Shown here one piece after another: positions 1 to 64,000 of a stretch of DNA of 64,000 nt. Source of the stretch: an uncultured Clostridia bacterium (GTDB lineage Bacteria > Bacillota > Clostridia > Christensenellales > UBA1750); assembly GCA_947625765.1 (NCBI GenBank), contig CANQPP010000007.1, positions 1-64,000 of the forward strand. Reading direction: 5' to 3'. Below the pieces are notes generated by a model, which saw nothing but the letters and a program-made list of their open reading frames with translations, was not told the origin of the DNA and searched no databases. A program made the translations under genes and the position numbers. The stretch's first letter is position 1. The number at the start of each line of letters is the position of its first letter.

Positions 1-150
1 GAGCAACAAGCCAAAGAAACGGCCGAAGCCGTTTTAGACCAGATCGAAGCCATGAAAAAATCCATTCTCGCCCGTGCGTTTCGTGGAGAGCTTGGAACCA
101 ATGATCCAGCAGAAGAAAGCGGGGTGGAGTTGTTGAAACAGGCGTTATAA
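1..150 (+). CDS. hsdS: Type I restriction-modification specificity subunit HsdS, C-terminal fragment (5' end outside window)
   Basis: Open from window edge; translation EQQAKETAEAVLDQIEAMKKSILARAFRGELGTNDPAEESGVELLKQAL* matches the typical HsdS C-terminal helix. Confidence 0.8.
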   Translation, partial: EQQAKETAEAVLDQIEAMKKSILARAFRGELGTNDPAEESGVELLKQAL

Positions 151-236
151 CTTTTAGCACCGCTGCCGTATTTGAGCAGTTTCGTACAATGTTTCTAACC
201 ACCTACCGATTGCATGAAAGAAAGGGGAAAAATACC

Positions 237-923
237 ATGGGATATACTCCAAAAAAGATGACAAAGGAAGAAGAAGAAGCTTTAGAAAAAGTGGTGAAAG
301 AAATATGGGGTGATCATCCGCTTCCACCGCGGGGAACAATAGGAGAATTGAGACAAATTGAAAATACTTGCCCAAGATTAACGCCAAAAAAACCAGTAAA
401 CGTTTGCTTAGATTTGCTGTCAAGCTATAAAACGTCAAAAACACCAGTAAACGATTGCTTAGATTTCCTGTCACGCTTTGAATTGAAACCGTTTAATCTC
501 GTGCGCACATTTCACACAAGAATACACGATCTTAGTAAGCCCGAGAGCGGGGTAAATACAATTACTGCTTTGCGGTTATATGCTCGCAATTTGGAAGTTC
601 CCCTAACCGATGATGATCTTAAAGAATGTATACTTACATATAAGACCTATTGGGTTCTTCTTCGCTTTCAGATATTTGAGGATACTGCTGACAAAATGAA
701 GATGTATGAAACTAAGATTTTATCAGGTGACTATGATTTTGGTGACGTAGAATATACATGTGCATGTGAACCCCTTTTCTCGTATATGTCCAGTCTCCGT
801 GATAACTGTGGCATGTCAGCATATTTCAGATACTTAACCGATCCAAACTGCTCGGAGAAAGATGAAAATAAAGCACTTGAAATAGACCAACAGCTTTATA
901 ATTTGTCTCTTTTTCTTAATTAG
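237..923 (+). CDS. Hypothetical protein with an internal 17-aa tandem repeat
   Basis: ORF 189-923; ATG at 237 preceded by aaagggg. AT-rich relative to the following genes; no family recognised. Confidence 0.55.
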   Translation: MGYTPKKMTKEEEEALEKVVKEIWGDHPLPPRGTIGELRQIENTCPRLTPKKPVNVCLDLLSSYKTSKTPVNDCLDFLSRFELKPFNLVRTFHTRIHDLSKPESGVNTITALRLYARNLEVPLTDDDLKECILTYKTYWVLLRFQIFEDTADKMKMYETKILSGDYDFGDVEYTCACEPLFSYMSSLRDNCGMSAYFRYLTDPNCSEKDENKALEIDQQLYNLSLFLN

Positions 924-941
924 TCCTTTGAATCTCGTATG

Positions 942-976
942 AAAAATACCCGTCTCTTTATGAGGCGGGTATTTTT
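942..976 (+). terminator. Rho-independent terminator
   Basis: AAAAATACCCG...CGGGTATTTTTG hairpin directly after the stop of the 237-923 gene. Confidence 0.75.
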
Positions 977-1050
977 GTTACACAGTTTCGTTTACACAGT
1001 TTTCCTCTCTGCTCAGAGATCGTACACAGTATATTACACAGCCACTTACG

Positions 1051-1087
1051 AAAAACGAGGGGCCTGCCAGTTGTGGCAAACCCCTCG
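1051..1087 (-). terminator. Rho-independent terminator of the rubrerythrin gene
   Basis: Minus strand CGAGGGG-TTTGCCACAACTGGCAGG-CCCCTCG followed by TTTTTCG. Confidence 0.7.
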
Positions 1088-1123
1088 AAAATCCGCAATA
1101 TGTTGATTTTACGGGCTTTTTTC

Positions 1124-1663
1124 TTAACCGAAATACCTCTTGAGTAACCCCTCAAACGCCTTGCCGTGACGGGCCTCGTCCTTGGCCATTTCGTGCACGG
1201 TATCGTGCACGGCGTCGTAGCCCAGCTCCTTGGCGCGCTTGGCCAGGGCCAGCTTGCCGGCGGTGGCGCCGTTCTCGGCCTCCACGCGCAGCTGAAGGTT
1301 CTTCTTGGTGTCGGCATAGACGACCTCGCCCAGCAGCTCGGCGAACTTGGCGGCGTGCTCGGCCTCCTCAAAGGCGATGCGCTTGTAGGCCTCGGCGACC
1401 TCGGGATAGCCCTCGCGGTCGGCCTGGCGACTCATGGCCAGGTACATGCCCACCTCGGAGCACTCGCCGGAGAAGTTCTGGCGCAAGCCCTCGACGACCT
1501 CGGGATCCAGATCCTTGGCCACGCCGACGCGGTGCTCGTCGGCCCAGGTCAGCTGACCGGCAGCCTTGACGAACTTAGCGGCGGGCGCCTTGCACTGGGG
1601 GCAGCTTTCGGGCGGGGTGTCGCCCTCGTGAACGTAACCGCAGATGGAGCAGATCCATTTCAT
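1124..1663 (-). CDS. Reverse-type rubrerythrin (N-terminal rubredoxin domain plus ferritin-like domain)
   Basis: [27 protein letters not shown] rubredoxin knuckles at the N-terminus, then a ferritin-like helical domain with EEAEHAAKF and DEARHGKAF. Confidence 0.9.
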
Positions 1664-1811
1664 GGTAAACATCCTCCTCGATCTCTTGTTTTTTTCGCCC
1701 GCCTTCGCTCCCCGCTTGAAGACACGGGGCGCTCCGGCTCATCGGGCGCGTGTTTCTCTGTTATTATACACTATTTTACCCCAAATGAAACGTCTATGTT
1801 TGCTCTTGTAT

Positions 1812-1840
1812 TTGAAAAAGTTTTGCGGCTGTGATATGAT
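1812..1840 (+). promoter_or_regulatory. Putative sigma-A promoter for the GT2/galE genes
   Basis: TTGAAA (1812-1817), 17-bp spacer, TATGAT (1835-1840). Confidence 0.6.
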
Positions 1841-1884
1841 AGCGAAGAAGAGAAGATACGCGGCAAAGGAGGAAAAACGCCTGC

Positions 1885-2874
1885 ATGGGCAAGGATCGCA
1901 AGCTGTACCTGGTCGTCCCCTGCTATAACGAGCAGGAGGTGCTCCCCGAGACCTCCCGCCGCCTGCGAGAAAAGATGACCGCCCTGATGGAACAAAAACG
2001 TATTTCCGAGGAAAGCCGCGTCCTGTTCGTGGACGACGGCTCGAAGGATAACACCTGGGGCCTCATCTATTCGCTGTGTCTCTCCTCTCCCCTGTTCGCA
2101 GGGCTCAAGCTCTCCCGCAACCGCGGGCACCAGAACGCCCTGCTGGCCGGGCTCATGGAGGCGGGCAAGCGCGCGGACTGCGTGATCTCGCTGGACGCGG
2201 ACCTGCAGGACGACGTGGACGCCATCGACCGCTTTTTGGACGAAAACGACAAGGGCGCGGACGTGGTGTACGGCGTGCGCTCCTCCAGGAAGAAGGACAG
2301 CGCCTTCAAGCGCCTGACCGCCGAGGGCTTTTACCGCTTCATGCAGGCGATGGGCGTGGACATCGTCTTCAACCACGCCGATTACAGGCTCTTAAGCCGC
2401 CGGGCGCTGGACGCGCTGGCCCAGTACAAAGAGGTGAACCTCTTCCTGCGCGGCATCGTGCCCCTGATCGGCTTTCAAAGCGCCACGGTCGCCTACGAGC
2501 GGCAGGAGCGCTTCGCGGGCAAGTCCAAGTACCCGCTGCGCAAGATGCTGGCCTTCGCCTTCGACGGTATCACCTCCTTTTCGGTCAAACCCATCCGCCT
2601 CATCTGCACATTGGGCTTTTGCATCTTCGCCGTCTCGCTGCTGGTGCTCATTTATCTGTTGCTGCTCAAGCTGTTCGGGCAGACGGTCACCGGCTGGACC
2701 TCCCTCATCGCCACGGTCTGCCTCTTCGGCGGGCTGCAGATGCTTTGCTTAGGGATCCTGGGCGAATACGTGGGCAAGACCTACCAGGAGGTCAAGGCGC
2801 GGCCCCGCTACATCGTGGACCAATACGTTCAGTTCCCGGACGCGGGCGCGTCCGAAAAAGCAGACAATATATAA
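1885..2874 (+). CDS. Glycosyltransferase family 2 (GtrB/DPM1-like) with C-terminal TM segments
   Basis: VVPCYNEQEVLPETSRRL, DADLQDD, C-terminal hydrophobic helices. Confidence 0.88.
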   Translation: MGKDRKLYLVVPCYNEQEVLPETSRRLREKMTALMEQKRISEESRVLFVDDGSKDNTWGLIYSLCLSSPLFAGLKLSRNRGHQNALLAGLMEAGKRADCVISLDADLQDDVDAIDRFLDENDKGADVVYGVRSSRKKDSAFKRLTAEGFYRFMQAMGVDIVFNHADYRLLSRRALDALAQYKEVNLFLRGIVPLIGFQSATVAYERQERFAGKSKYPLRKMLAFAFDGITSFSVKPIRLICTLGFCIFAVSLLVLIYLLLLKLFGQTVTGWTSLIATVCLFGGLQMLCLGILGEYVGKTYQEVKARPRYIVDQYVQFPDAGASEKADNI

Positions 2875-2926
2875 AACAAACCTTACAAGGGCTTCTTTCA
2901 AGCCCAGAAGGAGGAGGCGACACTCT

Positions 2927-3940
2927 ATGGTGGTCCTTTTGACCGGCGGCGCCGGTTATATCGGCTCCCACACCTGCCTGGAGCTGCTCACCCAGGGATA
3001 CGACGTTGTCGTGGTGGACAACTACTGCAATTCCTCGCCGGAGGCCCTGCGCCGCGTGCAGGAGCTTTCCGGCAGGACGCTCAAGAGCTACGAGCTGGAC
3101 ATGCGCGACAAGCAGGCCTTAAAGCGCGTCTTTGAGGAGAACCACATCGGCGCGTGCATCCACTTCGCCGGGCTCAAGGCCGTGGGCGAATCGGTGTCCA
3201 AGCCCCTGGACTACTACGACAACAATTTGATCTCCACGATCAACCTGCTGGAGCTGATGGTGCACTACGACGTGCGCTCTTTGGTGTTCTCCTCCTCCGC
3301 CACGGTGTACGGCGGCGTGGGCGAAATGCCCTTAAGCGAGGAGCAGAGCACCTGGTGCCACTCCCCCTACGGCTGGACGAAGTTCATGATCGAGCAGATC
3401 CTGCGCGACACCGCCTTTGCGAACCAGTCCATGTCCGTGGTGCTGCTGCGCTACTTTAACCCCGTTGGCGCGCACGAGTCCGGCCGCATCGGCGAGGACC
3501 CCTGCGGCATCCCCAACAACCTGGTGCCCTTCGTCACCAAGGTGGCCATCGGCGAGCTGCCCCGGCTGGTGGTCTACGGCAACGACTACCCCACCCCCGA
3601 CGGCACCTGCCGCCGGGACTACATCCACGTGATGGATCTGGCCCGCGGCCACGTGGACGCCATCCGCTACTGCGACAGCCACACCGGCTGCGAGGCCATC
3701 AACCTGGGCACCGGCGTGCCCTACTCCGTGCTGGAGATCGTGGAAGGCTTCATGCGGGTCAACCAGGTGGACGTGCCCTACTCCATCGGCCCCCGCAGGC
3801 CCGGCGACGTGGCCGAGTGCTGGGCCTCCACCGAGAAGGCGGAGCGCCTGCTGGGCTGGAAGGCGAAGCTGGGTCTGGAGGATATGCTGCGCGACGCCTG
3901 GCGCTGGCAGCAGATGAACCCCCACGGCTACCGTGGTTAG
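2927..3940 (+). CDS. galE: UDP-glucose 4-epimerase
   Basis: GGAGYIGSHTCLELL, SSSATVYG, YGWTK, YFNPVGAHESG, RRDYIHVMDLARGH. Confidence 0.93.
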   Translation: MVVLLTGGAGYIGSHTCLELLTQGYDVVVVDNYCNSSPEALRRVQELSGRTLKSYELDMRDKQALKRVFEENHIGACIHFAGLKAVGESVSKPLDYYDNNLISTINLLELMVHYDVRSLVFSSSATVYGGVGEMPLSEEQSTWCHSPYGWTKFMIEQILRDTAFANQSMSVVLLRYFNPVGAHESGRIGEDPCGIPNNLVPFVTKVAIGELPRLVVYGNDYPTPDGTCRRDYIHVMDLARGHVDAIRYCDSHTGCEAINLGTGVPYSVLEIVEGFMRVNQVDVPYSIGPRRPGDVAECWASTEKAERLLGWKAKLGLEDMLRDAWRWQQMNPHGYRG

Positions 3941-4406
3941 GGCGAGAGACTTAAGCGTCCTGGAGCTTGGCCCCTTGTGGGAGGCGGGCGTGCGCGGCCT
4001 GCTTTTGGACGCAGACAACACGCTCAGGCGCTGGAACGAGCCCGCGCCCGCGCCCTTCGTGCCCGCCTTTGTGGAAAAGGCGCGGGCCATGGGCTTTGCG
4101 CTGCTCATCGTCTCCAACGCCGGGGAGGAAAGCCTTTTGCCGCTGTCGGAAGCGCTGAATATCCCCTTTCAGCCCCGGTGCTTAAAGCCCCTGCCCTTTG
4201 GGCTGCTTAAAGGCGCGCGCCGCCTGGGCCTGCGCCCGCGCTGCTGCGCGGTGGTGGGCGACCAGCTGCTGACCGACATGCCCGCCGCATATCTGGCGGG
4301 AATGCAGCGCGTGCTGCTGGACCCGCTGGATCTGAGCCACGAGTTTCGGGGGACAAAGTTCAACCGCCGGGTGGAAAAGGTCCTCAAGCGCCTGTTCCGG
4401 CTGTGA
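3933..4406 (+). CDS. YqeG family HAD IIIA-type phosphatase
   Basis: LLLDADNTL, LIVSNAGEES, VVGDQLLTDMPAAYLAGMQRVLLDPL; overlaps the galE 3' end by 8 nt. Confidence 0.85.
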   Translation: MVRARDLSVLELGPLWEAGVRGLLLDADNTLRRWNEPAPAPFVPAFVEKARAMGFALLIVSNAGEESLLPLSEALNIPFQPRCLKPLPFGLLKGARRLGLRPRCCAVVGDQLLTDMPAAYLAGMQRVLLDPLDLSHEFRGTKFNRRVEKVLKRLFRL

Positions 4407-4449
4407 GCGATTTCCCATTTCCATTTGAAAAAGAAACGAAGCCCCACGC

Positions 4450-4484
4450 GGCGCGGCATCCGAACGGATGCCGCGCCGTTTTTC
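4450..4484 (+). terminator. Rho-independent terminator
   Basis: GGCGCGGCATCC-GAA-CGGATGCCGCGCC followed by GTTTTTC. Confidence 0.85.
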
Positions 4485-4593
4485 TATGTTGACTTGACCG
4501 AATAGGCACAGCCGAACGGCGGCGCGGCTTCTTCTTTTTCCCGCCCCGCCCGCATACACTTTCCCCGAGAAAAACTCCGGGAGGGGATCGAAG

Positions 4594-5121
4594 TTGCGTC
4601 GGCTGCTGGTGCTTTGGCGCTTACAGGTGCAGGCCTATCTCTGGTGGCACGTGGGCGCGGCCTTCGTGGCGGTGGTGTGCCTAAGCTGCGGGCTCTCCTG
4701 CGCCTTTGGCCTGGAGGAGCCGCGCGCGGTCTTTACGCAGCTGACCTTCTTCACGGCGCTGCGCTCCCTGCTGCGGGAGGCCTGGTGCTTTTCCCTGCTG
4801 CTCCTCTGTCTTGTGCACGTGATCGGCGCGCCCGTGGCGGCGCTTACGCTCTGCCTGCGCGCTTACACCATCGGCTTTGCCTGGGGCTGGTGGCTGGGCT
4901 CTCTGGGCTTCCCCGGCTTTCTGACCTTCCTAGTGTTGCTTCTCCCCCAGGGCGTTCTTGTGCTGCTCTCCCTCGTGGGGGCCTGCTGCGTGGGGCTGGC
5001 CCACGCCTTCCGCTGTCGGCCGCTGGACAGGCGCGGCTATGTGCTGGCCATCGCCGCCTGGAGCCTGCCCGCCTTCTGCGCCCTGCCGCTGGAATGGCTG
5101 GCGCTGGCCGTCATGCTCTGA
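4594..5121 (+). CDS. spoIIM: SpoIIM-like (stage II sporulation protein M family) membrane protein
   Basis: Recalled SpoIIM layout matches: GAPVAALTLCLRAYTIGFAWGWWLGSLGFPGFLTFLVLLLPQGVLVLLSLVGAC; TTG start. Confidence 0.62.
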   Translation: MRRLLVLWRLQVQAYLWWHVGAAFVAVVCLSCGLSCAFGLEEPRAVFTQLTFFTALRSLLREAWCFSLLLLCLVHVIGAPVAALTLCLRAYTIGFAWGWWLGSLGFPGFLTFLVLLLPQGVLVLLSLVGACCVGLAHAFRCRPLDRRGYVLAIAAWSLPAFCALPLEWLALAVML

Positions 5122-5143
5122 CCGCTATCATTTATATATAGAC

Positions 5144-5178
5144 AAAGCGTCCGGGGCCTTTGCCCGGACGCTTGTTTT
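5144..5178. terminator. Terminator hairpin between convergent genes
   Basis: AAAGCGTCCGGGG-CCTTT-GCCCGGACGCTT followed by GTTTTCC. Confidence 0.75.
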
Positions 5179-5190
5179 CCCTCCGCCGCT

Positions 5191-5535
5191 TTAGCGCAGG
5201 AGCCTGCCGTGAAAGAACCTCTCCTGGAAGGCGATCTGCTCCAAGATGAAGTCGTCGGGGTAGTCCCGCCCGTCCGATGAGACGATCCACTTGTCCTCCA
5301 CGTCGTCCTCCCGGCGGTACACGGCGATCACCCTGCCCTCGAAGGCCACGACGGGGCCGTCTTCGCCCAGCAGGTACACGTCCTGCGCCGCGCCGTCCTC
5401 CGCCGGCACGCCCTCCACGAAGCCGTAGTTGATCGGATATACAAGATCGGGGTGCTTGGGGTGGCGGCTGCCCAAAGGCCTGTCGATCCGCCCGCGCACC
5501 TGTTTGCCGATGATGTCCGGATAATCGCCGCGCAC
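5191..5535 (-). CDS. Inorganic pyrophosphatase-like protein (short clostridial type)
   Basis: GRIDRPLGSRHPKHPDLVYPINYGFVEGV..AQDVYLLGEDGPV. Confidence 0.75.
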   Translation of the reverse strand: MRGDYPDIIGKQVRGRIDRPLGSRHPKHPDLVYPINYGFVEGVPAEDGAAQDVYLLGEDGPVVAFEGRVIAVYRREDDVEDKWIVSSDGRDYPDDFILEQIAFQERFFHGRLLR

Positions 5536-5550
5536 TTTCCATCCACCTCC

Positions 5551-5600
5551 AAAGGGGTAAAAGGGAAAAACCGCCCGCTTTTGGGCGGTTTTTCCCCTTT
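5551..5600 (-). terminator. Rho-independent terminator downstream of rhaB
   Basis: AAAGGGGtaaaAGGGAAAAACCGCCCG/CGGGCGGTTTTTCCCCTTT long hairpin. Confidence 0.75.
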
Positions 5601-5611
5601 AAGTCATGCCC

Positions 5612-7099
5612 TTATTCCACGGACGCCTCCCGCAGGAAGCGGGCGTAGGCCTCGTCCCAGCCCGCGCGGGCCGCGGGATCGGGCGCATAGGTCTTGACGC
5701 CGAAGGAGCGGCGCACCAGCTGCCGTCCTTCGGCCACGTCGCGGATGCGGCCCAGGGCCTTCATCTGCAGAAGCAGGTTGCCGATGGCCGTGGCCTCCGC
5801 GGGGCCCGCCGTCACGGGGATGCCCAAGGCGTCGGCGGTGAACTGGTTCAGCAGCTCGTTGTTGGCCCCGCCGCCCACGATGTGCAGGCAGCGGATGGGG
5901 TTGCCGGTGGTCTCCCGCAGCCTCTCCACGGTCCAGCGGTACTTGAGCGCCAGGGACTCGTACACCACCCGCGCGATCTGCCCGGCGGTCTGGGGCACGG
6001 CTTGTCCGCTGTGCAGGCAGAACTCCTGCACCCTGAGGGGCATGTCGCCCGGCGGGGAGAAGGAATCGTCGTTGGGGTCGATGAAGGCGTAGAAGGGCTC
6101 GGCCTCTTTGGCGGCCTCCACGATCCTCTCGAAGGAGAGCAGCCTTCCCCGCCGCTCCCATTCGCGGCGGCACTCCTGGATGATCCACAGGCCCATCACG
6201 TTCTTGAGCACGCGCACGTTGCCCTCCACGCCGCCCTCGTTGGTGAGGTTGGCCTTGGTGGCCGCGTCGCTGATCACCGGCTCGTCCGTCTCCACGCCCA
6301 CCAGGGACCAGGTGCCGGAGGAGATGTAGGCAAAGTCCCTGCCCTCGGCGGGCACGGCGGCCACCGCGCTGGCGGTGTCGTGGCCGCCCACGGCCACCAC
6401 CGGGATCACGCCCACGCCGGTCTCCCGGGCGATGCGGGCGTCCAACATCCCGCGCACGGCGCCCGGCTCCGTCACCGGCAGGAAGATGCGCTTGGGGATG
6501 CCCAGCTTCTCGATCAGCTCCATGTCCCAGGAGCGGGTCGCGGGGGATAAGAGCTGCGAGGTGGAGGCGATGGTGTATTCGCAGCCCATGGTGCCGGTGA
6601 GCAGGTAGGCCAGCAGGTCCGGCATGAACAGCAGCTTGCGGGCATGGGCCAAAAGCGGGTCGTGCTCGCGCACCTCGCTGTACAGCTGATAGATCGTGTT
6701 GAGCGGCAGGAAGGCAAGCCCCGTGCGGCGGTAGATCTCCTCCCGGGGCACCAGCTCGAAGGCGGCCTCCATCACGCGGTCCGTGCGGGCGTCGCGGTAG
6801 TGGACGGGGTTGCCCATCAGATGGCCCGCCTTATCCAGCAGGCCGTAATCCACGCCCCAGGTGTCGATGCCCAGCGAGGCGGGTTCCAGGCCCTCCAGCG
6901 CGGCCTTGTTGAGCCCCTGCTTCATCTCGTGCACCAGCCGGGGCAGGTCCCAGTACAGGCGGCCCACCAGCTCCACGGGGTCGTTGGAAAAGCGGTGCAG
7001 CTCCCGCAAGTGCAGCTTGTCCCCTTCCAGCGTGCCCAGGATCGCCCTGCCCGAGGACGCGCCCAGGTCGAACGCCATCATGTGCAAGACCTGTTCCAT
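5612..7099 (-). CDS. rhaB: Rhamnulokinase (FGGY family)
   Basis: MMAFDLGASSGRAILGTL, GIDTWGVDYGLLD, GGHDTASAVAAVPAEG, ISSGTWSLVGVE. Confidence 0.92.
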   Translation of the reverse strand: MEQVLHMMAFDLGASSGRAILGTLEGDKLHLRELHRFSNDPVELVGRLYWDLPRLVHEMKQGLNKAALEGLEPASLGIDTWGVDYGLLDKAGHLMGNPVHYRDARTDRVMEAAFELVPREEIYRRTGLAFLPLNTIYQLYSEVREHDPLLAHARKLLFMPDLLAYLLTGTMGCEYTIASTSQLLSPATRSWDMELIEKLGIPKRIFLPVTEPGAVRGMLDARIARETGVGVIPVVAVGGHDTASAVAAVPAEGRDFAYISSGTWSLVGVETDEPVISDAATKANLTNEGGVEGNVRVLKNVMGLWIIQECRREWERRGRLLSFERIVEAAKEAEPFYAFIDPNDDSFSPPGDMPLRVQEFCLHSGQAVPQTAGQIARVVYESLALKYRWTVERLRETTGNPIRCLHIVGGGANNELLNQFTADALGIPVTAGPAEATAIGNLLLQMKALGRIRDVAEGRQLVRRSFGVKTYAPDPAARAGWDEAYARFLREASVE

Positions 7100-7235
7100 G
7101 TCACGTTCCCCCCTCGTCTTCTCTCTGTGGGAAGTTTGGCTTTAAGTATACCACAGGCCGCGGGATTTAACAAGGCATTTACCTGATTTGCGCGCACGCG
7201 CGGCAGCCTGCATCGCAGAACGAAAAGGGGGGACT

Positions 7236-7931
7236 TCATTCAAAGTAGCGTACGACGCCCCGCGCCAGCGCCCGGGCCAGCGTCTTTCGGTAATCCTCCG
7301 TCAGCAGCAGGGCCTCCTCCTCGGGGTTGGAGAGGAAGCCGCATTCCACCAGCACCGCCGCCTTGCAGGCGTTTAAGACATAATACTCCCCGCAGGACGG
7401 CGCGCGCAGGTAAGGGTCGCCAAGCTCCTCCAGCTCCTCCTGCAGGCAGTCCGCCAGCCTCTGTCCCTCCTCGTTTCCCTGCAGGTAGAACAGCTGCGCG
7501 CCGCGGTACTTTTGGACGGTGTAGGCGTTCATGTGGATGCTGAGCAGCAAGTCTGCGTCCGCTTCCCGTATACGGTCGATGCGTTTGTCCAGCTCCTGCC
7601 TTTTCTTGTAGCCGGGCGTTGTCTCCGGGTCGATCAGGGCCTCGTCCATCTCCCGGGTGAATATGACGGATGCGCCCAGGGAGCGCAGCTCCTGCCCTAA
7701 GCAGAGGGCAAGCGAGAGGTTCACGTCCTTCTCCAGGGAGCCGGACGCGCCGGTGCAGCCCGCGTCGTAGCCGCCGTGGCCGGGGTCCACCGCGATCACG
7801 CGGCCGAACAGCGGCAGGGACTCCATGTGCGGGCTCCAGGCCGTGAGCGTTCCCGGCGGCTGCAAGAGGAGGAACAGCAGGCAGCCCATGAGCAGCCCCG
7901 CCGTGGCGCGGAGCAGCCGTCCCGTTTCCAT
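7236..7931 (-). CDS. N-acetylmuramoyl-L-alanine amidase (Amidase_3, CwlD-like)
   Basis: VIAVDPGHGGYDAGCTGASGSLEKDVNLSLA, LLLSIHMNAY, VLVECGFLSNPEEE. Confidence 0.88.
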   Translation of the reverse strand: METGRLLRATAGLLMGCLLFLLLQPPGTLTAWSPHMESLPLFGRVIAVDPGHGGYDAGCTGASGSLEKDVNLSLALCLGQELRSLGASVIFTREMDEALIDPETTPGYKKRQELDKRIDRIREADADLLLSIHMNAYTVQKYRGAQLFYLQGNEEGQRLADCLQEELEELGDPYLRAPSCGEYYVLNACKAAVLVECGFLSNPEEEALLLTEDYRKTLARALARGVVRYFE

Positions 7932-8112
7932 CCGCAGCGCCTCCCTTCTCCCGTTTGCTTCGTCATCAATATACGCTTGATACCTCCCTTTCAGACGAGG
8001 AAGGCGCGTATCTTAAGACGCTGTTTTCCGCAAGGCACGCGCTTTCCCGTGCGAAATCGCTTTCCGTATATTTCCAGATTTTCCAAATTGAATGTTCGGT
8101 TTCCGTTTCAAG

Positions 8113-8204
8113 TAATCCACATTTTCCACAGAGTTATCCACAGTGAATGGCCTGTTTTTCGTTCAAAAACCATTCTTTTCCACAGGGAGGAAATCTTTTC
8201 CACA
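8113..8204 (+). promoter_or_regulatory. Cluster of five DnaA-box-like 9-mers, same orientation
   Basis: TAATCCACA 8113, TTTTCCACA 8122, TTATCCACA 8134 (consensus), TTTTCCACA 8176, TTTTCCACA 8196. Confidence 0.55.
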
Positions 8205-8392
8205 GTTCGGCGGGCCGGACCCGCATATTCGGAAAGTTCCTGCAGCCCGCGCCGTCAAGCCCTTTTTCAAAAAAAATTTCATTTGTTTTACGGTTCCATT
8301 TCTCTTTTTCTTGACGCTCCGTCCCGCGCCGTCCTATAATGAAGGCGCAGTACGACCCCTTTGGACCCTTACGACCACGGAGGTGTTTCCCC

Positions 8393-10270
8393 ATGGATGT
8401 CCGCCTTTCTTCCCCCAACGGCCGCCTGGAGCTGGCGCTCTGCCTGCAGGACGGCGTGCCCATGTATAAGATCTGTCTGGATTCCCGCCCCGTCACCGCG
8501 CCCGCGCCGCTGGGGCTGGCCCTTGCCGACCGCGACCTGACCCAAGGCCTTCACGAAAAGGCCTGCGCCCGCTCCTCGATCGACGAGAGCTACACGCTGC
8601 CCGCCTTCAAGAAATCCCTCTGCCGGGACCACGCCAACTGCCTCACCTGGACGCTGGCGGATGAAAACGGCAGCGAGCTGCAGATAGAGGCGCGCGCCTA
8701 CGACGACGGCGCGGCGCTGCGCCTGATCGCCCCGGGCGGCTCTTGTGACGTGCTCGATGAGACCACCGCCTTCGGCCTGCCGGAGACGGCCCTGCGGCTC
8801 TTTGCCCAGAAGCTCATCTTCTCCTACGAGGACCACTACAACCCCGTGCCCTTCTGTGAGCTCCACCAAAACCCCTACGCCTTCCCCGTGTTGGTGGAGG
8901 CGCTGCCGGGCGTCTATACGCTGTACGCGGAGGCGGCGGTGTTCGGGGACTACGGCGGCTCCCACCTGCGCGTCCACAGGAAGGGCGAAAGGCTGCTGCA
9001 CGTGACCAAGTCCCCCGACAAGCTCAGCCCCATCCACGCCGGGGACCCCGTGACGACCCCCTGGCGCGCGGTGCTGGTGGGGAGCCTAGCCGACATCGTG
9101 GAGTCCAACCTGCTGGAGAATCTGAACCCGCCCTCCATCGTGGAGGATGAGAGCTTCATCCATGGCGGCGTCTGCGCCTGGAACTGGATGGTGGAAAACA
9201 GGTCCACCCGCGACATCGACCGCATCCACCAGTTCGTGGACTACGCCTCCGAGATGGGCTGGCCCTACTACCTGGCCGACGGCGGCTGGCCGGGGTACAT
9301 CGACATCCCCGAATTGGTGCGCTACTGCGCCCAGAGGAACGTCAAGCTCTGGATCTGGGAGCACAGCGCCGCCATGCGCGACTACGACACCGCCTATGAG
9401 AAGATGAAGCTGTGGAGCTCCTGGGGCGTGGTGGGGCTCAAGATCGACTTCTTCGAGTCCGACAGCCAGGAGCGCATGGCCCAGTACGACATGCTGGCCC
9501 GCCTGGCCGCCCAGTTCCGCCTGATGCTCAACTTCCACGGGGCCACCAAGCCCGCGGGCGAGATCCGCACCTGGCCCCACGTGCTCTCCCGCGAGGCCGT
9601 GATGGGCGGGGAATACCTGCAGAACTTCTCCACCTTCCTGCCCGGCGGGCCGGACGCCGCCCACAACTGCACGCTGCCCTTCACCCGCTGCGCCGTGGGC
9701 CCCGCCGACTACACGCCCGTGATCTTTAAGACCTACCTGACCGGCACCACCGACGCCCACCAGACCGCCCTGACCGTGGTGGGCACCAGCTACATACAGC
9801 ACATCAGCGAGAAGCCCGAGGTGGTGCGGGAGCATCCCTGCCGCCCCTTCCTCATGGAGGTGCCCGCCGCCTTCGACGAGACCCGTCTGCTGGAAGGCGA
9901 GCCCGCCAGCCACGTGACCATGGCCCGCCGCAAGGGCCGCGCCTGGTACGTGGGCGGCATCTGCGCCCGCCTGCCCCGCACCGCGCAGCTGCGCTTCGAC
10001 TTTCTGGAGGAAGGCGTGGAATATGAAGCCACGCTGTACAGGGACGACATCTCCGACGAGCTGCCCTTCGACGTGTCCATCGGCGCGCTGCCCGGCCCCG
10101 ACGAGGAGATGTGCCGCTGGCTGATGGCCCACAAGCAGCGCCCCGCCCAGCACCAGCACGACGTGCACAAGGTGGCCGCGGAGAAGTTCCGCCTGCGTAA
10201 AGGGGATACCCGCGAGGTGGCCCTCTCCGTCAACGGCGGCTTCGCCCTGTCCATCCACCCGGTCGAATAA
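8393..10270 (+). CDS. Glycoside hydrolase family 97 (alpha-glucosidase/galactosidase type)
   Basis: WMVENRSTRDIDRIHQFVDYASEMGWPYYLADGGW, GLKIDFFESDSQERM, NFHGATKPAGEIRTWPHVLSREAVMGGEY; start ATG 8393. Confidence 0.88.
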   Translation: MDVRLSSPNGRLELALCLQDGVPMYKICLDSRPVTAPAPLGLALADRDLTQGLHEKACARSSIDESYTLPAFKKSLCRDHANCLTWTLADENGSELQIEARAYDDGAALRLIAPGGSCDVLDETTAFGLPETALRLFAQKLIFSYEDHYNPVPFCELHQNPYAFPVLVEALPGVYTLYAEAAVFGDYGGSHLRVHRKGERLLHVTKSPDKLSPIHAGDPVTTPWRAVLVGSLADIVESNLLENLNPPSIVEDESFIHGGVCAWNWMVENRSTRDIDRIHQFVDYASEMGWPYYLADGGWPGYIDIPELVRYCAQRNVKLWIWEHSAAMRDYDTAYEKMKLWSSWGVVGLKIDFFESDSQERMAQYDMLARLAAQFRLMLNFHGATKPAGEIRTWPHVLSREAVMGGEYLQNFSTFLPGGPDAAHNCTLPFTRCAVGPADYTPVIFKTYLTGTTDAHQTALTVVGTSYIQHISEKPEVVREHPCRPFLMEVPAAFDETRLLEGEPASHVTMARRKGRAWYVGGICARLPRTAQLRFDFLEEGVEYEATLYRDDISDELPFDVSIGALPGPDEEMCRWLMAHKQRPAQHQHDVHKVAAEKFRLRKGDTREVALSVNGGFALSIHPVE

Positions 10271-10286
10271 ACCCGTCTTAAACGCA

Positions 10287-10321
10287 ACAGGGCCCCCGGC
10301 TGAATGCCGGGGGCCCTGTTC
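10287..10321 (+). terminator. Rho-independent terminator
   Basis: ACAGGGCCCCCGGC-TGAAT-GCCGGGGGCCCTGT. Confidence 0.75.
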
Positions 10322-10333
10322 GTGTGGCCAGTT

Positions 10334-10882
10334 TTAGGAAAGCGCCTCATAGAAGCCGTAGTCCAGCGTCCCGTGGATGCCTTCCAGGCCGCCGGGGGTA
10401 AGCTCGCGGGCCATCAGGCAGTCGATGTGGGGCAGGCGGATGTTGGGGCCCGCATGGATGCCGTGGTCGGCGGCGGTGGTGAAGCCGCGGGCGCGGTAGT
10501 TGTTGGGGTCGCCCTCAACCAGAACGGCCTTGAAGCCCATGGACGCGGCCCTTATGAAGCCGTGCTCGATCAGCTCCATGGAGATGTGTTTTCGCTGCAG
10601 CTCCGTCTTTACGGCGACGGGCGATAGGAGCAGCAGCTCGTTTTCGTACCTTCCCTCCAGATGGAAGCGGGAGAACATCGCATAGCCGACGACCTCGTCC
10701 CGCTCGTCCACCATGATGAGCTCCAGCTCCGGGACGTAGAAGCGTTTTGCGCGTATCTCCTCGGCCAGCCGCCGGACGAGCTTCCCTTCCCGCTCGTTTT
10801 CGTGCTCGGTGAACACTTCTTCGACCAGGTCAAGCGCTTTTATCTTGTAGGGCTCCGAGCAGGTCTTGATGGTCCTTTCCAT
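10334..10882 (-). CDS. GNAT family N-acetyltransferase
   Basis: VDERDEVVGYAMFSRF, LLLLSPVAVKTELQRKHISMELIEHGFIRAASMGFKAVLVEGDPNNYRARGF. Confidence 0.85.
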   Translation of the reverse strand: MERTIKTCSEPYKIKALDLVEEVFTEHENEREGKLVRRLAEEIRAKRFYVPELELIMVDERDEVVGYAMFSRFHLEGRYENELLLLSPVAVKTELQRKHISMELIEHGFIRAASMGFKAVLVEGDPNNYRARGFTTAADHGIHAGPNIRLPHIDCLMARELTPGGLEGIHGTLDYGFYEALS

Positions 10883-10916
10883 ATAATTGCCTCCTTTAAG
10901 TTTGGTTTATGCCGCT

Positions 10917-11318
10917 TCATCCGTTTCGCCATTCCTTGTCCAGCAGGCGGGAAAGTTCCTCGATCCGCTCCACGGGGAAGGGCGGGGAAGCGACGGGCCG
11001 CAGGGCCAGGCCCAGCAGCTTCACGGGGTCGTCGTCCGCGGCGATGCGGTTGGCGCTGAGCGCCCCGCAGACGCGGCAGCGGTGGATGAGCGCCCACTCG
11101 CCGCCGCGCCGCACCCAGACGGCGATGGGCTCCATGGTGCCGCCGCAGTCCGCGGCGCGGTCGCCCGGCTCCACGTCCAGGTGCAGGCTGCAAAGGCAGC
11201 GGGGGCAGTGGTTGCGGTGCCGCGTCCCTGCGCCCTCCGGCGTCACGGTAAAGCCGCAGGCGCGGCAGGTGAAGGTCCCTTCCTTCGATCCCCTTTCGTT
11301 TGGTCCGATCTTTTTCAT
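10917..11318 (-). CDS. RNHCP domain zinc-ribbon protein
   Basis: FTCRACGFTV..GTRHRNHCPRCLCSLHLD..GDRAADCGGTMEP..IHRCRVCGALSANRIAADD; contains the RNHCP signature. Confidence 0.85.
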   Translation of the reverse strand: MKKIGPNERGSKEGTFTCRACGFTVTPEGAGTRHRNHCPRCLCSLHLDVEPGDRAADCGGTMEPIAVWVRRGGEWALIHRCRVCGALSANRIAADDDPVKLLGLALRPVASPPFPVERIEELSRLLDKEWRNG

Positions 11319-11462
11319 TTGAGAACTCCTTTATAGATCATGCCGCCGCCCGAAAAGAAGTATAGCACGTTCCTTTCTCAAAGGGAAAGCAACCAAATGC
11401 TTCCCAAACAAAGAGAAGAAAATGGGCGGCATTTATTCTTCCTGCGCCGCCCGTTCCCGTTT

Positions 11463-11744
11463 TTAGTTTCCGTCGGATAGGATCTTGTAGATCCTCTGGG
11501 GAGAGATGTAGTACGTTTCCGACAGCTGCTTGACGCTCATGCCGTCCTCATGTTTTTGGCGGATCTCCGCATCCCGTTGGGCCAGCTGGGCGCGCAGGGC
11601 CGTTTTTTCGCCCCACTTCTTCTTTCCTCCCGCCCGCCTGGGGATGTAGATGGATTCGCCGTCCACGTATCTTTGGACCTGCCTGAGCAGCTCCGCCGGA
11701 AGCAGTACGCCGCCGTTCTTGTAGCCCATTTTGTGCGCCTCCAA
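11463..11744 (-). CDS. CD3324 family protein (Mor-like HTH)
   Basis: MGYKNGGVLLPAELLRQVQRYVDGESIYIPRR..WGEKT..; C-terminal HTH SVKQLSETYYISPQRIYKIL. Confidence 0.75.
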   Translation of the reverse strand: MEAHKMGYKNGGVLLPAELLRQVQRYVDGESIYIPRRAGGKKKWGEKTALRAQLAQRDAEIRQKHEDGMSVKQLSETYYISPQRIYKILSDGN

Positions 11745-11934
11745 ATACTTTAGGTTTATTTGGAAACGGCATAGGCTATCGGTGCCGCGAACAGCCTACG
11801 CCGTGCGCCGCACACTTTCTTTCTTCTTAAGGTCGCGCAAACAGTTGTCCTCCTGTGTTTGTTTTGCGGGCTTCTCCGCATGTATGCAGTATAGCGCCTT
11901 TTCTTCCGATTTTCAACCGCGCGGGGAAGGAGAA

Positions 11935-11962
11935 GCCCCGGCGGGTCGTCTCCGCCGGGGCG
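11935..11962. terminator. GC-rich hairpin downstream of ftsH
   Basis: CCCCGGCGG-GTCGTCT-CCGCCGGGG. Confidence 0.5.
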
Positions 11963-11994
11963 TTATCGGGTCGGTTTTATGCCTTTGTGCCGGA

Positions 11995-13836
11995 TCAGTC
12001 CTTTTGCAGCAGGGCCATGAACTCCTCGCCCGTGATGGTCTCCTTTTCGTACAAATAGCCGCTGATCTCATCCAGCTTGGCGCGGTTGTCGCTAAGGAGT
12101 TTGCGGGCCTTCTCGTGGCAGGACTTCACGATCTTGACCACCTTCTCGTCCACGGCGGAGGCGGTGTGCTCGCTGCAGGCCAGGCTGGAATCGCCGCCTA
12201 AGTAGGCGTTCTGCACGGTCTCCAGAGCCACCATGTCGAACTCCTCGCTCATGCCGTAGCGGGCCACCATGGAGCGGGCCAGCTTCGTGGCCTGCTCGAT
12301 GTCGTTGCTGGCGCCCGTGGTCACGGAGCCGAAGGCCTCCTCCTCGGCGGCGCGGCCGCCGGTGAGCGTGGCGATCTTATCGAGCATTTCCTCTTTGGTC
12401 ATGAGCGTCCGCTCGCCCTCGTCCACCTGCATGGTGAAGCCCAAGGCGCCGGAGGTCCTGGGCACGATGGTGATCTTCTGCACCGGCGCGGAATGGGTCT
12501 GCAGCGCGGCCACCAGGGCGTGGCCCACCTCGTGGAAGGCCACCACGCGCTTTTCGTGCTCGCTGAGGATGGTGTTCTTCTTCTGCGCGCCGGCCAAAAT
12601 GGTGTCCACGGCCTCCTGCAGGTCCTGCTGCAGCACCTCGTCGCGGCCCATGCGCACCGCGCCCAGGGCCGCCTCGTTCACGATGTTGGCCAGCTCCGCG
12701 CCGGAAGCGCCGGGCGTCATGCGGGCCACCACGTTGAAGTCGCAGTCGGGGCCCAAGCGCACCTTGGAGGCATGCAGGCGCAGGATGGCCTCGCGGCCTT
12801 GCAGGTCCGGCAGCTCCACGGGCACGCGGCGGTCGAAGCGGCCGGGCCGGAGCAGCGCGGGATCCAGCGTCTCGGGCCTATTGGTGGCCGCCAGGATCAC
12901 CACGCCCTTGGTGGCGTCGAAGCCGTCCATCTCGGTGAGCAGCTGGTTGAGCGTCTGCTCGCGCTCGTCGTTGCCGCCCATGCCCCGGCCGGAGTCGCGG
13001 CGCTTGCCGATGGTGTCGATCTCGTCGATGAACACGATGCAGGGGGCCTTCTCGCCCGCCTGGCGGAACAGGTCGCGCACCTTGCTGGCGCCCATGCCCA
13101 CGAACATCTCCACGAATTCCGATCCGGCGATGCTGAAGAAGGGAACGCCCGCCTCGCCGGCCACGGCCCTGGCCAGCAGCGTCTTGCCCGTGCCCGGAGG
13201 GCCCACCAGCAGCGCGCCCTTGGGCATCTTGGCGCCGATCTTCTCGTACTTCTTGGGGTCGTGCAGGAAGCCCACGATCTCCTGCAGGCTCTCCTTGGCC
13301 TCGTCCTGGCCGGCCACGTCGGCAAAGCGCACGGACGCGCCTTCCTCCACCACGTACTGCTTGGCCCCGGACTGGCCGCCGAACATCATGGCGTTCATGC
13401 CTCCCCCGCCGTTCATCATGCGCTTGTTGATGGAGCGGCTGAGCCAGGTGGCCAGCAGGATCAGGGGCAGGAAGGGCAGGATCCAGTTGAGGAAGATATA
13501 GCCTAGGATGCTCTGCCGCTCGTACACGCGGGCAAAGACCACGCCCGCGGCGCTCAAGCGTTCTACAATTGCGTAATCCTGCGGGATGGCGTTGGTCTGG
13601 TAGAGCTGGCCGTCCTTATCCAGGAAGTAGATCTCGTCCTCCTCCAGCTGCACCTCGCTGAGCTTTCCCTCCTCCAGCATGGTCAGGAACGTGCCGTAGT
13701 CCACGCTGCGGATGCGGGCGCGCGTCAGCGCCGGGAACAGGAAGGTGTTGAGCAGCAGGATGATCAACAGCGCGATGCCGTAGCTGACGTAGAACGGCAT
13801 GCGGCGGTTGCGCTTGGGTTCGTTATTCTCATGCAT
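11995..13836 (-). CDS. ftsH: ATP-dependent zinc metalloprotease FtsH
   Basis: [39 protein letters not shown] region, HEVGHALVA protease motif; [11 protein letters not shown] at 13836. Confidence 0.96.
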
Positions 13837-14057
13837 TGCTTCTCTTTCAACTCCTTTTATAAAAAACCATTTTACATATTCTACCATAGGCCACCGTCGT
13901 TTTCAAGGAAAAAAACAGGTTTTGTTGCACATCGGGAGCGTTTTTGGTTCCACAAAAAGACGAGGTCGATTTTTGGCCCTTCCCGTGGTAGAATGTGCAT
14001 GTCGGGCGCAAAGCGAAAAGCCCGGACGGCGGCAGAAAGACGAAAGGAGCGGCGGAT

Positions 14058-14813
14058 ATGGCTGCATTGAACGAGATACTCGACAGCTTCGTAAAGCAGA
14101 GTCAGGAGATATTGGAAAATAATCTGGTCGGTCTCTACCTGCACGGCTCCGCCGTGATGGGCTGCTACAACGAGAAAAAGAGCGACATCGACCTGCTGGT
14201 CGTGGTGAAGGCTGCCCCTTCAAACGAGACAAAGCGCCGCTTCATGGACATGGTCGTTAAGCTGAACGCTTTCGCGCCGCCGAAGGGAATTGAAATGAGC
14301 GTCGTCAAGCGGGAGGTCTGCGACCCGTTCGTCTACCCGACGCCCTTCGAGCTGCATTTCTCCAGCGCGCATCTGGCCAGGTATGAGGCCGATCCTTCCA
14401 AGTACATCGAGGAGATGAAGGGGACGGACAAGGACCTGGCGGCGCATTTCACCATCGTACAGCACCGGGGAAGGCGCCTTTGCGGGGCCTCGATCGAGGA
14501 TGTTTTCGGCCCGGTCCCCAAGGAGGACTACATGGACAGCATCTGGTACGACATCGGGGCCGCCGAAACGGAGGTGCTGGAAAACCCCACGTATGTTGTC
14601 CTGAACCTGTGCCGGGCCCTGGCCTACACGGAGGAGGAGCGCATACTCTCCAAGCGGGAGGGCGGCCAGTGGGCGCTGGGCCGCGTTCCCGAAGGGTTCC
14701 GGCCGCAGGTCGAGAAGGCGCTGGAGGAATACGCCTCCGACGGCGCGGCGGAATGGGACGGGACGAGCGCCCGCGCGTTCGCCGCGTATATGCTCGCACG
14801 GATCAGGAGCTGA
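14058..14813 (+). CDS. Aminoglycoside nucleotidyltransferase-like protein (ANT(3'')/ANT(9)-like, DUF4111)
   Basis: GLYLHGSAVMGCYNEKKSDIDLLVVV nucleotidyltransferase motif; C-terminal YVVLNLCRALAYTEEERILSKREGGQWAL resembles the AadA-type C-terminal domain. Confidence 0.72.
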   Translation: MAALNEILDSFVKQSQEILENNLVGLYLHGSAVMGCYNEKKSDIDLLVVVKAAPSNETKRRFMDMVVKLNAFAPPKGIEMSVVKREVCDPFVYPTPFELHFSSAHLARYEADPSKYIEEMKGTDKDLAAHFTIVQHRGRRLCGASIEDVFGPVPKEDYMDSIWYDIGAAETEVLENPTYVVLNLCRALAYTEEERILSKREGGQWALGRVPEGFRPQVEKALEEYASDGAAEWDGTSARAFAAYMLARIRS

Positions 14814-14856
14814 AGGCTCCCCGCTTGTCCGCCCGCTTACAAACCTCGGGCAGCAG

Positions 14857-14900
14857 AAACGATACCTCCGCAGCTTTGCGGAGGTATCGTTTGCGTTTTT
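14857..14900. terminator. Bidirectional-looking terminator between convergent genes
   Basis: AAACGATACCTCCGCA-GCT-TTGCGGAGGTATCGTTT then GCGTTTTTTT. Confidence 0.85.
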
Positions 14901-14930
14901 TTCATATAGTTGTATCCTGAAGGGCCTTTC

Positions 14931-17054
14931 TCAAGCCTTTTTGGGGGCCAGCAGGCGCAGGGAGTTGAGCACGCACAGCACCGCCAGGCCCGCGTCCGCG
15001 AACACCGCCAGCCACATGGGGCAGAGCCCGAAGGCGGACAGCACCAGGAACAGCCCCTTCACGCCCAGGGCGAAGCCGGCGTTCATCTTGACGTTGCGCA
15101 TGGTGGCCCGGGCGATGTCCAGCGCCTGCAGCAGGCCCGCCGGGCTGCCGCCCAGCAGCACCACGTCCGCGGCCTCGATGGCGGCGTCCGCGCCGGACAG
15201 GCCGATGGCGACGCCCACGTCCGCGGCCAGCAGGCAGGGCGCGTCGTTCACGCCGTCGCCCACGAAGGCCGTCTTGCCGGGCAGCGTCTTTAGGATCTCC
15301 GCCTTCTGGTCGGGCAGCAGCTCCGCGTGGGGTTGAATATCCAGCTCGCCCGCGATCTGCTCGGCGATGGCGCGGTTGTCGCCGCTGAGCATCGCAACGT
15401 CCGCGATGCCCCGCCCGCGCAGGCCGTCCACGGTGCGTTTGGCGTCCTCGTGCAGCGTGTCGCGCAGCAGCACCTGGCCCGCGTATTTGCCGTCCCAGGC
15501 GATGAGCACGCCCGTGCCCGCCAGCTCGTAGGAGCCCACGCCTTCCTCCTCCAGCAGCCTGCGGTTGCCCACCAACAGCTGTTTTCCCTCGCAGAGGCAG
15601 GCGACGCCGAGGCCCGACAGCTCCTTGACCTCCCGGACGCTCTCCTCCGGCATAGGCTCGGCCGCGGCGGATAGGACCCTTGCGATGGGGTGGCTGCTGA
15701 AGCGCTCGGCGGAGGCCGCCAGGCGCAGCAGCTGCTGTTCTGTAAAGCCCTCCGCGGGCCGCACTTCGTGGATGGACAGCTCGCCCTTGGTCAAGGTGCC
15801 CGTCTTGTCGAAGGCCACGGTGCGGACCTCCGTCAGCCCCTCCAACGCCGCGCCGCCCTTAAAGAGCACGCCCCGCCGGCTGGCCCCGCCGATGCCGCAG
15901 AAGAAGGAGAGGGGGATGGACAAAACCAAAGCGCAGGGACAGGAGACCACCAGGAAGGACAGCGCCCTGTACACCCACACGCCGAAGTCGCCGCCGAACA
16001 GCGGGGGCACCAGCGCCAGCAGCGCGGCCGCGCCCACCACCACGGGGGTGTAGATGCGGGCAAAGCGGGTGAAGAACAGCTCCGTGCGCGCCCGGCCCTT
16101 GGCGGCGTCGCGGATGCGGGCCAGCACGCGGTTCACGGCGGAGCCTTCCGCGGGGCGCAGCACCTGCAATACCAGGCGGGAGCCGCCGTTGATGCAGCCG
16201 GAGAGCACCTCGTCGCCGGGCTGCACGTCCTTCGGCAGGGATTCGCCGGTCATGTCGCGGGTGTCCAAATCGCCGGTGCCCTCCAGCACCACGCCGTCCA
16301 AGGGGACGCGCTCGCCGGGAAGCAGTTCGATGCGCGCGCCCACGGGCACAGCCGCGGGATCCACCCGCTTTACGCCCTCGTCGGTCAGCAGGTTCGCGTG
16401 GTCGGGCCGCACCTGCATCAGCTGGCCGATCGAGGCGCGGGAGCGGCGCACGGCGGCGTCCTGCAGCTGCTCGCCCAGGTTGAACAGCAGCATGACCATC
16501 GCGCCCTCGGCGTATTCGCCCAGCAGGCAGGCGCCGATCGTGGCCACGGTCATGAGCAGGTCCTCGTCCAGAGGATCCACCAGCGGCCCGCGGAAGATGG
16601 ACTTAAGGAAGGCCCAGAAGGTCTTGATGCTCGATAAGATCACCTCCGCGCCCGCGATGAGCCAGCTCAAGACGAAGCACACAGGCCGCCAGCTCTCCGG
16701 CAGGAACAGGCCAAGGACGAACAGGGCCGCCGCCGCGATCAGCAGGACGCGCTCCCGGAGTGGGTTTTCTTCTTCCTCCTCGTCGTCATCCTCTTTCCCG
16801 CCGCCGCCCGTTTCGTTTGTCGTCTCCGTTTCTTTCTCGGGTAGTATGCGGACGCCTTCCTCCGTGCGGTCCGCCACCTTCTGCAGGGCTGCCTGCATAT
16901 TCTCGCCCGCTTCCTCCTCGCAACGCACGCTCAGCGTGCCCTGGGAGAAGTCCAGCGCGGCCTCTTTCACCAGAGGTTCCGCCTGTATGGCCCTCTCCAG
17001 CTTGGCGGCGCAGTTCGGGCAATCCAGACCCTTGACGCGAAAGCGCAGTTCCAT
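14931..17054 (-). CDS. P1B-type heavy-metal-translocating ATPase (Zn/Cd/Pb type)
   Basis: HMA domain RVKGLDCPNCAAKLERA, CPC motif VVSCPCALVLSIP, DKTGTLTKGEL, GDGVNDAPCL; start ATG 17054 with GGGAGG upstream. Confidence 0.92.
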   Translation of the reverse strand: MELRFRVKGLDCPNCAAKLERAIQAEPLVKEAALDFSQGTLSVRCEEEAGENMQAALQKVADRTEEGVRILPEKETETTNETGGGGKEDDDEEEEENPLRERVLLIAAAALFVLGLFLPESWRPVCFVLSWLIAGAEVILSSIKTFWAFLKSIFRGPLVDPLDEDLLMTVATIGACLLGEYAEGAMVMLLFNLGEQLQDAAVRRSRASIGQLMQVRPDHANLLTDEGVKRVDPAAVPVGARIELLPGERVPLDGVVLEGTGDLDTRDMTGESLPKDVQPGDEVLSGCINGGSRLVLQVLRPAEGSAVNRVLARIRDAAKGRARTELFFTRFARIYTPVVVGAAALLALVPPLFGGDFGVWVYRALSFLVVSCPCALVLSIPLSFFCGIGGASRRGVLFKGGAALEGLTEVRTVAFDKTGTLTKGELSIHEVRPAEGFTEQQLLRLAASAERFSSHPIARVLSAAAEPMPEESVREVKELSGLGVACLCEGKQLLVGNRRLLEEEGVGSYELAGTGVLIAWDGKYAGQVLLRDTLHEDAKRTVDGLRGRGIADVAMLSGDNRAIAEQIAGELDIQPHAELLPDQKAEILKTLPGKTAFVGDGVNDAPCLLAADVGVAIGLSGADAAIEAADVVLLGGSPAGLLQALDIARATMRNVKMNAGFALGVKGLFLVLSAFGLCPMWLAVFADAGLAVLCVLNSLRLLAPKKA

Positions 17055-17087
17055 GGTCGCAGCCTCCCGTTCTTTTTCGTTTCGATT

Positions 17088-17125
17088 GCTCATATTATTA
17101 TATGAGCATCTGTTCATATATAATA
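17088..17125 (-). promoter_or_regulatory. Candidate ArsR/SmtB-family operator overlapping the P-type ATPase promoter
   Basis: Perfect dyad GCTCATAT-TATT-ATATGAGC (17088-17107) overlapping a second dyad ATTATATGAGCA-TC-TGTTCATATATA (17097-17122). Confidence 0.6.
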
Positions 17126-17279
17126 TACAACGGCCGCCCCTCCCGCGCAAGTGTATTTTTTGTTAAGTATTGCCCGCGCCGCTTTTTTCAGAGTTGTAAA
17201 AAGCGTCCCGGCTGCATTGAAACGGCGGCCTGCTTCGTTTATATTGTAAAAGCGGGAAAGGAGCTGAGCGTAAGACCTC

Positions 17280-18122
17280 ATGTCCAACAAGCTGCGCACC
17301 ACGCTGATCGTGCTGATCTCCCTGGCCCTGGCCGCCTGCGTGGCCTTCCTGGCCCTCTCCTTCTGGCAGATCACGGAGAGCCAGCGCAAGAACAGGGAGC
17401 TTGCCGAGGAAGTTACGACCGCTCCCCCATCGGTCTCCCCCGCGGACGAAGCGAACGACACGCCCGCGCCGGAAGGCACGCCCGTTTCTTCTGACGAAGC
17501 GGGCACAGAGGTGCTGGAGGCCTACCGTTCCCTGCACGAGCGCAACCCCGACATGGCCGGCTGGCTGCGGATCGAGGGCACGAACATCGACTACCCGGTG
17601 ATGTACACCCCCGACGGGGACAAGGACGACCCCGACGAGCGCTGGCCCTACCTCTACCACGACTTCGACGGGCAGGAGGACGTGGCCGGGCTTCCCTTCA
17701 TCGACGAGCGCTGCACGCTCTCTCCCCGCAGCACCATGATCCTCATCCACGGCCACAATATGAAGGACGGCTCCATGTTCCACGACCTGCGCTACTACGA
17801 GGACAAGGACTACTTCGAGGAACACCCCACGATCCGCTTCGACACCCTTTATGAGGAAGGGACCTACCAGATCGTGGCCGTCATCAAGACGCAGGCCCGT
17901 GAGACAAGCCTGGAGGAGGCGGGCGATACCTTCTACTTCCACGACTTCATCAACGCCGAGACGGAGGAAGAGTTCGACGACTACTGGCAGAACATACTCT
18001 CCCTTTCCCTCTACGACACCGGCGAGGAGGCCGCCTTCGGCGACGAGCTGCTCACGCTGTCCACCTGCTCCTACCACGTTGAAAACGGCCGCCTGGCCCT
18101 GATCGCCAAGCGCGTTTCCTGA
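17280..18122 (+). CDS. srtB: Class B sortase
   Basis: N-terminal signal anchor, WLRIEGTNIDYPVMYTPDGD, ILIHGHNMKDGSMFHDL, LTLSTCSYHVENGRLALIAKRV catalytic TCSY. Confidence 0.9.
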   Translation: MSNKLRTTLIVLISLALAACVAFLALSFWQITESQRKNRELAEEVTTAPPSVSPADEANDTPAPEGTPVSSDEAGTEVLEAYRSLHERNPDMAGWLRIEGTNIDYPVMYTPDGDKDDPDERWPYLYHDFDGQEDVAGLPFIDERCTLSPRSTMILIHGHNMKDGSMFHDLRYYEDKDYFEEHPTIRFDTLYEEGTYQIVAVIKTQARETSLEEAGDTFYFHDFINAETEEEFDDYWQNILSLSLYDTGEEAAFGDELLTLSTCSYHVENGRLALIAKRVS

Positions 18123-18164
18123 TCTTTTCCACAACGACCAATCAATTTTCGGAGGTAATACAAC

Positions 18165-19040
18165 ATGTTTCGTAAGATCCTGTTTTCCGCGCTGCTGGCG
18201 TTGAGCCTGGTCTGCGTGCCCTTCTGCGCCCTGGCCGCGCCCGCGACCAACAGCTTCACCTGCTACGGCGAGGACCTGAGCGCCGAGCAGTATTCTCAGG
18301 TCCTGAAGCTCCTGGGCACCGACATCGACAACGACACGCTGATCTCCGTGAGCATCGAGGACGAAAAGGCCCTGCTCGCGGGCCTGGTGGACGAGGAAAA
18401 GATGGGCAGCCGATCCCTTTCCTCCGCCCGCGTGACCTTAAAGGAAGCGGGCTCCGGCATCAGCGTCACCACCCACAACATCAACTGGGTCACTTCTAAT
18501 ATGTACGCCTCCGCCCTGTCCACGGCGGGCGTGCAGGACGCGGACATCGTGGTGGCCGCGCCTACGGAGGTCTCCGGCACCGCGGCGCTGGCCGGCATCT
18601 TCAAGGCCTATGAGAGCGCCTCCGGCGAGGTGCTGTCCGACGTGGCCAAGGCCCTGGCCGGCGAGGAGATGCTCACCCTGGGCAATCTGGCCGACTTCAT
18701 CGGAACCGAGCAGGCCGAGGAGCTCATCGCCATGGGCAAGCAGTACGCCCTGGACAACGGCCTCACCGACCCGGAGAAGGCCCGCCCCTACGTGGAGGAA
18801 GCCGCCCGCCAGCTGAACGTCTCCCTGACCGACAGCCAGATCGACACCATCACCTCCCTTCTGGTCCGCATCGTCGAGCAGGACATGAGCCCCGAGGAGA
18901 TCGCCAACCAGCTCAACAGCATCAGCAGCGCGATCCAGAAGTTCGAGCAGGCCAAGCAAGGCGCCGCCACCTTCTTTGAGAAGGTGAAGGTCACCTTCCA
19001 GACCATCGGTGACTGGTTCAAGGGCCTGTTCAACAGGTAA
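18165..19040 (+). CDS. Secreted DUF1002 domain-containing protein
   Basis: Signal peptide FRKILFSALLALSLVCVPFCALA; DUF1002-like pattern ALAGIFKAYESASGEVLS, ITSLLVRI. Confidence 0.8.
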   Translation: MFRKILFSALLALSLVCVPFCALAAPATNSFTCYGEDLSAEQYSQVLKLLGTDIDNDTLISVSIEDEKALLAGLVDEEKMGSRSLSSARVTLKEAGSGISVTTHNINWVTSNMYASALSTAGVQDADIVVAAPTEVSGTAALAGIFKAYESASGEVLSDVAKALAGEEMLTLGNLADFIGTEQAEELIAMGKQYALDNGLTDPEKARPYVEEAARQLNVSLTDSQIDTITSLLVRIVEQDMSPEEIANQLNSISSAIQKFEQAKQGAATFFEKVKVTFQTIGDWFKGLFNR

Positions 19041-19062
19041 GCATATCCCTCCAAAACAGACC

Positions 19063-19100
19063 GGCCGTCCCGCGAAGCGGTTTCGCGGGACGGCCTTTCT
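19063..19100 (+). terminator. Rho-independent terminator
   Basis: GGCCGTCCCGCGAA-GCGG-TTTCGCGGGACGGCC followed by TTTCTTT. Confidence 0.85.
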
Positions 19101-19170
19101 TTATAAACAGCAGCAAACCTTAGACATCTTTGGCGGCGGCTTCCCTTCCCGGCAGCGGTAAGGGGGGTTC

Positions 19171-19261
19171 GCCAAGGGGGGCGGCGCTCCGCCGCCCCCC
19201 TTGGCACAGCCCCGGCGCAGCCGGGGAACAGCAGAGGCGGAGCGCGAAGCGCTCCGCCTCT
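19171..19261. repeat. Three consecutive GC-rich inverted repeats (hairpin array)
   Basis: GCCAAGGGGGGCGGCG/CGCCGCCCCCCTTGGC; CCCCGGC/GCCGGGG; AGAGGCGGAGCGC/GCGCTCCGCCTCT. Confidence 0.7.
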
Positions 19262-19288
19262 GTTCTCTCTTTATTCGTTCCCGTCCTC

Positions 19289-19552
19289 TTAGTCCGCCAG
19301 CACGGCCTTGAACACGTTCTCCATCTGTTCCTTGGTGAGGTCCCCCTCGTGGACCTTCTTGCCGTCCACGAAAAAGGTGGGCACGTACCAGTAGTCGTAC
19401 TTGTCCGCGGTCTGGGGATCCAGCTTCTCGTCGATGGTCTCCATCTCGATGGCGGCATAGGCGGGGTTCTCCGCCTTGAGCTCGTTCATCAGGCGGATGG
19501 CCTTCTGGCAGTAGGGACAGGCCTCGAACATGAAAAACTGCAGTTTCTTCAT
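19289..19552 (-). CDS. Glutaredoxin/thioredoxin-like protein
   Basis: MKKLQFFMFEACPYCQKAIRLM, YVPTFFVDGKKVHEG. Confidence 0.83.
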   Translation of the reverse strand: MKKLQFFMFEACPYCQKAIRLMNELKAENPAYAAIEMETIDEKLDPQTADKYDYWYVPTFFVDGKKVHEGDLTKEQMENVFKAVLAD

Positions 19553-19588
19553 CTTAAGTTTCCTCCTTGCAGTCGTGGATGCGGCCGC

Positions 19589-19897
19589 TCACTTTCTCCT
19601 GCGGCGGCGGATGAGTGCCAGCCCGCCGAAGCCCGCGATCACGGCCATATAAAATCCCAGGTCGTACAGCACGCCGCCGTTCGCCGTCTCATACATGCGC
19701 ACGCCCTCCACGCCCAGCAGCTGCATGACCAGCGACAGGGGCGCGATCCAGCCGTGCCAGACGCCCGTCAGGAAGCCCGGCGGCGAATCCGGCTCGTACT
19801 CGGTCACACCGGCCAGGCAGCCGCTCAAGCACAGGGCGCACAGGCCCAGGCAGAGCGCCAGGGCAAGAACGCGTCCTCTCCTTCTTCGTTCGCCCAT
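19589..19897 (-). CDS. Small putative membrane lipoprotein
   Basis: N-terminal hydrophobic segment with lipobox LSGC; second TM GFYMAVIAGFGGLALI and RRRRRK tail. Confidence 0.6.
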   Translation of the reverse strand: MGERRRRGRVLALALCLGLCALCLSGCLAGVTEYEPDSPPGFLTGVWHGWIAPLSLVMQLLGVEGVRMYETANGGVLYDLGFYMAVIAGFGGLALIRRRRRK

Positions 19898-19909
19898 CTT
19901 CGCCTCCGT

Positions 19910-21166
19910 TTACACGCGCAGGTCGTAGCCCAGACCCTGCAGCGTTGCGAAATAGTCCTCGGGCGTCTCCGCGCGGCGGATCAGCTGCACGGTGCCGTTG
20001 GGCTTGAGCAGCAGCTCCTTGGAGCGCAGCTTCCCGTTATAATTATATCCCATGGAGAAGCCGTGCGCTCCCGTGTCGTGGATGCAGATCAGGTCCCCGA
20101 TGTCGATCTTAGGCAGCTCCCTCTCTACGGCGAACTTATCGTTGTTCTCGCACAGGCCGCCGGTCACGTCGTAGACGTGGTCGCAGGGCATGTTCTCCTT
20201 GCCCAGGACGGTGATGTGGTGGTATGCGCCGTACATGGCGGGGCGCATCAGGTTGGCCGCGCAGGCGTCCAGGCCGATGTAGTGGCGGTAGGTGTCCTTG
20301 CGGTGGATGGCCGTGGTCACCAGGGACCCGCAGGGGCCGGTGATGTAGCGGCCCAGCTCCGTCTTGATGGCCACCTTCATGCCCGCCGGGCACAGGATGC
20401 GCTCGTATTCCTCCTGCACGCCCTGGCCGATCAAGCGGATGTCGGGCTCCGCCTCCTCCGGGCGGTAGGGGATGCCCACGCCGCCGGAGAGGTTCACGAA
20501 GTCCACGGACGCGCCGGTCTGCTCGTGCACCTCGCGGGCCAGCTCGAACAGCTGCGCAGCCAGGCGGGGATAATACCCGTTGTCCGTGGTGTTGGAGGCC
20601 AGGAATGCGTGCAGGCCGAAGCTCTCGGCCCCTAAGAGCCGCAGCTCCTTGACTCCCTGCAGGATCTGCTCCCGCGTCATGCCGTACTTGGCCTCGCCGG
20701 GGTTGCCCATGATGGCGTTGCCCAGCCGGAACTCGCCGCCGGGGTTGTAGCGCAGGCAGATCTGCCTGGGGATGCCTCCGTTGCGGCGCAGAAAGTCGAT
20801 GTGGGTGTAGTCGTCCAGGTTGATGACGGCGTCCAGCCTGCGGGCGTAGAGGAAGTCCTCGGCGGGCGTGGCGTTGGAGGAGAACATGATGTTCTGCCCC
20901 AAGCACCCCACGGCCTTGGCCAGCACCAGCTCCGTAAAGGAGGAGCAGTCCATGCCGCAGCCCTCCTGGCGCAGTATGTCCAGTATGGCGGGGTTCGGGC
21001 AGGCCTTGACCGCGTAGTATTCCTTAAAGCCCTCGTTCCAGGCGAAGGCGGCCTTCAGGGCGCGGACGCGGGCGCGGATGGCGGCCTCGTCGTAGATATG
21101 GAAGGGCGTGGGGTATTCCTCCACGATCTTCCGCATCTGTTTAAGCGTGTAGGGCAGCGTTTTCAT
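19910..21166 (-). CDS. lysA: Diaminopimelate decarboxylase-like PLP enzyme
   Basis: FKEYYAVKACPNPAIL (PLP lysine), GCGMDCSSFTEL, VNLSGGVGIPYRPEE, GRYITGPCG. Confidence 0.85.
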   Translation of the reverse strand: MKTLPYTLKQMRKIVEEYPTPFHIYDEAAIRARVRALKAAFAWNEGFKEYYAVKACPNPAILDILRQEGCGMDCSSFTELVLAKAVGCLGQNIMFSSNATPAEDFLYARRLDAVINLDDYTHIDFLRRNGGIPRQICLRYNPGGEFRLGNAIMGNPGEAKYGMTREQILQGVKELRLLGAESFGLHAFLASNTTDNGYYPRLAAQLFELAREVHEQTGASVDFVNLSGGVGIPYRPEEAEPDIRLIGQGVQEEYERILCPAGMKVAIKTELGRYITGPCGSLVTTAIHRKDTYRHYIGLDACAANLMRPAMYGAYHHITVLGKENMPCDHVYDVTGGLCENNDKFAVERELPKIDIGDLICIHDTGAHGFSMGYNYNGKLRSKELLLKPNGTVQLIRRAETPEDYFATLQGLGYDLRV

Positions 21167-21247
21167 CTTACGGTATCCCCCTTCATGTCCCAGCCGGGAC
21201 GCTTGATCCCTTAGTTTTTTAGGGAAGGCGGCGCTTCCCCTGCTCTG

Positions 21248-22930
21248 TTACAGCCCCAGCAGCTCGGCGCGGTTGATGGCGCAGAGCACGCCCTTGATGG
21301 AGGCCATGTTGATGTTGGACTCGATGCCCACGCCGAACACCGTGTTCCCGCCCGGCGTGCGCAACTCGATGTAGGCGATGGCGTTTGCGTCGGAGCCGGA
21401 GGAGATGGCGTGCTCGCTGTAGGAAACGAAGCTGTACCTATCCACGCCCACGCGCTTTAGGGCGTTGAAGAAGGCGTCGATGGGGCCGTTGCCCGAGCCC
21501 TGCACGGGCACGCGCTCGCCGCCCATGCGTATGTTGCCCCTGAACTGCACCGCGGAGCCGCGCTCCCCGCTCTCGTGGAAGATGGAGGAACCGGAAAGGG
21601 CGTAATGCACGGGGAAGTCGATGTAGTTGTCGCGGAAGACCTGGAACACCTCGTCGTTGCTCAGCTCCGCGCCCTTCTTGTCGCAGGCCTGCTTGACCAG
21701 CGCGCCGAACTCCGCGTGCATGGCCTTGGGCAGCGTGTAGCCGAAGACGGTCTGCATCACGAAGGCCGCGCCGCCCTTGCCGGACTGGGAGTTGATGCGG
21801 ATGATGGGGTCGAACTGCCGGCCGATGTCCGCGGGGTCTATGGGCAGATAGGGCACGTCCCAGAGCTTGGAGCCGCTGCGTTTGCGGTCCTCCACGCCCT
21901 TGCTGATGGCGTCCTGGTGGGAGCCGGAGAAGGCCGTGAACACCAGCTCGCCGGAATAGGGGTGGCGCTTGGGCACCTGCATGCCGGTGTAGGTCTCGTA
22001 CATCTCGCGAAGTCTCGGCAGGTCGGACAGCTCCAGGCCCGGGTCGATCCCTTGGGTGTAGAGGTTCAGCGCCATGGTCACAAGGTCGATGTTGCCTGTC
22101 CTCTCGCCGTTTGCGAACATCGTGCCCTCCACGCGCTCCGCGCCGGCCATCAGCGCCAGCTCCGCGCTGGCCAGGCCCGTGCCCCGGTCGTTGTGGGGGT
22201 GCACGGAGAGGATGGCGCGCTCCCTGTGCTTTAGGTGCGTGTGCACGTACTCCACCTGGTCGGCGAAGGTGTTGGGCGTGCCCAGCTCCACGGTGTTGGG
22301 CAGGTCCACGATCACCTTGTTCTCCTCGCTGGCGCCCAGCGCTTCCATCACCTCGTCGATGATCCAGACGGAGTTCTCCACCTCGGTGCCGGAGAAGCTC
22401 TCCGGCGAATACTCGAAGCGGTAGCGGGTGCCGGAGGTATCCTGCTCAGCCAGCTCGCGGATGAGACGCGCCCCGCGCACGGCGATGTCGATCACGCCCG
22501 CCATGTCCGTCTGGAACACCACGCGCCTCTGCGCGGTGGACGTGGGGTTGTACAGGTGGATGATGGCCTCCCGCGCCCCGCGCACGGCCTCGAAGCTGCG
22601 CCGGATCTGGTTTTCCCTGGCCTGCATGATCACCTGGATGGCCACGTCCTTGGGCACCAGATCGCCCTCGATCAGGCGGCGGCAGGTGTCGAACTCCACC
22701 TGGGAGGCCGCCGGGAAGCCCACCTCGATCTCCTTAAAGCCCACCTTACAGAGCATCCGAAAGAAGTCCAGCTTCTGCTGCAGGCCCATCGGGTTCACCA
22801 GCGCCTGGTTGCCGTCGCGCAGGTCCACCGAGCACCAGATCGGGCAGTGCTCGATGGTGCGGCCCGGCCAGAGCCTCTCCTTGAGCGGCACCGGCGGGAA
22901 GGGCCTGTACTTTTCCTTGGCAGTGTGCAT
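21248..22930 (-). CDS. leuA: 2-isopropylmalate synthase (long form)
   Basis: CSVDLRDGNQALVNPMGLQQKLDFFRMLCKVGFKEIEVGFPAASQVEFDTCR; SVHPHNDRGTG; C-terminal regulatory domain. Confidence 0.94.
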   Translation of the reverse strand: MHTAKEKYRPFPPVPLKERLWPGRTIEHCPIWCSVDLRDGNQALVNPMGLQQKLDFFRMLCKVGFKEIEVGFPAASQVEFDTCRRLIEGDLVPKDVAIQVIMQARENQIRRSFEAVRGAREAIIHLYNPTSTAQRRVVFQTDMAGVIDIAVRGARLIRELAEQDTSGTRYRFEYSPESFSGTEVENSVWIIDEVMEALGASEENKVIVDLPNTVELGTPNTFADQVEYVHTHLKHRERAILSVHPHNDRGTGLASAELALMAGAERVEGTMFANGERTGNIDLVTMALNLYTQGIDPGLELSDLPRLREMYETYTGMQVPKRHPYSGELVFTAFSGSHQDAISKGVEDRKRSGSKLWDVPYLPIDPADIGRQFDPIIRINSQSGKGGAAFVMQTVFGYTLPKAMHAEFGALVKQACDKKGAELSNDEVFQVFRDNYIDFPVHYALSGSSIFHESGERGSAVQFRGNIRMGGERVPVQGSGNGPIDAFFNALKRVGVDRYSFVSYSEHAISSGSDANAIAYIELRTPGGNTVFGVGIESNINMASIKGVLCAINRAELLGL

Positions 22931-22994
22931 ACGTTCCTCAAAACCCCTTCGTTTGGCGTATTTTTCTTGAGTTGCTTTGCAGAGGTTTATCCGC

Positions 22995-23354
22995 AAGAAA
23001 GCCCCCGCGCGGCGTGTCTGTTCGCCGCGCGGGGGCGATGCTTTCGCTTCGCGGTACCACCCTGCGTTCTAAGCGCTCCGCCCCTTCGGTCAAAACCGCG
23101 GGGAACGAAAGGCGCTCCTTCGTTGCTCGGGACCGCCCGCTTTGAGCGGGCCTTCCCTGTCCTATAACGGGGACCTCCGTTCCGCCCTACGCAAAGGGTC
23201 TCCCCTTCTTCAGGCGGACGGCTCCGGGATGAGCGGCCTTACTTACCGCGCACCTTCGTGCACGGTCGCGCGCCTCCCCGCCGGCTTTACAGCGGCCGCC
23301 GGCTCTCTTTGGAGGATGAGCGCGCGGGCCTTGCGCCCTTCATCGCCATCTGGG
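22995..23354 (-). promoter_or_regulatory. T-box leader upstream of leuA
   Basis: Minus-strand AGGGTGGTACCGCG (23050-23063) followed by terminator GCCCCCGCGCGGCG/CGCCGCGCGGGGGC-TTTCTT (22995-23036); AAAGAGAG AG-bulge element upstream. Confidence 0.93.
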
Positions 23355-23359
23355 CATAC

Positions 23360-23388
23360 AGTATACCCGAAGGCATGTAAAAAAGCAA
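23360..23388 (-). promoter_or_regulatory. Putative promoter of the leuA T-box transcript
   Basis: Minus strand TTGCTT (23388-23383), 17 bp, TATACT (23365-23360). Confidence 0.7.
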
Positions 23389-23461
23389 GTCCTTCTTCGT
23401 TAAACGCCGCCGCTCCATCCCGTATAATAAGGCTTTTTCGCTTGTATGGCCGGGGTATCCC

Positions 23462-24370
23462 CTACTCCTCTCGGCCCGTCAGGAACGCGCGCAGCAGCTG
23501 CACGGCCCGCCGCTCGTCCGCCAGCAGGGCCATCTGGCCCGCGGCGCTGAGCGTCTCCACCTTGGCGTTCGGGTACAGGGACTCCAAAAGCGCCTTTTCC
23601 TCCTCGGAATAGTACTGGTCCTTCTCAGCCTTGAGGATCAGCACGCGGCCGGGCCAGTCGGCGAGGTCGCCCTTCTTCAGGGGGAGCTTTTCGTAGATCT
23701 CCGGGATGGCCAGGCAGTTGATCCAGATGAACTGCTGCTTGTAGATATGGTACTCGTAGGTCTCTGAGATGAAGGCGCGCCAGAACACCAGGTTCTCCTC
23801 CAGCTCCGGCGGGCACATGTTGTAGTAGGTCTGGTAGCCCATGCGCTGCCGCATGGAGTCGAAGGGGGCCATCTTGTAGCTCCAGTAGTTCTTCCTGCGG
23901 TGGGTCCAGCGCTCGCGGCCTGCCTCGCTCAGGCCTTGCGCGGGCGCGCCGGTCATGCACAGGGCCAGGCCCTCCACCTCGTCCGGGTACATGCGCACGT
24001 ACAGCTGCGCCAGCAGCCCGCCGATGGCGTGGGCCACAAGGATCACCTTTTTAACGCCCAGCTGTATGAGCAGCCCGTGGACCTGGCGGCAGTAGCTCTC
24101 AAAGCTCTTTTCCGCCGGGTACGAAATGGCGATGACGCGCGTCACCGCGGAAAGCTCCATCAAATAGGGGAACCAGATCTCCCCGTAGCCCATGCCCGAG
24201 GGCAGGAACAGGGCCGCCCTCTCCCCCTGCCCCATGTCCCAGACCTGGTAGAGCTTCTTCTCCACCTCATAGGTGCGGGCGGGCACGCGGTCGCGGAAGC
24301 CCTTGAGACGGTTCACCGCGGACGGCGGCGCGATCTGGTAGATCTCCTCAAAAGAACGCTGCATCTTCAT
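23462..24370 (-). CDS. Alpha/beta hydrolase
   Basis: VILVAHAIGGLLAQLYVRMYPDEVEGLALCMTGAP; WPGRVLILKAEKDQYY. Confidence 0.82.
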   Translation of the reverse strand: MKMQRSFEEIYQIAPPSAVNRLKGFRDRVPARTYEVEKKLYQVWDMGQGERAALFLPSGMGYGEIWFPYLMELSAVTRVIAISYPAEKSFESYCRQVHGLLIQLGVKKVILVAHAIGGLLAQLYVRMYPDEVEGLALCMTGAPAQGLSEAGRERWTHRRKNYWSYKMAPFDSMRQRMGYQTYYNMCPPELEENLVFWRAFISETYEYHIYKQQFIWINCLAIPEIYEKLPLKKGDLADWPGRVLILKAEKDQYYSEEEKALLESLYPNAKVETLSAAGQMALLADERRAVQLLRAFLTGREE

Positions 24371-24542
24371 GCTGCATCACAACTCCCTTTCACAGACGCA
24401 AGAGCGCATACAAGGAACGCTTTTCTTCTATTGTATAGTTTTCCGCTTGATCTGGCAAGCCTTGCGCGGCACAGCTTTTTTTGATAGAATGAAAAAAGGC
24501 CGCTTCAAGGCCCGAAAAACCCCGGAAAGGACAACCAACACC

Positions 24543-25232
24543 ATGAAACCTCGCGTGGCCATCGCTTCCTATATTTACGACGACTCCCCGCTTTCCGTCA
24601 ACTACGTGCGGGCCGTGGAGCTGTTCGGCGGCTATCCTATGCCCCTGGGCGTGACGGGCGAGGACGAGCTGCCCTTCCTGCTTGGCAGCATGGACGCCCT
24701 GCTCTTAAGCGGCGGCGGCGATCTGGACAGCCGCTGGTTCGGCCAGCCCCTGCACGAAAAGGCCCAGCTCTGCTCCCCCAACCGCGACAGGACCGAGCTG
24801 CTGCTGGCCCGCGCCTTCGTGCGGGCGGGCAAGCCGGTGCTGGGCATCTGCCGGGGCGCGCAGGTGCTGAACGTGGCGCTGGGCGGCGACCTGCACCAGC
24901 ACGTCTTCGACCTGCCGAATGTGACGATCGCCCACCAGAACGGGGAGACGCGCCACGGCGTGAACCTCGTGCCAGGCACGCTGCTTGCCTCCATCTTTGA
25001 CGGCAGGGAAACGCTCACTGTCAACTCCACCCACCACCAGGCCGTCGGGCGGCCCGGGCCGGGGCTGACGGTCAGCGCGCGCTCCACGGACGGCCTGATC
25101 GAGGCCGTGGAGATGGGAGACAGGGTGCTGGGCGTGCAGTGGCACCCGGAGAGGATGCTGGAGGAGGGCATGGAGCCCATCTTCCGCTGGTTCCTATCCA
25201 AGGCCGCCGAAAAACAAGATACCGCATCATAA
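24543..25232 (+). CDS. Gamma-glutamyl-gamma-aminobutyrate hydrolase family protein (peptidase C26)
   Basis: ALLLSGGGDLDSRWFGQ, PVLGICRGAQVLNVALGG, VNSTHHQAVG, VLGVQWHPERM. Confidence 0.88.
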   Translation: MKPRVAIASYIYDDSPLSVNYVRAVELFGGYPMPLGVTGEDELPFLLGSMDALLLSGGGDLDSRWFGQPLHEKAQLCSPNRDRTELLLARAFVRAGKPVLGICRGAQVLNVALGGDLHQHVFDLPNVTIAHQNGETRHGVNLVPGTLLASIFDGRETLTVNSTHHQAVGRPGPGLTVSARSTDGLIEAVEMGDRVLGVQWHPERMLEEGMEPIFRWFLSKAAEKQDTAS

Positions 25233-25236
25233 AGCG

Positions 25237-25272
25237 AAAGCCGATCCCCTTATTTATTCGGGGTCGGCTTTT
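25237..25272 (+). terminator. Rho-independent terminator
   Basis: AAAGCCGATCCCC-TTATTTATT-CGGGGTCGGCTTTTT. Confidence 0.8.
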
Positions 25273-25294
25273 TATTTGCCTCTTTTCTTGGGGG

Positions 25295-25891
25295 CTACCA
25301 CCTGCGGGTGGTCCTGACCACCTTGCCCAGTATGCGCAGGCTCTTGCGCTGCTCCCCGGAGAAGACGCGGATGGAATAGGCGCTGTTGAAGGGCTGAAGG
25401 ACCAGATCCTTGCCGGACTTGATGACGCGCTTGATGGTGGCTTCCTCGTCCTCGATGAGCACCACGGCCAGGTCGCCGGTGTCCACGTCGCTCTGGCGAT
25501 GGACCAGGGCCAAGTCGCCGGAATGGATCTCCGGCTCCATGGAGTCGCCGGTGACGTTCAGGCAGAAGTATTCCTCCGGGCTGGGCACGTCCACCATCTC
25601 GTAGCCTTCCAGCTCCTCGTTGGCCAGCAGGTCGTAGCCCGCGCGCACGCTGCCCAGCACGGGGACCGCCTGCAGCTTGCCCACGGGATAGCCGCCGCCG
25701 GGGACGAAGTCCAGCAGTTCGTCGATGGTGCATCCAAAGATGGCCGCCATGGCGCGAAGGGTGTTGGTGTCGGGCTTGCGGCGTTCGGATTCGTAGTGGT
25801 TGTAGGCCTGGCGGGTGATCCCAAGGGCGTCCGCAACCTGCTGTTGCGTCATTTTGCGATCCTTGCGGATCTCGCGGAATCGGTTCGGCAT
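25295..25891 (-). CDS. XRE-family HTH / S24 LexA-type repressor
   Basis: MTQQQVADALGITRQAYNHYESERRKP HTH; S24 domain FCLNVTGDSMEPEIHSGDLALV..VVLIEDEEATIKRV. Confidence 0.9.
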   Translation of the reverse strand: MPNRFREIRKDRKMTQQQVADALGITRQAYNHYESERRKPDTNTLRAMAAIFGCTIDELLDFVPGGGYPVGKLQAVPVLGSVRAGYDLLANEELEGYEMVDVPSPEEYFCLNVTGDSMEPEIHSGDLALVHRQSDVDTGDLAVVLIEDEEATIKRVIKSGKDLVLQPFNSAYSIRVFSGEQRKSLRILGKVVRTTRRW

Positions 25892-25914
25892 CTGCATCCC
25901 TCCTTGCCTCTATT

Positions 25915-25941
25915 ATGCAACATTTCATTGCATCTTGCAAG
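25915..25941. promoter_or_regulatory. Candidate repressor operator
   Basis: ATGCAA-N7-TTGCAT perfect dyad (25915-25933) next to palindrome CTTGCAAG (25934-25941), just upstream of the XRE-S24 gene. Confidence 0.5.
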
Positions 25942-25979
25942 GGGTTTAAAAAAATTTTTCCAAAAATATCCACGAACTG

Positions 25980-26008
25980 TTGACAAATGACAGGGCAGGC
26001 GCTATACT
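25980..26008 (+). promoter_or_regulatory. Near-consensus sigma-A promoter
   Basis: TTGACA (25980-25985), 17-bp spacer, TATACT (26003-26008). Confidence 0.75.
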
Positions 26009-26085
26009 AAGAATCGCAACGCATCGTTACATATACTGCCGGCCCGATGACCCAAGCAGCAATCTGTCAGCAGGAGGTATACAAA

Positions 26086-26343
26086 ATGACGACAATCCAG
26101 ACCAGCGCTCCCTTCCCCTTCCACGACCGCCATATCCAGGGCAGCACCCGGCGCGCGGTTTACGATTACATCAATCTGTATTCCAAGGAACACGGCTACG
26201 CACCCACCGTGCGCGAGGTCGCCTCGGGCCTGGGCCTCTGTTCGCCCGCCTCTGTCCACCGCCATATGACCACGCTGGCCAAGGAAGGCCTGCTCGTGCG
26301 CGAAAAGTGCAAGGCCCGCGCCGTCTGCGTGATCGAATCCTGA
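26086..26343 (+). CDS. LexA-like winged-helix DNA-binding domain protein without protease domain
   Basis: RAVYDYINLYSKEHGYAPTVREVASGLGLCSPASVHRHMTTLAKEGLLVRE matches the LexA N-terminal domain; ends before any S24 domain. Confidence 0.78.
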   Translation: MTTIQTSAPFPFHDRHIQGSTRRAVYDYINLYSKEHGYAPTVREVASGLGLCSPASVHRHMTTLAKEGLLVREKCKARAVCVIES

Positions 26344-26370
26344 TGCGAAGCTCCACCGCAGAGGCCGCCT

Positions 26371-26676
26371 ATGCTGCTGCCTAAGGCCGTGGTCGACCGC
26401 ATCTACCTAAAGGCCCGCTCCCTGGACGAGCTCCGCCTGCGCGATACGCCCCAGGACCGGCGCTGGCTGCTGGCCTTCGACAGCGTCTACCAGAGGCTGA
26501 ACCCGGACATGCGCCGCTTCTTCGACCTGCATTTCCGCGCCTCCCGCCCCTGGACCGACGTGACCTACGAGCTGTGCATTGAGCGCAGCACGTTCTACGC
26601 CTGGCGCGAGCAGATCCTCATGCAGCTCGCCGTGGCCGCCGTGGAAAGCGGCGCAACGCAGATCTTCTACTCATAA
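26371..26676 (+). CDS. Putative phage-type transcriptional regulator (RinA/ArpU-like HTH)
   Basis: YQRLNPDMRRFFDLHF..RPWTDVTYELCIERSTFYAWREQILMQLAVAA, sigma-like HTH plus C-terminal helix. Confidence 0.5.
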   Translation: MLLPKAVVDRIYLKARSLDELRLRDTPQDRRWLLAFDSVYQRLNPDMRRFFDLHFRASRPWTDVTYELCIERSTFYAWREQILMQLAVAAVESGATQIFYS

Positions 26677-26722
26677 TCGCAGCTCTTCTACTCACAAGCA
26701 CCCATTCCGGGCCTCCTCCCAA

Positions 26723-26766
26723 AAGCCCCCCGAGCGGCGGACCCACTTCCGCCGCCCGGGGGCTTA
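26723..26766 (+). terminator. Terminator hairpin
   Basis: AAGCCCCCCGAGCGGCGG...CCGCCGCCCGGGGGCTT. Confidence 0.6.
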
Positions 26767-26779
26767 TTGTTTGCAGCGT

Positions 26780-28156
26780 CTATTTCTTTTCCGCGTTCTC
26801 CACCGCCTCGCCGAGGGCTTCCTCGAAGGAGGGGTGCGGACGGACGGCGCGGAGGAAGCCACGGGCGGTCAGGTGGTTGGAGACGGCGAGGGCCAGCTCG
26901 CCGACCAGGTCCGTCGCGCGCTCGCACATGAGCAACGCGCCGAGGAGGACGCCCGTCTCGGCGTGCGCCATCACCTTGATAAATCCCCGCTCGCCCTTGG
27001 CGATCTGCGTGCGGCCGTTGCCGCCCATCAGCGCCTTGCCCACGCGCACCGGGATGCCGCGCTCGGCGGCATCCTTCTCACTGAAGCCAACCTCCGCAAT
27101 CTCCGGGGATGTGTACACGCAACGAGGGATAACGGAAAGGTCAGGCGTGGGTTCTCGTCCCGCTAAGATCTGCGCCACGGCCCTGCCCTCGACGCTGGCA
27201 GCGTGGGCCAGCTGCGGGCCGGGGATCAGGTCGCCTATGGCGTAGACGCCCGGGACGCTGGTCTGGAAGCGCCCGTCCACCTGGATGTGCCCGGCGGGCG
27301 TCGTTTCTGACTGCATTGGCGGCGCAAACAGCCCTTCGCTGTTCGGACGGCGGCCCACCGCGCAGAGGATGTACTGTGCGCGGGCGGTCATTTCCTTGTT
27401 GTTCTCGGTGAAGGTGCATTTCAGCGCTTCGCCGTCCCGCTTGACGCTTTGCAGCATGGCGCCGATGTGCAGACCGATCCCGCGCTTCTTGAAGATCATC
27501 CGCAGGTTCTGGGAAATTTCTTTGTCCATCTCCGGCAGGAGCCGCGGCTGTGCCTCGAGGATCGTCACTTTCGTCCCCATCGCGGAGAACGCCTCCGCCA
27601 TCTCCACGCCGATCACCCCGCCGCCGAGAATCACAAGGCTCTCCGGCAATTCTTCCAGCGCGAACAGCCCGTCGCTGTCGAGCACGCCGGGCAGGTCCAT
27701 GCCGGGCAAGGGCAGCGTCTTCGGGCGCGAACCCGTGGCCAGCAGGATATGTTTCGCTTCGAGAACCGTTTCTCCCTCGTCCGTTTCGATGCGGACACGG
27801 CTCTCGGGCAGCACCTGCCCTTTGCCCGCAAGGACCATCACACCTGCCGCGCGCAGCATCGCCGCCACGCCGTCGGCGAGTTTTTGTACCGTCTCCTGTC
27901 GGTAGGCGAGCATCTCGCCGTAATCGAGCCGCACATTCTCCGTGTGGATGCCGAACGCTTCCGCCGGCCGCGTCGTCCGTAAAATCTCGGCCACGTGGAG
28001 CATGGCCTTGGTCGGGATGCAGCCCAGGTGCAGGCAGGTGCCGCCGAGCTTCCCGCTCTCCACGAGCGCCGTCTTGAGGCCGAGCCTTGCGGCCTCAGCC
28101 GCCGCCGTGTAGCCGCCCGGCCCGCCGCCGATCACGACGAGATCATATTTTTCCAT
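26780..28156 (-). CDS. lpdA: Dihydrolipoyl dehydrogenase
   Basis: MEKYDLVVIGGGPGGYTAAAEAARLG, redox-active GGTCLHLGCIPTKAML, GGGVIGVEMAEAFSAMG. Confidence 0.92.
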   Translation of the reverse strand: MEKYDLVVIGGGPGGYTAAAEAARLGLKTALVESGKLGGTCLHLGCIPTKAMLHVAEILRTTRPAEAFGIHTENVRLDYGEMLAYRQETVQKLADGVAAMLRAAGVMVLAGKGQVLPESRVRIETDEGETVLEAKHILLATGSRPKTLPLPGMDLPGVLDSDGLFALEELPESLVILGGGVIGVEMAEAFSAMGTKVTILEAQPRLLPEMDKEISQNLRMIFKKRGIGLHIGAMLQSVKRDGEALKCTFTENNKEMTARAQYILCAVGRRPNSEGLFAPPMQSETTPAGHIQVDGRFQTSVPGVYAIGDLIPGPQLAHAASVEGRAVAQILAGREPTPDLSVIPRCVYTSPEIAEVGFSEKDAAERGIPVRVGKALMGGNGRTQIAKGERGFIKVMAHAETGVLLGALLMCERATDLVGELALAVSNHLTARGFLRAVRPHPSFEEALGEAVENAEKK

Positions 28157-28158
28157 CC

Positions 28159-29133
28159 TTATACCTCCAGCGGCGCGGTTTCCAGCCACGCCGCAAGCTC
28201 TTTTTCTGTGTCGTTCTCTGAAAATGCCGCGCTCAGCGCCGCCTTTTCAAGCGGAACGCCAAGCAGCTTCTTTTGCAAGCGTTCCGGCAGCTCCGGCTCC
28301 ATCGCGTCCGTTTCGATCTGTATATCAGCGATTTTGTCTTGCACTACACGGAAGCACAGCGTGATCTCGCCCCAGGAGAATCGGCGAGAAAGGGTGTGCG
28401 AAAACAAAGGTTTTTCGCCGTAGATCCAGCGCGGATCGGCAAACTTTTCCTGACGGTTCTCCACGTCGTGCAGGTCTTCCTGCGTGAGAATGAGCGGTTC
28501 AATCTCGCCCACAAAGGCACGCGCAAAGGACGTGCGCAGCGCTTGTTTGAGGTTTTCAACCGTGATCTCGGGCTTTACCTCCCGCAGGTTCACGACCCGC
28601 GACCGCACAGACGGAACGCCCTTCCCCTCGAGCTTCGCCGCGCTCGGGCGCAGGTACCGCTCCACCGCCGACCGCTCCACGTCCACCATCACCGTGCCGT
28701 GGTGGCAGCAGAAGTTTCCGCTCCTGAAAAACGCGCTGCCGGAGACTTTCCGCCCGTTTACTAGAATATCGTTTCGTCCAGAAAATCCCGCGTCGATGCC
28801 AAGGGAGCGCAGCGCCTCCAGCACGACCCGCGTCTGCTGTTCCGCGTAATAGTTCTTTTCATGCGCGAAAAAGCTGAAATTGAGGTTTCCAAGGTCATGG
28901 TACACCGCGCCGCCGCCGGAATTGCGCCGGGCGAGGTGCGCGCCGTCCCGCTGGAGCAACTCCAGCGCGCACTCCCGCTCCGCGTTCTGGTTGCGCCCGA
29001 TGACCACCGTTTGGTCGTTCTGCCACAGGTAGAGGATGCGCTCGTCCTCCCCGCAGCGAAAGAGCAGGTGCTCTTCCAAGGCAAGGTTCCAGTAGGGATC
29101 GTGTTGATCCGTCTCAATATAGGAAAGCCTCAT
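28159..29133 (-). CDS. lplA: Lipoate-protein ligase A
   Basis: NLALEEHLL, WQNDQTVVIGRNQNAERE, RRNSGGGAVYHDLGNLNFSF, KVSGSAFFR; 4-nt overlap with gcvH. Confidence 0.92.
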   Translation of the reverse strand: MRLSYIETDQHDPYWNLALEEHLLFRCGEDERILYLWQNDQTVVIGRNQNAERECALELLQRDGAHLARRNSGGGAVYHDLGNLNFSFFAHEKNYYAEQQTRVVLEALRSLGIDAGFSGRNDILVNGRKVSGSAFFRSGNFCCHHGTVMVDVERSAVERYLRPSAAKLEGKGVPSVRSRVVNLREVKPEITVENLKQALRTSFARAFVGEIEPLILTQEDLHDVENRQEKFADPRWIYGEKPLFSHTLSRRFSWGEITLCFRVVQDKIADIQIETDAMEPELPERLQKKLLGVPLEKAALSAAFSENDTEKELAAWLETAPLEV

Positions 29134-29510
29134 GCTTTGAGCGTTTCGAGATACGCCGTGTATTCCTCGGCGGTCAGTAGTTCCGCCGTCTCCGTCACGC
29201 CCTCCACCCGGATAAGCCACGCGCCATAGGGGTCCTCGTTGAGGCGGTCGGGCTCGTCCGCCGCCGTCTCGTTGATCTCCGCGACCGTGCCGCTCACCGG
29301 CGAAGGGATGTCCGACACCACCTTGGTGGATTCCACCTCGCCGAAGGGTTCCCCCGCGGTCACCGCGTCGCCCGCCTCCGGCAGGTTCACGAACACGATC
29401 CCGCCGAGCTGCGACTGGGCGTAGTCCGTGATGCCCACGAGCACCGCGCCGTCCTCCTCGCGCATCCACTGGTGGGTCTTTGTGTATTGTAAGTCTTCCC
29501 GAATCGTCAT
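29130..29510 (-). CDS. gcvH: Glycine cleavage system H protein (lipoyl carrier)
   Basis: YTKTHQWMREEDGAVLVGITDYAQSQLGGIVFVNLPEAGDAV..VESTKVVSDIPSPVSGTV (lipoyl-lysine context). Confidence 0.93.
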   Translation of the reverse strand: MTIREDLQYTKTHQWMREEDGAVLVGITDYAQSQLGGIVFVNLPEAGDAVTAGEPFGEVESTKVVSDIPSPVSGTVAEINETAADEPDRLNEDPYGAWLIRVEGVTETAELLTAEEYTAYLETLKA

Positions 29511-30262
29511 GGTTTTCCCCTTTCTTTTTCCGCGAGCGCCGCGCAGCCGATGGCTGAAAGATACGCAGCGTGTTCCGGCACCGTGACCGGCTTTTCCAGC
29601 ACCGCCTCGGCGTATTTGGCAATCCCCGGTATTTTTGTGAGGCCTCCGGAAAGGTAAATTCTGTCGCAGTCTACCTTGCCGAGCAGCGTTTTGGACTGCG
29701 TCAGTATTTGCACGAGCACCGCCCGGAGGATCTCGTCTTCCGAAATGCCCTCGGCGATCCGCTCCACGATCTCGCTCTGGGCGAACACCGCGCAGGTGGA
29801 CGAAAGCCGCAGATTTGGGAGCTTGCCGTCCGAAAGATCGAGGCTTTCAAACGGGACGCCCAACCTATGCAGCGTGTTCTCTAAGAACATCCCGCAGCCC
29901 GCCGCGCACTTGTCGTTCACGAAAAACGAGAGCAGCTTTCCGTCCCACTGGCGGATGAGCTTCGTGTCCTGCCCGCCGATGTCGAGCACCGTCTCCGCTT
30001 CGGGCGCGACGCGGTGAACGCCCGCCGCAAGGGCGCTGAGTTCGGAGACCGCGCGGCTGCCGCCAACGTTCTTCCTGCCGTAGCCGCAGCTCACCACGGG
30101 AATACCCCCGTATGCTTCGCGGAGGCTTTGCAGCTTCTCCGCAAAATATTCCTTCTGACGGACGGGCGTTTCCTCCGCGCGGAGTGCCTCGACTTTCCCG
30201 GCTGCCCCCAGCACACAGAGCTTCGTGTAGGTGGAGCCGATGTCGATCCCGATGCCGCTCAT
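29507..30262 (-). CDS. 2-hydroxyacyl-CoA dehydratase activator / BadF-BadG-BcrA-BcrD ATPase
   Basis: MSGIGIDIGSTYTKLCVL, VLDIGGQDTKLI, NDKCAAGCGMFLENTL, SSTCAVFAQSEI, YLSGGLTKIPGI. Confidence 0.92.
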   Translation of the reverse strand: MSGIGIDIGSTYTKLCVLGAAGKVEALRAEETPVRQKEYFAEKLQSLREAYGGIPVVSCGYGRKNVGGSRAVSELSALAAGVHRVAPEAETVLDIGGQDTKLIRQWDGKLLSFFVNDKCAAGCGMFLENTLHRLGVPFESLDLSDGKLPNLRLSSTCAVFAQSEIVERIAEGISEDEILRAVLVQILTQSKTLLGKVDCDRIYLSGGLTKIPGIAKYAEAVLEKPVTVPEHAAYLSAIGCAALAEKERGKP

Positions 30263-31398
30263 ACGATCTCCCTCAAGATGTCCAGCTGCGCCTTCGCGCG
30301 CTCGAGGTCGAGATATTCCCGGTCGATCATGTCGATCTCGAGCTCCACCTGTGGCAGGTCGATGTATTTTGCCGAGACGAAATCGCACTTGCAGCTCTTG
30401 TTCCGCAGGGAGATCGCGGCCTTTGCGCCCGAGCGCTCGATGCAGCCCTGCAGCCGCTCGCGTTTCGTCTTCGCCGAGAGGTTCAGAAACGTGTAGTTGT
30501 ACGCGGTGAAAAGCTGCTCGAAGGGGTCGCCGCCGCTGTAATCGAGGCTCCACCAGGTGATGTAATTCGAGCCGCAGATGCGGAAGTCCGGCAGGAGTTC
30601 TTTCAGGTACCGCTGCGGGTGATACCAAAGCGGATAGCCGAGCCAGAAGATGGGAGTGCGCTCCTTATCCGCCTCGGGCGCTTCGACCTGAATGTCGTAC
30701 ATCGCGTCGTACAGAGCGGCGGTCTCCGGCTTGCACCGGTCGGTGATGAGGTAGGAAATGCCGTCAAAAAGCGCGGTCGGTTCGATGCACCGATCCGAAA
30801 GCAGGCCCGCGACGCGGTTCCATGCTGCGACGCTCCTTTGGCTGTTTTGAATGAGTTCCGCGAGGCGGGCTTCGTCCAGCTTGTTCCCGCTGAGCGCTTC
30901 CATCTTCGCGATGAGGTCTTTGTGTTGCGCCGTCACATATGGCAGCGCGCGCCCCTTCTCCACGCTCTCGCCGGGGTAGTCCAGCACGATGAGCGGGACG
31001 TGGTATTCCTCCGCCAGGAGGTTCCACCAGTTCGGAAGCGTGTTGCACTGGTTGTTGGTAGCGATCAGCACGTCGGGCTTCGGTGGCAGGCCCCGCGGGG
31101 CCTTGCCGGTGGCCAGCGCACCGTTGAAGCACCCGGAATACGCGCAGCAGTCGAGGCAGAGGCCGCCTCTTTCGCTCTCCTTGAGCAGCGCCTGCTCCTG
31201 CCCGCTGGCCGCGATGACGGCGGCGTAGCTTTCCGGGTAGATATACTCGATGTCGAGCGCCTCCAGGATCTCCACCGGCGTGAACGCCGTGACCCACGCC
31301 ACCTTTCGGGTCGGCGCTTTTCCCTTTGCGTACTTGGAAAAGTCCTTGTAGTAGTCCCGCATCAGCTTCGCCTGAAGCTGCAAATAGAGCTGTGCCAT
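30259..31398 (-). CDS. 2-hydroxyacyl-CoA dehydratase family subunit (HgdB-like)
   Basis: YIYPESYAAVIAASGQEQALLKESERGGLCLDCCAYSGCFNGAL; PLIVLDYPGES; FRICGSNYITWWSLDYSGGDPFEQL. Confidence 0.85.
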   Translation of the reverse strand: MAQLYLQLQAKLMRDYYKDFSKYAKGKAPTRKVAWVTAFTPVEILEALDIEYIYPESYAAVIAASGQEQALLKESERGGLCLDCCAYSGCFNGALATGKAPRGLPPKPDVLIATNNQCNTLPNWWNLLAEEYHVPLIVLDYPGESVEKGRALPYVTAQHKDLIAKMEALSGNKLDEARLAELIQNSQRSVAAWNRVAGLLSDRCIEPTALFDGISYLITDRCKPETAALYDAMYDIQVEAPEADKERTPIFWLGYPLWYHPQRYLKELLPDFRICGSNYITWWSLDYSGGDPFEQLFTAYNYTFLNLSAKTKRERLQGCIERSGAKAAISLRNKSCKCDFVSAKYIDLPQVELEIDMIDREYLDLERAKAQLDILREIV

Positions 31399-31410
31399 GT
31401 TTTCCCCTCC

Positions 31411-32356
31411 TTACAGCAAGTCCGCGAACGTTTCGATGGCGAGCGCGGCGTTCTTCGCGCTGCTGCCCGTCTCCGTCACCCGGAGCACCGGGATCTGGAG
31501 TTCATCGAGCATCCGCTTGTAGGAAGGGAAGAGGTAATCGTAGGGCTCGCAGTACTTCTGCGTGAGGAAGATGACGCCCTGGACTTGTTTTTGCAGAAGC
31601 TCGTCCCGATCTGCTTTAAGGATCTCCGCGAAAGCGTCCTGCGAGGGGGAGGGCAACCCGGCAAGGAGGCTCTTTGCGATATTCTCGTAGATATCGCCCT
31701 CTGGGGACACTTCCGGCGCGAAGATGAGCCGTCTCGACTCGGGCAGACGGTCGCCGACGATGTTCATCCCCGCCGTCTCGATCTGTTGGACGAGGCCGGT
31801 CCCGGCCTGCGTTGAACCCACAAGAAAAACCCTTGGGGACGCAGAAGAGCTGCCCACGGAAATCTCCGTCGGCACTTCCTGCTCCCACAAGGGTTTTTGC
31901 AGAAGGTTGTGTATGGTTTTGAGGTATGCGCTGTAACTCAGTTCCGGGAGAGCTTCGTACAGCGTGCGCAGGGCGCGATTGCGGGCGTTGATCCGCTCAG
32001 CACGCTCCGCGATGCTGGTGATCTTTACACCGTAATGGTTCTCAACAGCAGCCTGGTATGCACGGACGCTTTCCGCGAGAAATGCGATAGCTTCGCGGTC
32101 TTTGCGCGCCGGAACAGGGAGCTGATATAGGAACTTATGGTACCCCCCCCCCGATATAATTTTTTAGTGTTCGGCTGCTGTCGCAGGTGCGGGGGAACAC
32201 CGCGCCGTCGATAGTATCATCTTCCAGCACGCGAGCGATGAACTCTGCAGCGTATTCGCAGTAGTGCGAAATTCTTTGCTTCCCCTCGTATCCGAAGAAC
32301 CGCTCCGTGTCGCAGATCTGTTCCGGGATCAGGGTAGATAGGGATAGAATGTGCAT
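31411..32356 (-). CDS. 2-hydroxyacyl-CoA dehydratase family second subunit; split by a +1 frameshift at a G10 tract (phase OFF as sequenced)
   Basis: N-term ORF 32135-32356 (..VFPRTCDSSRTLKNYIGGG) and downstream frame (YHKFLYQLPVPARKDREAIAFLAESVRAY..31411) join exactly if the tract is 9 G; 945 nt, 314 aa. Confidence 0.82.
32143..32152 (-). repeat. Poly-G10 homopolymer tract (C10 on + strand)
   Basis: GGTAC-C(n)-GATAT; frame check confirms 10 nt. Confidence 0.9.
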
Positions 32357-32374
32357 GGGTTTCTCCTTTGCTAT

Positions 32375-33459
32375 CTATGGTAATTGCGCAAGCTCTTCTT
32401 CGGTCAGATACGGTGTGATGATCTCTTTATACTTGTCGTAAGCCTCGTCCCAGCTCTCGTACCCCCCCCCCCGGTTTTTTCAGGGAAGTCATAGTGGTCG
32501 AGGAGGTATTGGGAGAGAAACTCCGTGACTTTGATTGCGCCATGAAGATTTGTATGCTTCCCATCTTCTCCAACATAATCCTGTGATAAATCTAAGCCAA
32601 TTTCATCAAAATGATCCATCATATCCAAGACAGGATACCCCCTGCTTTCAATATAATCCTTAGCTGTATTATACTGCGCCGTCCTGCTTTCTTCTTCTGT
32701 GAACTGTGGAACAATAACAAAAAGAATATTAACTTTCTCTCTATCGCAATAATTCAGAATATCATTAAGTACTTTAGAGCCATATTCAGCCAAGGGTTCT
32801 TTTTTGTCAACTATCATAAAATTTGAAGTCATATCGTTCTTCCCACTAAGGAAATCATCGAATATCCGCACGCCTTTTAACCCAAGAGTTTCTTCAAAAT
32901 GGAAATCCTTCCAAGTCAAGCCTTTCCACCTAGTATGAAATCGTAGCAGCGGAAAGAAAAACTCCATAATACTGTATGCATCTCTGCCATCTCCAACATT
33001 ATATAGATATTGAACCATATTGATCTTTGTCATTGATAGCGGGAAAAAATCTGCTATGTTATGAACTACACCACTGGTTGCTCCACTCATAACGAGTTGG
33101 TTGACGTTTGCAATAATCAACGCTTGTGGTTGTGTTTTTCTAGCTTCCTCTATTAGAAAAGGGACTGCCGACATTGGTTGTGAAGAGGTCGAGAGTGGAT
33201 AAACCGTTATCCCTGTCTGTTTCCACGCAATGGGCGCTAACCAATACATATAAACATGACTTGCTCCAAGATAAACTGCATCTAAAGTGTTGGGGATTTC
33301 TTTGTAAAACTCATATACCGTCTCGTATTCATACTGGGCATGTTCATTGAACTCGCCTTTGGTGGCTACTAATTTTGATGAACTGTTTAGCAATAGAATA
33401 AATAACACAACGAACACACATACCCTTATATATTTGCTATGCTTACAGAGTAATTTCAT
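32375..33459 (-). CDS. SGNH/DltD-like hydrolase, MBOAT partner 1; C-terminus set by a G11 tract (sequenced frame ends at 32404)
   Basis: AVYLGASHVYMYW, SQPMSAVPFLIEEA, FVIVPQF, HTNLHGAIKVTEFLS. The G9/G12 frame ends at 32375, 18 nt before the next gene. Confidence 0.75.
32462..32472 (-). repeat. Poly-G11 homopolymer tract (C11 on + strand)
   Basis: CGTAC-C(n)-GGTTTTTT; frame check confirms 11 nt. Confidence 0.9.
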
Positions 33460-33478
33460 AGAGCAAATGTATCCTTTC

Positions 33479-35014
33479 TCAGAACCCCCGATAAATAAAG
33501 TCTGCTGGATCATACCCCGGCCCGTACATGCCAAAAATCAAGATTCCGAAGATCAGCGCGTACCAGATCGCCCAGCGGAAGACGAGATTCTGCTTGGCGA
33601 TCTGTTCCCGCAGGCTGCCCTTTTCCTGCAGGATCGAGACGATCAGCAGCACCAGCAGGGCGATCACCATCAGGATGAAGTTTGGCGCATCGAGGCCCAG
33701 CTTGAAGAGCGAGCCATCGAAGAATATCTCCGGGTTGTTCGGAAACAGGCCTGCCTTGATCGTCCGCAGCGTGGCCATGAAGCCATCGATCCTAAAGAAC
33801 ATGTTACCGATGACCGCAAGGCCAAACACGCGCAGCGACTGGAACAGGTGCCAGCTGAAGCAGTTTGTGTTGATCTTGAGCGCGGCGATGATCTTCTTGA
33901 ACACCGGCTCCAGCACCTGCGCCATGGCGATCAGGAACCAGAACCAGATGCCCATGCCGATGATGTATTTCCAAGCTCCGCCATGCCAGAGGCCCATAAA
34001 CAGCCAGACGCACAGCATGCCGAGGATGCTGGGAATTTGTTTGGCGGCTTTCTTGCCCCAATGCGCCTTGATCCACTTCGTCATGCCTTTCCACAGACGG
34101 GAACGCATCACGGGATAGAGGATGTAGTCCTTCAGCCAGGCGCCCAGCGTCATGTGCCAGCGCTGCCAGTATTCCTGCACGCTTCGGGAAAAGAGAGGGC
34201 TGCGGAAGTTCTCCGGCAGGATGATCCCGTAACACTCCGACGCGCCGAGGATGATATCCATGCAGCCGGAGAAGTCCGTGTAGAGTTGGAACAGGAACGA
34301 GATCGCAGCGACCCAGATGTAGAAGCCGTTATAGGTAACCGTATCCGCATAGATGGTGTCCACGATCACGCCAAGCCTCGCCGAGATGACCAGCTTCTTG
34401 AAGATGCCCCACAGCATCCGCTGCATGCCGAAGGCGATCTGCTTGGAGTCGAACTTGTGGCCGGCATAAAGCTGGTCCTTCACCTCATTGTACCGGGTGA
34501 TCGGGCCGGAGGTCAGCTGCGGCCAGTACCCAACGAACAGCGCGGTCTTCACCAGGTTCGTCTGCGCCGGGCAGATGTCCCAATAAACATCCAGCAGGTA
34601 GCCAACGACCGACATCGTATAGAAGCTGATGCCCAGCGGAGCGAGAAGGTTGAGCTGCGGGATACGGGCAGAACTTCCCACAAGAGATGAAGCGAGATTT
34701 ATATTGTTGATAAAGAAGTTGCTGTATTTGAGCGTCGCCAGGATGCCCAGGTTCACGACAAGCCCCAGCACGAGCCACAGCTTCGCCTTTTTGCCGTTCC
34801 CTGTCTCTTTCGCCATTGTGATGCCGTGCGTGCACAGCGTCGTTACGAGCACGGCCGCTACCGCATAGATGATGGTGTAATCCGCTGCGGAAAAGTGAAA
34901 GAACGCCAGGCTGAACACAAACAGCGCGATCCACTGGAAGCGCTTGGGGATGATATAGTACACCCCGAGAGACAAGATGAAAAATAGCAGAAATGGCAAG
35001 GATGTTATAGTCAT
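33479..35014 (-). CDS. MBOAT family O-acyltransferase 1
   Basis: LTSGPITRYNEV, FGMQRMLWGIFKKLVIS, LYTDFSGCMDI, WHMTLGAWLKDYILYPV, LFMGLWHGGAWKYI. Confidence 0.92.
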   Translation of the reverse strand: MTITSLPFLLFFILSLGVYYIIPKRFQWIALFVFSLAFFHFSAADYTIIYAVAAVLVTTLCTHGITMAKETGNGKKAKLWLVLGLVVNLGILATLKYSNFFINNINLASSLVGSSARIPQLNLLAPLGISFYTMSVVGYLLDVYWDICPAQTNLVKTALFVGYWPQLTSGPITRYNEVKDQLYAGHKFDSKQIAFGMQRMLWGIFKKLVISARLGVIVDTIYADTVTYNGFYIWVAAISFLFQLYTDFSGCMDIILGASECYGIILPENFRSPLFSRSVQEYWQRWHMTLGAWLKDYILYPVMRSRLWKGMTKWIKAHWGKKAAKQIPSILGMLCVWLFMGLWHGGAWKYIIGMGIWFWFLIAMAQVLEPVFKKIIAALKINTNCFSWHLFQSLRVFGLAVIGNMFFRIDGFMATLRTIKAGLFPNNPEIFFDGSLFKLGLDAPNFILMVIALLVLLIVSILQEKGSLREQIAKQNLVFRWAIWYALIFGILIFGMYGPGYDPADFIYRGF

Positions 35015-35059
35015 AGACTTCTCCTTCTATATGATCGGCTTCTTCGATCAATACAGTTT

Positions 35060-36463
35060 TTACACGAGAACGAATTGATCGTTGTCCCAACGGAACACCT
35101 TACTGCATACCTGTTGTTGGTTGTATCGGTCGAGAATGACCACTTTCAGCAGGTCGTTTTCTGCAGTTATTTGTATTGGTTCGTCGCTAAAGTGAACCTC
35201 AAATGTTCCTGCTTTTTCAAAAAGAGGAATGCTTGCCAGACCTTCTTGCCCCGATATCGAAAAGCACTTCAAATAATCATTATTATCATTGATTGATATT
35301 GTTTCATTTTCTACCAATTTTAAAGATGATTCCCCTTCCACGAGATTATGATAATATGCATCAAATTCACCTGTTCCGTCACTCACAATAACTGTATAAT
35401 CTTTTCCATTGATCCATCGCAAAAGACTGTCAACCTTTGTCTCCTGCTTCATATAATAGTTGAGTGCATCTATCCGTTTTGTGGAATATAAATCTTCTGC
35501 AAAGTCTTCTGGATACATCTCCTTAATTTCTGTGCTAAGCTTAAATGACCCATGGTAATTCATGTGTGCTGTATCCCAAAAATACTTTTGTTCGTAGTTG
35601 TTTAGCCAATCGACTGTGATCTCCGGGTATTCTTTTTGCAACGAATCATAATACCTATAAAGCTCGTCTCTATATTTTGCTGAAAATACTGTGTTTTTGG
35701 GGAGCGGAAGCTTTATGATTCGAACTTGTATCTCGTTATCTCGACACAGTTCAATGATTTTTCGATAATATGTATCAAGAAGAGGGGTTACGTAAAAAGA
35801 ATCATAAGAAATTTCGGTATCATCAGAGTATTCATTCCATCCAGAAATATATACTCCCTCCCGCATTTCGATTTCTTTCATTGCTCCAAGGTTATATTCC
35901 TTTCGTTGATTAAACCTTGCATTCATAATCGATGTCATATATCTGTTGGGCAAACCCAAATCAAATTCCGGTATATCCAAAATCTGGTTCATAAATTCAG
36001 CACGGCCTTCATGATAGCATATCGCATCCACAAACATTTGCAATTCTTGTTGAGGTTTATATCTATGCGTATAGACCACTCTCCTCCAGAAAATATCTAT
36101 ATCCCACCGTCTAAAATGATCATCGCTAAAGCTAACATAGCATACCCTGGGTGATCCATTATGCTCTAACCAATCCTTCAGTGTATAATAGTTTTCTAAT
36201 GGCGAAGTTCCCCCCAAGGCCAAATTCAAACAGCTGTCCGAGAGCACCGCTGGCAAATAACTTGCATTTGCGGTGGAATCCCCAAGAACAATGACGTCAT
36301 ACTGTTTATCCTGTGTTGTGTTCGCTTTTTCCTTATTCCAGATATAGTATGGTGCTTCTCCGTCCGCAAAGGCTAACAGGTTGAACCTTGCATACAGACA
36401 CAGAAACAACAGCGGCAGAAGGATGCACGCGCATGTCGAATAGAATCGGATCTTCTTTCCCAT
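35060..36463 (-). CDS. SGNH-like/AlgX-DltD-like protein, MBOAT partner 2
   Basis: YDVIVLGDSTANASYLPAVLSDSCLNLALGGTSPLENYYTLKDWLEH; DTAHMNYHGSFKLSTEI. Confidence 0.75.
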   Translation of the reverse strand: MGKKIRFYSTCACILLPLLFLCLYARFNLLAFADGEAPYYIWNKEKANTTQDKQYDVIVLGDSTANASYLPAVLSDSCLNLALGGTSPLENYYTLKDWLEHNGSPRVCYVSFSDDHFRRWDIDIFWRRVVYTHRYKPQQELQMFVDAICYHEGRAEFMNQILDIPEFDLGLPNRYMTSIMNARFNQRKEYNLGAMKEIEMREGVYISGWNEYSDDTEISYDSFYVTPLLDTYYRKIIELCRDNEIQVRIIKLPLPKNTVFSAKYRDELYRYYDSLQKEYPEITVDWLNNYEQKYFWDTAHMNYHGSFKLSTEIKEMYPEDFAEDLYSTKRIDALNYYMKQETKVDSLLRWINGKDYTVIVSDGTGEFDAYYHNLVEGESSLKLVENETISINDNNDYLKCFSISGQEGLASIPLFEKAGTFEVHFSDEPIQITAENDLLKVVILDRYNQQQVCSKVFRWDNDQFVLV

Positions 36464-36474
36464 ATCTTCCTCCG

Positions 36475-38016
36475 CTAAAACTTCTGGTACATAAAGTCCT
36501 GCTCGCTATAGGTCCCATACATACCAATGGTAAAGACAAGTATCGCGAACATCAGGATGACGACCCACTGAAACACAAGATTCTGCTCGGACAGCCATTT
36601 CCGCACGTTTTTTCCCTTTTCCTGCAGATAGGAGACGGCCGCCAACAGGAACAGGCCAAACAGCATTGCAATAAGCTGCTGAAAATCGAGTCCCAGTTTC
36701 AAAATGGAACCATCCAGCAAGATCCCTGGGTTCCAATGAAAACCAGCCCTGATCGTTCTTAAAGTGGTCATGAACCCGCCTAGCCGGAAAAACATGTTGC
36801 CGATGGTGACCAGAACAAAAACGCGCAAGGATTGGAACAACCGCCAGCTGAAGCATTTGGTGTTGATGTGCAGGCGCGCGATGATCTTCTTGGAAAGCGG
36901 TTCAAATATTTGGGATAGTGCGATCAGTGTCCAGAACCAAAGCCCCATGCCAATGATGAATTTCCATCCTCCGCCGTGCCAGAGGCCCATAAAGAGCCAA
37001 ACGCACAGCATCCCCAGAATGCTCGGTATCTGCTTTGCCGCCCTTTTTCCCCAGTGCGCCTTGATCCACTTCGTCATGCCTTTCCAGACTCTGGAACGCA
37101 GAACGGGATAGAGGATATAGTCCCGCATCCAGCTGCCGAGCGTAATGTGCCAGCGCTGCCAAAATTCCTGTACGGAACGGGAGAAGAAGGGCGTGCGGAA
37201 GTTTTCAGGCAGCGTTACGCCATAGCACTCGGAAGCGCCCAGCACGATGTCCATACAGCCGGAAAAGTCTGTGTAGAGCTGGAACATGAAGAGCGCGGCC
37301 GCCAGCCAGATATAGAAGCCGTTGTACGTAGCAGTGTCTGCGTAGATGGTGTCCACGATCACGCCCAGCCGCGCAGAGATGACCAGCTTTTTGAACACAC
37401 CCCATAGGAGCCTCTGCAGGCCAAAGGTCACGTTTTCGTAATCGAAAGCGCAGCCTTCATACAGTGCTCGTACCCCCCCCCGATTCAAATTATACCGTGT
37501 GATCGGTCCGGAGGTCAGCTGCGGGTAATAGCCCGCAAAAAGCGCAGTTTTGAGGATGCTGGGCTGGGGCTCTGCGATGCCCCAATAGGTGTCGAGTAAA
37601 TAACCCATGACGGAGAACGTATAGAAGCTGATGCCCAGCGGCGCTGCCAGCTGCGGCACGGGAAGCTGCAAAGAAATATGCACCAGGGAAAACACCCGGT
37701 TGGCATTGTTGATAAGGAATCCGCTGTATTTGAGCACAACGAGCATCCCGGCATTGACCGCGATCCCAATGGCCAGCGCCAGCTTTGCTATTTTTCCCTG
37801 TTCTTTTGCCTTGGCCCGCCCGATCCACTTCGCACATAGGGTCGTTACAATTATGCTGGCCAACAAATAAACGATCGTGTAGGGCGTGGAGGATAACATA
37901 AAGAAGAGGATGCTGAAAACCAGCAACGCTATCCAGCGAAACTTTTTGGGAAGGATATAATATACCACAAGCGATACGGCGAAAAAGAAAAAGAATTGAA
38001 ATGAGGTCAGGGACAC
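36475..38016 (-). CDS. MBOAT family O-acyltransferase 2, with G9 tract in frame (phase ON)
   Basis: Close paralogue of 33479-35014; SGPITRYNLNRGGVRALYEG at the tract; WHITLGSWMRDYILYPVL; LFMGLWHGGGWKFI. Confidence 0.92.
   Translation of the reverse strand: MSLTSFQFFFFFAVSLVVYYILPKKFRWIALLVFSILFFMLSSTPYTIVYLLASIIVTTLCAKWIGRAKAKEQGKIAKLALAIGIAVNAGMLVVLKYSGFLINNANRVFSLVHISLQLPVPQLAAPLGISFYTFSVMGYLLDTYWGIAEPQPSILKTALFAGYYPQLTSGPITRYNLNRGGVRALYEGCAFDYENVTFGLQRLLWGVFKKLVISARLGVIVDTIYADTATYNGFYIWLAAALFMFQLYTDFSGCMDIVLGASECYGVTLPENFRTPFFSRSVQEFWQRWHITLGSWMRDYILYPVLRSRVWKGMTKWIKAHWGKRAAKQIPSILGMLCVWLFMGLWHGGGWKFIIGMGLWFWTLIALSQIFEPLSKKIIARLHINTKCFSWRLFQSLRVFVLVTIGNMFFRLGGFMTTLRTIRAGFHWNPGILLDGSILKLGLDFQQLIAMLFGLFLLAAVSYLQEKGKNVRKWLSEQNLVFQWVVILMFAILVFTIGMYGTYSEQDFMYQKF
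37473..37481 (-). repeat. Poly-G9 homopolymer tract (C9 on + strand)
   Basis: CGTAC-C(n)-GATTC; frame check confirms 9 nt. Confidence 0.9.
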
Positions 38017-38040
38017 AGGTTTAAAATCCCCTTTCGGTCA

Positions 38041-38769
38041 TCAGATCAAGCTGCCCCCGGAAACGAGGAAGTTCTGCCCGGTGACAAAGCCGCTTTCTCC
38101 AAGAAGCAGGTATTCGAGCAGCGGCACGACGTCGTTCACCGACGCGTTGCGGCCGAGCGGGTTCTCCGCGGCGTTTTTCTCCACCATGAGATGCGAAAGG
38201 GAGCCAACGAACTTCGTTTCCATCATGCTGGGCGATACGGCGTTGATCTGGATATTCTTAGGCGCATACTCTACCGCCAGCCCACGCAGGCAGCCGAGAA
38301 GCGCATATTTGGCGGCAAGGTAATCGTTCATAAACGAGGGCGGCGTACCCACCGTCGCGGACGACAGGACCGCCGCGACGCGCCCCTCCCGCCGTTTGGC
38401 CATCTTCGGCAGAAACGTCTGCAGGACGACCACGAAGGAGCGGAGCTGCGTTTGCAGCATCTGTTCATAATTCTCCCAGGATAGGGAAGAAAAGCGCACG
38501 GTCCTCAGCCTTGCAGACGGGCAGTGAAGGATGTGGGTCACCGGCCGGTCGGCCGCCTCGACATCGTGCACGAAACGCTGCGTGCTCTCCATATCCGTAA
38601 AGTCCGCTGAGAAAAGCCGAAGGTTGGGAATATCCTGCTGCAGTTGCTCGAGCTCCTCTTTGGAACTGTGGTAGTGTGCAAATACCGTATCAAATTGGTT
38701 CGCCATTCGCTTGATCGCGGCGATCCCAACGGCGGACGAGCCTCCCAACACCAACAGATCACGTTCCAT
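38041..38769 (-). CDS. SDR family oxidoreductase
   Basis: LVLGGSSAVGIAAIKRM, AVLSSATVG..NDYLAAKYALLGCLRGLAVEYAPKNIQINAVSPS, GQNFLVSGGSLI. Confidence 0.88.
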   Translation of the reverse strand: MERDLLVLGGSSAVGIAAIKRMANQFDTVFAHYHSSKEELEQLQQDIPNLRLFSADFTDMESTQRFVHDVEAADRPVTHILHCPSARLRTVRFSSLSWENYEQMLQTQLRSFVVVLQTFLPKMAKRREGRVAAVLSSATVGTPPSFMNDYLAAKYALLGCLRGLAVEYAPKNIQINAVSPSMMETKFVGSLSHLMVEKNAAENPLGRNASVNDVVPLLEYLLLGESGFVTGQNFLVSGGSLI

Positions 38770-39184
38770 CGTCTCTCACCCCCGCTACGATGCTGCCACG
38801 CGAGACCAGGGTCCCTTCCTGGTTCGTTATCCGCGTCTTGATCCGAACGAATTTCTTTTCTGTGTCGACCTTTTCGACCTTGCCATAGACCCGCAGCGTA
38901 TCGCCTACGAACACGGGCGAGGCGAACAGGGAATCCACCTCGTACAGCAGGCAGCGTTCGCCCGGAAGGTAGACGCCTGCCAGCGTCGAATAAAACGAAG
39001 CCGTCAGCATCCCATAGACCACCCGGGAAGGGTACCCGAAGGACCGGGCATAGTTTTCATCATTGTGCAGGGGATTTACGTCTCCGCTGATCTCAAGAAA
39101 CTTCCGCAGCATTTCTTCCGTCACCTTTGTGGAAAAGCACGCATCCATCCCCACCTGCATCTCCTCGATCCTGTAGCTGTTCAT
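38759..39184 (-). CDS. MaoC-like dehydratase/hydratase
   Basis: VTEEMLRKFLEISGDVNPLHNDENYARSFGYPSRVVYGMLTASFYSTL. Confidence 0.88.
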   Translation of the reverse strand: MNSYRIEEMQVGMDACFSTKVTEEMLRKFLEISGDVNPLHNDENYARSFGYPSRVVYGMLTASFYSTLAGVYLPGERCLLYEVDSLFASPVFVGDTLRVYGKVEKVDTEKKFVRIKTRITNQEGTLVSRGSIVAGVRDDGT

Positions 39185-39581
39185 AGGTCAACAGCTCCAC
39201 AAGGCCGATCTGTGCGGAATACAGGAATAGGACCGTACCCCCCCCCCCGCCTAAAATCGCGGGTGCGGGCGTCGGTTCGTCGATCTTCAGAAATCCGATA
39301 TCTTCCAGCATCTTTGCGTCTCTTTCCATGTCGACCGTCTCATAGCAGATATGGTACGGCGCGTTCTTGTATGTACGGATGAGGTTCGCCACGACGGATT
39401 TCTCCGACTTCGGACTGACGAGCTCTACGGTGTAGCCGTCCTTTTCCCAGAACGAGATGTCCACGTCCCGAATCGGGTCGTAGAGGACCGCTTGTTTTTC
39501 CGTGTACCCAAGCGAGGAGAAGACCTTTTCGGCCTTCTCCGATCGCTTTACCAGGTATCCGATGTGATGGACCTTCATCAT
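39093..39581 (-). CDS. VOC family (glyoxalase/methylmalonyl-CoA epimerase-like) protein with G11 tract in frame (phase ON)
   Basis: MKVHHIGYLVKRSEKAEKVFSSLGY..PYHICYETVDMERDAKML..APAILGGGGGTVLFLYSAQIGLVELL. Confidence 0.82.
   Translation of the reverse strand: MMKVHHIGYLVKRSEKAEKVFSSLGYTEKQAVLYDPIRDVDISFWEKDGYTVELVSPKSEKSVVANLIRTYKNAPYHICYETVDMERDAKMLEDIGFLKIDEPTPAPAILGGGGGTVLFLYSAQIGLVELLTYEQLQDRGDAGGDGCVLFHKGDGRNAAEVS
39238..39248 (-). repeat. Poly-G11 homopolymer tract (C11 on + strand)
   Basis: CGTAC-C(n)-GCCTA; frame check confirms 11 nt. Confidence 0.9.
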
Positions 39582-39820
39582 GCCAAGGTTTCCTGGATGA
39601 GGTCGACCATGGCACCCACGTCCTTGAGGCCCTGCACGGCCTTCATGTCGAACTTGATCCCGAAGTCGTCCTCGACCGCAGAAAGCAGCATGATGTGGGA
39701 AAGGGAGTCCCAGTCCTCGATGTCGGCGGCGGTGGTGGTCTCGGTCAGCTCGATGCTCTCATCGTCGAACACGTCGCGGAAGACCTCGGTCAGCTTTGCA
39801 AAAATTTCGGTTCTGTTCAT
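39578..39820 (-). CDS. Acyl carrier protein
   Basis: 80 aa; DIEDWDSLSHIMLLSAVEDDFGIKF phosphopantetheine site. Confidence 0.93.
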   Translation of the reverse strand: MNRTEIFAKLTEVFRDVFDDESIELTETTTAADIEDWDSLSHIMLLSAVEDDFGIKFDMKAVQGLKDVGAMVDLIQETLA

Positions 39821-39838
39821 GGTTGTTACTCCTTTATG

Positions 39839-41620
39839 TTAGTTTTGGATTTGAATGACATGCTGTTTCTTTTCGTATCCGTTCGTGAGATCCAGCTCCC
39901 AGCGGGTATTGCCCTGTTCGTCCTCATCCACCTTCGTAAAGCCCTGCAGAGCGTAAAACTCCTTGACCATCGCGTTCTTCGCGGTGGGGTAGTAGTGCCC
40001 GATGAGTTTCTTGAGGCCGCGCTTTTGGGCTTCCGCCGCCAGCTCGTCCATCATGGCGAACTCCATGTCGCGCTTTAAGACCCGGCAGCTCATCAGCCAC
40101 AGGATGATGTCCAGTGCATCCTCCTTTTCTTCGGCGATCACCACAGACACCACGCCGTTGTCGCCGAAGCAGTCCTCCAGCTTCCCGTACAGCGTCACCG
40201 TCTTGGGGTCGGCTGCCGCCGCCTCGATCTCCTCCTGCGTGTAGCGCTTGGTGGTGAGATTGAACTGGTTTGACTTGTTGGTGAGTTGGGCGATGCGGGA
40301 CATGTAGAGGCTCTCGAAGGACTTGATGGTGGCAGTCATCTTGAGGGACAGGAGGTAGTCCTCGTAGTTTGCGAAGCTGGCCTGCATCTCCGCGCGCTTC
40401 ACGTTCTCCTTGTACATCTCGTTGCGCTTGAGGTCGTCCTTCGAGAGGTTCGTCGCCTCGAAGAACCCGCTGCGGTCGATGACGTCGATATAATGCTCCA
40501 CCTTCCCGATCTCCGGCGCCGGCACGCCCGGCACCTGCTGCCGGATGATCGCCCGCTCCGCTGGATTGTCGTCCACGAACACGAAGCTCTCCGGGAGAAG
40601 CGTCAGCTCCTGAGCCATCTGCGTGAGATTGAGGCTTTTCGGCTCCCAGTTGGCCTTGATGGAGATAAACTCTTCAGGCGGCAGGACGCTGTCCGGGTGG
40701 TTCAGCCCGGCGAGGGCATTCTCCCGCTCGTTCTTCGAGACGACATTCAGCAAGACGCCCAGCTTCTTGTGTGCCTTGAGGTACTGCTGGAACTCGGAAT
40801 AGACCTGCCCCATGCTGGTCTCCGGCCCGATGGCGAGGTTCTCCACGCCGTCGTCTCCGACGATGCCGCCCCAGAGTGTGTTGTCTAAGTCGAGCGCGAA
40901 GGCCTTCTTGTTCTTGCCGAACAGGGATTTGATGATGTTGCTCACGCTGAACGCCAGCCGCGGGATGGCGTCCATGCAGCAGCAGTATTTGTACATGTGC
41001 CAGTAGAACGGATCCGACCACTTTTCGAGGCCGTAGTCCGCCGCGAGGTAGTTGATGTCGTTGATGAAGAAGCCCTCGTGGGTCTGGGCGTACCCGTAGA
41101 ACTCCATGTTCAGCCGGGTGATGAAGTTCACGCGGCCGTGGATGTTCGAGGCGTCCTGATTCCCGAGCAGACGGTAGAACGGATACTCGAAGTTGTTCTG
41201 GATGATGGGGCAGTGGTATGTCTCGCGGAGCTTGTCCCACATGGAGATGAAGTGGGCCATGGTCTGGGCGAGCATGGCGTCGATCTCCTCCGGGGTGTTG
41301 TCCACTTCGGGATATGTATTGATGTTTCGGTTTGAGGTGTGGATGAAGATGACGTCGGGCTTGAGCGCCACGAGTTCGGGGTTGTCGAACATCGCGTCCT
41401 GCCAGTACTGGGCGTATTCCGATTCAAAGAACACCGGCTTGATGCCCTGATCCAACAGGAACAGCTCAAGCATGTCCTTGATGTCATGCGTCGTGGATCC
41501 GCCGAGGATGGCGACGCGCTTTTCCATGAGGTTCGGCGAAGCCAAAAGCTCGCGCTTCAGCGACTTGCGCTTGCGAAGGATGAGCTGGTTGTCAAAGGGG
41601 TATTGTAATGTGGGGTGCAT
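39839..41620 (-). CDS. FkbH-like HAD-IIIC family protein
   Basis: KAFALDLDNTLWGGIVGDDG, FVFVDDNPAERAIIRQQVPGV, TNKSNQFNLTTKRYTQEEI, C-terminal GNAT-like region. Confidence 0.92.
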   Translation of the reverse strand: MHPTLQYPFDNQLILRKRKSLKRELLASPNLMEKRVAILGGSTTHDIKDMLELFLLDQGIKPVFFESEYAQYWQDAMFDNPELVALKPDVIFIHTSNRNINTYPEVDNTPEEIDAMLAQTMAHFISMWDKLRETYHCPIIQNNFEYPFYRLLGNQDASNIHGRVNFITRLNMEFYGYAQTHEGFFINDINYLAADYGLEKWSDPFYWHMYKYCCCMDAIPRLAFSVSNIIKSLFGKNKKAFALDLDNTLWGGIVGDDGVENLAIGPETSMGQVYSEFQQYLKAHKKLGVLLNVVSKNERENALAGLNHPDSVLPPEEFISIKANWEPKSLNLTQMAQELTLLPESFVFVDDNPAERAIIRQQVPGVPAPEIGKVEHYIDVIDRSGFFEATNLSKDDLKRNEMYKENVKRAEMQASFANYEDYLLSLKMTATIKSFESLYMSRIAQLTNKSNQFNLTTKRYTQEEIEAAAADPKTVTLYGKLEDCFGDNGVVSVVIAEEKEDALDIILWLMSCRVLKRDMEFAMMDELAAEAQKRGLKKLIGHYYPTAKNAMVKEFYALQGFTKVDEDEQGNTRWELDLTNGYEKKQHVIQIQN

Positions 41621-41823
41621 AGTTATATCATCTCCCTGCCATATGGAAATAGTTTTTGTTCTATTACCGCCTAATGTATCCTCTTATTTCATTATCGTGG
41701 CTCAGCGCACTTAGTTGTTATCATTATTCTATAGCTACTCGTGGGTATTGTCTTCCATTTTAGGTTCTTAATGCTCTGCTTCTTTTTGGAACAAATAGGT
41801 TTGTCCAAAGTTTCTTCTCCACA

Positions 41824-42246
41824 TCACATCCGTTCTGTCAGCACTTTCATAACCATGAAATTTGCCGCCATTGTGATCGGAGTGATGATAACCTTTGCAA
41901 TGATCTTTGAACAGCTGACGAGGAATGGGATCTCTGCAAATGTTTGCGTGATCTTTCCGGCCAACAACTGACCGATGGAGGATACGATCAGCAATAGGAT
42001 GAATTGGTAGGCAATATAGATCACATATTTCACCGGGACTGGAATCTTTGTTTTCGTTCTCCGAAAGATCTTCGACGTAGACACGAAAAATATCAATGTC
42101 ACAGCCGGTATGGCGCTAAGACAATTTGAATAGAACACATCCCAATGAAAAAGGGACGTGAACAGTAAATAAAGAGAAAAGTCAATCAGCCAGCCCACGC
42201 CCGAAATCCCAACGAATCGGAGAAGCTGCAGCAGCAATTTCTTCAC
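41824..42246 (-). CDS. GtrA family membrane protein
   Basis: LLRFVGISGVGWLIDFSLYLLFTS, four predicted TM helices, 140 aa. Confidence 0.78.
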   Translation of the reverse strand: MKKLLLQLLRFVGISGVGWLIDFSLYLLFTSLFHWDVFYSNCLSAIPAVTLIFFVSTSKIFRRTKTKIPVPVKYVIYIAYQFILLLIVSSIGQLLAGKITQTFAEIPFLVSCSKIIAKVIITPITMAANFMVMKVLTERM

Positions 42247-42270
42247 GGAAATTTCCTCGTTTTCTAGTGT

Positions 42271-43014
42271 TTACTCAGGGGTATATTCCTCTAGGAAAGC
42301 GTTTAGTTCTTCTGGCGTGCCCAATACATGGATCTTATCCTTTTCAACCAAAGAGATATAGACATCCATGCCTTTTTCTATCATGTAGTTATAAAGAGGA
42401 GCGACGTATTTTTCGCCTTTTTCTAAGTTTTCTTGGCTTTTGTAATAATCATTGTAAAGCGATTCATACAACCTGCATGAGGAAAAATAATACGCACCCA
42501 ACGTGCAGTTATCCGAGATACGTATCTTTTCTCTCACTTCTACAGCCTTTCCATCCTTGTTCAAGCGAACAAAGCTCCAATGGTCGCCTTCTCCATAAAA
42601 GCAAGGGATAAAGCCATCGCCGTGCACGTCTTCAATCTTCAGTCCAGCATCTACAAACGTATCGATATTATAAATAAGAAGCTCATGCCCTGGATCCCAT
42701 TCTTTTTTCGCCAACATCGCAGTCGTCGCCTGCCCGTCCGTCAACTCGTCCAATTCGATCAAACGGACATTGGTGATCCCCAGCGCATCGCAGGTTTCAC
42801 GGATAAAAGTTTCTGCATGATCTTCTCTGCGCACAAGAAAGATATGCCGATCTGCTGCGCTCCGATATCCCTCCAAGCTTTTCAGAGACCACTCAAACAG
42901 AGTCCTCCCATGAGCCTCGATCATATATTTGGGAACCGTATATCCCGCCTTCCGAAACCGGTTGCCTAAACCTGCCATCGTTATCACAATATCCATTTTC
43001 CTTGTCATTATCAT
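42271..43014 (-). CDS. Sugar/small-molecule nucleotidyltransferase
   Basis: DIVITMAGLGNRFRKAGYTVPKYMIEAHGRTLFEWSLKSL; IYNIDTFVD. Confidence 0.82.
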   Translation of the reverse strand: MIMTRKMDIVITMAGLGNRFRKAGYTVPKYMIEAHGRTLFEWSLKSLEGYRSAADRHIFLVRREDHAETFIRETCDALGITNVRLIELDELTDGQATTAMLAKKEWDPGHELLIYNIDTFVDAGLKIEDVHGDGFIPCFYGEGDHWSFVRLNKDGKAVEVREKIRISDNCTLGAYYFSSCRLYESLYNDYYKSQENLEKGEKYVAPLYNYMIEKGMDVYISLVEKDKIHVLGTPEELNAFLEEYTPE

Positions 43015-43409
43015 TCTCCTTCTGGGCGTGATCTCTCGCAGATCATTTTAAGCTCATCCGGCGTATACTGTAAAAACTCATCCGGCCGCACAGTACGGTC
43101 ATCAACATAGAACCCTTCATGGCCCGGCCAGGGCTTCCCATAAATGATCTCATCATAGGGAATCTCCCATTTTTCCAACCATTTCAGAAGGATCTTTGCT
43201 GTATTCGCATTGATCAATCCGATATTGCCCTGATAGCTGTTCATATTTCTTGAAGTAAATAGAACGATTTTAGCGCCGTTTTTGCTGTAATATCGGATCT
43301 TTTCTACCATGGAGGGATATGGGACCAAATCTTCATACCGTTCTTCACGTTTTTTGATGGGACAAAGCGTACCGTCAATATCAAAAATGAAAGTCATGTT
43401 TTCATACAT
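43011..43409 (-). CDS. HAD-family phosphatase (capsule type)
   Basis: MTFIFDIDGTLCPIKKREERYEDLVPYPSMVEKIRYYSKNGAKIVLFTSRNM; GFYVDDRTVRP. Confidence 0.83.
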   Translation of the reverse strand: MYENMTFIFDIDGTLCPIKKREERYEDLVPYPSMVEKIRYYSKNGAKIVLFTSRNMNSYQGNIGLINANTAKILLKWLEKWEIPYDEIIYGKPWPGHEGFYVDDRTVRPDEFLQYTPDELKMICERSRPEGE

Positions 43410-44872
43410 TGTTCAATGTCCTCCATGATCTGAATCGCATTCAAAATAAAACCGAATACCTTCTGCGGGCGATCCATATGCAGTGGCAGCATAGAGAGAA
43501 ACAACGAGGCTTCATAGATACGAACTGCCAAGTAAGAAAAACCATTTTTCTCTACGTATTTCTTGAAGAGCTCCATATACTTCGTATTGTCAAAATCGAT
43601 CTCAAGACGGAAGATCAAGTCCGTGTCAAGCGTGATATGGTGTAGGTCGCTGTTGAAAAAATCGTACAAGCCACAGATGGAATGCGAGAGCTTTGCAATA
43701 TCATAGTATGGATCGGTCCAGAGTTCCTCTTCTTTTACTGCGCCTTTAGGATCTATTAAACGCAAAAGATTGGTGTCCTTGCTAAAGAGAATGTTGGAAA
43801 AGCATAAGTCTCCATGTCCGATCACGCTTTCAGGCGTTCCAATTCTGAGCTTTCCAGTCTTCTCAAATAAGGATTCATACCATTGGAATATCTCATCCAG
43901 TCCGCTTGAGAACCTTGTGCCAGTCGTTATATACTTATCCAAAACAGCGTATTGTTTATGCTTTTTTAGTTCTTCCAGTCTCTTTCTCACTTTCGTTAGG
44001 TATAAAGCTTCTGCCATCGTTTTTTGTTCTACGGCTGTTACTTCCTTGCGCTTTCTTGTATTGATAAACAAGAATAATTTTTCCAATATTTTGTCCATCT
44101 CATCCAAGCCGATCGCTCGGTGGACCCAACGGAGGGCAAGATCCGGCACATAATATCTCTCCATCCGATAGGATGCGCCATCCACTGATTTTTGAAAATC
44201 ATACGGCATGACAAACCACATCTTCATGTCGTCTGGCAAAAGGTGATAAAACTTGTATTCCGCAAAAATCTTATCGCTGTTTTGAGAGGACTTAACAACA
44301 GTCAGAGCGTCTCCACGCAGGACATTGAAAAAGCGTACATCAAATCCTCCGGAGATATATCGAAGGAACTTTTCATAATCTCCCAGGTAATAAAAAGCAT
44401 TGGCGTTGATCGAAAGAAAATCTTCTTCAGAGCTGCCTTTAACATACAACTCAGGATTTTGCAATGTGCTTTCATGCTTAGAGAGAAAGCGAATATACGC
44501 ATCTGCACTTCGCATTACCAGTGCAACCGGGATGCCATCAGCAAGAAGCACGTAGTTATCTTCCATATAAGCGATCTTACGCAGAAGAAGCTCCGCCTCT
44601 TTCTCGTCTTGAACAGCAAAGTTAGAAAAATAGTGAAGGATCGGGGTGTTGCCTTCCACTTTCCGTAATGTTTCAAGGAGCTGGTCCATTTGCCAGGAAT
44701 GATCGAAAGAAAAAACTTTTTCGATGCTGCCACAACCTAGAGCAAAAGACTGAAAGCGATTCTTTACGCTTTTTCTTTTTAGAATGACCTCTCCGAAGGA
44801 TCTTTCCCCGATGATATTTCGGATAAAAGCGTTTGGCTGAACATGATCGTCATAAACACAAAAGGCCTTCAT
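43394..44872 (-). CDS. Aminoglycoside phosphotransferase/choline-kinase-fold protein
   Basis: VIGHGDLCFSNILFSKDTNLLRLIDPKGAVKEEELWTDPYYDIAKLSHSI kinase motifs. Confidence 0.75.
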   Translation of the reverse strand: MKAFCVYDDHVQPNAFIRNIIGERSFGEVILKRKSVKNRFQSFALGCGSIEKVFSFDHSWQMDQLLETLRKVEGNTPILHYFSNFAVQDEKEAELLLRKIAYMEDNYVLLADGIPVALVMRSADAYIRFLSKHESTLQNPELYVKGSSEEDFLSINANAFYYLGDYEKFLRYISGGFDVRFFNVLRGDALTVVKSSQNSDKIFAEYKFYHLLPDDMKMWFVMPYDFQKSVDGASYRMERYYVPDLALRWVHRAIGLDEMDKILEKLFLFINTRKRKEVTAVEQKTMAEALYLTKVRKRLEELKKHKQYAVLDKYITTGTRFSSGLDEIFQWYESLFEKTGKLRIGTPESVIGHGDLCFSNILFSKDTNLLRLIDPKGAVKEEELWTDPYYDIAKLSHSICGLYDFFNSDLHHITLDTDLIFRLEIDFDNTKYMELFKKYVEKNGFSYLAVRIYEASLFLSMLPLHMDRPQKVFGFILNAIQIMEDIEQCMKT

Positions 44873-45741
44873 CGCCGCTCCTTCTTTCTATAAACCAATC
44901 TTATCGCAAACATGAGCACACCACTGACGGCCAGGAGTGCACTGTTGATGCCAATATACAATCTTCCAAAGTTCCCTACCTGACCTGACAAAATCGAGCT
45001 CATATACAGCAGAAAGCTGCCGGGCCCAAAATCAAGATTTAGACCCTTTGCCAAGCAAAACAACGCGCTATATTCTGAAACCCATGCGCAAGCAGAAAGG
45101 AAAAGGAGGAGGATCTCCCTGCCTCGAATAAGCTCCTTTAAGCTCATATACCCATCGTTGACTTTTTTTAGCAGTTCAAGCGCGATCAAACTCTTCTTTG
45201 TGTCTTCATTAGCGATCAAAAAGTGATTCAAATAGAGGTAGGAGGAGGGAAAGATGACATATAGCATTGTAATGAGAACCATCCCCGCCGCCAGCACCCA
45301 TACGATCGATGACGCATTTCCTCCACGGATCACGATACCGAGCAACAACACTACCAAGGGAACCGTATCAAAATAACGATCGATCAGTACAAGAAGGATG
45401 CCGACTTTGATCTGCCGCAGTTTTTCTCCATATACAAAAGCGCGGAACAGTTCTCCAGATTTGAATGGAAAGAGTACGCTGATCAGAGTGGTCCCTAGGT
45501 ACGTCTGTGTAAACTCCAGCAGTCCCATTCTCTTTTCTAATACAATGAAGTAAAAACGAGCTGCTTTTATCAGCAGAGTGCATACGATCAAAAGAAATGC
45601 TGGAGCCAAGAAAAAACTGAATTGGCCCGCTGTTCTCATCGCAGTGACTACGCCGAAGAGCGGGGATGCCAATATCGGGAGAGCACATAGGTATACTACT
45701 ACGCTTATGATTCTATATAGCTTCTTCATACTATTTCCCAT
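44869..45741 (-). CDS. Lysylphosphatidylglycerol synthase TM-domain-like membrane protein
   Basis: Multi-TM; LGTTLISVLFPFKSGELFRAFVYGEKLRQIKVGILLVLIDRYFDTVPL. Confidence 0.7.
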   Translation of the reverse strand: MGNSMKKLYRIISVVVYLCALPILASPLFGVVTAMRTAGQFSFFLAPAFLLIVCTLLIKAARFYFIVLEKRMGLLEFTQTYLGTTLISVLFPFKSGELFRAFVYGEKLRQIKVGILLVLIDRYFDTVPLVVLLLGIVIRGGNASSIVWVLAAGMVLITMLYVIFPSSYLYLNHFLIANEDTKKSLIALELLKKVNDGYMSLKELIRGREILLLFLSACAWVSEYSALFCLAKGLNLDFGPGSFLLYMSSILSGQVGNFGRLYIGINSALLAVSGVLMFAIRLVYRKKERR

Positions 45742-46531
45742 CGGCGCTCCATACGACTTCTGCTGTATATTCTTCTATCGGTCGATCGCGCAGATCGCTC
45801 CGTAGAAACTTATCGTGATGCAAGGCATATCCCCAAAGCATCTTCAAAACACGCTTTGCCTGATCAAACAATTTCACATTTGAAACTTGGTCCGCTTCCT
45901 TCCAAGTGATCGGGAAAAACTTCGCTTTTTGTTTGTACTGATGTATAGCCATCACCATGCAGTAATTGAACATAAGGTTGTTGGGATACATTTCATAGAA
46001 GGGGTCTTGCAGCATCTGAACCTTGTACAGATTCAAACCAGAGCCCAAATCATAGATTCGATATCCGCAGACAACAGAAAACAAAAGATTGTACACAAGA
46101 TTACCAAAAGTTCTAAATCTTGAGTATCCCTCTAGTTTTGATCCCTTCATGAATCGCGCACCGAGGCAGCAATCATAATGTTGATACATTCCACTTTCAA
46201 AGATAGGTACGAGATCTAGAATCTCCCCTTGATCATCCCCGTGCAGCACTGCTACATAGTCGAATCCGTTTTTTATTGCATATTGGAATGCTACTTTGTG
46301 AGATCCTCCCAGGCCATAGTTTTCCGTGTTGCGAAGCAGCTTAAGTGGAATTGATACCGGTTCTCTCTTTAGATGCTCCTGAACCGCCTCTTCGCTTCGA
46401 TCGGTACTGCGATTGTTTACGATGATCACTTCCGAAAAATGCTTGCATATTTCTGGTGTGAGCTGCCTCAACACACGCACGATTTGCTTTTCACAATTGT
46501 ACATTGGAATAAATAGCAGAATTTTATTCAT
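45731..46531 (-). CDS. Glycosyltransferase family 2
   Basis: MNKILLFIPMYNCEKQIVRVLRQL, IIVNNRSTDRSEEAVQ, VLHGDDQGE. Confidence 0.87.
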   Translation of the reverse strand: MNKILLFIPMYNCEKQIVRVLRQLTPEICKHFSEVIIVNNRSTDRSEEAVQEHLKREPVSIPLKLLRNTENYGLGGSHKVAFQYAIKNGFDYVAVLHGDDQGEILDLVPIFESGMYQHYDCCLGARFMKGSKLEGYSRFRTFGNLVYNLLFSVVCGYRIYDLGSGLNLYKVQMLQDPFYEMYPNNLMFNYCMVMAIHQYKQKAKFFPITWKEADQVSNVKLFDQAKRVLKMLWGYALHHDKFLRSDLRDRPIEEYTAEVVWSADGK

Positions 46532-48176
46532 TTTGGGTCCTCCTTTCTTTAATGCCTTCTTGTATTTTGTAACATAAAAATGCTGCGAATCTGAAGATGA
46601 TAAAATTACCAAAAAGCCATAGGTTATAGTAGTACATGAAAATCAACGCAGGCGCTGTCAAAAACGTTAGAACCATCCGCACTTCCATAACTAAAGCAAC
46701 AAATAGATACTTAGAACGACTAATTGCGAGGTACAATGTGAACGCAATGATCGCTGCTGTTTGAGCGTAATAATTGAATGTCCAACGAGTAAGGTTATAC
46801 CCATCCCCTTCCGCGTTAAGGATCTCTCCAACTTTGATCCGAAGCGTGTTACTTAGTGGACGATTCAAATGATAACTATGAGAAAATACTTGCAAGGACG
46901 GTCTCTCGGAAGTATAGAGCCAACCTATAAAACCAGCGCTTTCCTCTTTCCAGCTATCGAGAAAGGTACTTATTCTCTCGCTCATATATATCATCGGATA
47001 TCGAAGCACCAGCTTAACATAAGCCAACTTAAAACCATTATAGTCTTCATCCGAGAAATCATTTTGAATCAGTTGGGACCGATCATTCCAATAAAGTTGA
47101 ATTCCGTCGGTGCCATTTTCATATCCATTCATTATCGTGTCTATATTGATAACCTTATCTATTTCAGTCAGGATTTCTGTCTGCTCATCCTCAGCAGCCT
47201 GTTGGATCAGCGGGGAGATCGGACGTAATACTCCGGTGAGATCATAGTCTTTATTAGGGCTCAACCCATACCGTTGAGGCAAATAGAGGGTGCCGGTCAA
47301 AACAATACAGGAAATCAGTACCCCCCCCCGGAGCATTTTTTTCGACTTAACAGGATAAATTACAAAGAGCAGAGCAGGAACCAAGAAGCAATATAGAATA
47401 CCTTCTGTTCTCCAGTTGGCAAGAATTGCTGTCAAAACAACAAGAGTCATGAGGCGTTTGGGACGCTCCCATATATCTGCGCAATCAATAACTTTAGGTT
47501 CTAGAATTAGTACAACAAGAAGAACCTCCAGCATGCAATACAAGGATAGTCTTAGTGGCCACATATTATGGTCGAAAGTCGGTATAAAGAAGAAAGGGAT
47601 AAGCAGGAGATACCTCCATTTTGTCTGATTCCATATACGCAGTCTTGCTACTACATATACGCAGTATGCAAATATGATCGATATGATCGTGAATTGGACA
47701 AATACTATCCCGGCCGGAAAAGGTGCTACAAATAAAGCAAAGATATAAAAAACGATCGTCAAGTAGTGTTGCCAATAATTCAATTGCCCGTTTGCCATAA
47801 AAGCATTAAAGACATTGACATCATCCCATCTCCAGGCGCCAGGATATATCAAAATCAGAATAATACCGTTTAAAATTTCATAAACAAGAAATGCTGCTAT
47901 TGCCATCTGTACTGGCTTTTCATTTCTCTTTGTCCAGAGCTCTTGTATATAATATAGAGCACAAAAACAAATCGGGATATAAAGTGTCCGCAATTCAGTA
48001 ATCGTCTCCGATTCTGTCTGAAAAGCATACATCTTCGTTGCCAGAGACCATATATACAAAAACAAAGTTCCTAATAAAGGAAACACATAGCGCTTATATG
48101 ACAAGTATTGTTTCTGGTCCAAGCAAATCACCTCCCTGTCCTGATTATCATGCATTATTAAGCAGACAGAAAACAT
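46524..48176 (-). CDS. Multi-pass membrane protein (DUF6020-like), with G9 tract in frame (phase ON)
   Basis: About 12 hydrophobic segments; KKMLRGGVLISCIVL at the tract. Confidence 0.65.
   Translation of the reverse strand: MFSVCLIMHDNQDREVICLDQKQYLSYKRYVFPLLGTLFLYIWSLATKMYAFQTESETITELRTLYIPICFCALYYIQELWTKRNEKPVQMAIAAFLVYEILNGIILILIYPGAWRWDDVNVFNAFMANGQLNYWQHYLTIVFYIFALFVAPFPAGIVFVQFTIISIIFAYCVYVVARLRIWNQTKWRYLLLIPFFFIPTFDHNMWPLRLSLYCMLEVLLVVLILEPKVIDCADIWERPKRLMTLVVLTAILANWRTEGILYCFLVPALLFVIYPVKSKKMLRGGVLISCIVLTGTLYLPQRYGLSPNKDYDLTGVLRPISPLIQQAAEDEQTEILTEIDKVINIDTIMNGYENGTDGIQLYWNDRSQLIQNDFSDEDYNGFKLAYVKLVLRYPMIYMSERISTFLDSWKEESAGFIGWLYTSERPSLQVFSHSYHLNRPLSNTLRIKVGEILNAEGDGYNLTRWTFNYYAQTAAIIAFTLYLAISRSKYLFVALVMEVRMVLTFLTAPALIFMYYYNLWLFGNFIIFRFAAFLCYKIQEGIKERRTQNE
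47321..47329 (-). repeat. Poly-G9 homopolymer tract (C9 on + strand)
   Basis: AGTAC-C(n)-GGAGC; frame check confirms 9 nt. Confidence 0.9.
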
Positions 48177-48184
48177 TCATGATG

Positions 48185-51079
48185 CTATATTTCTCTAAGT
48201 TTTAGTAATCGTGCTGTACTAATTGTAGGTACACTAATTGGCTCGCCATCTAAATCCATCGACACTTTCACACCATCATGATCGTGCAATAGCCATCCTT
48301 TGCCAACCCCCAAGGGAATAAGGAGTTTGCCCTTCCCGACAAAGCAGCGCAAATTAACCGCATTTCCACTTTCATCCTTCCAAGACACGGTTATATTTTT
48401 GCCTTCATTGTATCTTTTTAGAGAGAAATATTCTCCAGAGTCCGCTTCTTTATTCAAGTCGTATAGTTTATACTGATATTCGTTATCCATATCTTCCAAT
48501 TCTATGTATAAGAAATCAGCTTCATCTCCGTCGATAATACGAGAAAAGTTTAATTCGGAAATCAAGTTCTCCGAATTCACCGTAACAGCAACATTGGGGT
48601 CTGAAAAGATTTGCTGAAGAGAATCGATAGATTCACCCCAACTGCTCGCAAATAGCTCCCCGTTATATAAATCTATATTAGCGCTAAATTCACCATTCAT
48701 TCGCTTTATAGCTTCTATATCATATTTTCCATCTGTATATTGAAAAGTATTTGACGGACTATCCCAGTAGTAATCTCCAGATGTCAACAGCCAATTATAT
48801 AGATAATAGTTAGAAAGCAGGCCAAAACTTCTTCCTACAACACTCTGGTTCTTCTTCAGGTTATGAGCCGCTTCTACCGATGCACTATATCCTTTTATGG
48901 TACCAGTTTCCAACGTTGCAGCACCTTTAATGTTGTATAGATAATAGTATCCAAAGTCTTCCCATTTTCCAAAATACGATTTCTCTTTATCAAGTTTCTT
49001 TGCTTCTTCCCACCGATTCTCAATATTCTGATACACGTCCATTTTCACGAATCCTGTGCCAAGCTTTTCTACTTGATCATTTTCTACATAGACATAGTTC
49101 TCGGGAACAGTATAGAAACTAGTCATTTTACTTCCATTTGCAGTAAAAGCAAGCAAAGGTGTAATTGCAGCCATAATGAATGCTACTCCATACACCATAT
49201 ATTTTTCTGCGGAGCAGAAAATGCATTCTTGCCGAATTAATACTATGAACATGATTGAAGCTGCCGTTAATGACCCGACACTTCTCATGAATAAACTATA
49301 CGGATCCAGGCGAAGGAAGGAATATGTATAGGAAACTGAAAGCATTATGGCGATAGATATCCAACAATAGATCGTTGCCGAGTCCTGCAAATGTATTGCT
49401 TTCTGTCCAATTCGTATTCTACTGAATCTAGTTGCTAAAAATACTGGCAGCCATACGCAGAACGCCGGAAATACAATCGAAATTAAGTAAAAAATGCCTC
49501 TTCGAATCGTCTTATGCTCATTCAACCATGGGAGAAAATTATTGGGTAAGCTCTGGGCAAATCGCGCAATACCATCTGCTAGAAGGCTCTGTCCTTCCAT
49601 AGCCAAAATATGCTTAAGTGTTCCAAGCAGCAAGGGGACGCTAATCAAAACCAAAAGAATACATGGTGCCCATCCTAGCCAAAACCGAATAGATTTGATT
49701 TCCTTTTGAAGCTCTCCGAACTTAAAAAACTTATATATCTGCCGTACTGCCAACGGAAGGAACGCAAGGCATACCGCGGCTCCATAAACTGGGTAATATA
49801 ATCCATGGAAAAGGCTAGTAATCAGCCACAGCTTCAGCCAAAGATTTCTCTTGCCAATTATTTTTTTACTAGACAGAAGAAGCATAATGGGCAAGATCAA
49901 TACCGTGCGATTATAGTCCTGAATATAAGTGCATAGTGAAATCAAGAAAATAAAGGATTTGTCTACATGTAGTTGCAAAAGCAAGACAAGAATAATTATA
50001 AAAAATGTAAAGAATAAATTGTTCGTAATCGCATAGTTAGAATACAGGCCTTCGCCAAATAACTCAAAAAATGCACCATGAACTATCGAATACATTCCAG
50101 ATACAGGTATATATTCTGAAAACGGCATCTGCCCTAGTTGAAAGATTTGAGAGAAACCTATAATATTTTCGAACGGATGATGCATGTCTGAAAGCATGAT
50201 CGCTCCCGTTCCACTAAATCTATTGAAGGACATAATGGCTATGCATGTCCCTATTGAAATAGCTTCGCTTAATTCACCCCCCTCTGCGTTATTCCAATGC
50301 TTTGCTAAATTATATACCGCAATAATAAATAAAATCAAAATGAGAAGAGCAACAAATATGTTCGCTCCAATGGGTGTTTCTACGATCTTGATTTGTCCAT
50401 CATATGTCTTATACTTAGACTGAAAAAACACTAATAGGAGAAGCGGTATTGGTATCTGGCAGAGCATCGTTGCTTTCAATACCAACGTACGCCTCGATTT
50501 TGATATCAGCAGGAGAATAGTTAATAAAAGCGCAGCAAACGTAAGCGTCATATTGTTGATGGGATCCTCCCCACCAAGAAACACATATCCCCTATAAATA
50601 GCAAAAGCGGCATAATACGCCGAAAACAAAAGACAAAGTGCTGGCGGTATTAAGTCCTTATCGATCAACAGCAATAATGCAGCTGTAAGCAGAGCTGCCA
50701 TCAAAAGGGGATCGATACTTTGGCAAACAAAGTAATACACCCCGAAAACTGTGCAAATCGCACACATATAAAAAGACAGTGTTTCTCTTTCGCTTTTCCA
50801 TGCGCCTAATTGCCAAGAATGTTCTTGATCTATTCTATTCACAAATAAACCGTACAAAAACGCTAGAATACTACCTACAAGAATCAGTCTCCGAAGAAGT
50901 GCGACTTCAATCGATTTATTTGTTCCCTTTACCGCATCCCATCCATAGATAATATCATTGAATGCTTCGGGACAGTTTCCTTCTGTCAGAAGCACGAGCA
51001 AAACATATACTCCGCTCAATAGAATGAGTCCCAACCAAAATATAATTGGCTTTTTTGGATACTTGCAAACGCTTTTCAT
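48185..51079 (-). CDS. Large multi-pass membrane protein (964 aa), possible polyprenyl-dependent glycosyltransferase
   Basis: Many TM helices followed by a ~300-aa soluble C-terminal region; polysaccharide locus context. Confidence 0.55.
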   Translation of the reverse strand: MKSVCKYPKKPIIFWLGLILLSGVYVLLVLLTEGNCPEAFNDIIYGWDAVKGTNKSIEVALLRRLILVGSILAFLYGLFVNRIDQEHSWQLGAWKSERETLSFYMCAICTVFGVYYFVCQSIDPLLMAALLTAALLLLIDKDLIPPALCLLFSAYYAAFAIYRGYVFLGGEDPINNMTLTFAALLLTILLLISKSRRTLVLKATMLCQIPIPLLLLVFFQSKYKTYDGQIKIVETPIGANIFVALLILILFIIAVYNLAKHWNNAEGGELSEAISIGTCIAIMSFNRFSGTGAIMLSDMHHPFENIIGFSQIFQLGQMPFSEYIPVSGMYSIVHGAFFELFGEGLYSNYAITNNLFFTFFIIILVLLLQLHVDKSFIFLISLCTYIQDYNRTVLILPIMLLLSSKKIIGKRNLWLKLWLITSLFHGLYYPVYGAAVCLAFLPLAVRQIYKFFKFGELQKEIKSIRFWLGWAPCILLVLISVPLLLGTLKHILAMEGQSLLADGIARFAQSLPNNFLPWLNEHKTIRRGIFYLISIVFPAFCVWLPVFLATRFSRIRIGQKAIHLQDSATIYCWISIAIMLSVSYTYSFLRLDPYSLFMRSVGSLTAASIMFIVLIRQECIFCSAEKYMVYGVAFIMAAITPLLAFTANGSKMTSFYTVPENYVYVENDQVEKLGTGFVKMDVYQNIENRWEEAKKLDKEKSYFGKWEDFGYYYLYNIKGAATLETGTIKGYSASVEAAHNLKKNQSVVGRSFGLLSNYYLYNWLLTSGDYYWDSPSNTFQYTDGKYDIEAIKRMNGEFSANIDLYNGELFASSWGESIDSLQQIFSDPNVAVTVNSENLISELNFSRIIDGDEADFLYIELEDMDNEYQYKLYDLNKEADSGEYFSLKRYNEGKNITVSWKDESGNAVNLRCFVGKGKLLIPLGVGKGWLLHDHDGVKVSMDLDGEPISVPTISTARLLKLREI

Positions 51080-51353
51080 ATTTTTCCTTTCTGGGGAATA
51101 AACATATTTCTCTTATGCTCTATTCCATAATAAGATTTTTCATTTATTTTCTAGATTAACCTTCTAGAATTCTTTATGTTTTGTAGTGTCCCCTATATGC
51201 TTATTGCGTTTGATAAAGATCACAACTTTCTATCGTCGATTAAAAACTCCTAGTCCTCTAGCTTATTCTCCCAACCGCACAACAATGCGATTGATGTGTT
51301 GTCAATCCTTGAAATGAGCTGATCCCGCAAACATTTTATTTCCACTTAGCCGC

Positions 51354-52466
51354 TTATCGACAGGTATTGAACCTCTGAATAGCCGCCGCGATCACTTGAT
51401 CCATATCATAATATTTAAATTCACCAAGCCTACCACCAAATATGACCTTCTCTTCTTTCGCAGCAAGGCGTTTATACGCAGAATATAGCGCCTCATTCTT
51501 TTCATCGTTGATTGGATAATACGCTTCATCCCCCGGTTTCCACTCGCTGCTGTATTCCCGACTGATCACTGTCTTAGGTAAATCTTTACCGTTCTCATCC
51601 TTGCCAAACTCAAACCATTTGTGTTCGATGATCCGCGTCCAGGGTCTTTCACTGTCTGTATAGTTGACCACTGCGTTCCCTTGGAAATTGGCCTTATCTA
51701 GTATTTCCGTTTCAAATCGAATAGAGCGATACTCAAGCGGGCCGAATCGGTAATCGAAATATGCATCAATAGGGCCCGTATAGACAACCGTCTTGGCAAG
51801 CGCATCCAACTCTGCTCTATGTTCGAGATAATCCACATTTAGATGGACCTCAATACCATCTAGCATATTCTCCACCATCTTAGTATACCCACCGATAGGA
51901 ATGCCCTGATAGAGCGCGTTATAGTAATTGTTATCGAAAGTCAACCGCACTGGTAAGCGCTTTATAATGAAAGTAGGCAAATCTTTGCAATCACGGCCCC
52001 ATTGTTTTTCCGTATAACCTTTGACCAATTTTTCATAGATATCTGTACCCACAAGCGAAATCGCCTGCTCCTCCAAATTCGTGGGCTCGCTGAACCCTGC
52101 AGCTACGCGCTGCTCATTGATCTTTGCAGCAGCTTCTTCCGGTGTCACTACACCCCATATTTTGTTGAATGTGTACATATTGAATGGGAGTGAGTATAGC
52201 TCACCCTTATAATTTGCAACAGGTGAATTTGTAAACCTGTTGAAAGTCACGAAGCGGTTCACGTAATTCCAGACAGTTTTGTCGTTCGTATGGAAGATAT
52301 GAGCACCATACTTTTGGACGTTGATTCCTTCCACACGCTCTGTATACACATTCCCACCTATATTCGAGCGTTTTTCCACAACGAGGACTGCTTTCCCCGC
52401 ACAATGAGCTAAATTGGCAAATGTCGCGCCAAATAGGCCTGCTCCAATGATAAGATAGTCATACAT
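51354..52466 (-). CDS. glf: UDP-galactopyranose mutase
   Basis: MYDYLIIGAGLFGATFANLAHCAGKAVLVVEKRSNIGGNVYTERVEGINVQKYGAHIFHTND; EKQWGRDCKDLP; YYPI. Confidence 0.96.
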   Translation of the reverse strand: MYDYLIIGAGLFGATFANLAHCAGKAVLVVEKRSNIGGNVYTERVEGINVQKYGAHIFHTNDKTVWNYVNRFVTFNRFTNSPVANYKGELYSLPFNMYTFNKIWGVVTPEEAAAKINEQRVAAGFSEPTNLEEQAISLVGTDIYEKLVKGYTEKQWGRDCKDLPTFIIKRLPVRLTFDNNYYNALYQGIPIGGYTKMVENMLDGIEVHLNVDYLEHRAELDALAKTVVYTGPIDAYFDYRFGPLEYRSIRFETEILDKANFQGNAVVNYTDSERPWTRIIEHKWFEFGKDENGKDLPKTVISREYSSEWKPGDEAYYPINDEKNEALYSAYKRLAAKEEKVIFGGRLGEFKYYDMDQVIAAAIQRFNTCR

Positions 52467-52469
52467 GTA

Positions 52470-53558
52470 TTACTTTCCTTTCGCTTTCAGTACAAAATAT
52501 GGTGTATACCTACCAATTGAATACTTAATTTTGTTTGTAGCTCCATCAATTTGTTTCAGTGGAGTATGTTCTTTCATTTCCTTGTCCATCCATGCCTGCG
52601 AGCGCATAGGAATGTCTCTGAATTTAGGATTGTCAAGGAATTCAATCAAGCATTGCTTTAATCCCTTTTCTGGCTCGGTAAACTTCAGCTTTCCAACCAC
52701 GCCCTCAAATTTGCTGTTATCAAATTCCCGATTAAACAATCGATCGTAAATCACCTGGTATTTGTTTCCCATCGCCTCATAAACCGGCTTTAGGTCATTG
52801 ACATACTTTATTCTAATTAGATTTCCAGTTACATCTTCAATGACTTTCTCATATACCTGCAATACAGCATCCCACTTTATTTTCTTGTTGCTTGTAATAT
52901 GAAATACCTTTCCCATTGCTTCTTTATTACCGATAAGCATAGAAATCCCCATAGCCACATCTCGTCCAAGGGTCATGGTCGTATACTTTTCCGCAATAGC
53001 TATAGGGAAAACAACAGTTTGGTTATGTAGGGCTCGATAAAGCCATTGTTCTTTTTCATATACTCCTAACTGTAATCGTTGATTGCTGTAGGTAATATAT
53101 GGTCGGACAATCGTCCAGTTGCTCTTTCCGGATTCTAATAATATGTTTTCCTGACGTGCTTTCGCTAGTGCATAATCGTCAGTTTTTATGTATGCTTCAT
53201 CCAACGTTACGTCCAGCAAACGTGGAGACTCCTCTGTAAGTGGCTCAGATGAGTCAGCATATACACGGCTTGAGCTTAGGAATACGTACTGACATGAATA
53301 ATTGAGAAAATACTCCCATCTTAATTTGAATTCTTCAGTGTTATAGACCATAAAATCCACTATCGCATCATATTGAGCATGTAATAGTGATCTTATAAAA
53401 GCCCGATCATGGGCGTTGCCCTGTACATATTTCACGTTATTTGTTTCGGATTGTCTCTCTAGCCTACTGGTGACGGTTACACTCTCGCCACGTGCAGCTA
53501 AGATTTTAACCAAATCCACGCCCATCGCGCCAGTTCCGCCCAAAATTAGAATATTCAT
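52470..53558 (-). CDS. NAD-dependent epimerase/reductase
   Basis: MNILILGGTGAMGVDLVKILAARGESVTVTSR, YVFLSSSRVYADSSEPLTEESPRLL. Confidence 0.85.
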   Translation of the reverse strand: MNILILGGTGAMGVDLVKILAARGESVTVTSRLERQSETNNVKYVQGNAHDRAFIRSLLHAQYDAIVDFMVYNTEEFKLRWEYFLNYSCQYVFLSSSRVYADSSEPLTEESPRLLDVTLDEAYIKTDDYALAKARQENILLESGKSNWTIVRPYITYSNQRLQLGVYEKEQWLYRALHNQTVVFPIAIAEKYTTMTLGRDVAMGISMLIGNKEAMGKVFHITSNKKIKWDAVLQVYEKVIEDVTGNLIRIKYVNDLKPVYEAMGNKYQVIYDRLFNREFDNSKFEGVVGKLKFTEPEKGLKQCLIEFLDNPKFRDIPMRSQAWMDKEMKEHTPLKQIDGATNKIKYSIGRYTPYFVLKAKGK

Positions 53559-53617
53559 ATCGGTTCCCTTTCATAATGGTAGAGTAGACTATACGAAAGA
53601 AAACCGACTACCCTTAT

Positions 53618-54473
53618 TTATCCATGCAACGTAATTGTTCCGCTGCCCCCTGTTATATAAAATGTATCTCCAACAATCATATTTCCCAAATCGCTGACCA
53701 TAAAGGTTGCTAGCGCAGCGATTTCCGATGGCATTGCATACCGTTTGGCAGGGCAGACATCATTATAAATAATGTCACCTTGATTTTTACCAAGCATAGG
53801 TGTTGCCGTGGGCCCTGGAGCAATAGCATTGACGATGATATCATAAGGGAGCAACCTATCTGCCATTCCCAGCGTCAGACCACGCACTGCCCATTTAGAC
53901 ATTTGATACGGGGTCCACGCTGGGCGTAGGGCAGAGGAAGAAGTCACATTAAGGATATGCCCATGTACTCGGTTTTCAATCATATTCTTCGCCGCTGCCT
54001 GAGACATGAAAAAAGTGCCTTTTGCATTGATATTCATGATATTGTCATACTCTTGTTCCGACATATCTAAAAAATCGTTTTGGGACAATATCCCGGCAGA
54101 ATTGACCAGAATATCAATATGTTCTTCTGGGAAAAGGGCTTCGGCAGCTTTCACTTTCTCTGGCAAGGAGCAAACATCTAAAACATCAATAACAATTGAT
54201 GAGACGTTTCTACACCCCCCCCCCCCCAAATTTTTCGAGGCATTTCTCAAGTTTTTCCTCGGATGTCCCTGCAATGATTACCTTCGCGCCACTTTTCAAA
54301 AAGCTATCCGCTATTGCCATGCCAATTCCTCCACTTCCGCCTGTAATTAGCGCAACTTTTCCAGTTAGCAATTCAGTCGTGTTGATTGGGGTTGGAATAG
54401 GTATTTGCTTTTCTGTTTTCAAGAGCATAACAGCAGATTTAACGAGATGTTTGAGTTTATTCATAATCTTCAT
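53618..54473 (-). CDS. SDR family oxidoreductase, split by a +1 frameshift at a G13 tract (phase OFF as sequenced)
   Basis: N-term ORF 54210-54473 (KVALITGGSGGIGMAIADSFLKSGAKVIIAGTSEEKLEKCLEKFGGGG) and downstream frame (CRNVSSIVIDVLDVCSLPEKV..53618) join exactly at 12 G; 855 nt, 284 aa. Confidence 0.85.
54215..54227 (-). repeat. Poly-G13 homopolymer tract (C13 on + strand)
   Basis: TACA-C(n)-AAATTT; length follows from the two flanking ORF frames. Confidence 0.88.
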
Positions 54474-55935
54474 TCCCTTTTTCTTTATGATTTTTGATAT
54501 TCAAAAGTTTCATTATTGTGTCCATAATCTGTTTTCTAAACAAAAAGCAGAGAAGGAGTGCACAACCAAGTACTCCATATCGCACATATGGATGTGGGTA
54601 AGTCAGCAAAAGTAAAAAGCCTACAACTAAGAACGCTGCAGCCATCGAAAAATATTTGCGTACGCCGTATGGCTGTCGGTTATCCAAATTCTCTTTGCAT
54701 ATTTTCCTCATGAAGTAGAAATGGAAACTGGCATAAACCACGTAGCAAAATAATGTTGTATAACCAGCAGCATAGTATCCAAAAGCCTTGATAAAAACAT
54801 AATTCAAAATAATATTCAATACCGCGCCAACACAGGTTGCAGTTGCAATCAATTTTGTCTTTTCATAGAAGAACTCAAATTCCGCAAACAGAAAATAAGA
54901 AAAAGTAAAAAAAGCACTCATTGCAACAGGTGGCATGATCCAAATTGCATCATAATACTCACGTGGCGCAAATACAGCGATAGCTTCTGGTGCTAATGCA
55001 ATCAACAGAACATTAACTGCAGCAATAAACATCAATGTCGGATATGCTATTTTCGATATTGATTCTATATCTTTTTCATTGATTTTCTTGTAAAGCCACG
55101 GCTCTAACGTTTGAATAAGCGCAGTGCTAAAGAGTCCCATGACCAAAGACACCGAATACGCGAGGCTATATATGCCCGCTGCTGACTCGCTAACCATTTT
55201 ACCAATCATAATTCTATCCGCACTATTTAAAACGGTATTAGATAGATAATGCGGAATTAGTGGAACATTAAATGCCAAAGCATGTTTCCAATATTTGGAT
55301 GAGTAAAAAATCTTCCCCTTGCGCAGCTGGGCCCAAAACAGGATGATCCCAAATACGACATCAACTAACGCCAAGCCGAAGATCCTCGCCGTGACCTTAT
55401 CCACTGCCAATTGAACAAGAATAATCCCTAGAAGTGGTTTGATTAGCGACATCACAAGCGTAACCACAACCAACTTCTGATAACTAAAATCCACGCGTTG
55501 CTCCATAGACCAAAACCCAAACACACTCGTTCCCCATATAATAAGGAACATAAATCCCATTTGTGCAGTTGTCAGAGCAAATAGTTGATTCCAAATGGCA
55601 TGAAAAACGAAATATACTGCCGACCAAACTAATACGAGTGTCATTGATAACCCTTGTAGGGAAGAAATAAAGACTTCCCTGTCACTATCAAACGTCACCA
55701 ATCCGCGGGAATACACACCACAATATAAATTCAAAGAAATACAGACCGATAGGATACCCAGCCATGAATTGAAAATGTTATACTGACCATATTCAGCTGT
55801 AGATAGTAATCGAGTGAATATAGGGGTAGTCAGGAAAGAGATTCCCTTCTGAAGAAAAGCGCATATTAGAAACCAAAACGAAGCACGCGCCTGAATGGGA
55901 ATATCTCGATATCTTTTTATCATTTTTCTATACAT
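54457..55935 (-). CDS. Polysaccharide flippase (Wzx-like, MOP superfamily)
   Basis: PIQARASFWFLICAFLQKGISFLTTPIFTRLLSTAEYGQYNIFNSW; 12-14 TM helices. Confidence 0.9.
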   Translation of the reverse strand: MYRKMIKRYRDIPIQARASFWFLICAFLQKGISFLTTPIFTRLLSTAEYGQYNIFNSWLGILSVCISLNLYCGVYSRGLVTFDSDREVFISSLQGLSMTLVLVWSAVYFVFHAIWNQLFALTTAQMGFMFLIIWGTSVFGFWSMEQRVDFSYQKLVVVTLVMSLIKPLLGIILVQLAVDKVTARIFGLALVDVVFGIILFWAQLRKGKIFYSSKYWKHALAFNVPLIPHYLSNTVLNSADRIMIGKMVSESAAGIYSLAYSVSLVMGLFSTALIQTLEPWLYKKINEKDIESISKIAYPTLMFIAAVNVLLIALAPEAIAVFAPREYYDAIWIMPPVAMSAFFTFSYFLFAEFEFFYEKTKLIATATCVGAVLNIILNYVFIKAFGYYAAGYTTLFCYVVYASFHFYFMRKICKENLDNRQPYGVRKYFSMAAAFLVVGFLLLLTYPHPYVRYGVLGCALLLCFLFRKQIMDTIMKLLNIKNHKEKGNEDYE

Positions 55936-55973
55936 ATCTAGGCCTTATCTCTATGTATTATCTTATCTATTAA

Positions 55974-57731
55974 TTATCTTCTATTAATTATCTTCTTTAT
56001 TTTTTGGACATTCTTTGACCCAATGACTTTTTTTGCAAAGTTCACAGTACTGCCGCTTACCGAAGTGCACAGATTATCTAATATTCTTTGAGCGGAGTTT
56101 TCTAAATCTTCCTCAGTAAAAACCTCAAAAATAATAGGTTTTTCTGTAAGATTTGGTTGTACGAATGTGTCTAATAGTGAGATGAATTCTTCTTTATTTG
56201 ATGCGGTCATATACTGGAATCCTAAGTCCTCTGCATAATGACGAACTAACTCTCTTGATTTTTGAGCAAAATGGCCACGGGCAGCAAAAAAGTCATCTGC
56301 GTATTCTCTAAACTGTGACTGTATCGGTGCTGCAGATCTATAGTATTTCATTTCAAATCCAGTTCCATTGTTTACAAGCATTAGTCTGATGTTCTTCCCT
56401 AAATGGCGATTGCCTAGTGAATTAAGATCATAGAAAAACGCCAAGTCTCCAATAACTCCAAAAAAGAGCTTGTCAGGAGATACCATCGAGGCCCCCAATA
56501 AAGAAGAAATGCTACCATCAATGCCAAACCCGCCCACATTTGAATACGCACGTACAGATTTGGGGAGTAAAAAATAATTCCATGTGCGCAACGAGTTAAG
56601 TATACCTAAGTGCAGAACAGAACATTCTGGCACTTTTGGTGCAGTCTGTTGCGCTATCCAAGCACTAGAAAAAGGTAAATCCGGTATCTTCTTTCTTAAC
56701 TGCTCGTCTTCATTACACCATTCTTCCCAATAATTTGGTTTCATTTGTCTTGGTTTATTGATTTTCTTTATGTATTCTTCAAAAAAGCTTTCCTCGTTCA
56801 TCTCAAAAACTTTAGTAAGTTTCTTAAATGTATCTCGAAGTTCTCCGTCTGGATTAACTCGCCATACTTGTTTAGGGTGCAATGATATACCTGCGCCCGA
56901 AATATCACCAATATGAATTAAAATATCCGGTCTTGTACAGGATGCATGATACTGGAGTTGTTTGCCTATTAGGCACATATTTACTCCATATATTCCTTCA
57001 TAGTTACTGGTGTGATCATAAATAACAGTGGCGTTATAATATTCACAGAACTTTTCAACCGACTTCGTAAGTTTCTCACTCCAGCGAAGATGCGCACCTA
57101 CAAAAACAGCAATTCTTCCATTTGGTAATTCTGGGAGAGCGTCTTCATCTGTATAGCGACGAATTATCCTAGAGGGTGGTAATATAGAAACTGAATAATC
57201 ATGTGAATACCTTGTTTCCAAATTAATATGTACAGGTCCCCCTCCCCTATGACGTAACTCAAGAAGTGCCTTGTTTGCCGCTATTTCACACTCCCACTCA
57301 TCATCTTTGTCTTTTACAATGGGCAACTGAACACTTAGCAAGGCGATATCAGGTAATGAGGACCGTCGATCAGTGACTTGTTCAATATTGTGGCCTATTC
57401 TGTTATTTGGCTGGGATGAAGTGATCGCCAAAATAGGGAGCTTTCTATAATATGCTTCTGTTAGACCTGGGAAATAGTTTCTCGAAGCTGTTGCTCCTGT
57501 GCAACTCAGTGCTATGGGTTCACCACATTCTGCGGTCATTCCACAGGCCATGTATGCAGCAGCTCGTTCGTCTACAGAGGAAAAGACTTGAAAATAGTCA
57601 TCTTGCTGTAAACTAGCTACTAAGCATATATTAGTTGTTCCCGGGCTTGCAATCACTCTTCGTATACCATGCTCCTTCATAAGCGCAATCAATATCTGAG
57701 CATTTCGTTCGTCTGTATAATGCGTGTTCAT
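55974..57731 (-). CDS. Thiamine-pyrophosphate-dependent enzyme (MenD/ALS-like)
   Basis: GIRRVIASPGTTNICLVASLQQDDYFQVFSSVDERAAAYMACGMTAECGEPIALSCTGATASRNYFPGLTEAYYRKLPILAITSS; GDLAFFYDLNSL TPP-binding region. Confidence 0.85.
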   Translation of the reverse strand: MNTHYTDERNAQILIALMKEHGIRRVIASPGTTNICLVASLQQDDYFQVFSSVDERAAAYMACGMTAECGEPIALSCTGATASRNYFPGLTEAYYRKLPILAITSSQPNNRIGHNIEQVTDRRSSLPDIALLSVQLPIVKDKDDEWECEIAANKALLELRHRGGGPVHINLETRYSHDYSVSILPPSRIIRRYTDEDALPELPNGRIAVFVGAHLRWSEKLTKSVEKFCEYYNATVIYDHTSNYEGIYGVNMCLIGKQLQYHASCTRPDILIHIGDISGAGISLHPKQVWRVNPDGELRDTFKKLTKVFEMNEESFFEEYIKKINKPRQMKPNYWEEWCNEDEQLRKKIPDLPFSSAWIAQQTAPKVPECSVLHLGILNSLRTWNYFLLPKSVRAYSNVGGFGIDGSISSLLGASMVSPDKLFFGVIGDLAFFYDLNSLGNRHLGKNIRLMLVNNGTGFEMKYYRSAAPIQSQFREYADDFFAARGHFAQKSRELVRHYAEDLGFQYMTASNKEEFISLLDTFVQPNLTEKPIIFEVFTEEDLENSAQRILDNLCTSVSGSTVNFAKKVIGSKNVQKIKKIINRR

Positions 57732-58068
57732 TCTGATTCTCCATTCTGAAGTTATCTGTACTTAAAATCACCATGCATAGTTTTAGCTTATGCCTCTGTT
57801 TTATATTTTCTTCAATACATCATCTCTAAATAATACTACTGTGGAACATTTCTTATTTATTCGTCGCATTGCGGAGGGATTTTTGTACGGAATACATATC
57901 GATATTACAGGTATTAGATAGCAGTCATTTGGTAATATGGTTCATCCATATTCACCAATAACTATATTCTATACTATAATTATATCCAATTCAAATGTCT
58001 ATGAATCCGTATACAGTTGCATATTGGATAGCGTTATAATAGGTTCTCAAAAACACTATGTTCTTATG

Positions 58069-59199
58069 TCAATCGTTAGTGAACGCCTTTTGTAAATAAT
58101 TGAAGCTTTCCCTGCGTAAAAATTCTAGCCTATCATTCACTGCATTGAAAGTTTTAGCATTATGTTTTCTCTCTTCAATGTTCGTAATTTCATTTATTAT
58201 ACGTTCTTTCAATTCTAGCCGTCTCAGAATGTCGGTTTTTCTAAACTCAGTTCCTGTTGTTTTGCATATCGAATAGAACTCTTTTCCAAAGTTCACTGAT
58301 AAGATTGTTCCATGGTAAGAATCTGTTATAATTGTTTCTGCATTGTATAATTCATTTAAAAACTCACGTGGCCCTAATCCGGGACAATACTCTATCTTCT
58401 TATCTAGAGCAGGCAGGGACGCAAAAGGCGCAACAATTTTTACTTTACACATCTCTTCTTGCGCTATTTTTCTCAAATGAGGGAGGTGTTCTGCAAGTGT
58501 TTTGGGACCACAAAGAACGTATACTAAAATATATTTTTCTTGCGGTGATTTTTGTAAGTTTAAGCGATCCACCCATTCTTCTTCTGTCAATAGAAATGTA
58601 GGATCGAGAACTGTTTCAACCTTCTTTTCTAGTATTGAGGAAACGCGCTCAGCGCTTTTTGATTCACGAAATGAAAGAGCATCAAACGTCTGTAGCTCTG
58701 GAAGAATATAGTGAAGTTCTTCGTCTGTCATGTTTCCTATAGAAGAAGCATAAGAAATTTTCCGGCCTTGGAAGCCCTTCAAGAGATAAGGATCCATATA
58801 TTTCCATTCATTATGTTCAAGTTCACATGAATGTTTATTTAAGATCTGATCGCTGCCACTTATAGCGATATCATATTCCTGCAATATCGCATTTACTCCT
58901 TCTGGGGAGTTTACTTCCTTCGTCATGCAAAAGTTTTCCTTAAAGAAGGTTTCGAAGCGTGTTGCTCGCTGTATTCTTTCTTTATAATATGGAAATTGAA
59001 GGATGTCTTTTACCCAAGTCTTTACCCCATAGCTTGTTCGATACAAGGGTTCATAATAACGTTTTTGTTCTTCCATGCGATAATTAATTATATCTGTTGG
59101 ATGGCCGAGTGTGCGAAGTGACTGTTGCAAAGCAAAAGCTTGGAGTACAGATCCATAATTATAAGCAGAATGATATGTCAATAAGGCTATTTTCCTCAA
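58069..59199 (-). CDS. Polysaccharide pyruvyl transferase family protein
   Basis: IALLTYHSAYNYGSVLQAFALQQSLRTLGH; YDIAISGSDQILN; ETIITDSYHGTILSVNFGKEF. Confidence 0.9.
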   Translation of the reverse strand: MRKIALLTYHSAYNYGSVLQAFALQQSLRTLGHPTDIINYRMEEQKRYYEPLYRTSYGVKTWVKDILQFPYYKERIQRATRFETFFKENFCMTKEVNSPEGVNAILQEYDIAISGSDQILNKHSCELEHNEWKYMDPYLLKGFQGRKISYASSIGNMTDEELHYILPELQTFDALSFRESKSAERVSSILEKKVETVLDPTFLLTEEEWVDRLNLQKSPQEKYILVYVLCGPKTLAEHLPHLRKIAQEEMCKVKIVAPFASLPALDKKIEYCPGLGPREFLNELYNAETIITDSYHGTILSVNFGKEFYSICKTTGTEFRKTDILRRLELKERIINEITNIEERKHNAKTFNAVNDRLEFLRRESFNYLQKAFTND

Positions 59200-59234
59200 A
59201 ATGACACCTCCCCATAAGTTCCATTGTTTATGCT

Positions 59235-60575
59235 CTATTGCATATTGTAATTCCTAAAGCACACACGAGAAAATAAGAATTTCGTACAAACTAGGACGAG
59301 TATAAATTTTATAAATCCAGTACTTATAATTGCAGAATAGAAACGATTAGAGAAAAATGAAAATACTAACCCATAGAACATGTAGGAATACATAATAACA
59401 CATAGGTCAATCTGGCCAACTGCGCTACTGGTGAGAGCCTTATTAAACACTATTTGACTAATGACAGCCATAAACGTAGTGAAAATGAATAGTGCAATAA
59501 AACCTCCGTCGTGCATGAACCAGTAGAAAACAGTTGATACATTTCCTAGCGAAAATCCATTTATGCTATAAAAAGGCTGATCATAAAAGTGTACCCATTC
59601 ATCAATACCTAAATGCTTCCCAATAAAATTAATAACGCTATATACTGTTTGCCAATTTGAAATATCACATCCAAATTTTCCGTGACGAATAAATGTGTCC
59701 AAATTTTTCAGCTGTGCTGATAAATATATTGCAATATAGTCACCAAGACTTCCACTTGTTGTTCTTCCAATTAGTGTTCCAAAATACTGAAATCCTATGA
59801 TTAATGCTATTCCCCCTATCAAGGCGTATAAAAAGTACTTTCTTGATATATGTATCTTCCAACCATTTCTCTTGCCATAAATAAAATATGCTTGAACTAT
59901 TGCTGAAATTATTAATGCAACAACATCAAATCTACTTCCAATGATGATTCCAGAAAGAAGGCTTATACAAATGCAGACAATGTAAATAAATCTATGCGAT
60001 CTGTAATGATGTGCTGCACTATGCAGCAGAAGATATAGCGCAATATAACCATAAAAAACAGAAAAGTCTCTTGCGTATAAGAGAGGTTTCGGCATTGCTT
60101 GGCCTTGATCTTCAAGTCCATTGGGAACAAATTTCGTGATGTAATTATAATACTCAATCTTTTCTCTAAATGACGCTCCATTTAAAGTGTTAATATAGAA
60201 TACGAGCGCTATGAAAATATACACCTGCACAAATAAAACTAATAATACTTTCCAATTATCTACATGTATCCTTTCATTTACATTGTCGGGATGCTGTACC
60301 TTTCTCACAGATAAATAACTAATTCGATGTGAAATAATTCTTGATGTTATATAACTAATTGCTAGGAATGTAGCTGTTCCCCCGCAAAGCACAAAAAGTG
60401 TATTATCACTTAATTCGAGTTCCCACAAATTCACATACAGTAAGGCGTAAATTGCCTGCGGAAGAAAGCAGACAATAAAGCCAACTTGTGGAGAAAGTAG
60501 TACTTTTTGCGAAGACCTTCTTGCTAAGAAAGCTAGCACAATCAGCCATACAATCCAGAAAGATAATTGAATCAT
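59235..60575 (-). CDS. Oligosaccharide repeat-unit polymerase (Wzy-like)
   Basis: 446-aa multi-TM protein with a large loop; position between flippase/GT genes. Confidence 0.7.
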   Translation of the reverse strand: MIQLSFWIVWLIVLAFLARRSSQKVLLSPQVGFIVCFLPQAIYALLYVNLWELELSDNTLFVLCGGTATFLAISYITSRIISHRISYLSVRKVQHPDNVNERIHVDNWKVLLVLFVQVYIFIALVFYINTLNGASFREKIEYYNYITKFVPNGLEDQGQAMPKPLLYARDFSVFYGYIALYLLLHSAAHHYRSHRFIYIVCICISLLSGIIIGSRFDVVALIISAIVQAYFIYGKRNGWKIHISRKYFLYALIGGIALIIGFQYFGTLIGRTTSGSLGDYIAIYLSAQLKNLDTFIRHGKFGCDISNWQTVYSVINFIGKHLGIDEWVHFYDQPFYSINGFSLGNVSTVFYWFMHDGGFIALFIFTTFMAVISQIVFNKALTSSAVGQIDLCVIMYSYMFYGLVFSFFSNRFYSAIISTGFIKFILVLVCTKFLFSRVCFRNYNMQ

Positions 60576-61606
60576 TTCTCACCGACTCGCTTTGTGTTGT
60601 TTCCTGTCTTGAAGAGGGTTCTACAAAGCATATGGATAATCCAATATCCATGATAGTGTATCTTCCGCAAAAAGAATACTAAATATGCTGTTTCTCGTCG
60701 TGAATGAATGCCGCTAGATATCGCTTTTTCATATATATCTTTTTTTTGCGCTAGCGCTCTCTCGAAGGATAGAAATTCACTTTTAGATTGTCTTACCTCA
60801 GGTATTGCTAATAGAACACGATACTGCGCGACAATCATCCCGTTGATAATCTCTTTAATGATTTTATTGTTCCCTTCACAATCATAATATTCAATAATGC
60901 GACTGCAGACTCTTAAGTGTTGCTCCCTCCGTTTAACCATATTTACTATGTTGACGCTTTGTTCATTCGTTCCTAGCAAATAATCATAAACAGGTATATT
61001 AGAAATGTAAACAGTCCGAACTAAGCGAAAATAAAAAGCCAAATATTCCATATCCACATAAAAGCAATGCTCATCGATAGGCGTAAAATTGTCCTGCAGA
61101 ATTGCTGTTCGAAAGGTTATTGCATGCATTTGAAGATTAATCGTCGCACTAATTTCGTCTATTTTGAGAACTCTCTTTGCTCGACCTTGGTCCTTGACGC
61201 TCTGCATCAGTTTTTTTTGCATGTTCTCTGCCTTCACGACATAATACGGCGAGAGAAACGCATCTGCATCTATAGTTTTTAATCTTTGCACAAGGTCAAC
61301 TAATCCGTTGCTCTCCACCCAATCATCTGCATCTACTACCTTATAGTACTTTCCAGCGGCTATACATATGCTAGTATTTATTGTTGATCCGTGGCCTCCG
61401 TTCTCCTTATTGATCAGGCGGAAAGTTTGCGGATATTGTTTCACATATTTCTCTGCAATATCTTTTGTTCTATCACATGATCCATCATTGACAATCAGTA
61501 TTTCAATGTCATCCATAACTTCAAAAACACAAAAAGAATCAAGGCATCGCTCTAACCAGTTTTCAGCATTGTATGCTGCAATACTTACTGAGAGAATTTT
61601 ATCCAC
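60572..61606 (-). CDS. Glycosyltransferase family 2
   Basis: LSVSIAAYNAENWLERCLDSF, LIVNDGSCDRTKDIAEKYVKQYPQTFRLINKENGGHGSTINTSI. Confidence 0.9.
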   Translation of the reverse strand: MDKILSVSIAAYNAENWLERCLDSFCVFEVMDDIEILIVNDGSCDRTKDIAEKYVKQYPQTFRLINKENGGHGSTINTSICIAAGKYYKVVDADDWVESNGLVDLVQRLKTIDADAFLSPYYVVKAENMQKKLMQSVKDQGRAKRVLKIDEISATINLQMHAITFRTAILQDNFTPIDEHCFYVDMEYLAFYFRLVRTVYISNIPVYDYLLGTNEQSVNIVNMVKRREQHLRVCSRIIEYYDCEGNNKIIKEIINGMIVAQYRVLLAIPEVRQSKSEFLSFERALAQKKDIYEKAISSGIHSRRETAYLVFFLRKIHYHGYWIIHMLCRTLFKTGNNTKRVGEK

Positions 61607-61742
61607 TAAATTACCCCCAATTGATTGATCGATTAATTATATCTGCGCAGTTTATCAGAATTACGAAAGTAGTATATCGCTAGATATTTGTTGGTGAGTA
61701 TATAATCAACTTCGTTGTAACAGTTGAACATTAAGTTTCTGT

Positions 61743-62720
61743 CTATTGAATCAATTTTTGCTTTATCCTAAAGATATCATATACCCACCTAGTAAAACCA
61801 AATCCAAGATAGCTTAAAATACATGCATACTTAGTTTTCTTGCTCGTCCTTTTCTCCAAAATAAGCCCCGCTCTATTTGACTTTATAATGTCTATGATTT
61901 CTTTTTTTTCAGCATCATAACCTTCTTGGCATCCTATAGAAAACAATATATGAAAACACTCACTCACTAATCTATCGGTGGTTGCTTTGCAAAGAGCGGG
62001 GAATTTCTCATCAATATATGTTTTTTGCTCTTTTGCAAATCTAAGCTGTGCCATTTTTTTCTTGCTAAAGGGACTTTGTTGAATACTACCTGGTCGCATA
62101 TAATAAAAATACCCGTCAATTCGAGCGATGGACACTCTCCTTGCTTTCGCAAACAACTTATAGGTCGTCGCTAAATCTTCGTGAAGCTCGCCAACTGGAT
62201 ACAGCACGTCCGAAAACAAATCACGATCAAACAATTTTCCCCAGGCTGAGCAAAATATTTCTGATTGTCGTAGCATTTTTTCCAATGCTTCAGTGCACGA
62301 AAACGCTTCCATTCCAACAGCTACAGGTCTTTTTATCTTGTTATAATTATCATCAACAAGACGAAAAAGACAACAGGATATCTGCGCTTTATACTTCAAT
62401 TTTGCTTTATACATTAAGCTAATCGCATCAAAAGAAATATAGTCATCACTATCAATAAATGTTAAAATTTCCCCTGTGGATTCTTTTATTCCAATATTAC
62501 GAGCATCTGAAAGTCCTCCATTTTCTTTATGAATCACTTTAATTCTCGAATCCCGTATTGCATAGTCGTCGCAAATCTTTCCAGAACTATCCTGAGAACC
62601 ATCATCCACAAGGATGATCTCCAATTCTTTATAACTCGACTCAAGCACACTATTGACGCAACGCCTTAAGTATTTCTCCACGTTATACACTGGGATTATC
62701 ACCGAAATAGTTTCGTCCAT
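61743..62720 (-). CDS. Glycosyltransferase family 2
   Basis: ISVIIPVYNVEKYLRRCVNSVLESSYKELEIILVDDGSQDSSGKICDDYA; GGLSDARNIGI; FIDSDDYI. Confidence 0.92.
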   Translation of the reverse strand: MDETISVIIPVYNVEKYLRRCVNSVLESSYKELEIILVDDGSQDSSGKICDDYAIRDSRIKVIHKENGGLSDARNIGIKESTGEILTFIDSDDYISFDAISLMYKAKLKYKAQISCCLFRLVDDNYNKIKRPVAVGMEAFSCTEALEKMLRQSEIFCSAWGKLFDRDLFSDVLYPVGELHEDLATTYKLFAKARRVSIARIDGYFYYMRPGSIQQSPFSKKKMAQLRFAKEQKTYIDEKFPALCKATTDRLVSECFHILFSIGCQEGYDAEKKEIIDIIKSNRAGLILEKRTSKKTKYACILSYLGFGFTRWVYDIFRIKQKLIQ

Positions 62721-62893
62721 TGTCGATGTCCTTTCATCTTCTCCCTACGGGTAGTGCCGATTATGTATAACCCTCTACTCACGTTCGCATACTCATTGAT
62801 TCTCATAAACTGTACTTTCAAATCAGAATATAGCAGAAGTTATTGATTTATATCGGCTTGTTACAATGGGATTCTGATAAAGCTGCTTCATCG

Positions 62894-64000
62894 CTAATTA
62901 ATATGCTTAAATAAATACTCCTTCAATTTACCAAATGCTTTCATACTCCGCATTAGATCTTCAGGACTTTGTAAGCCTCTCCAAATTCGATGAGCAATAT
63001 AGCGCGGACGAAGATAATACTTCCGCCTTGCGTCATCACAAAATCTAACTAATTCTTCCGACGTCAGCCCCGGCAGCTCAAGCACGCAATTGATCGTTCC
63101 GTCCTCTTTCAAATAGTCGGAATAACCTCCCTTTAGGAAACCATTATTTCTTGCCCAGAAATATGCTTCTGTCCCAGGAAAAGGAAGCAATGGGTAAAAC
63201 TGCGCTGTATCTGTGTTTAGACGTAACGCCAACTGAAGCGTCTCCTCCATCGTTTCTCTGGTTTCACCATTATTGCCTACCATATAGCAGGCATGTACCA
63301 TCAACTTTGCTTTTTTCGCATTCGCTACGTACTCCCGTATCTGATCGATGGTCGTTCCCTTTTTAATGTTATTAAGGATCTGCTGTGAGCCGCTCTCAAT
63401 TCCTGGAATGATTAGGTGACAACCAGCGGCTTTCATAGCTTTCATGGTTTCCAAATCAAGGTTGACTCTTGCGTTGCAAAGCCATTTCAAGCGTTTATTA
63501 AGACCTTTTTCAATAAGTAGCCGACATATCTTTCTTACCCTCTCTTTGTCTGTCGTGAATGTATCGTCTTCAATCACAACTTCTTTTACATCCGGAAAGT
63601 TATCCGCTATATATTGAAATTCTTCTACAACATTTTCTGGGCTGCGTAATCGATACTGATGTCCGTGCATCGTCTGAGGATAGACACAGAAGTTGCATCG
63701 AGCCATGCAGCCACGGCCAGTAAATATCTGCACCTCGGGGTAAGCGGACGCTGCGAAAAAATAGTCTCGTTCATTTAAGTATTGCTTAATAAATTTTGAT
63801 GCAAAAGGAATATCGTCCAAATCGTCAATATAATCCATATCCGGGTTTGAAACAATATTTCCATTGTCACAATATGTCAAACCTTTGATCTCATTAGGGT
63901 TGCGCCCGTCACGTAGAGCTCGAGCTACATCCCGCACAATGTAGTCAAATTCCTTTCTAGCAACTGCGTCGATTTGAGGGCTGATCGACAACGTCTCTTC
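62894..64000 (-). CDS. Radical SAM protein (probably B12-binding type), N-terminus beyond window edge
   Basis: TGRGCMARCNFCVYPQTMHGHQYRLRSPENVVEEFQYI CxxxCxxC motif; reading frame still open at 64000. Confidence 0.88.
   Translation of the reverse strand, partial: EETLSISPQIDAVARKEFDYIVRDVARALRDGRNPNEIKGLTYCDNGNIVSNPDMDYIDDLDDIPFASKFIKQYLNERDYFFAASAYPEVQIFTGRGCMARCNFCVYPQTMHGHQYRLRSPENVVEEFQYIADNFPDVKEVVIEDDTFTTDKERVRKICRLLIEKGLNKRLKWLCNARVNLDLETMKAMKAAGCHLIIPGIESGSQQILNNIKKGTTIDQIREYVANAKKAKLMVHACYMVGNNGETRETMEETLQLALRLNTDTAQFYPLLPFPGTEAYFWARNNGFLKGGYSDYLKEDGTINCVLELPGLTSEELVRFCDDARRKYYLRPRYIAHRIWRGLQSPEDLMRSMKAFGKLKEYLFKHIN

Follow-up and report, generated by a model that had tools for sequence, protein, structure and literature searches.

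GcvH proteins and lipoate usually serve glycine cleavage and the 2-oxoacid dehydrogenases, with LbpA-dependent sulfur oxidation as a reported exception. In the window—that is, the whole 64,000-nucleotide stretch of DNA from an uncultured Clostridia bacterium that was analysed—genes for GcvH, a lipoate ligase (LplA), and dihydrolipoyl dehydrogenase (Lpd) follow those for a 2-hydroxyacyl-CoA dehydratase-like enzyme and its activator, raising the question of what a lipoyl carrier does there. The initial annotation had listed these six genes between positions 26780 and 32356; their content, minus-strand order, end coordinates, and three 4-nt overlaps (30259-30262, 29507-29510, and 29130-29133) proved exact, and the families were confirmed with Pfam and NCBIfam profiles (Table 1). 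The operon had been taken to start at 32356, but it continues upstream, with no sizeable gap, to the FkbH gene at 41620, in the order FkbH-ACP-VOC-MaoC-SDR-MBOAT-SGNH-MBOAT-SGNH-HgdC-…. Promoter-like sites are weakly more frequent than in shuffled sequence, and the frequency of terminator-like sites is not above that of shuffled sequence.

Table 1. Features of the operon in the window, from upstream to downstream, with the profile matches on which the assignments are based.
Feature	Coordinates	Strand	Profile match or remark
FkbH-family HAD protein, predicted glyceryl-ACP synthase	39839..41620	-	TIGR01686, 270 bits (cut-off 146.65)
Acyl carrier protein, DSL phosphopantetheine site	39578..39820	-	PF00550
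VOC/methylmalonyl-CoA-epimerase-like	39093..39581	-	PF13669; TIGR03081 below cut-off
MaoC-like dehydratase	38759..39184	-	PF01575
SDR, FabG/FabL-like reductase	38041..38769	-	PF13561; several NCBIfam matches below cut-off
DltB-like MBOAT acyltransferase	36475..38016	-	PF03062; TIGR04091, 145 bits, below equivalog cut-off
SGNH/AlgX-like by context only	35060..36463	-	No Pfam match; homologues adjoin MBOAT in other loci
Second DltB-like MBOAT	33479..35014	-	TIGR04091, 129 bits, below cut-off
Second SGNH-like protein	32378..33534	-	No Pfam match; out of frame after 11-G tract
hgdC-like (HadC/BzdN-type beta subunit)	31411..32356	-	PF06050; frameshifted in assembly
10-G tract inside hgdC, candidate phase-variation tract	32143..32152	-	Out of frame; in frame at 9 G
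hgdB-like (HadB-type catalytic alpha subunit)	30259..31398	-	PF06050, 120 bits
BadF/HgdC-type ATPase activator (archerase)	29507..30262	-	TIGR00241, 171 bits
GcvH-type lipoyl carrier, lipoyl Lys63 in ESTK	29130..29510	-	TIGR00527, 126 bits (above cut-off); PRK01202, 151 bits
LplA, lipoate-protein ligase A with C-terminal accessory domain	28159..29133	-	TIGR00545, 347 bits; PF10437
Lpd, dihydrolipoyl dehydrogenase, CLHLGC redox motif	26780..28156	-	TIGR01350, 478 bits

The second HgdB-like subunit, HgdC, had been read as an open gene, but it is frameshifted: the frame that opens at the ATG at 32356 runs through the 10-G tract to a stop at 32135, and the remainder of the protein (31411-32163) sits in a different frame. 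A tract of 9 G joins the two into one open frame (...KNYIGGGYHKFLYQLP...), and HgdC orthologues of approximately 313 residues are intact in 47 loci. The tract of the second SGNH-like gene lies at 32462-32472, its in-frame orthologue in locus L018 having 9 G, and G tracts were also found in related loci. These recurrent tracts look like phase variation. Neither the frameshift nor the FkbH-ACP-MBOAT genes had been noticed in the initial annotation.

Conservation of the HgdB-HgdB-activator-GcvH-LplA-Lpd neighborhood, the check originally proposed for this operon, was observed in dozens of genomes, which places the arrangement far beyond chance, and the operon is both genuine and conserved. In a genome contig scan, 51 loci, with HgdB 45-94% identical, were found in Clostridia and a small number of other gut bacteria; the loci are mostly metagenome bins, many from a single rabbit study, and Eubacterium plexicaudatum ASF492 and bacterium 1XD42-1 are carriers with isolate-type records. 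HgdC, HgdB, and the activator are kept with GcvH, LplA, and Lpd in 25 of the 29 well-flanked loci, which show two gene orders. L044 has no linked Lpd, and L040 no linked Lpd or LplA. Pairwise distances of HgdB correlate with those of each partner (Mantel 0.85-0.90, 0/2000 permutations). In several rumen genomes (L049, L053-L057) the six genes stand alone amid unrelated neighbors; thus, the lipoyl genes are partners of HgdBC rather than of FkbH. Of the 397 genomes from this bacterium's order, the present one alone encodes a close HgdB, but other families commonly have the module. A peculiarity of this taxon was therefore rejected, and the module is probably mobile, moving horizontally.

A remnant glycine cleavage system was rejected because GcvP is missing. 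Like the proteins of that system, module GcvH and Lpd pass TIGR00527 and TIGR01350, respectively, and the lipoyl Lys is conserved in 44 of 44 module GcvH sequences, but the linkage is to HgdBC instead. The pairing of GcvP with GcvH is lacking here: the absence of GcvP, originally noted for the operon, extends to the whole genome, where GcvH is single and the only HGD-D genes are these two (genome-wide search). Of 34 carrier genomes, 31 have no full-length GcvP, a linkage of GcvP to module GcvH—which would have spoken against a dedicated carrier—was found in no relative, and no GcvT-like gene is among the conserved neighbors of the 51 loci. Where GcvP is present, it has a separate GcvH next to it (L018 genome), or else a local GcvH is missing from the module (L042, L065). 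Among three Gastranaerophilales bins with no GcvH at the module, two encode one elsewhere, once beside GcvP, and no confident GcvH was found in the L043 genome. In a Treponema homologue (45% identity) GcvH adjoins GcvP, yet three of the four extra HgdB cysteines described below are kept. Full-length 2-oxoacid dehydrogenase E2 is absent in all but three carrier genomes; since most carriers thus lack both full-length GcvP and E2, the module GcvH is usually their sole evident lipoyl protein. A precedent is offered by LbpA, GcvH-like lipoate-binding proteins with their own ligase that serve sHdr sulfur oxidation (PMC6067878). Module GcvH would similarly serve a non-glycine redox system and has its own ligase, but it scores below cut-off with TIGR03077 and NF045810, and other GcvH-like systems (SirTM/macrodomain, Hdr) were rejected, no such genes being among the conserved neighbors of the 51 loci.

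The AF2 model of HgdB (pLDDT 90.9) has HadB (3o3m_A and 3o3o_A, TM 0.87-0.88) as its best PDB matches, and that of HgdC (L017 orthologue, pLDDT 91.4) has BzdN and HadC. As in HadBC with its activator HadI (PDB 3o3m-o), there are two HGD-D subunits, one of them of the beta type, and a BadF-type ATPase activator, and C85, C118, and C336 of HgdB, conserved in 51 of 51 module sequences and in 27-28 of 28 generic homologues, are the predicted ligands of an open-site [4Fe-4S] cluster in the HadB fold; HadB Glu55 is kept as E56. Unlike HadBC, with which it shares approximately 24% identity, the module enzyme has a shorter HgdC, lipoyl genes as partners, and four extra HgdB cysteines (C84, C90, C222, and C338) that are near-invariant in this clade and missing from the 28 ordinary homologues. 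The invariant cysteines of HgdC are C33, C58, and C268, with C15 near-invariant, and those in the NDxCAAG and LSSxCAVFA motifs of the activator are invariant in 44 sequences.

The double-cubane option that had been raised for this enzyme fails on the cysteine pattern. In class I benzoyl-CoA reductase, the double-cubane ligands in the second subunit, BzdN, include C263 and C293, and the active-site His131 follows the second cluster Cys (PMC11971306). The module enzyme shares the fold of the class I benzoyl-CoA reductase BzdNO (TM 0.84), and HgdB keeps the cluster cysteines and the Glu65 equivalent; however, the His131 equivalent is L121, the C263 and C293 equivalents in HgdC are not Cys, and a single activator replaces the BzdP/Q pair, so a benzoyl-CoA-reductase-like enzyme was rejected as well. 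Instead of the six Cys per subunit for [8Fe-9S], HgdC has its three invariant cysteines and C15, and the extra cysteines of HgdB lie elsewhere. The double-cubane cluster protein DCCP (6eno) is of the same superfamily and likewise has an ATP-driven activator, but the module enzyme is a heterodimer without conserved second-cubane Cys and falls far below the NF040772 cut-off. The plasmalogen synthase PlsA/PlsR, likened here by description, is an anaerobe reductase and reported kin of the dehydratase superfamily whose substrate is not a CoA ester (PMC12838417; PMC9702350), and differs in substrate and gene set.

The six genes keep together as a set, mostly in the absence of a glycine cleavage system, and co-occur with an FkbH-ACP-MBOAT system, which is the strongest clue to the substrate. 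FkbH, a predicted glyceryl-ACP synthase with an adjacent ACP (TIGR01686, 270-301 bits), is encoded by 33 of the 37 carrier genomes versus 10 of 250 genomes of the phylum, of which ten two are themselves carriers (Fisher p ~3e-31), and FkbH genes not linked to the module are mostly accompanied by ACP and MBOAT genes. The four carrier genomes with no FkbH match (L017, L023, L025, and L065) are perhaps incomplete assemblies. FkbH and ACP are common to the glyceryl-ACP pathways for tetronates and methoxymalonyl-ACP, and a DltB-like MBOAT with an ACP for export acylation to DltABCD; unlike these, the window operon has no polyketide synthase and adds a radical dehydratase and a lipoyl carrier. No paper joining FkbH, GcvH, and 2-hydroxyacyl dehydratases was found in open-access literature searches. 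Because the module almost always accompanies glycerate-loading and surface-acylation genes, it suggests an undescribed route to reduce or dehydrate a sugar-acid building block.

We infer the chemistry as follows, including which substrate is used, whether ACP or CoA carries it, and in which direction the reaction runs. HadBC substrates are (R)-2-hydroxyacyl thioesters, and D-glycerate is (R). In the reading tentatively preferred here, an ATP-primed, oxygen-sensitive HadBC-type radical enzyme would act on glyceryl-ACP to supply surface acylation, and lipoyl-GcvH, recycled by Lpd, would be its dedicated dithiol reductant. FkbH would convert 1,3-bisphosphoglycerate to D-glyceryl-S-ACP, and the activator would place one electron on the three-Cys [4Fe-4S] cluster of HgdB, reducing the (R)-2-hydroxyacyl thioester to a ketyl radical from which the 2-OH is lost. 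Instead of being deprotonated to an enoyl product, the enoxyl radical would be reduced by thiols—those of the four extra HgdB cysteines, then dihydrolipoyl-GcvH—a step modelled on the use of dithiols by ribonucleotide reductase. LplA would load lipoyl on GcvH, and Lpd with NADH would re-reduce it. The deoxygenated acyl-ACP (e.g., 3-hydroxypropionyl), sometimes tailored by MaoC, SDR, or VOC proteins, would be passed by the DltB-like MBOAT from the ACP onto a surface polymer.

The initial annotation had proposed that a lipoyl-H carrier dedicated to this enzyme, and recycled by Lpd, could shuttle either electrons or an acyl intermediate; the carrier is well supported as an association, and electrons are favored. 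Electrons could also go to the activator, from NADH through Lpd and GcvH and on to HgdBC, in place of ferredoxin or flavodoxin, for a redox-neutral dehydration or an ATP-driven reduction. Activators of this family require a reductant, and GcvH directly follows the activator in HgdC-HgdB-activator-GcvH loci, one of the two gene orders. This is nevertheless unlikely: a dehydratase uses electrons only in catalytic amounts, for which three dedicated genes would be more than is needed; with its two-electron chemistry and a potential near -290 mV, lipoyl is a poor match for a one-electron Fe-S acceptor; and the extra HgdB cysteines are left unexplained. Rather less probable is an acyl-carrier function, with a glyceryl or other 2-hydroxyacyl group moved from ACP to dihydrolipoyl-GcvH, HgdBC dehydrating the lipoyl thioester, and Lpd only keeping the carrier reduced. 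It fits the usual role of GcvH in presenting a lipoyl-bound intermediate to partner enzymes, and no CoA transferase, 2-hydroxyacid dehydrogenase, or acyl-CoA dehydrogenase is among the conserved neighbors; however, the module has no conserved acyltransferase for transfer between ACP and GcvH, and because DltB-type MBOATs draw on ACP donors, the acyl group would have to be transferred two more times. A classical redox-neutral dehydratase yielding 3-hydroxyacrylyl- or malonic-semialdehyde-ACP, followed by SDR reduction, with the lipoyl genes protecting or repairing HgdB thiols, seems slightly more improbable again: the HadB-like fold and ligands agree with it, as do the SDR and MaoC genes found both in the window and in L026, but most carrier loci have no SDR/MaoC genes, in contrast to the near-universal lipoyl genes. 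That HgdBC is a bystander to general lipoate metabolism, with GcvH as a LipL-like relay for lipoylating other enzymes, the part it plays in Bacillus-type lipoate assembly, is very improbable and largely refuted, a relay for E2 enzymes being rejected for most genomes, which have no full-length E2 recipient, and the linkage being kept across two gene orders and many genera.

A lipoyl-GcvH reductant for HgdBC could further, though more doubtfully than the preferred reading itself, define a new class of lipoyl-dependent radical deoxygenases, in which a GcvH/Lpd relay, comparable with thioredoxin for ribonucleotide reductase, removes the 2-hydroxyl of carrier-bound glycerate and feeds phase-variable surface acylation. 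E. plexicaudatum ASF492 and bacterium 1XD42-1 make the proposal testable. If it is true, lipoate would gain a new role through a conserved link to a ketyl-radical enzyme, the dehydratase superfamily would gain a use away from CoA esters and amino-acid fermentation, and common gut Clostridia would carry an undescribed surface acyl group that is made from a glycolytic intermediate and apparently needs ligated lipoate.

The coupling of an HgdB–HgdC pair and its BadF-type activator (Act) to lipoyl genes is real and widespread, and no earlier description of it was found in the open-access literature searched. The six minus-strand genes and three 4-nt overlaps of the initial annotation proved exact in position, and family searches identified Lpd, LplA, GcvH, a BadF-type activator, and two HGD-D proteins. 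The neighborhood is also conserved elsewhere: among 29 well-flanked loci (at least 4.5 kb upstream and at least 4 kb downstream), HgdC and Act were each present in 29, GcvH in 28, LplA and Lpd in 26 each, and the full lipoyl set in 25. Searches by tblastn with the window genes showed two gene orders, namely HgdC-HgdB-Act-GcvH-LplA-Lpd, as in the window, and FkbH-ACP-GcvH-Lpd-LplA-HgdC-HgdB-Act. A scan of genome contigs yielded 51 HgdB loci, 59–94% identical with the sole exception of one from Treponema. The carriers belong to Lachnospiraceae, Oscillospiraceae, and further Clostridia, with a small number of other bins, and many come from rabbit or ruminant gut. This clade is sharply separate, because the next homologues are only near 30% identical. 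Within its own order, a close HgdB was found in 1 of 397 genomes, the window's alone, and a phylum sample of 399 held one further genome (68% identity). Pairwise HgdB distances correlate strongly with those of each partner, showing common inheritance, which is compatible with co-function or co-transfer alike. The Treponema locus (L065, termite gut) carries 45% identical HgdC-HgdB-Act on a contig beginning within HgdC, without a local GcvH downstream; that genome's GcvH adjoins GcvP.

The operon comprises the six genes but extends further than first annotated, continuing upstream of HgdC in the nearly gapless order FkbH-ACP-VOC-MaoC-SDR-MBOAT-SGNH-like-MBOAT-SGNH-like. The HgdC-like gene also needs correction, being interrupted in this assembly: its frame runs through a ten-G run to a stop, and the remainder of the protein lies in a different frame. 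With nine G instead of ten it would read ...KNYIGGGYHKFLYQLP..., and related loci have intact HgdC genes of ~313 codons. Tracts of at least eight G followed by TA recur across module loci; G8-TAC occurs five times on the window minus strand, from 32 to 47.4 kb, and twice more in the whole 2.5-Mb genome.

Operon features and poly-G tracts in the window and in other module loci
Feature	Position	Strand	Remark
Six-gene block	26780-32356	minus
Overlap	30259-30262	minus	4 nt
Overlap	29507-29510	minus	4 nt
Overlap	29130-29133	minus	4 nt
FkbH	41620		upstream extent of operon
HgdC-like, ATG	32356	minus
HgdC-like, stop	32135	minus
HgdC-like, remainder	31411-32163	minus	different frame
Poly-G tract	32143-32152	minus	in HgdC-like
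Poly-G tract	32462-32472	minus
Poly-G tract	37473-37481	minus
Poly-G tract	39238-39248	minus
Poly-G tract	47321-47329	minus
Poly-G tract	54215-54227		13 G
SDR-like gene	53618-54473		two frames
Act tract, L033	11655		9 G, open
Act tract, L042	11654		8 G, split
Act tract, L047	3670		9 G, open
Lpd tract, L063	3127		Lpd split

The six window tracts have 9–13 G, with TAC after five, and cluster on the coding strand of a surface-polysaccharide region; two on the minus strand break reading frames. The SGNH-like gene adjoining HgdC stays in frame with the 9 G of locus L018 and goes out of frame with the window's 11 G, and the Act tracts, at the same place, likewise differ between carriers. In other carriers, tracts lie within differing module genes, with frame set by length. 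The natural reading is that the module is phase-variable, the window tracts being candidates; homopolymer errors in assemblies may also lie behind the length differences. The SDR-like gene is apparently split at its 13-G tract, an apparent third off state.

The lipoyl lysine is kept in all 44 GcvH sequences. Full-length GcvP and full-length E2 acyltransferases were each found in only 3 of the 34 carrier genomes, and the module GcvH therefore has no other evident client in most of them. The window genome has one GcvH plus two other Biotin_lipoyl matches, which are probably biotin proteins. In rumen loci (L049, L053–L057), the six-gene set stands alone among unrelated neighbors, which ties GcvH, LplA, and Lpd to serving the HgdBC enzyme rather than the FkbH pathway. 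Three Gastranaerophilales bins (L042, L043, L047) have the module without GcvH; two encode GcvH elsewhere, one beside GcvP, and none was found with confidence in the L043 genome. LplA is short (~235 aa, versus 324 aa in the window) in L028, L033, L035, L041, and similar relatives, perhaps lacking the C-terminal accessory domain.

The double-cubane option raised initially is not supported, as HgdC lacks counterparts of BzdN (class I benzoyl-CoA reductase) cysteines 263 and 293, which the double cubane requires (ligands as listed in PMC11971306). The HgdC model (pLDDT 91.4) is about equally like BzdN and HadC (2-hydroxyisocaproyl-CoA dehydratase), with invariant cysteines C33, C58, and C268. The HgdB AlphaFold model (pLDDT 90.9) is closest to HadB (TM 0.87–0.88), then BzdO (TM 0.84), and profile searches give the same ranking (HadB, 154 bits; BzdO, 63; MbdO, 60). 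C85, C118, and C336, in all clade members, occupy the HadB and BzdO cluster-ligand positions, and invariant E56 corresponds to HadB Glu55 and BzdO Glu65, whereas catalytic BzdO His131 is replaced by Leu121. HgdB has four extra cysteines (C84, C90, C222, and C338), which in the linear sequence lie beside the cluster-binding loops. They are near-invariant across the clade's 51 members, and 28 ordinary homologues essentially lack them; the Treponema protein keeps three.

FkbH proteins transfer a glyceryl unit from 1,3-bisphosphoglycerate to ACP, as established in polyketide pathways. FkbH was found in 33 of 37 carrier genomes versus 10 of 250 phylum genomes, two of these 10 being carriers (Fisher p ~3e-31, which overstates independence, carriers not being phylogenetically balanced against the background); the contrast, 89% versus ~3%, is still large. 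Among the 33 are all tested rumen and Gastranaerophilales carriers in which FkbH lies away from the module, mostly accompanied there by ACP and MBOAT. The operon MBOATs resemble DltB, with TIGR04091 matches below cut-off, and because DltB-type proteins transfer acyl groups from ACP to extracytoplasmic polymers, a surface polymer is the likely acyl sink. In the unlinked FkbH-ACP-MBOAT operon of rumen carriers (L125–L130), the gene after MBOAT usually encodes a small HAD phosphatase-like protein (MNIVCLDMEGVLVPEIW...) that may belong to the pathway.

For dehydratases of this family, catalytic electrons suffice. Here the enzyme has a two-electron system of its own (GcvH, LplA, Lpd), and its catalytic subunit, HgdB, bears four new cysteines; taken jointly, these features suggest a net reduction. 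In the economical reading, which we offer as a proposal, glyceryl-ACP would be converted to a ketyl radical and lose its 2-hydroxyl as in usual dehydratases; the remaining radical would be quenched by hydrogen and an electron from thiols, and the disulfide reset by dihydrolipoyl-GcvH and Lpd/NADH, much as thioredoxin serves ribonucleotide reductase. Alternatively, GcvH may be an acyl carrier, or GcvH/Lpd may be the electron donor of the activator. Overall, the system is best placed within the 2-hydroxyacyl dehydratase/activator family, as a form that has a new cofactor partner and, probably, a new substrate class.

Follow-up and report, generated by a model that had tools for sequence, protein, structure and literature searches.

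The 64,000-nucleotide stretch of an uncultured Clostridia bacterium that we analysed (hereafter the window) contains a row of genes running from fkbH (41620) to lpd (26780) in the order fkbH, acp, glyoxalase-like, maoC, sdr, MBOAT B, SGNH-like, MBOAT A, SGNH-like, hgdA, hgdB, activase, gcvH, lplA and lpd, all on the same strand and closely spaced or overlapping (Table 1). The stop codon of hgdA and the start of hgdB are 13 nt apart, so that a closed hgdA frame may have a polar effect that lowers the genes behind it. Scanning the operon for promoters and terminators yielded little over chance. No close inverted repeats flank the hgdA-like gene, and an invertible element was rejected on these grounds.

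Table 1. Coordinates of genes and long G runs in the window
Feature	Position	Strand	Remarks	Evidence
Dihydrolipoyl dehydrogenase (lpd)	26780..28189	-		TIGR01350 2.1e-143
Lipoate-protein ligase LplA	28159..29100	-		TIGR00545 3.4e-101
GcvH-type lipoyl carrier protein	29130..29510	-	Sole GcvH of genome	ESTK lipoyl-lysine motif
ATP-dependent activase (BcrAD_BadFG)	29507..30262	-		NDKCAAGC and SSTC cysteine motifs
hgdB-like gene (HGD-D, HadB/alpha-like)	30259..31398	-		PF06050 2e-34; 3o3m_A 8.9e-32, three cysteines aligned
hgdA-like gene (HGD-D, HadC/BzdN-like beta-type subunit)	31411..32356	-	ATG 32356; full-length stop 31411; out-of-phase stop 32135	PF06050; 10 orthologous ORFs; fold match HadC/BzdN
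G10 run in hgdA-like gene	32143..32152	-	Frame closed as assembled	
SGNH/DltD-like gene	32375..33480	-	5' end 33480 approximate; tail switches at G11, ends 32404; orthologous tail ends 32375	Weak DltD match, E 0.012
G11 run near 3' end of SGNH-like gene	32462..32472	-	Same site in L046 is an in-frame G7	
MBOAT O-acyltransferase A	33479..35014	-		PF03062 1.8e-11
Second exported SGNH-like partner	35060..36463	-	No Pfam match	Position; 32% similarity to MBOAT-adjacent gene in L049
MBOAT O-acyltransferase B	36475..38016	-	With in-frame G9	PF03062 4.4e-11
G9 run in MBOAT B	37473..37481	-	In frame	
Short-chain dehydrogenase/reductase (sdr)	38041..38769	-		
MaoC-like dehydratase	38759..39184	-		
Glyoxalase_4 (methylmalonyl-CoA epimerase-like) protein	39093..39581	-		
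G11 run in glyoxalase-like gene	39238..39248	-	In frame	
Acyl carrier protein (acp)	39578..39820	-		DSL serine present
FkbH-type glyceryl transferase/phosphatase	39839..41620	-		TIGR01686 2.4e-80
G9 run in uncharacterised 550-aa gene (46524-48176)	47321..47329	-	In frame	
G13 run in short-chain dehydrogenase gene (53618-54473)	54215..54227	-	Out of frame	

The HGD-D subunits, their activase and the lipoyl proteins

Both HGD-D subunits scored well above the PF06050 gathering score of 28.4 (75.7 and 120.1 bits), and the post-run part of the hgdA-like gene matched the family with an E-value of 6.6e-21. By sequence, HgdB is nearest to HadB and HgdA to HadC of 2-hydroxyisocaproyl-CoA dehydratase, and the model of the HgdA orthologue from the related locus L049 (mean pLDDT 85.5) matched BzdN, HadC and DCCP with TM values of about 0.8 and Foldseek E-values of about 1e-15 to 1e-14. 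HgdA orthologues share three invariant cysteines, two of which align with cysteines of HadC, and HgdB retains the three cysteines aligned with HadB. The activase exceeded the TIGR00241 cut-off of 125.4 (171.1 bits) and has both the CAAGC and the STC motif. The set therefore resembles HadBC and its activator in having two HGD-D subunits, an ATP-dependent activase, conserved cluster cysteines and the same fold. Unlike HadBC, it is linked to a lipoyl carrier system and to FkbH and ACP, has extra conserved cysteines in the B subunit, and falls far short of the NCBIfam equivalog cut-offs (43.1 of 700 bits for L049 HgdA against HadC, 132.7 of 750 for HgdB against HadB). Identity with 2-hydroxyisocaproyl-CoA dehydratase was rejected on these scores, which make "dehydratase-like" the right description and "hydroxyisocaproyl-CoA dehydratase" the wrong one. 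DCCP reductases and class I benzoyl-CoA reductases likewise share the subunit fold and activase family, but HgdA reached 42 of 350 bits on the DCCP model and the window encodes two distinct subunits. A CoA substrate is no more likely than one bound to ACP or to the lipoyl protein.

In addition to the three HadB-like cysteines, HgdB of the window (30259-31398) and of loci L126-L128 has conserved cysteines in CC-x-YS and SCKC motifs, and these suggest another or larger cluster.

The carrier protein scored 126.1 against the TIGR00527 cut-off of 115.85, and the ES-x-K lipoyl-lysine motif was present in 13 of 13 copies. GcvH, LplA and dihydrolipoyl dehydrogenase are common to the operon and the glycine cleavage system; in contrast to that system, the only GcvH of the window's genome sits in an HGD operon and no glycine decarboxylase P-protein (PF02347) was found in this genome (G000), nor in two other core-bearing genomes (G525 and G580), while a fourth (G961) gave 17.6 bits, under the cut-off. 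A glycine cleavage locus was thus rejected. Since four core-bearing genomes lack glycine decarboxylase, the H-protein of the operon most likely does not serve glycine cleavage and has another job; it may shuttle electrons to or from the Fe-S enzyme, or carry acyl groups.

Relatives of the six-gene core and their surroundings

A scan of genome contigs yielded 12 relatives, mostly in records titled as rabbit-gut MAGs, and the host bacterium is probably an animal-gut inhabitant. Most loci combine hgdA-hgdB-activase with gcvH, usually together with lplA and lpd, giving a six-gene core of two HGD-D subunits, activase, lipoyl H-protein, lipoate ligase and dihydrolipoyl dehydrogenase that is often accompanied by FkbH, ACP and MBOAT genes. 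fkbH and acp lie near the core in L049, L050, L051, L053, L055, L056 and L128, MBOAT genes in L049, L050 and L055, and the L128 core is situated within a polysaccharide locus. In L127 (6056-11364) the core is found beside NAD synthase, pyrophosphatase and PNPase genes, with no FkbH, ACP or MBOAT, and in L126 it is accompanied by an ABC transporter gene and by neither FkbH nor MBOAT. These two settings indicate that the enzyme is not surface-specific by nature, and the core seems to be a self-standing enzyme system that was recruited to surface loci.

The module was not found in the 396 other genomes of the order in which it was sought, and the order therefore supplied no relatives with alternative run lengths. 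Counting the window's genome each time, the core occurred in one of the 397 genomes sampled from the order, three of the 392 from the class and two of the 399 from the phylum, a rarity consistent with horizontal spread. One record titled Gastranaerophilales (L052) holds a Clostridia-like module with an out-of-frame activase, reflecting either horizontal transfer or a binning error.

We assign the window's module a surface role from its company, namely FkbH, ACP, two MBOAT/SGNH pairs, glycosyltransferases and a flippase. A different explanation would place the module in energy or amino-acid metabolism and make its position in a polysaccharide locus incidental, as the housekeeping neighbourhood of L127, the lack of FkbH in L126 and the amino-acid fermentation carried out by HadBC relatives might suggest. 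This is unlikely given that FkbH and ACP accompany the core in seven loci, with MBOAT in three of them, and that the poly-G runs strike MBOAT, SGNH and dehydratase genes of a single continuous gene row in the window. The original prediction had reasoned that a metabolic enzyme is an unusual target for phase variation and had taken this to suggest that the module acts on the surface. The locus is indeed a surface-polysaccharide locus, but surface action is something we infer, and the L127 and L126 settings count against deriving it from the enzyme.

The G10 run and other long G runs

On the minus strand, the tract of the hgdA-like gene reads TTATATC-G10-TACCATAAGTTCC, with TACCATAAG directly after the ten Gs (32152-32143); its length is that of the assembled consensus in a draft assembly of 2.54 Mb and 99 contigs. 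The frame opened by the ATG at 32356 has 68 codons before the tract and then closes with GGGVP and a stop at 32135, giving 73 residues that end in NYIGGGVP, while the post-tract frame continues for 243 codons without a stop to the TAA ending at 31411. A G9 run would join the two frames (68+3+243 = 314 codons). When we re-read the sequence and both frames, the original prediction proved correct in its coordinates, peptides and arithmetic, including the 314-codon ORF after removal of one G, and the frames together with the PF06050 match bear out its claim of an HGD-D (2-hydroxyacyl-CoA dehydratase-like) subunit that is out of phase as assembled. Its choice of G9 as the restoring length fits but is not unique, as any multiple of three would be in frame, and in the L047 orthologue, where the flank differs, a G7 keeps the frame open. 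Frame analysis, set beside the full-length orthologues, shows that a change in run length would toggle between full-length and truncated product. In the L049 HgdA model, the tract position maps to a loop, likely to tolerate extra glycines, that connects helix 60-67 with strand 75-77.

Overlapping G8 matches numbered 21 in the window compared to 3.3 +/- 2.3 in shuffles, none of the 100 shuffles reaching 21. The whole genome of 2.54 Mb has 23 runs of at least nine G, six of them lying in a 22-kb part of the window's surface-polysaccharide locus (Poisson P ~7e-8, for a cluster picked post hoc). All six have G on the coding strand; the hgdA-like G10 and the short-chain dehydrogenase G13 are out of frame, the SGNH-like G11 exchanges the final 28 residues for another tail, and the other three are in frame. 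Run lengths were bimodally distributed in 175 kb of the genome (190 G5, 93 G6, no G7, one G8 and 22 of at least nine), a sample consisting of the window and L031-L044 that was selected so as to contain every long run. By both shuffles and genome counts, long homopolymers thus occur in coding sequence beyond chance, which is one of the marks of a poly-G phase-variable locus. Further runs in the genome lie in genes for an acyltransferase-3, an MmeI-type restriction-modification protein, a C5 methylase and a capsule-kinase-like AAA protein, with one near a UDP-glucose dehydrogenase gene, and these are typical contingency genes. The genome encodes the mismatch repair protein MutS1, so extreme slippage rates are not to be assumed.

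Three of these further runs were located within their genes. A G10 (L040, 1593-1602) divides the MmeI-type gene between its methylase and target-recognition domains, a G9 (L034, 4081-4089) divides the acyltransferase-3 gene, both out of frame as assembled, and the C5 cytosine methylase gene carries an internal G9 in frame (L031, 4144-4152).

The tract site was spanned by the hgdA orthologues of 10 of the 12 relatives, that of L048 starting past the site and that of L057 being a distant fragment. All 10 are uninterrupted single frames, and two natively separate ORFs, an alternative raised along with the original prediction, were rejected on this evidence. At the tract position L047 reads ATC-G7-TAGATAAG, in frame, and the remaining orthologues have ordinary sequence and no run (e.g. 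CTCGGAAGCGCGGATAAA). In L046 the SGNH-like gene reads TC-G7-TAC, in frame, and its product has the tail that the window's G11 displaces. The activase gene contains an in-frame G9 in L051, an out-of-frame G8 at the same site in L052 and ordinary sequence without a run in L049, L050 and L053; in L049 and L050 a G9, within no long frame, additionally precedes fkbH by about 100 nt. Run lengths at the same site consequently differ between relatives (hgdA 7/10, SGNH 7/11, activase 9/8), the differences being between species and not within one strain. Across the loci compared, the sites at which one operon gathers G runs vary from lineage to lineage, a pattern explained neither by an assembly error in one place nor by the decay of one gene.

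An assembly or consensus error, in which nearly every cell really has G9 and the gene is permanently on, nevertheless has to be weighed, because homopolymers are error-prone, the assembly is a draft of 99 contigs and contig C86 terminates within a G15 run. We judge such an error improbable, since it would leave the existence and clustering of the long runs unexplained, and since orthologous genes in other assemblies carry runs of other lengths, one of them out of frame. A one-base error would alter the reported phase rather than the nature of the site: the gene would be in frame and the run would still be there.

Long homopolymers can cause polymerase slippage, and it is conceivable that transcriptional slippage or programmed frameshifting yields some full-length protein from G10, the site tuning dose without acting as a switch. 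We consider this more doubtful still, as the relatives' run lengths differ (G7, G10), with no fixed length, and other genes have runs both in and out of frame; the differing lengths together with the runs in other genes fit variation at the DNA level.

Selection on the gene was assessed from the post-tract part of hgdA, where dN/dS was 0.106-0.124 for window-orthologue pairs compared to 0.134-0.161 for intact pairs, and longer alignments gave 0.124-0.128. By these ratios the out-of-phase copy has undergone no relaxation and purifying selection persists, which argues that hgdA is not an old pseudogene. An ancient pseudogene was rejected on this basis, and a gene permanently broken by the assembled frameshift and now decaying is very improbable, with 243 codons open past the run, a dN/dS (0.11-0.12) no higher than that of intact copies, and hgdB and the activase gene intact.

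We additionally examined the bases adjoining the runs. The long runs of the genome (n=23) are followed by T in 20, TA in 16 and TAC in 7 cases, whereas TA follows runs of three to five in 3-4%, and is thus far rarer there. G9TA occurs 33 times across the family compared to 2 for the reversed control. The base before the long runs (window 32143-54227 and L031-L044) is mostly C. A protein-level cause of the TAC after most window runs was rejected because TAC occurs in three codon registers, so that neither promoters nor codons obviously account for it at the coding runs. In Campylobacter jejuni, flanks have been reported to be without influence on slippage (PMC4965091). Many intergenic runs adjoin a -10 box (TTGACA...G-run...TATAAT-like). 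A G run in a promoter spacer is a classic promoter-spacer switch. Many genomes of the order have G9 immediately 5' of a TATAAT-like sequence, some with TTGACA upstream (e.g. L073, L109, L121), and these sites are candidates for large-scale promoter-spacer phase switching among uncultured bacteria. G6 runs (93 in the 175 kb of window and L031-L044) are followed by C in 86% of cases, unlike longer or shorter runs, perhaps because of a repeated element.

A proposed switch and its place among known systems

Slipped-strand phase variation is probably the best reading of the G10 site, with a lipoyl-coupled Fe-S enzyme feeding surface-glycan decoration. Its observed basis consists of the run, the frames, the integrity of the orthologues, selection, the conserved neighbours, the fold family and the absence of P-protein; these data support a switch, and from them we infer that switching takes place, what the substrate and product are, and how the surface is affected. 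The G10 run would be a simple-sequence contingency site at which replication slippage gains or loses Gs, lengths that are multiples of three giving a complete HgdA-like subunit whose surface loop gains a few glycines and other lengths ending HgdA translation early. HgdA, HgdB and the activase would form an ATP-activated [4Fe-4S] dehydratase or reductase, partnered by the dedicated lipoyl H-protein, its ligase and dihydrolipoyl dehydrogenase.

FkbH proteins transfer glyceryl from 1,3-bisphosphoglycerate to ACP, and the FkbH and ACP of the operon may supply glyceryl-ACP, which as a 2-hydroxyacyl thioester belongs to the substrate class dehydrated by HGD enzymes. Activase-charged HgdAB, aided by the lipoyl protein, could then dehydrate or reductively dehydroxylate glyceryl-ACP, the SDR, MaoC and glyoxalase-like proteins would join it in remodelling the thioester, and the MBOAT/SGNH pairs would move the product onto the surface polysaccharide. 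In the fraction of cells with hgdA out of phase, the modification or one version of it would be lost. The module, we believe, probably produces an acyl group destined for a surface glycan. More tentatively, and as a possibility somewhat short of probable, we propose that HgdA, HgdB, activase, GcvH, LplA and Lpd constitute an undescribed lipoyl-protein-coupled Fe-S dehydratase/reductase, that with FkbH and ACP it makes an unusual short acyl group from glyceryl-ACP for surface glycans, and that gut bacteria toggle it through poly-G runs located independently in one or another of the operon's genes.

Poly-G contingency loci and C-terminal switching are already known (PMC4965091, PMC2823697). C. 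jejuni NCTC11168 has 29 loci with G runs of 7 or more (PMC4965091), and the capsule and lipooligosaccharide loci of C. jejuni share with the window long coding G runs, many of them in surface-glycan genes, and frame switching (PMC4965091, PMC5808241, PMC8437040). PCR has been reported to cause overestimation by 20-35-fold (PMC4965091). In contrast to C. jejuni, the window's host is uncultured, Clostridia-related and has MutS1, the target is an Fe-S HGD-D subunit, and the switch is predicted from sequence. Helicobacter canadensis shows C-terminal phase variation with length variation seen in reads, a homopolymer near the 3' end exchanging C-terminal residues as the SGNH-like G11 does (PMC2823697), but the gene family differs from that of the SGNH-like gene and the window's tail swap is predicted from the assembled sequence. 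Among open-licence papers we found no report of a poly-G switch on an HGD-D enzyme and no paper on HGD-D with a dedicated GcvH, the latter not being proof of absence.

Taken together, the proposed poly-G switch is of a known kind and the enzyme set appears to be undescribed. Poly-G switches are familiar on glycosyltransferases, restriction enzymes and adhesins; that of the window would act on an apparent ATP-consuming iron-sulfur enzyme making a building block. In addition, the recurrence of runs in different genes of one operon points to a surface feature that gut bacteria must gain and lose fast, plausibly since phages or antibodies recognise it, and the conserved six-gene core names definite proteins with which a new use of the lipoyl H-protein can be tested.
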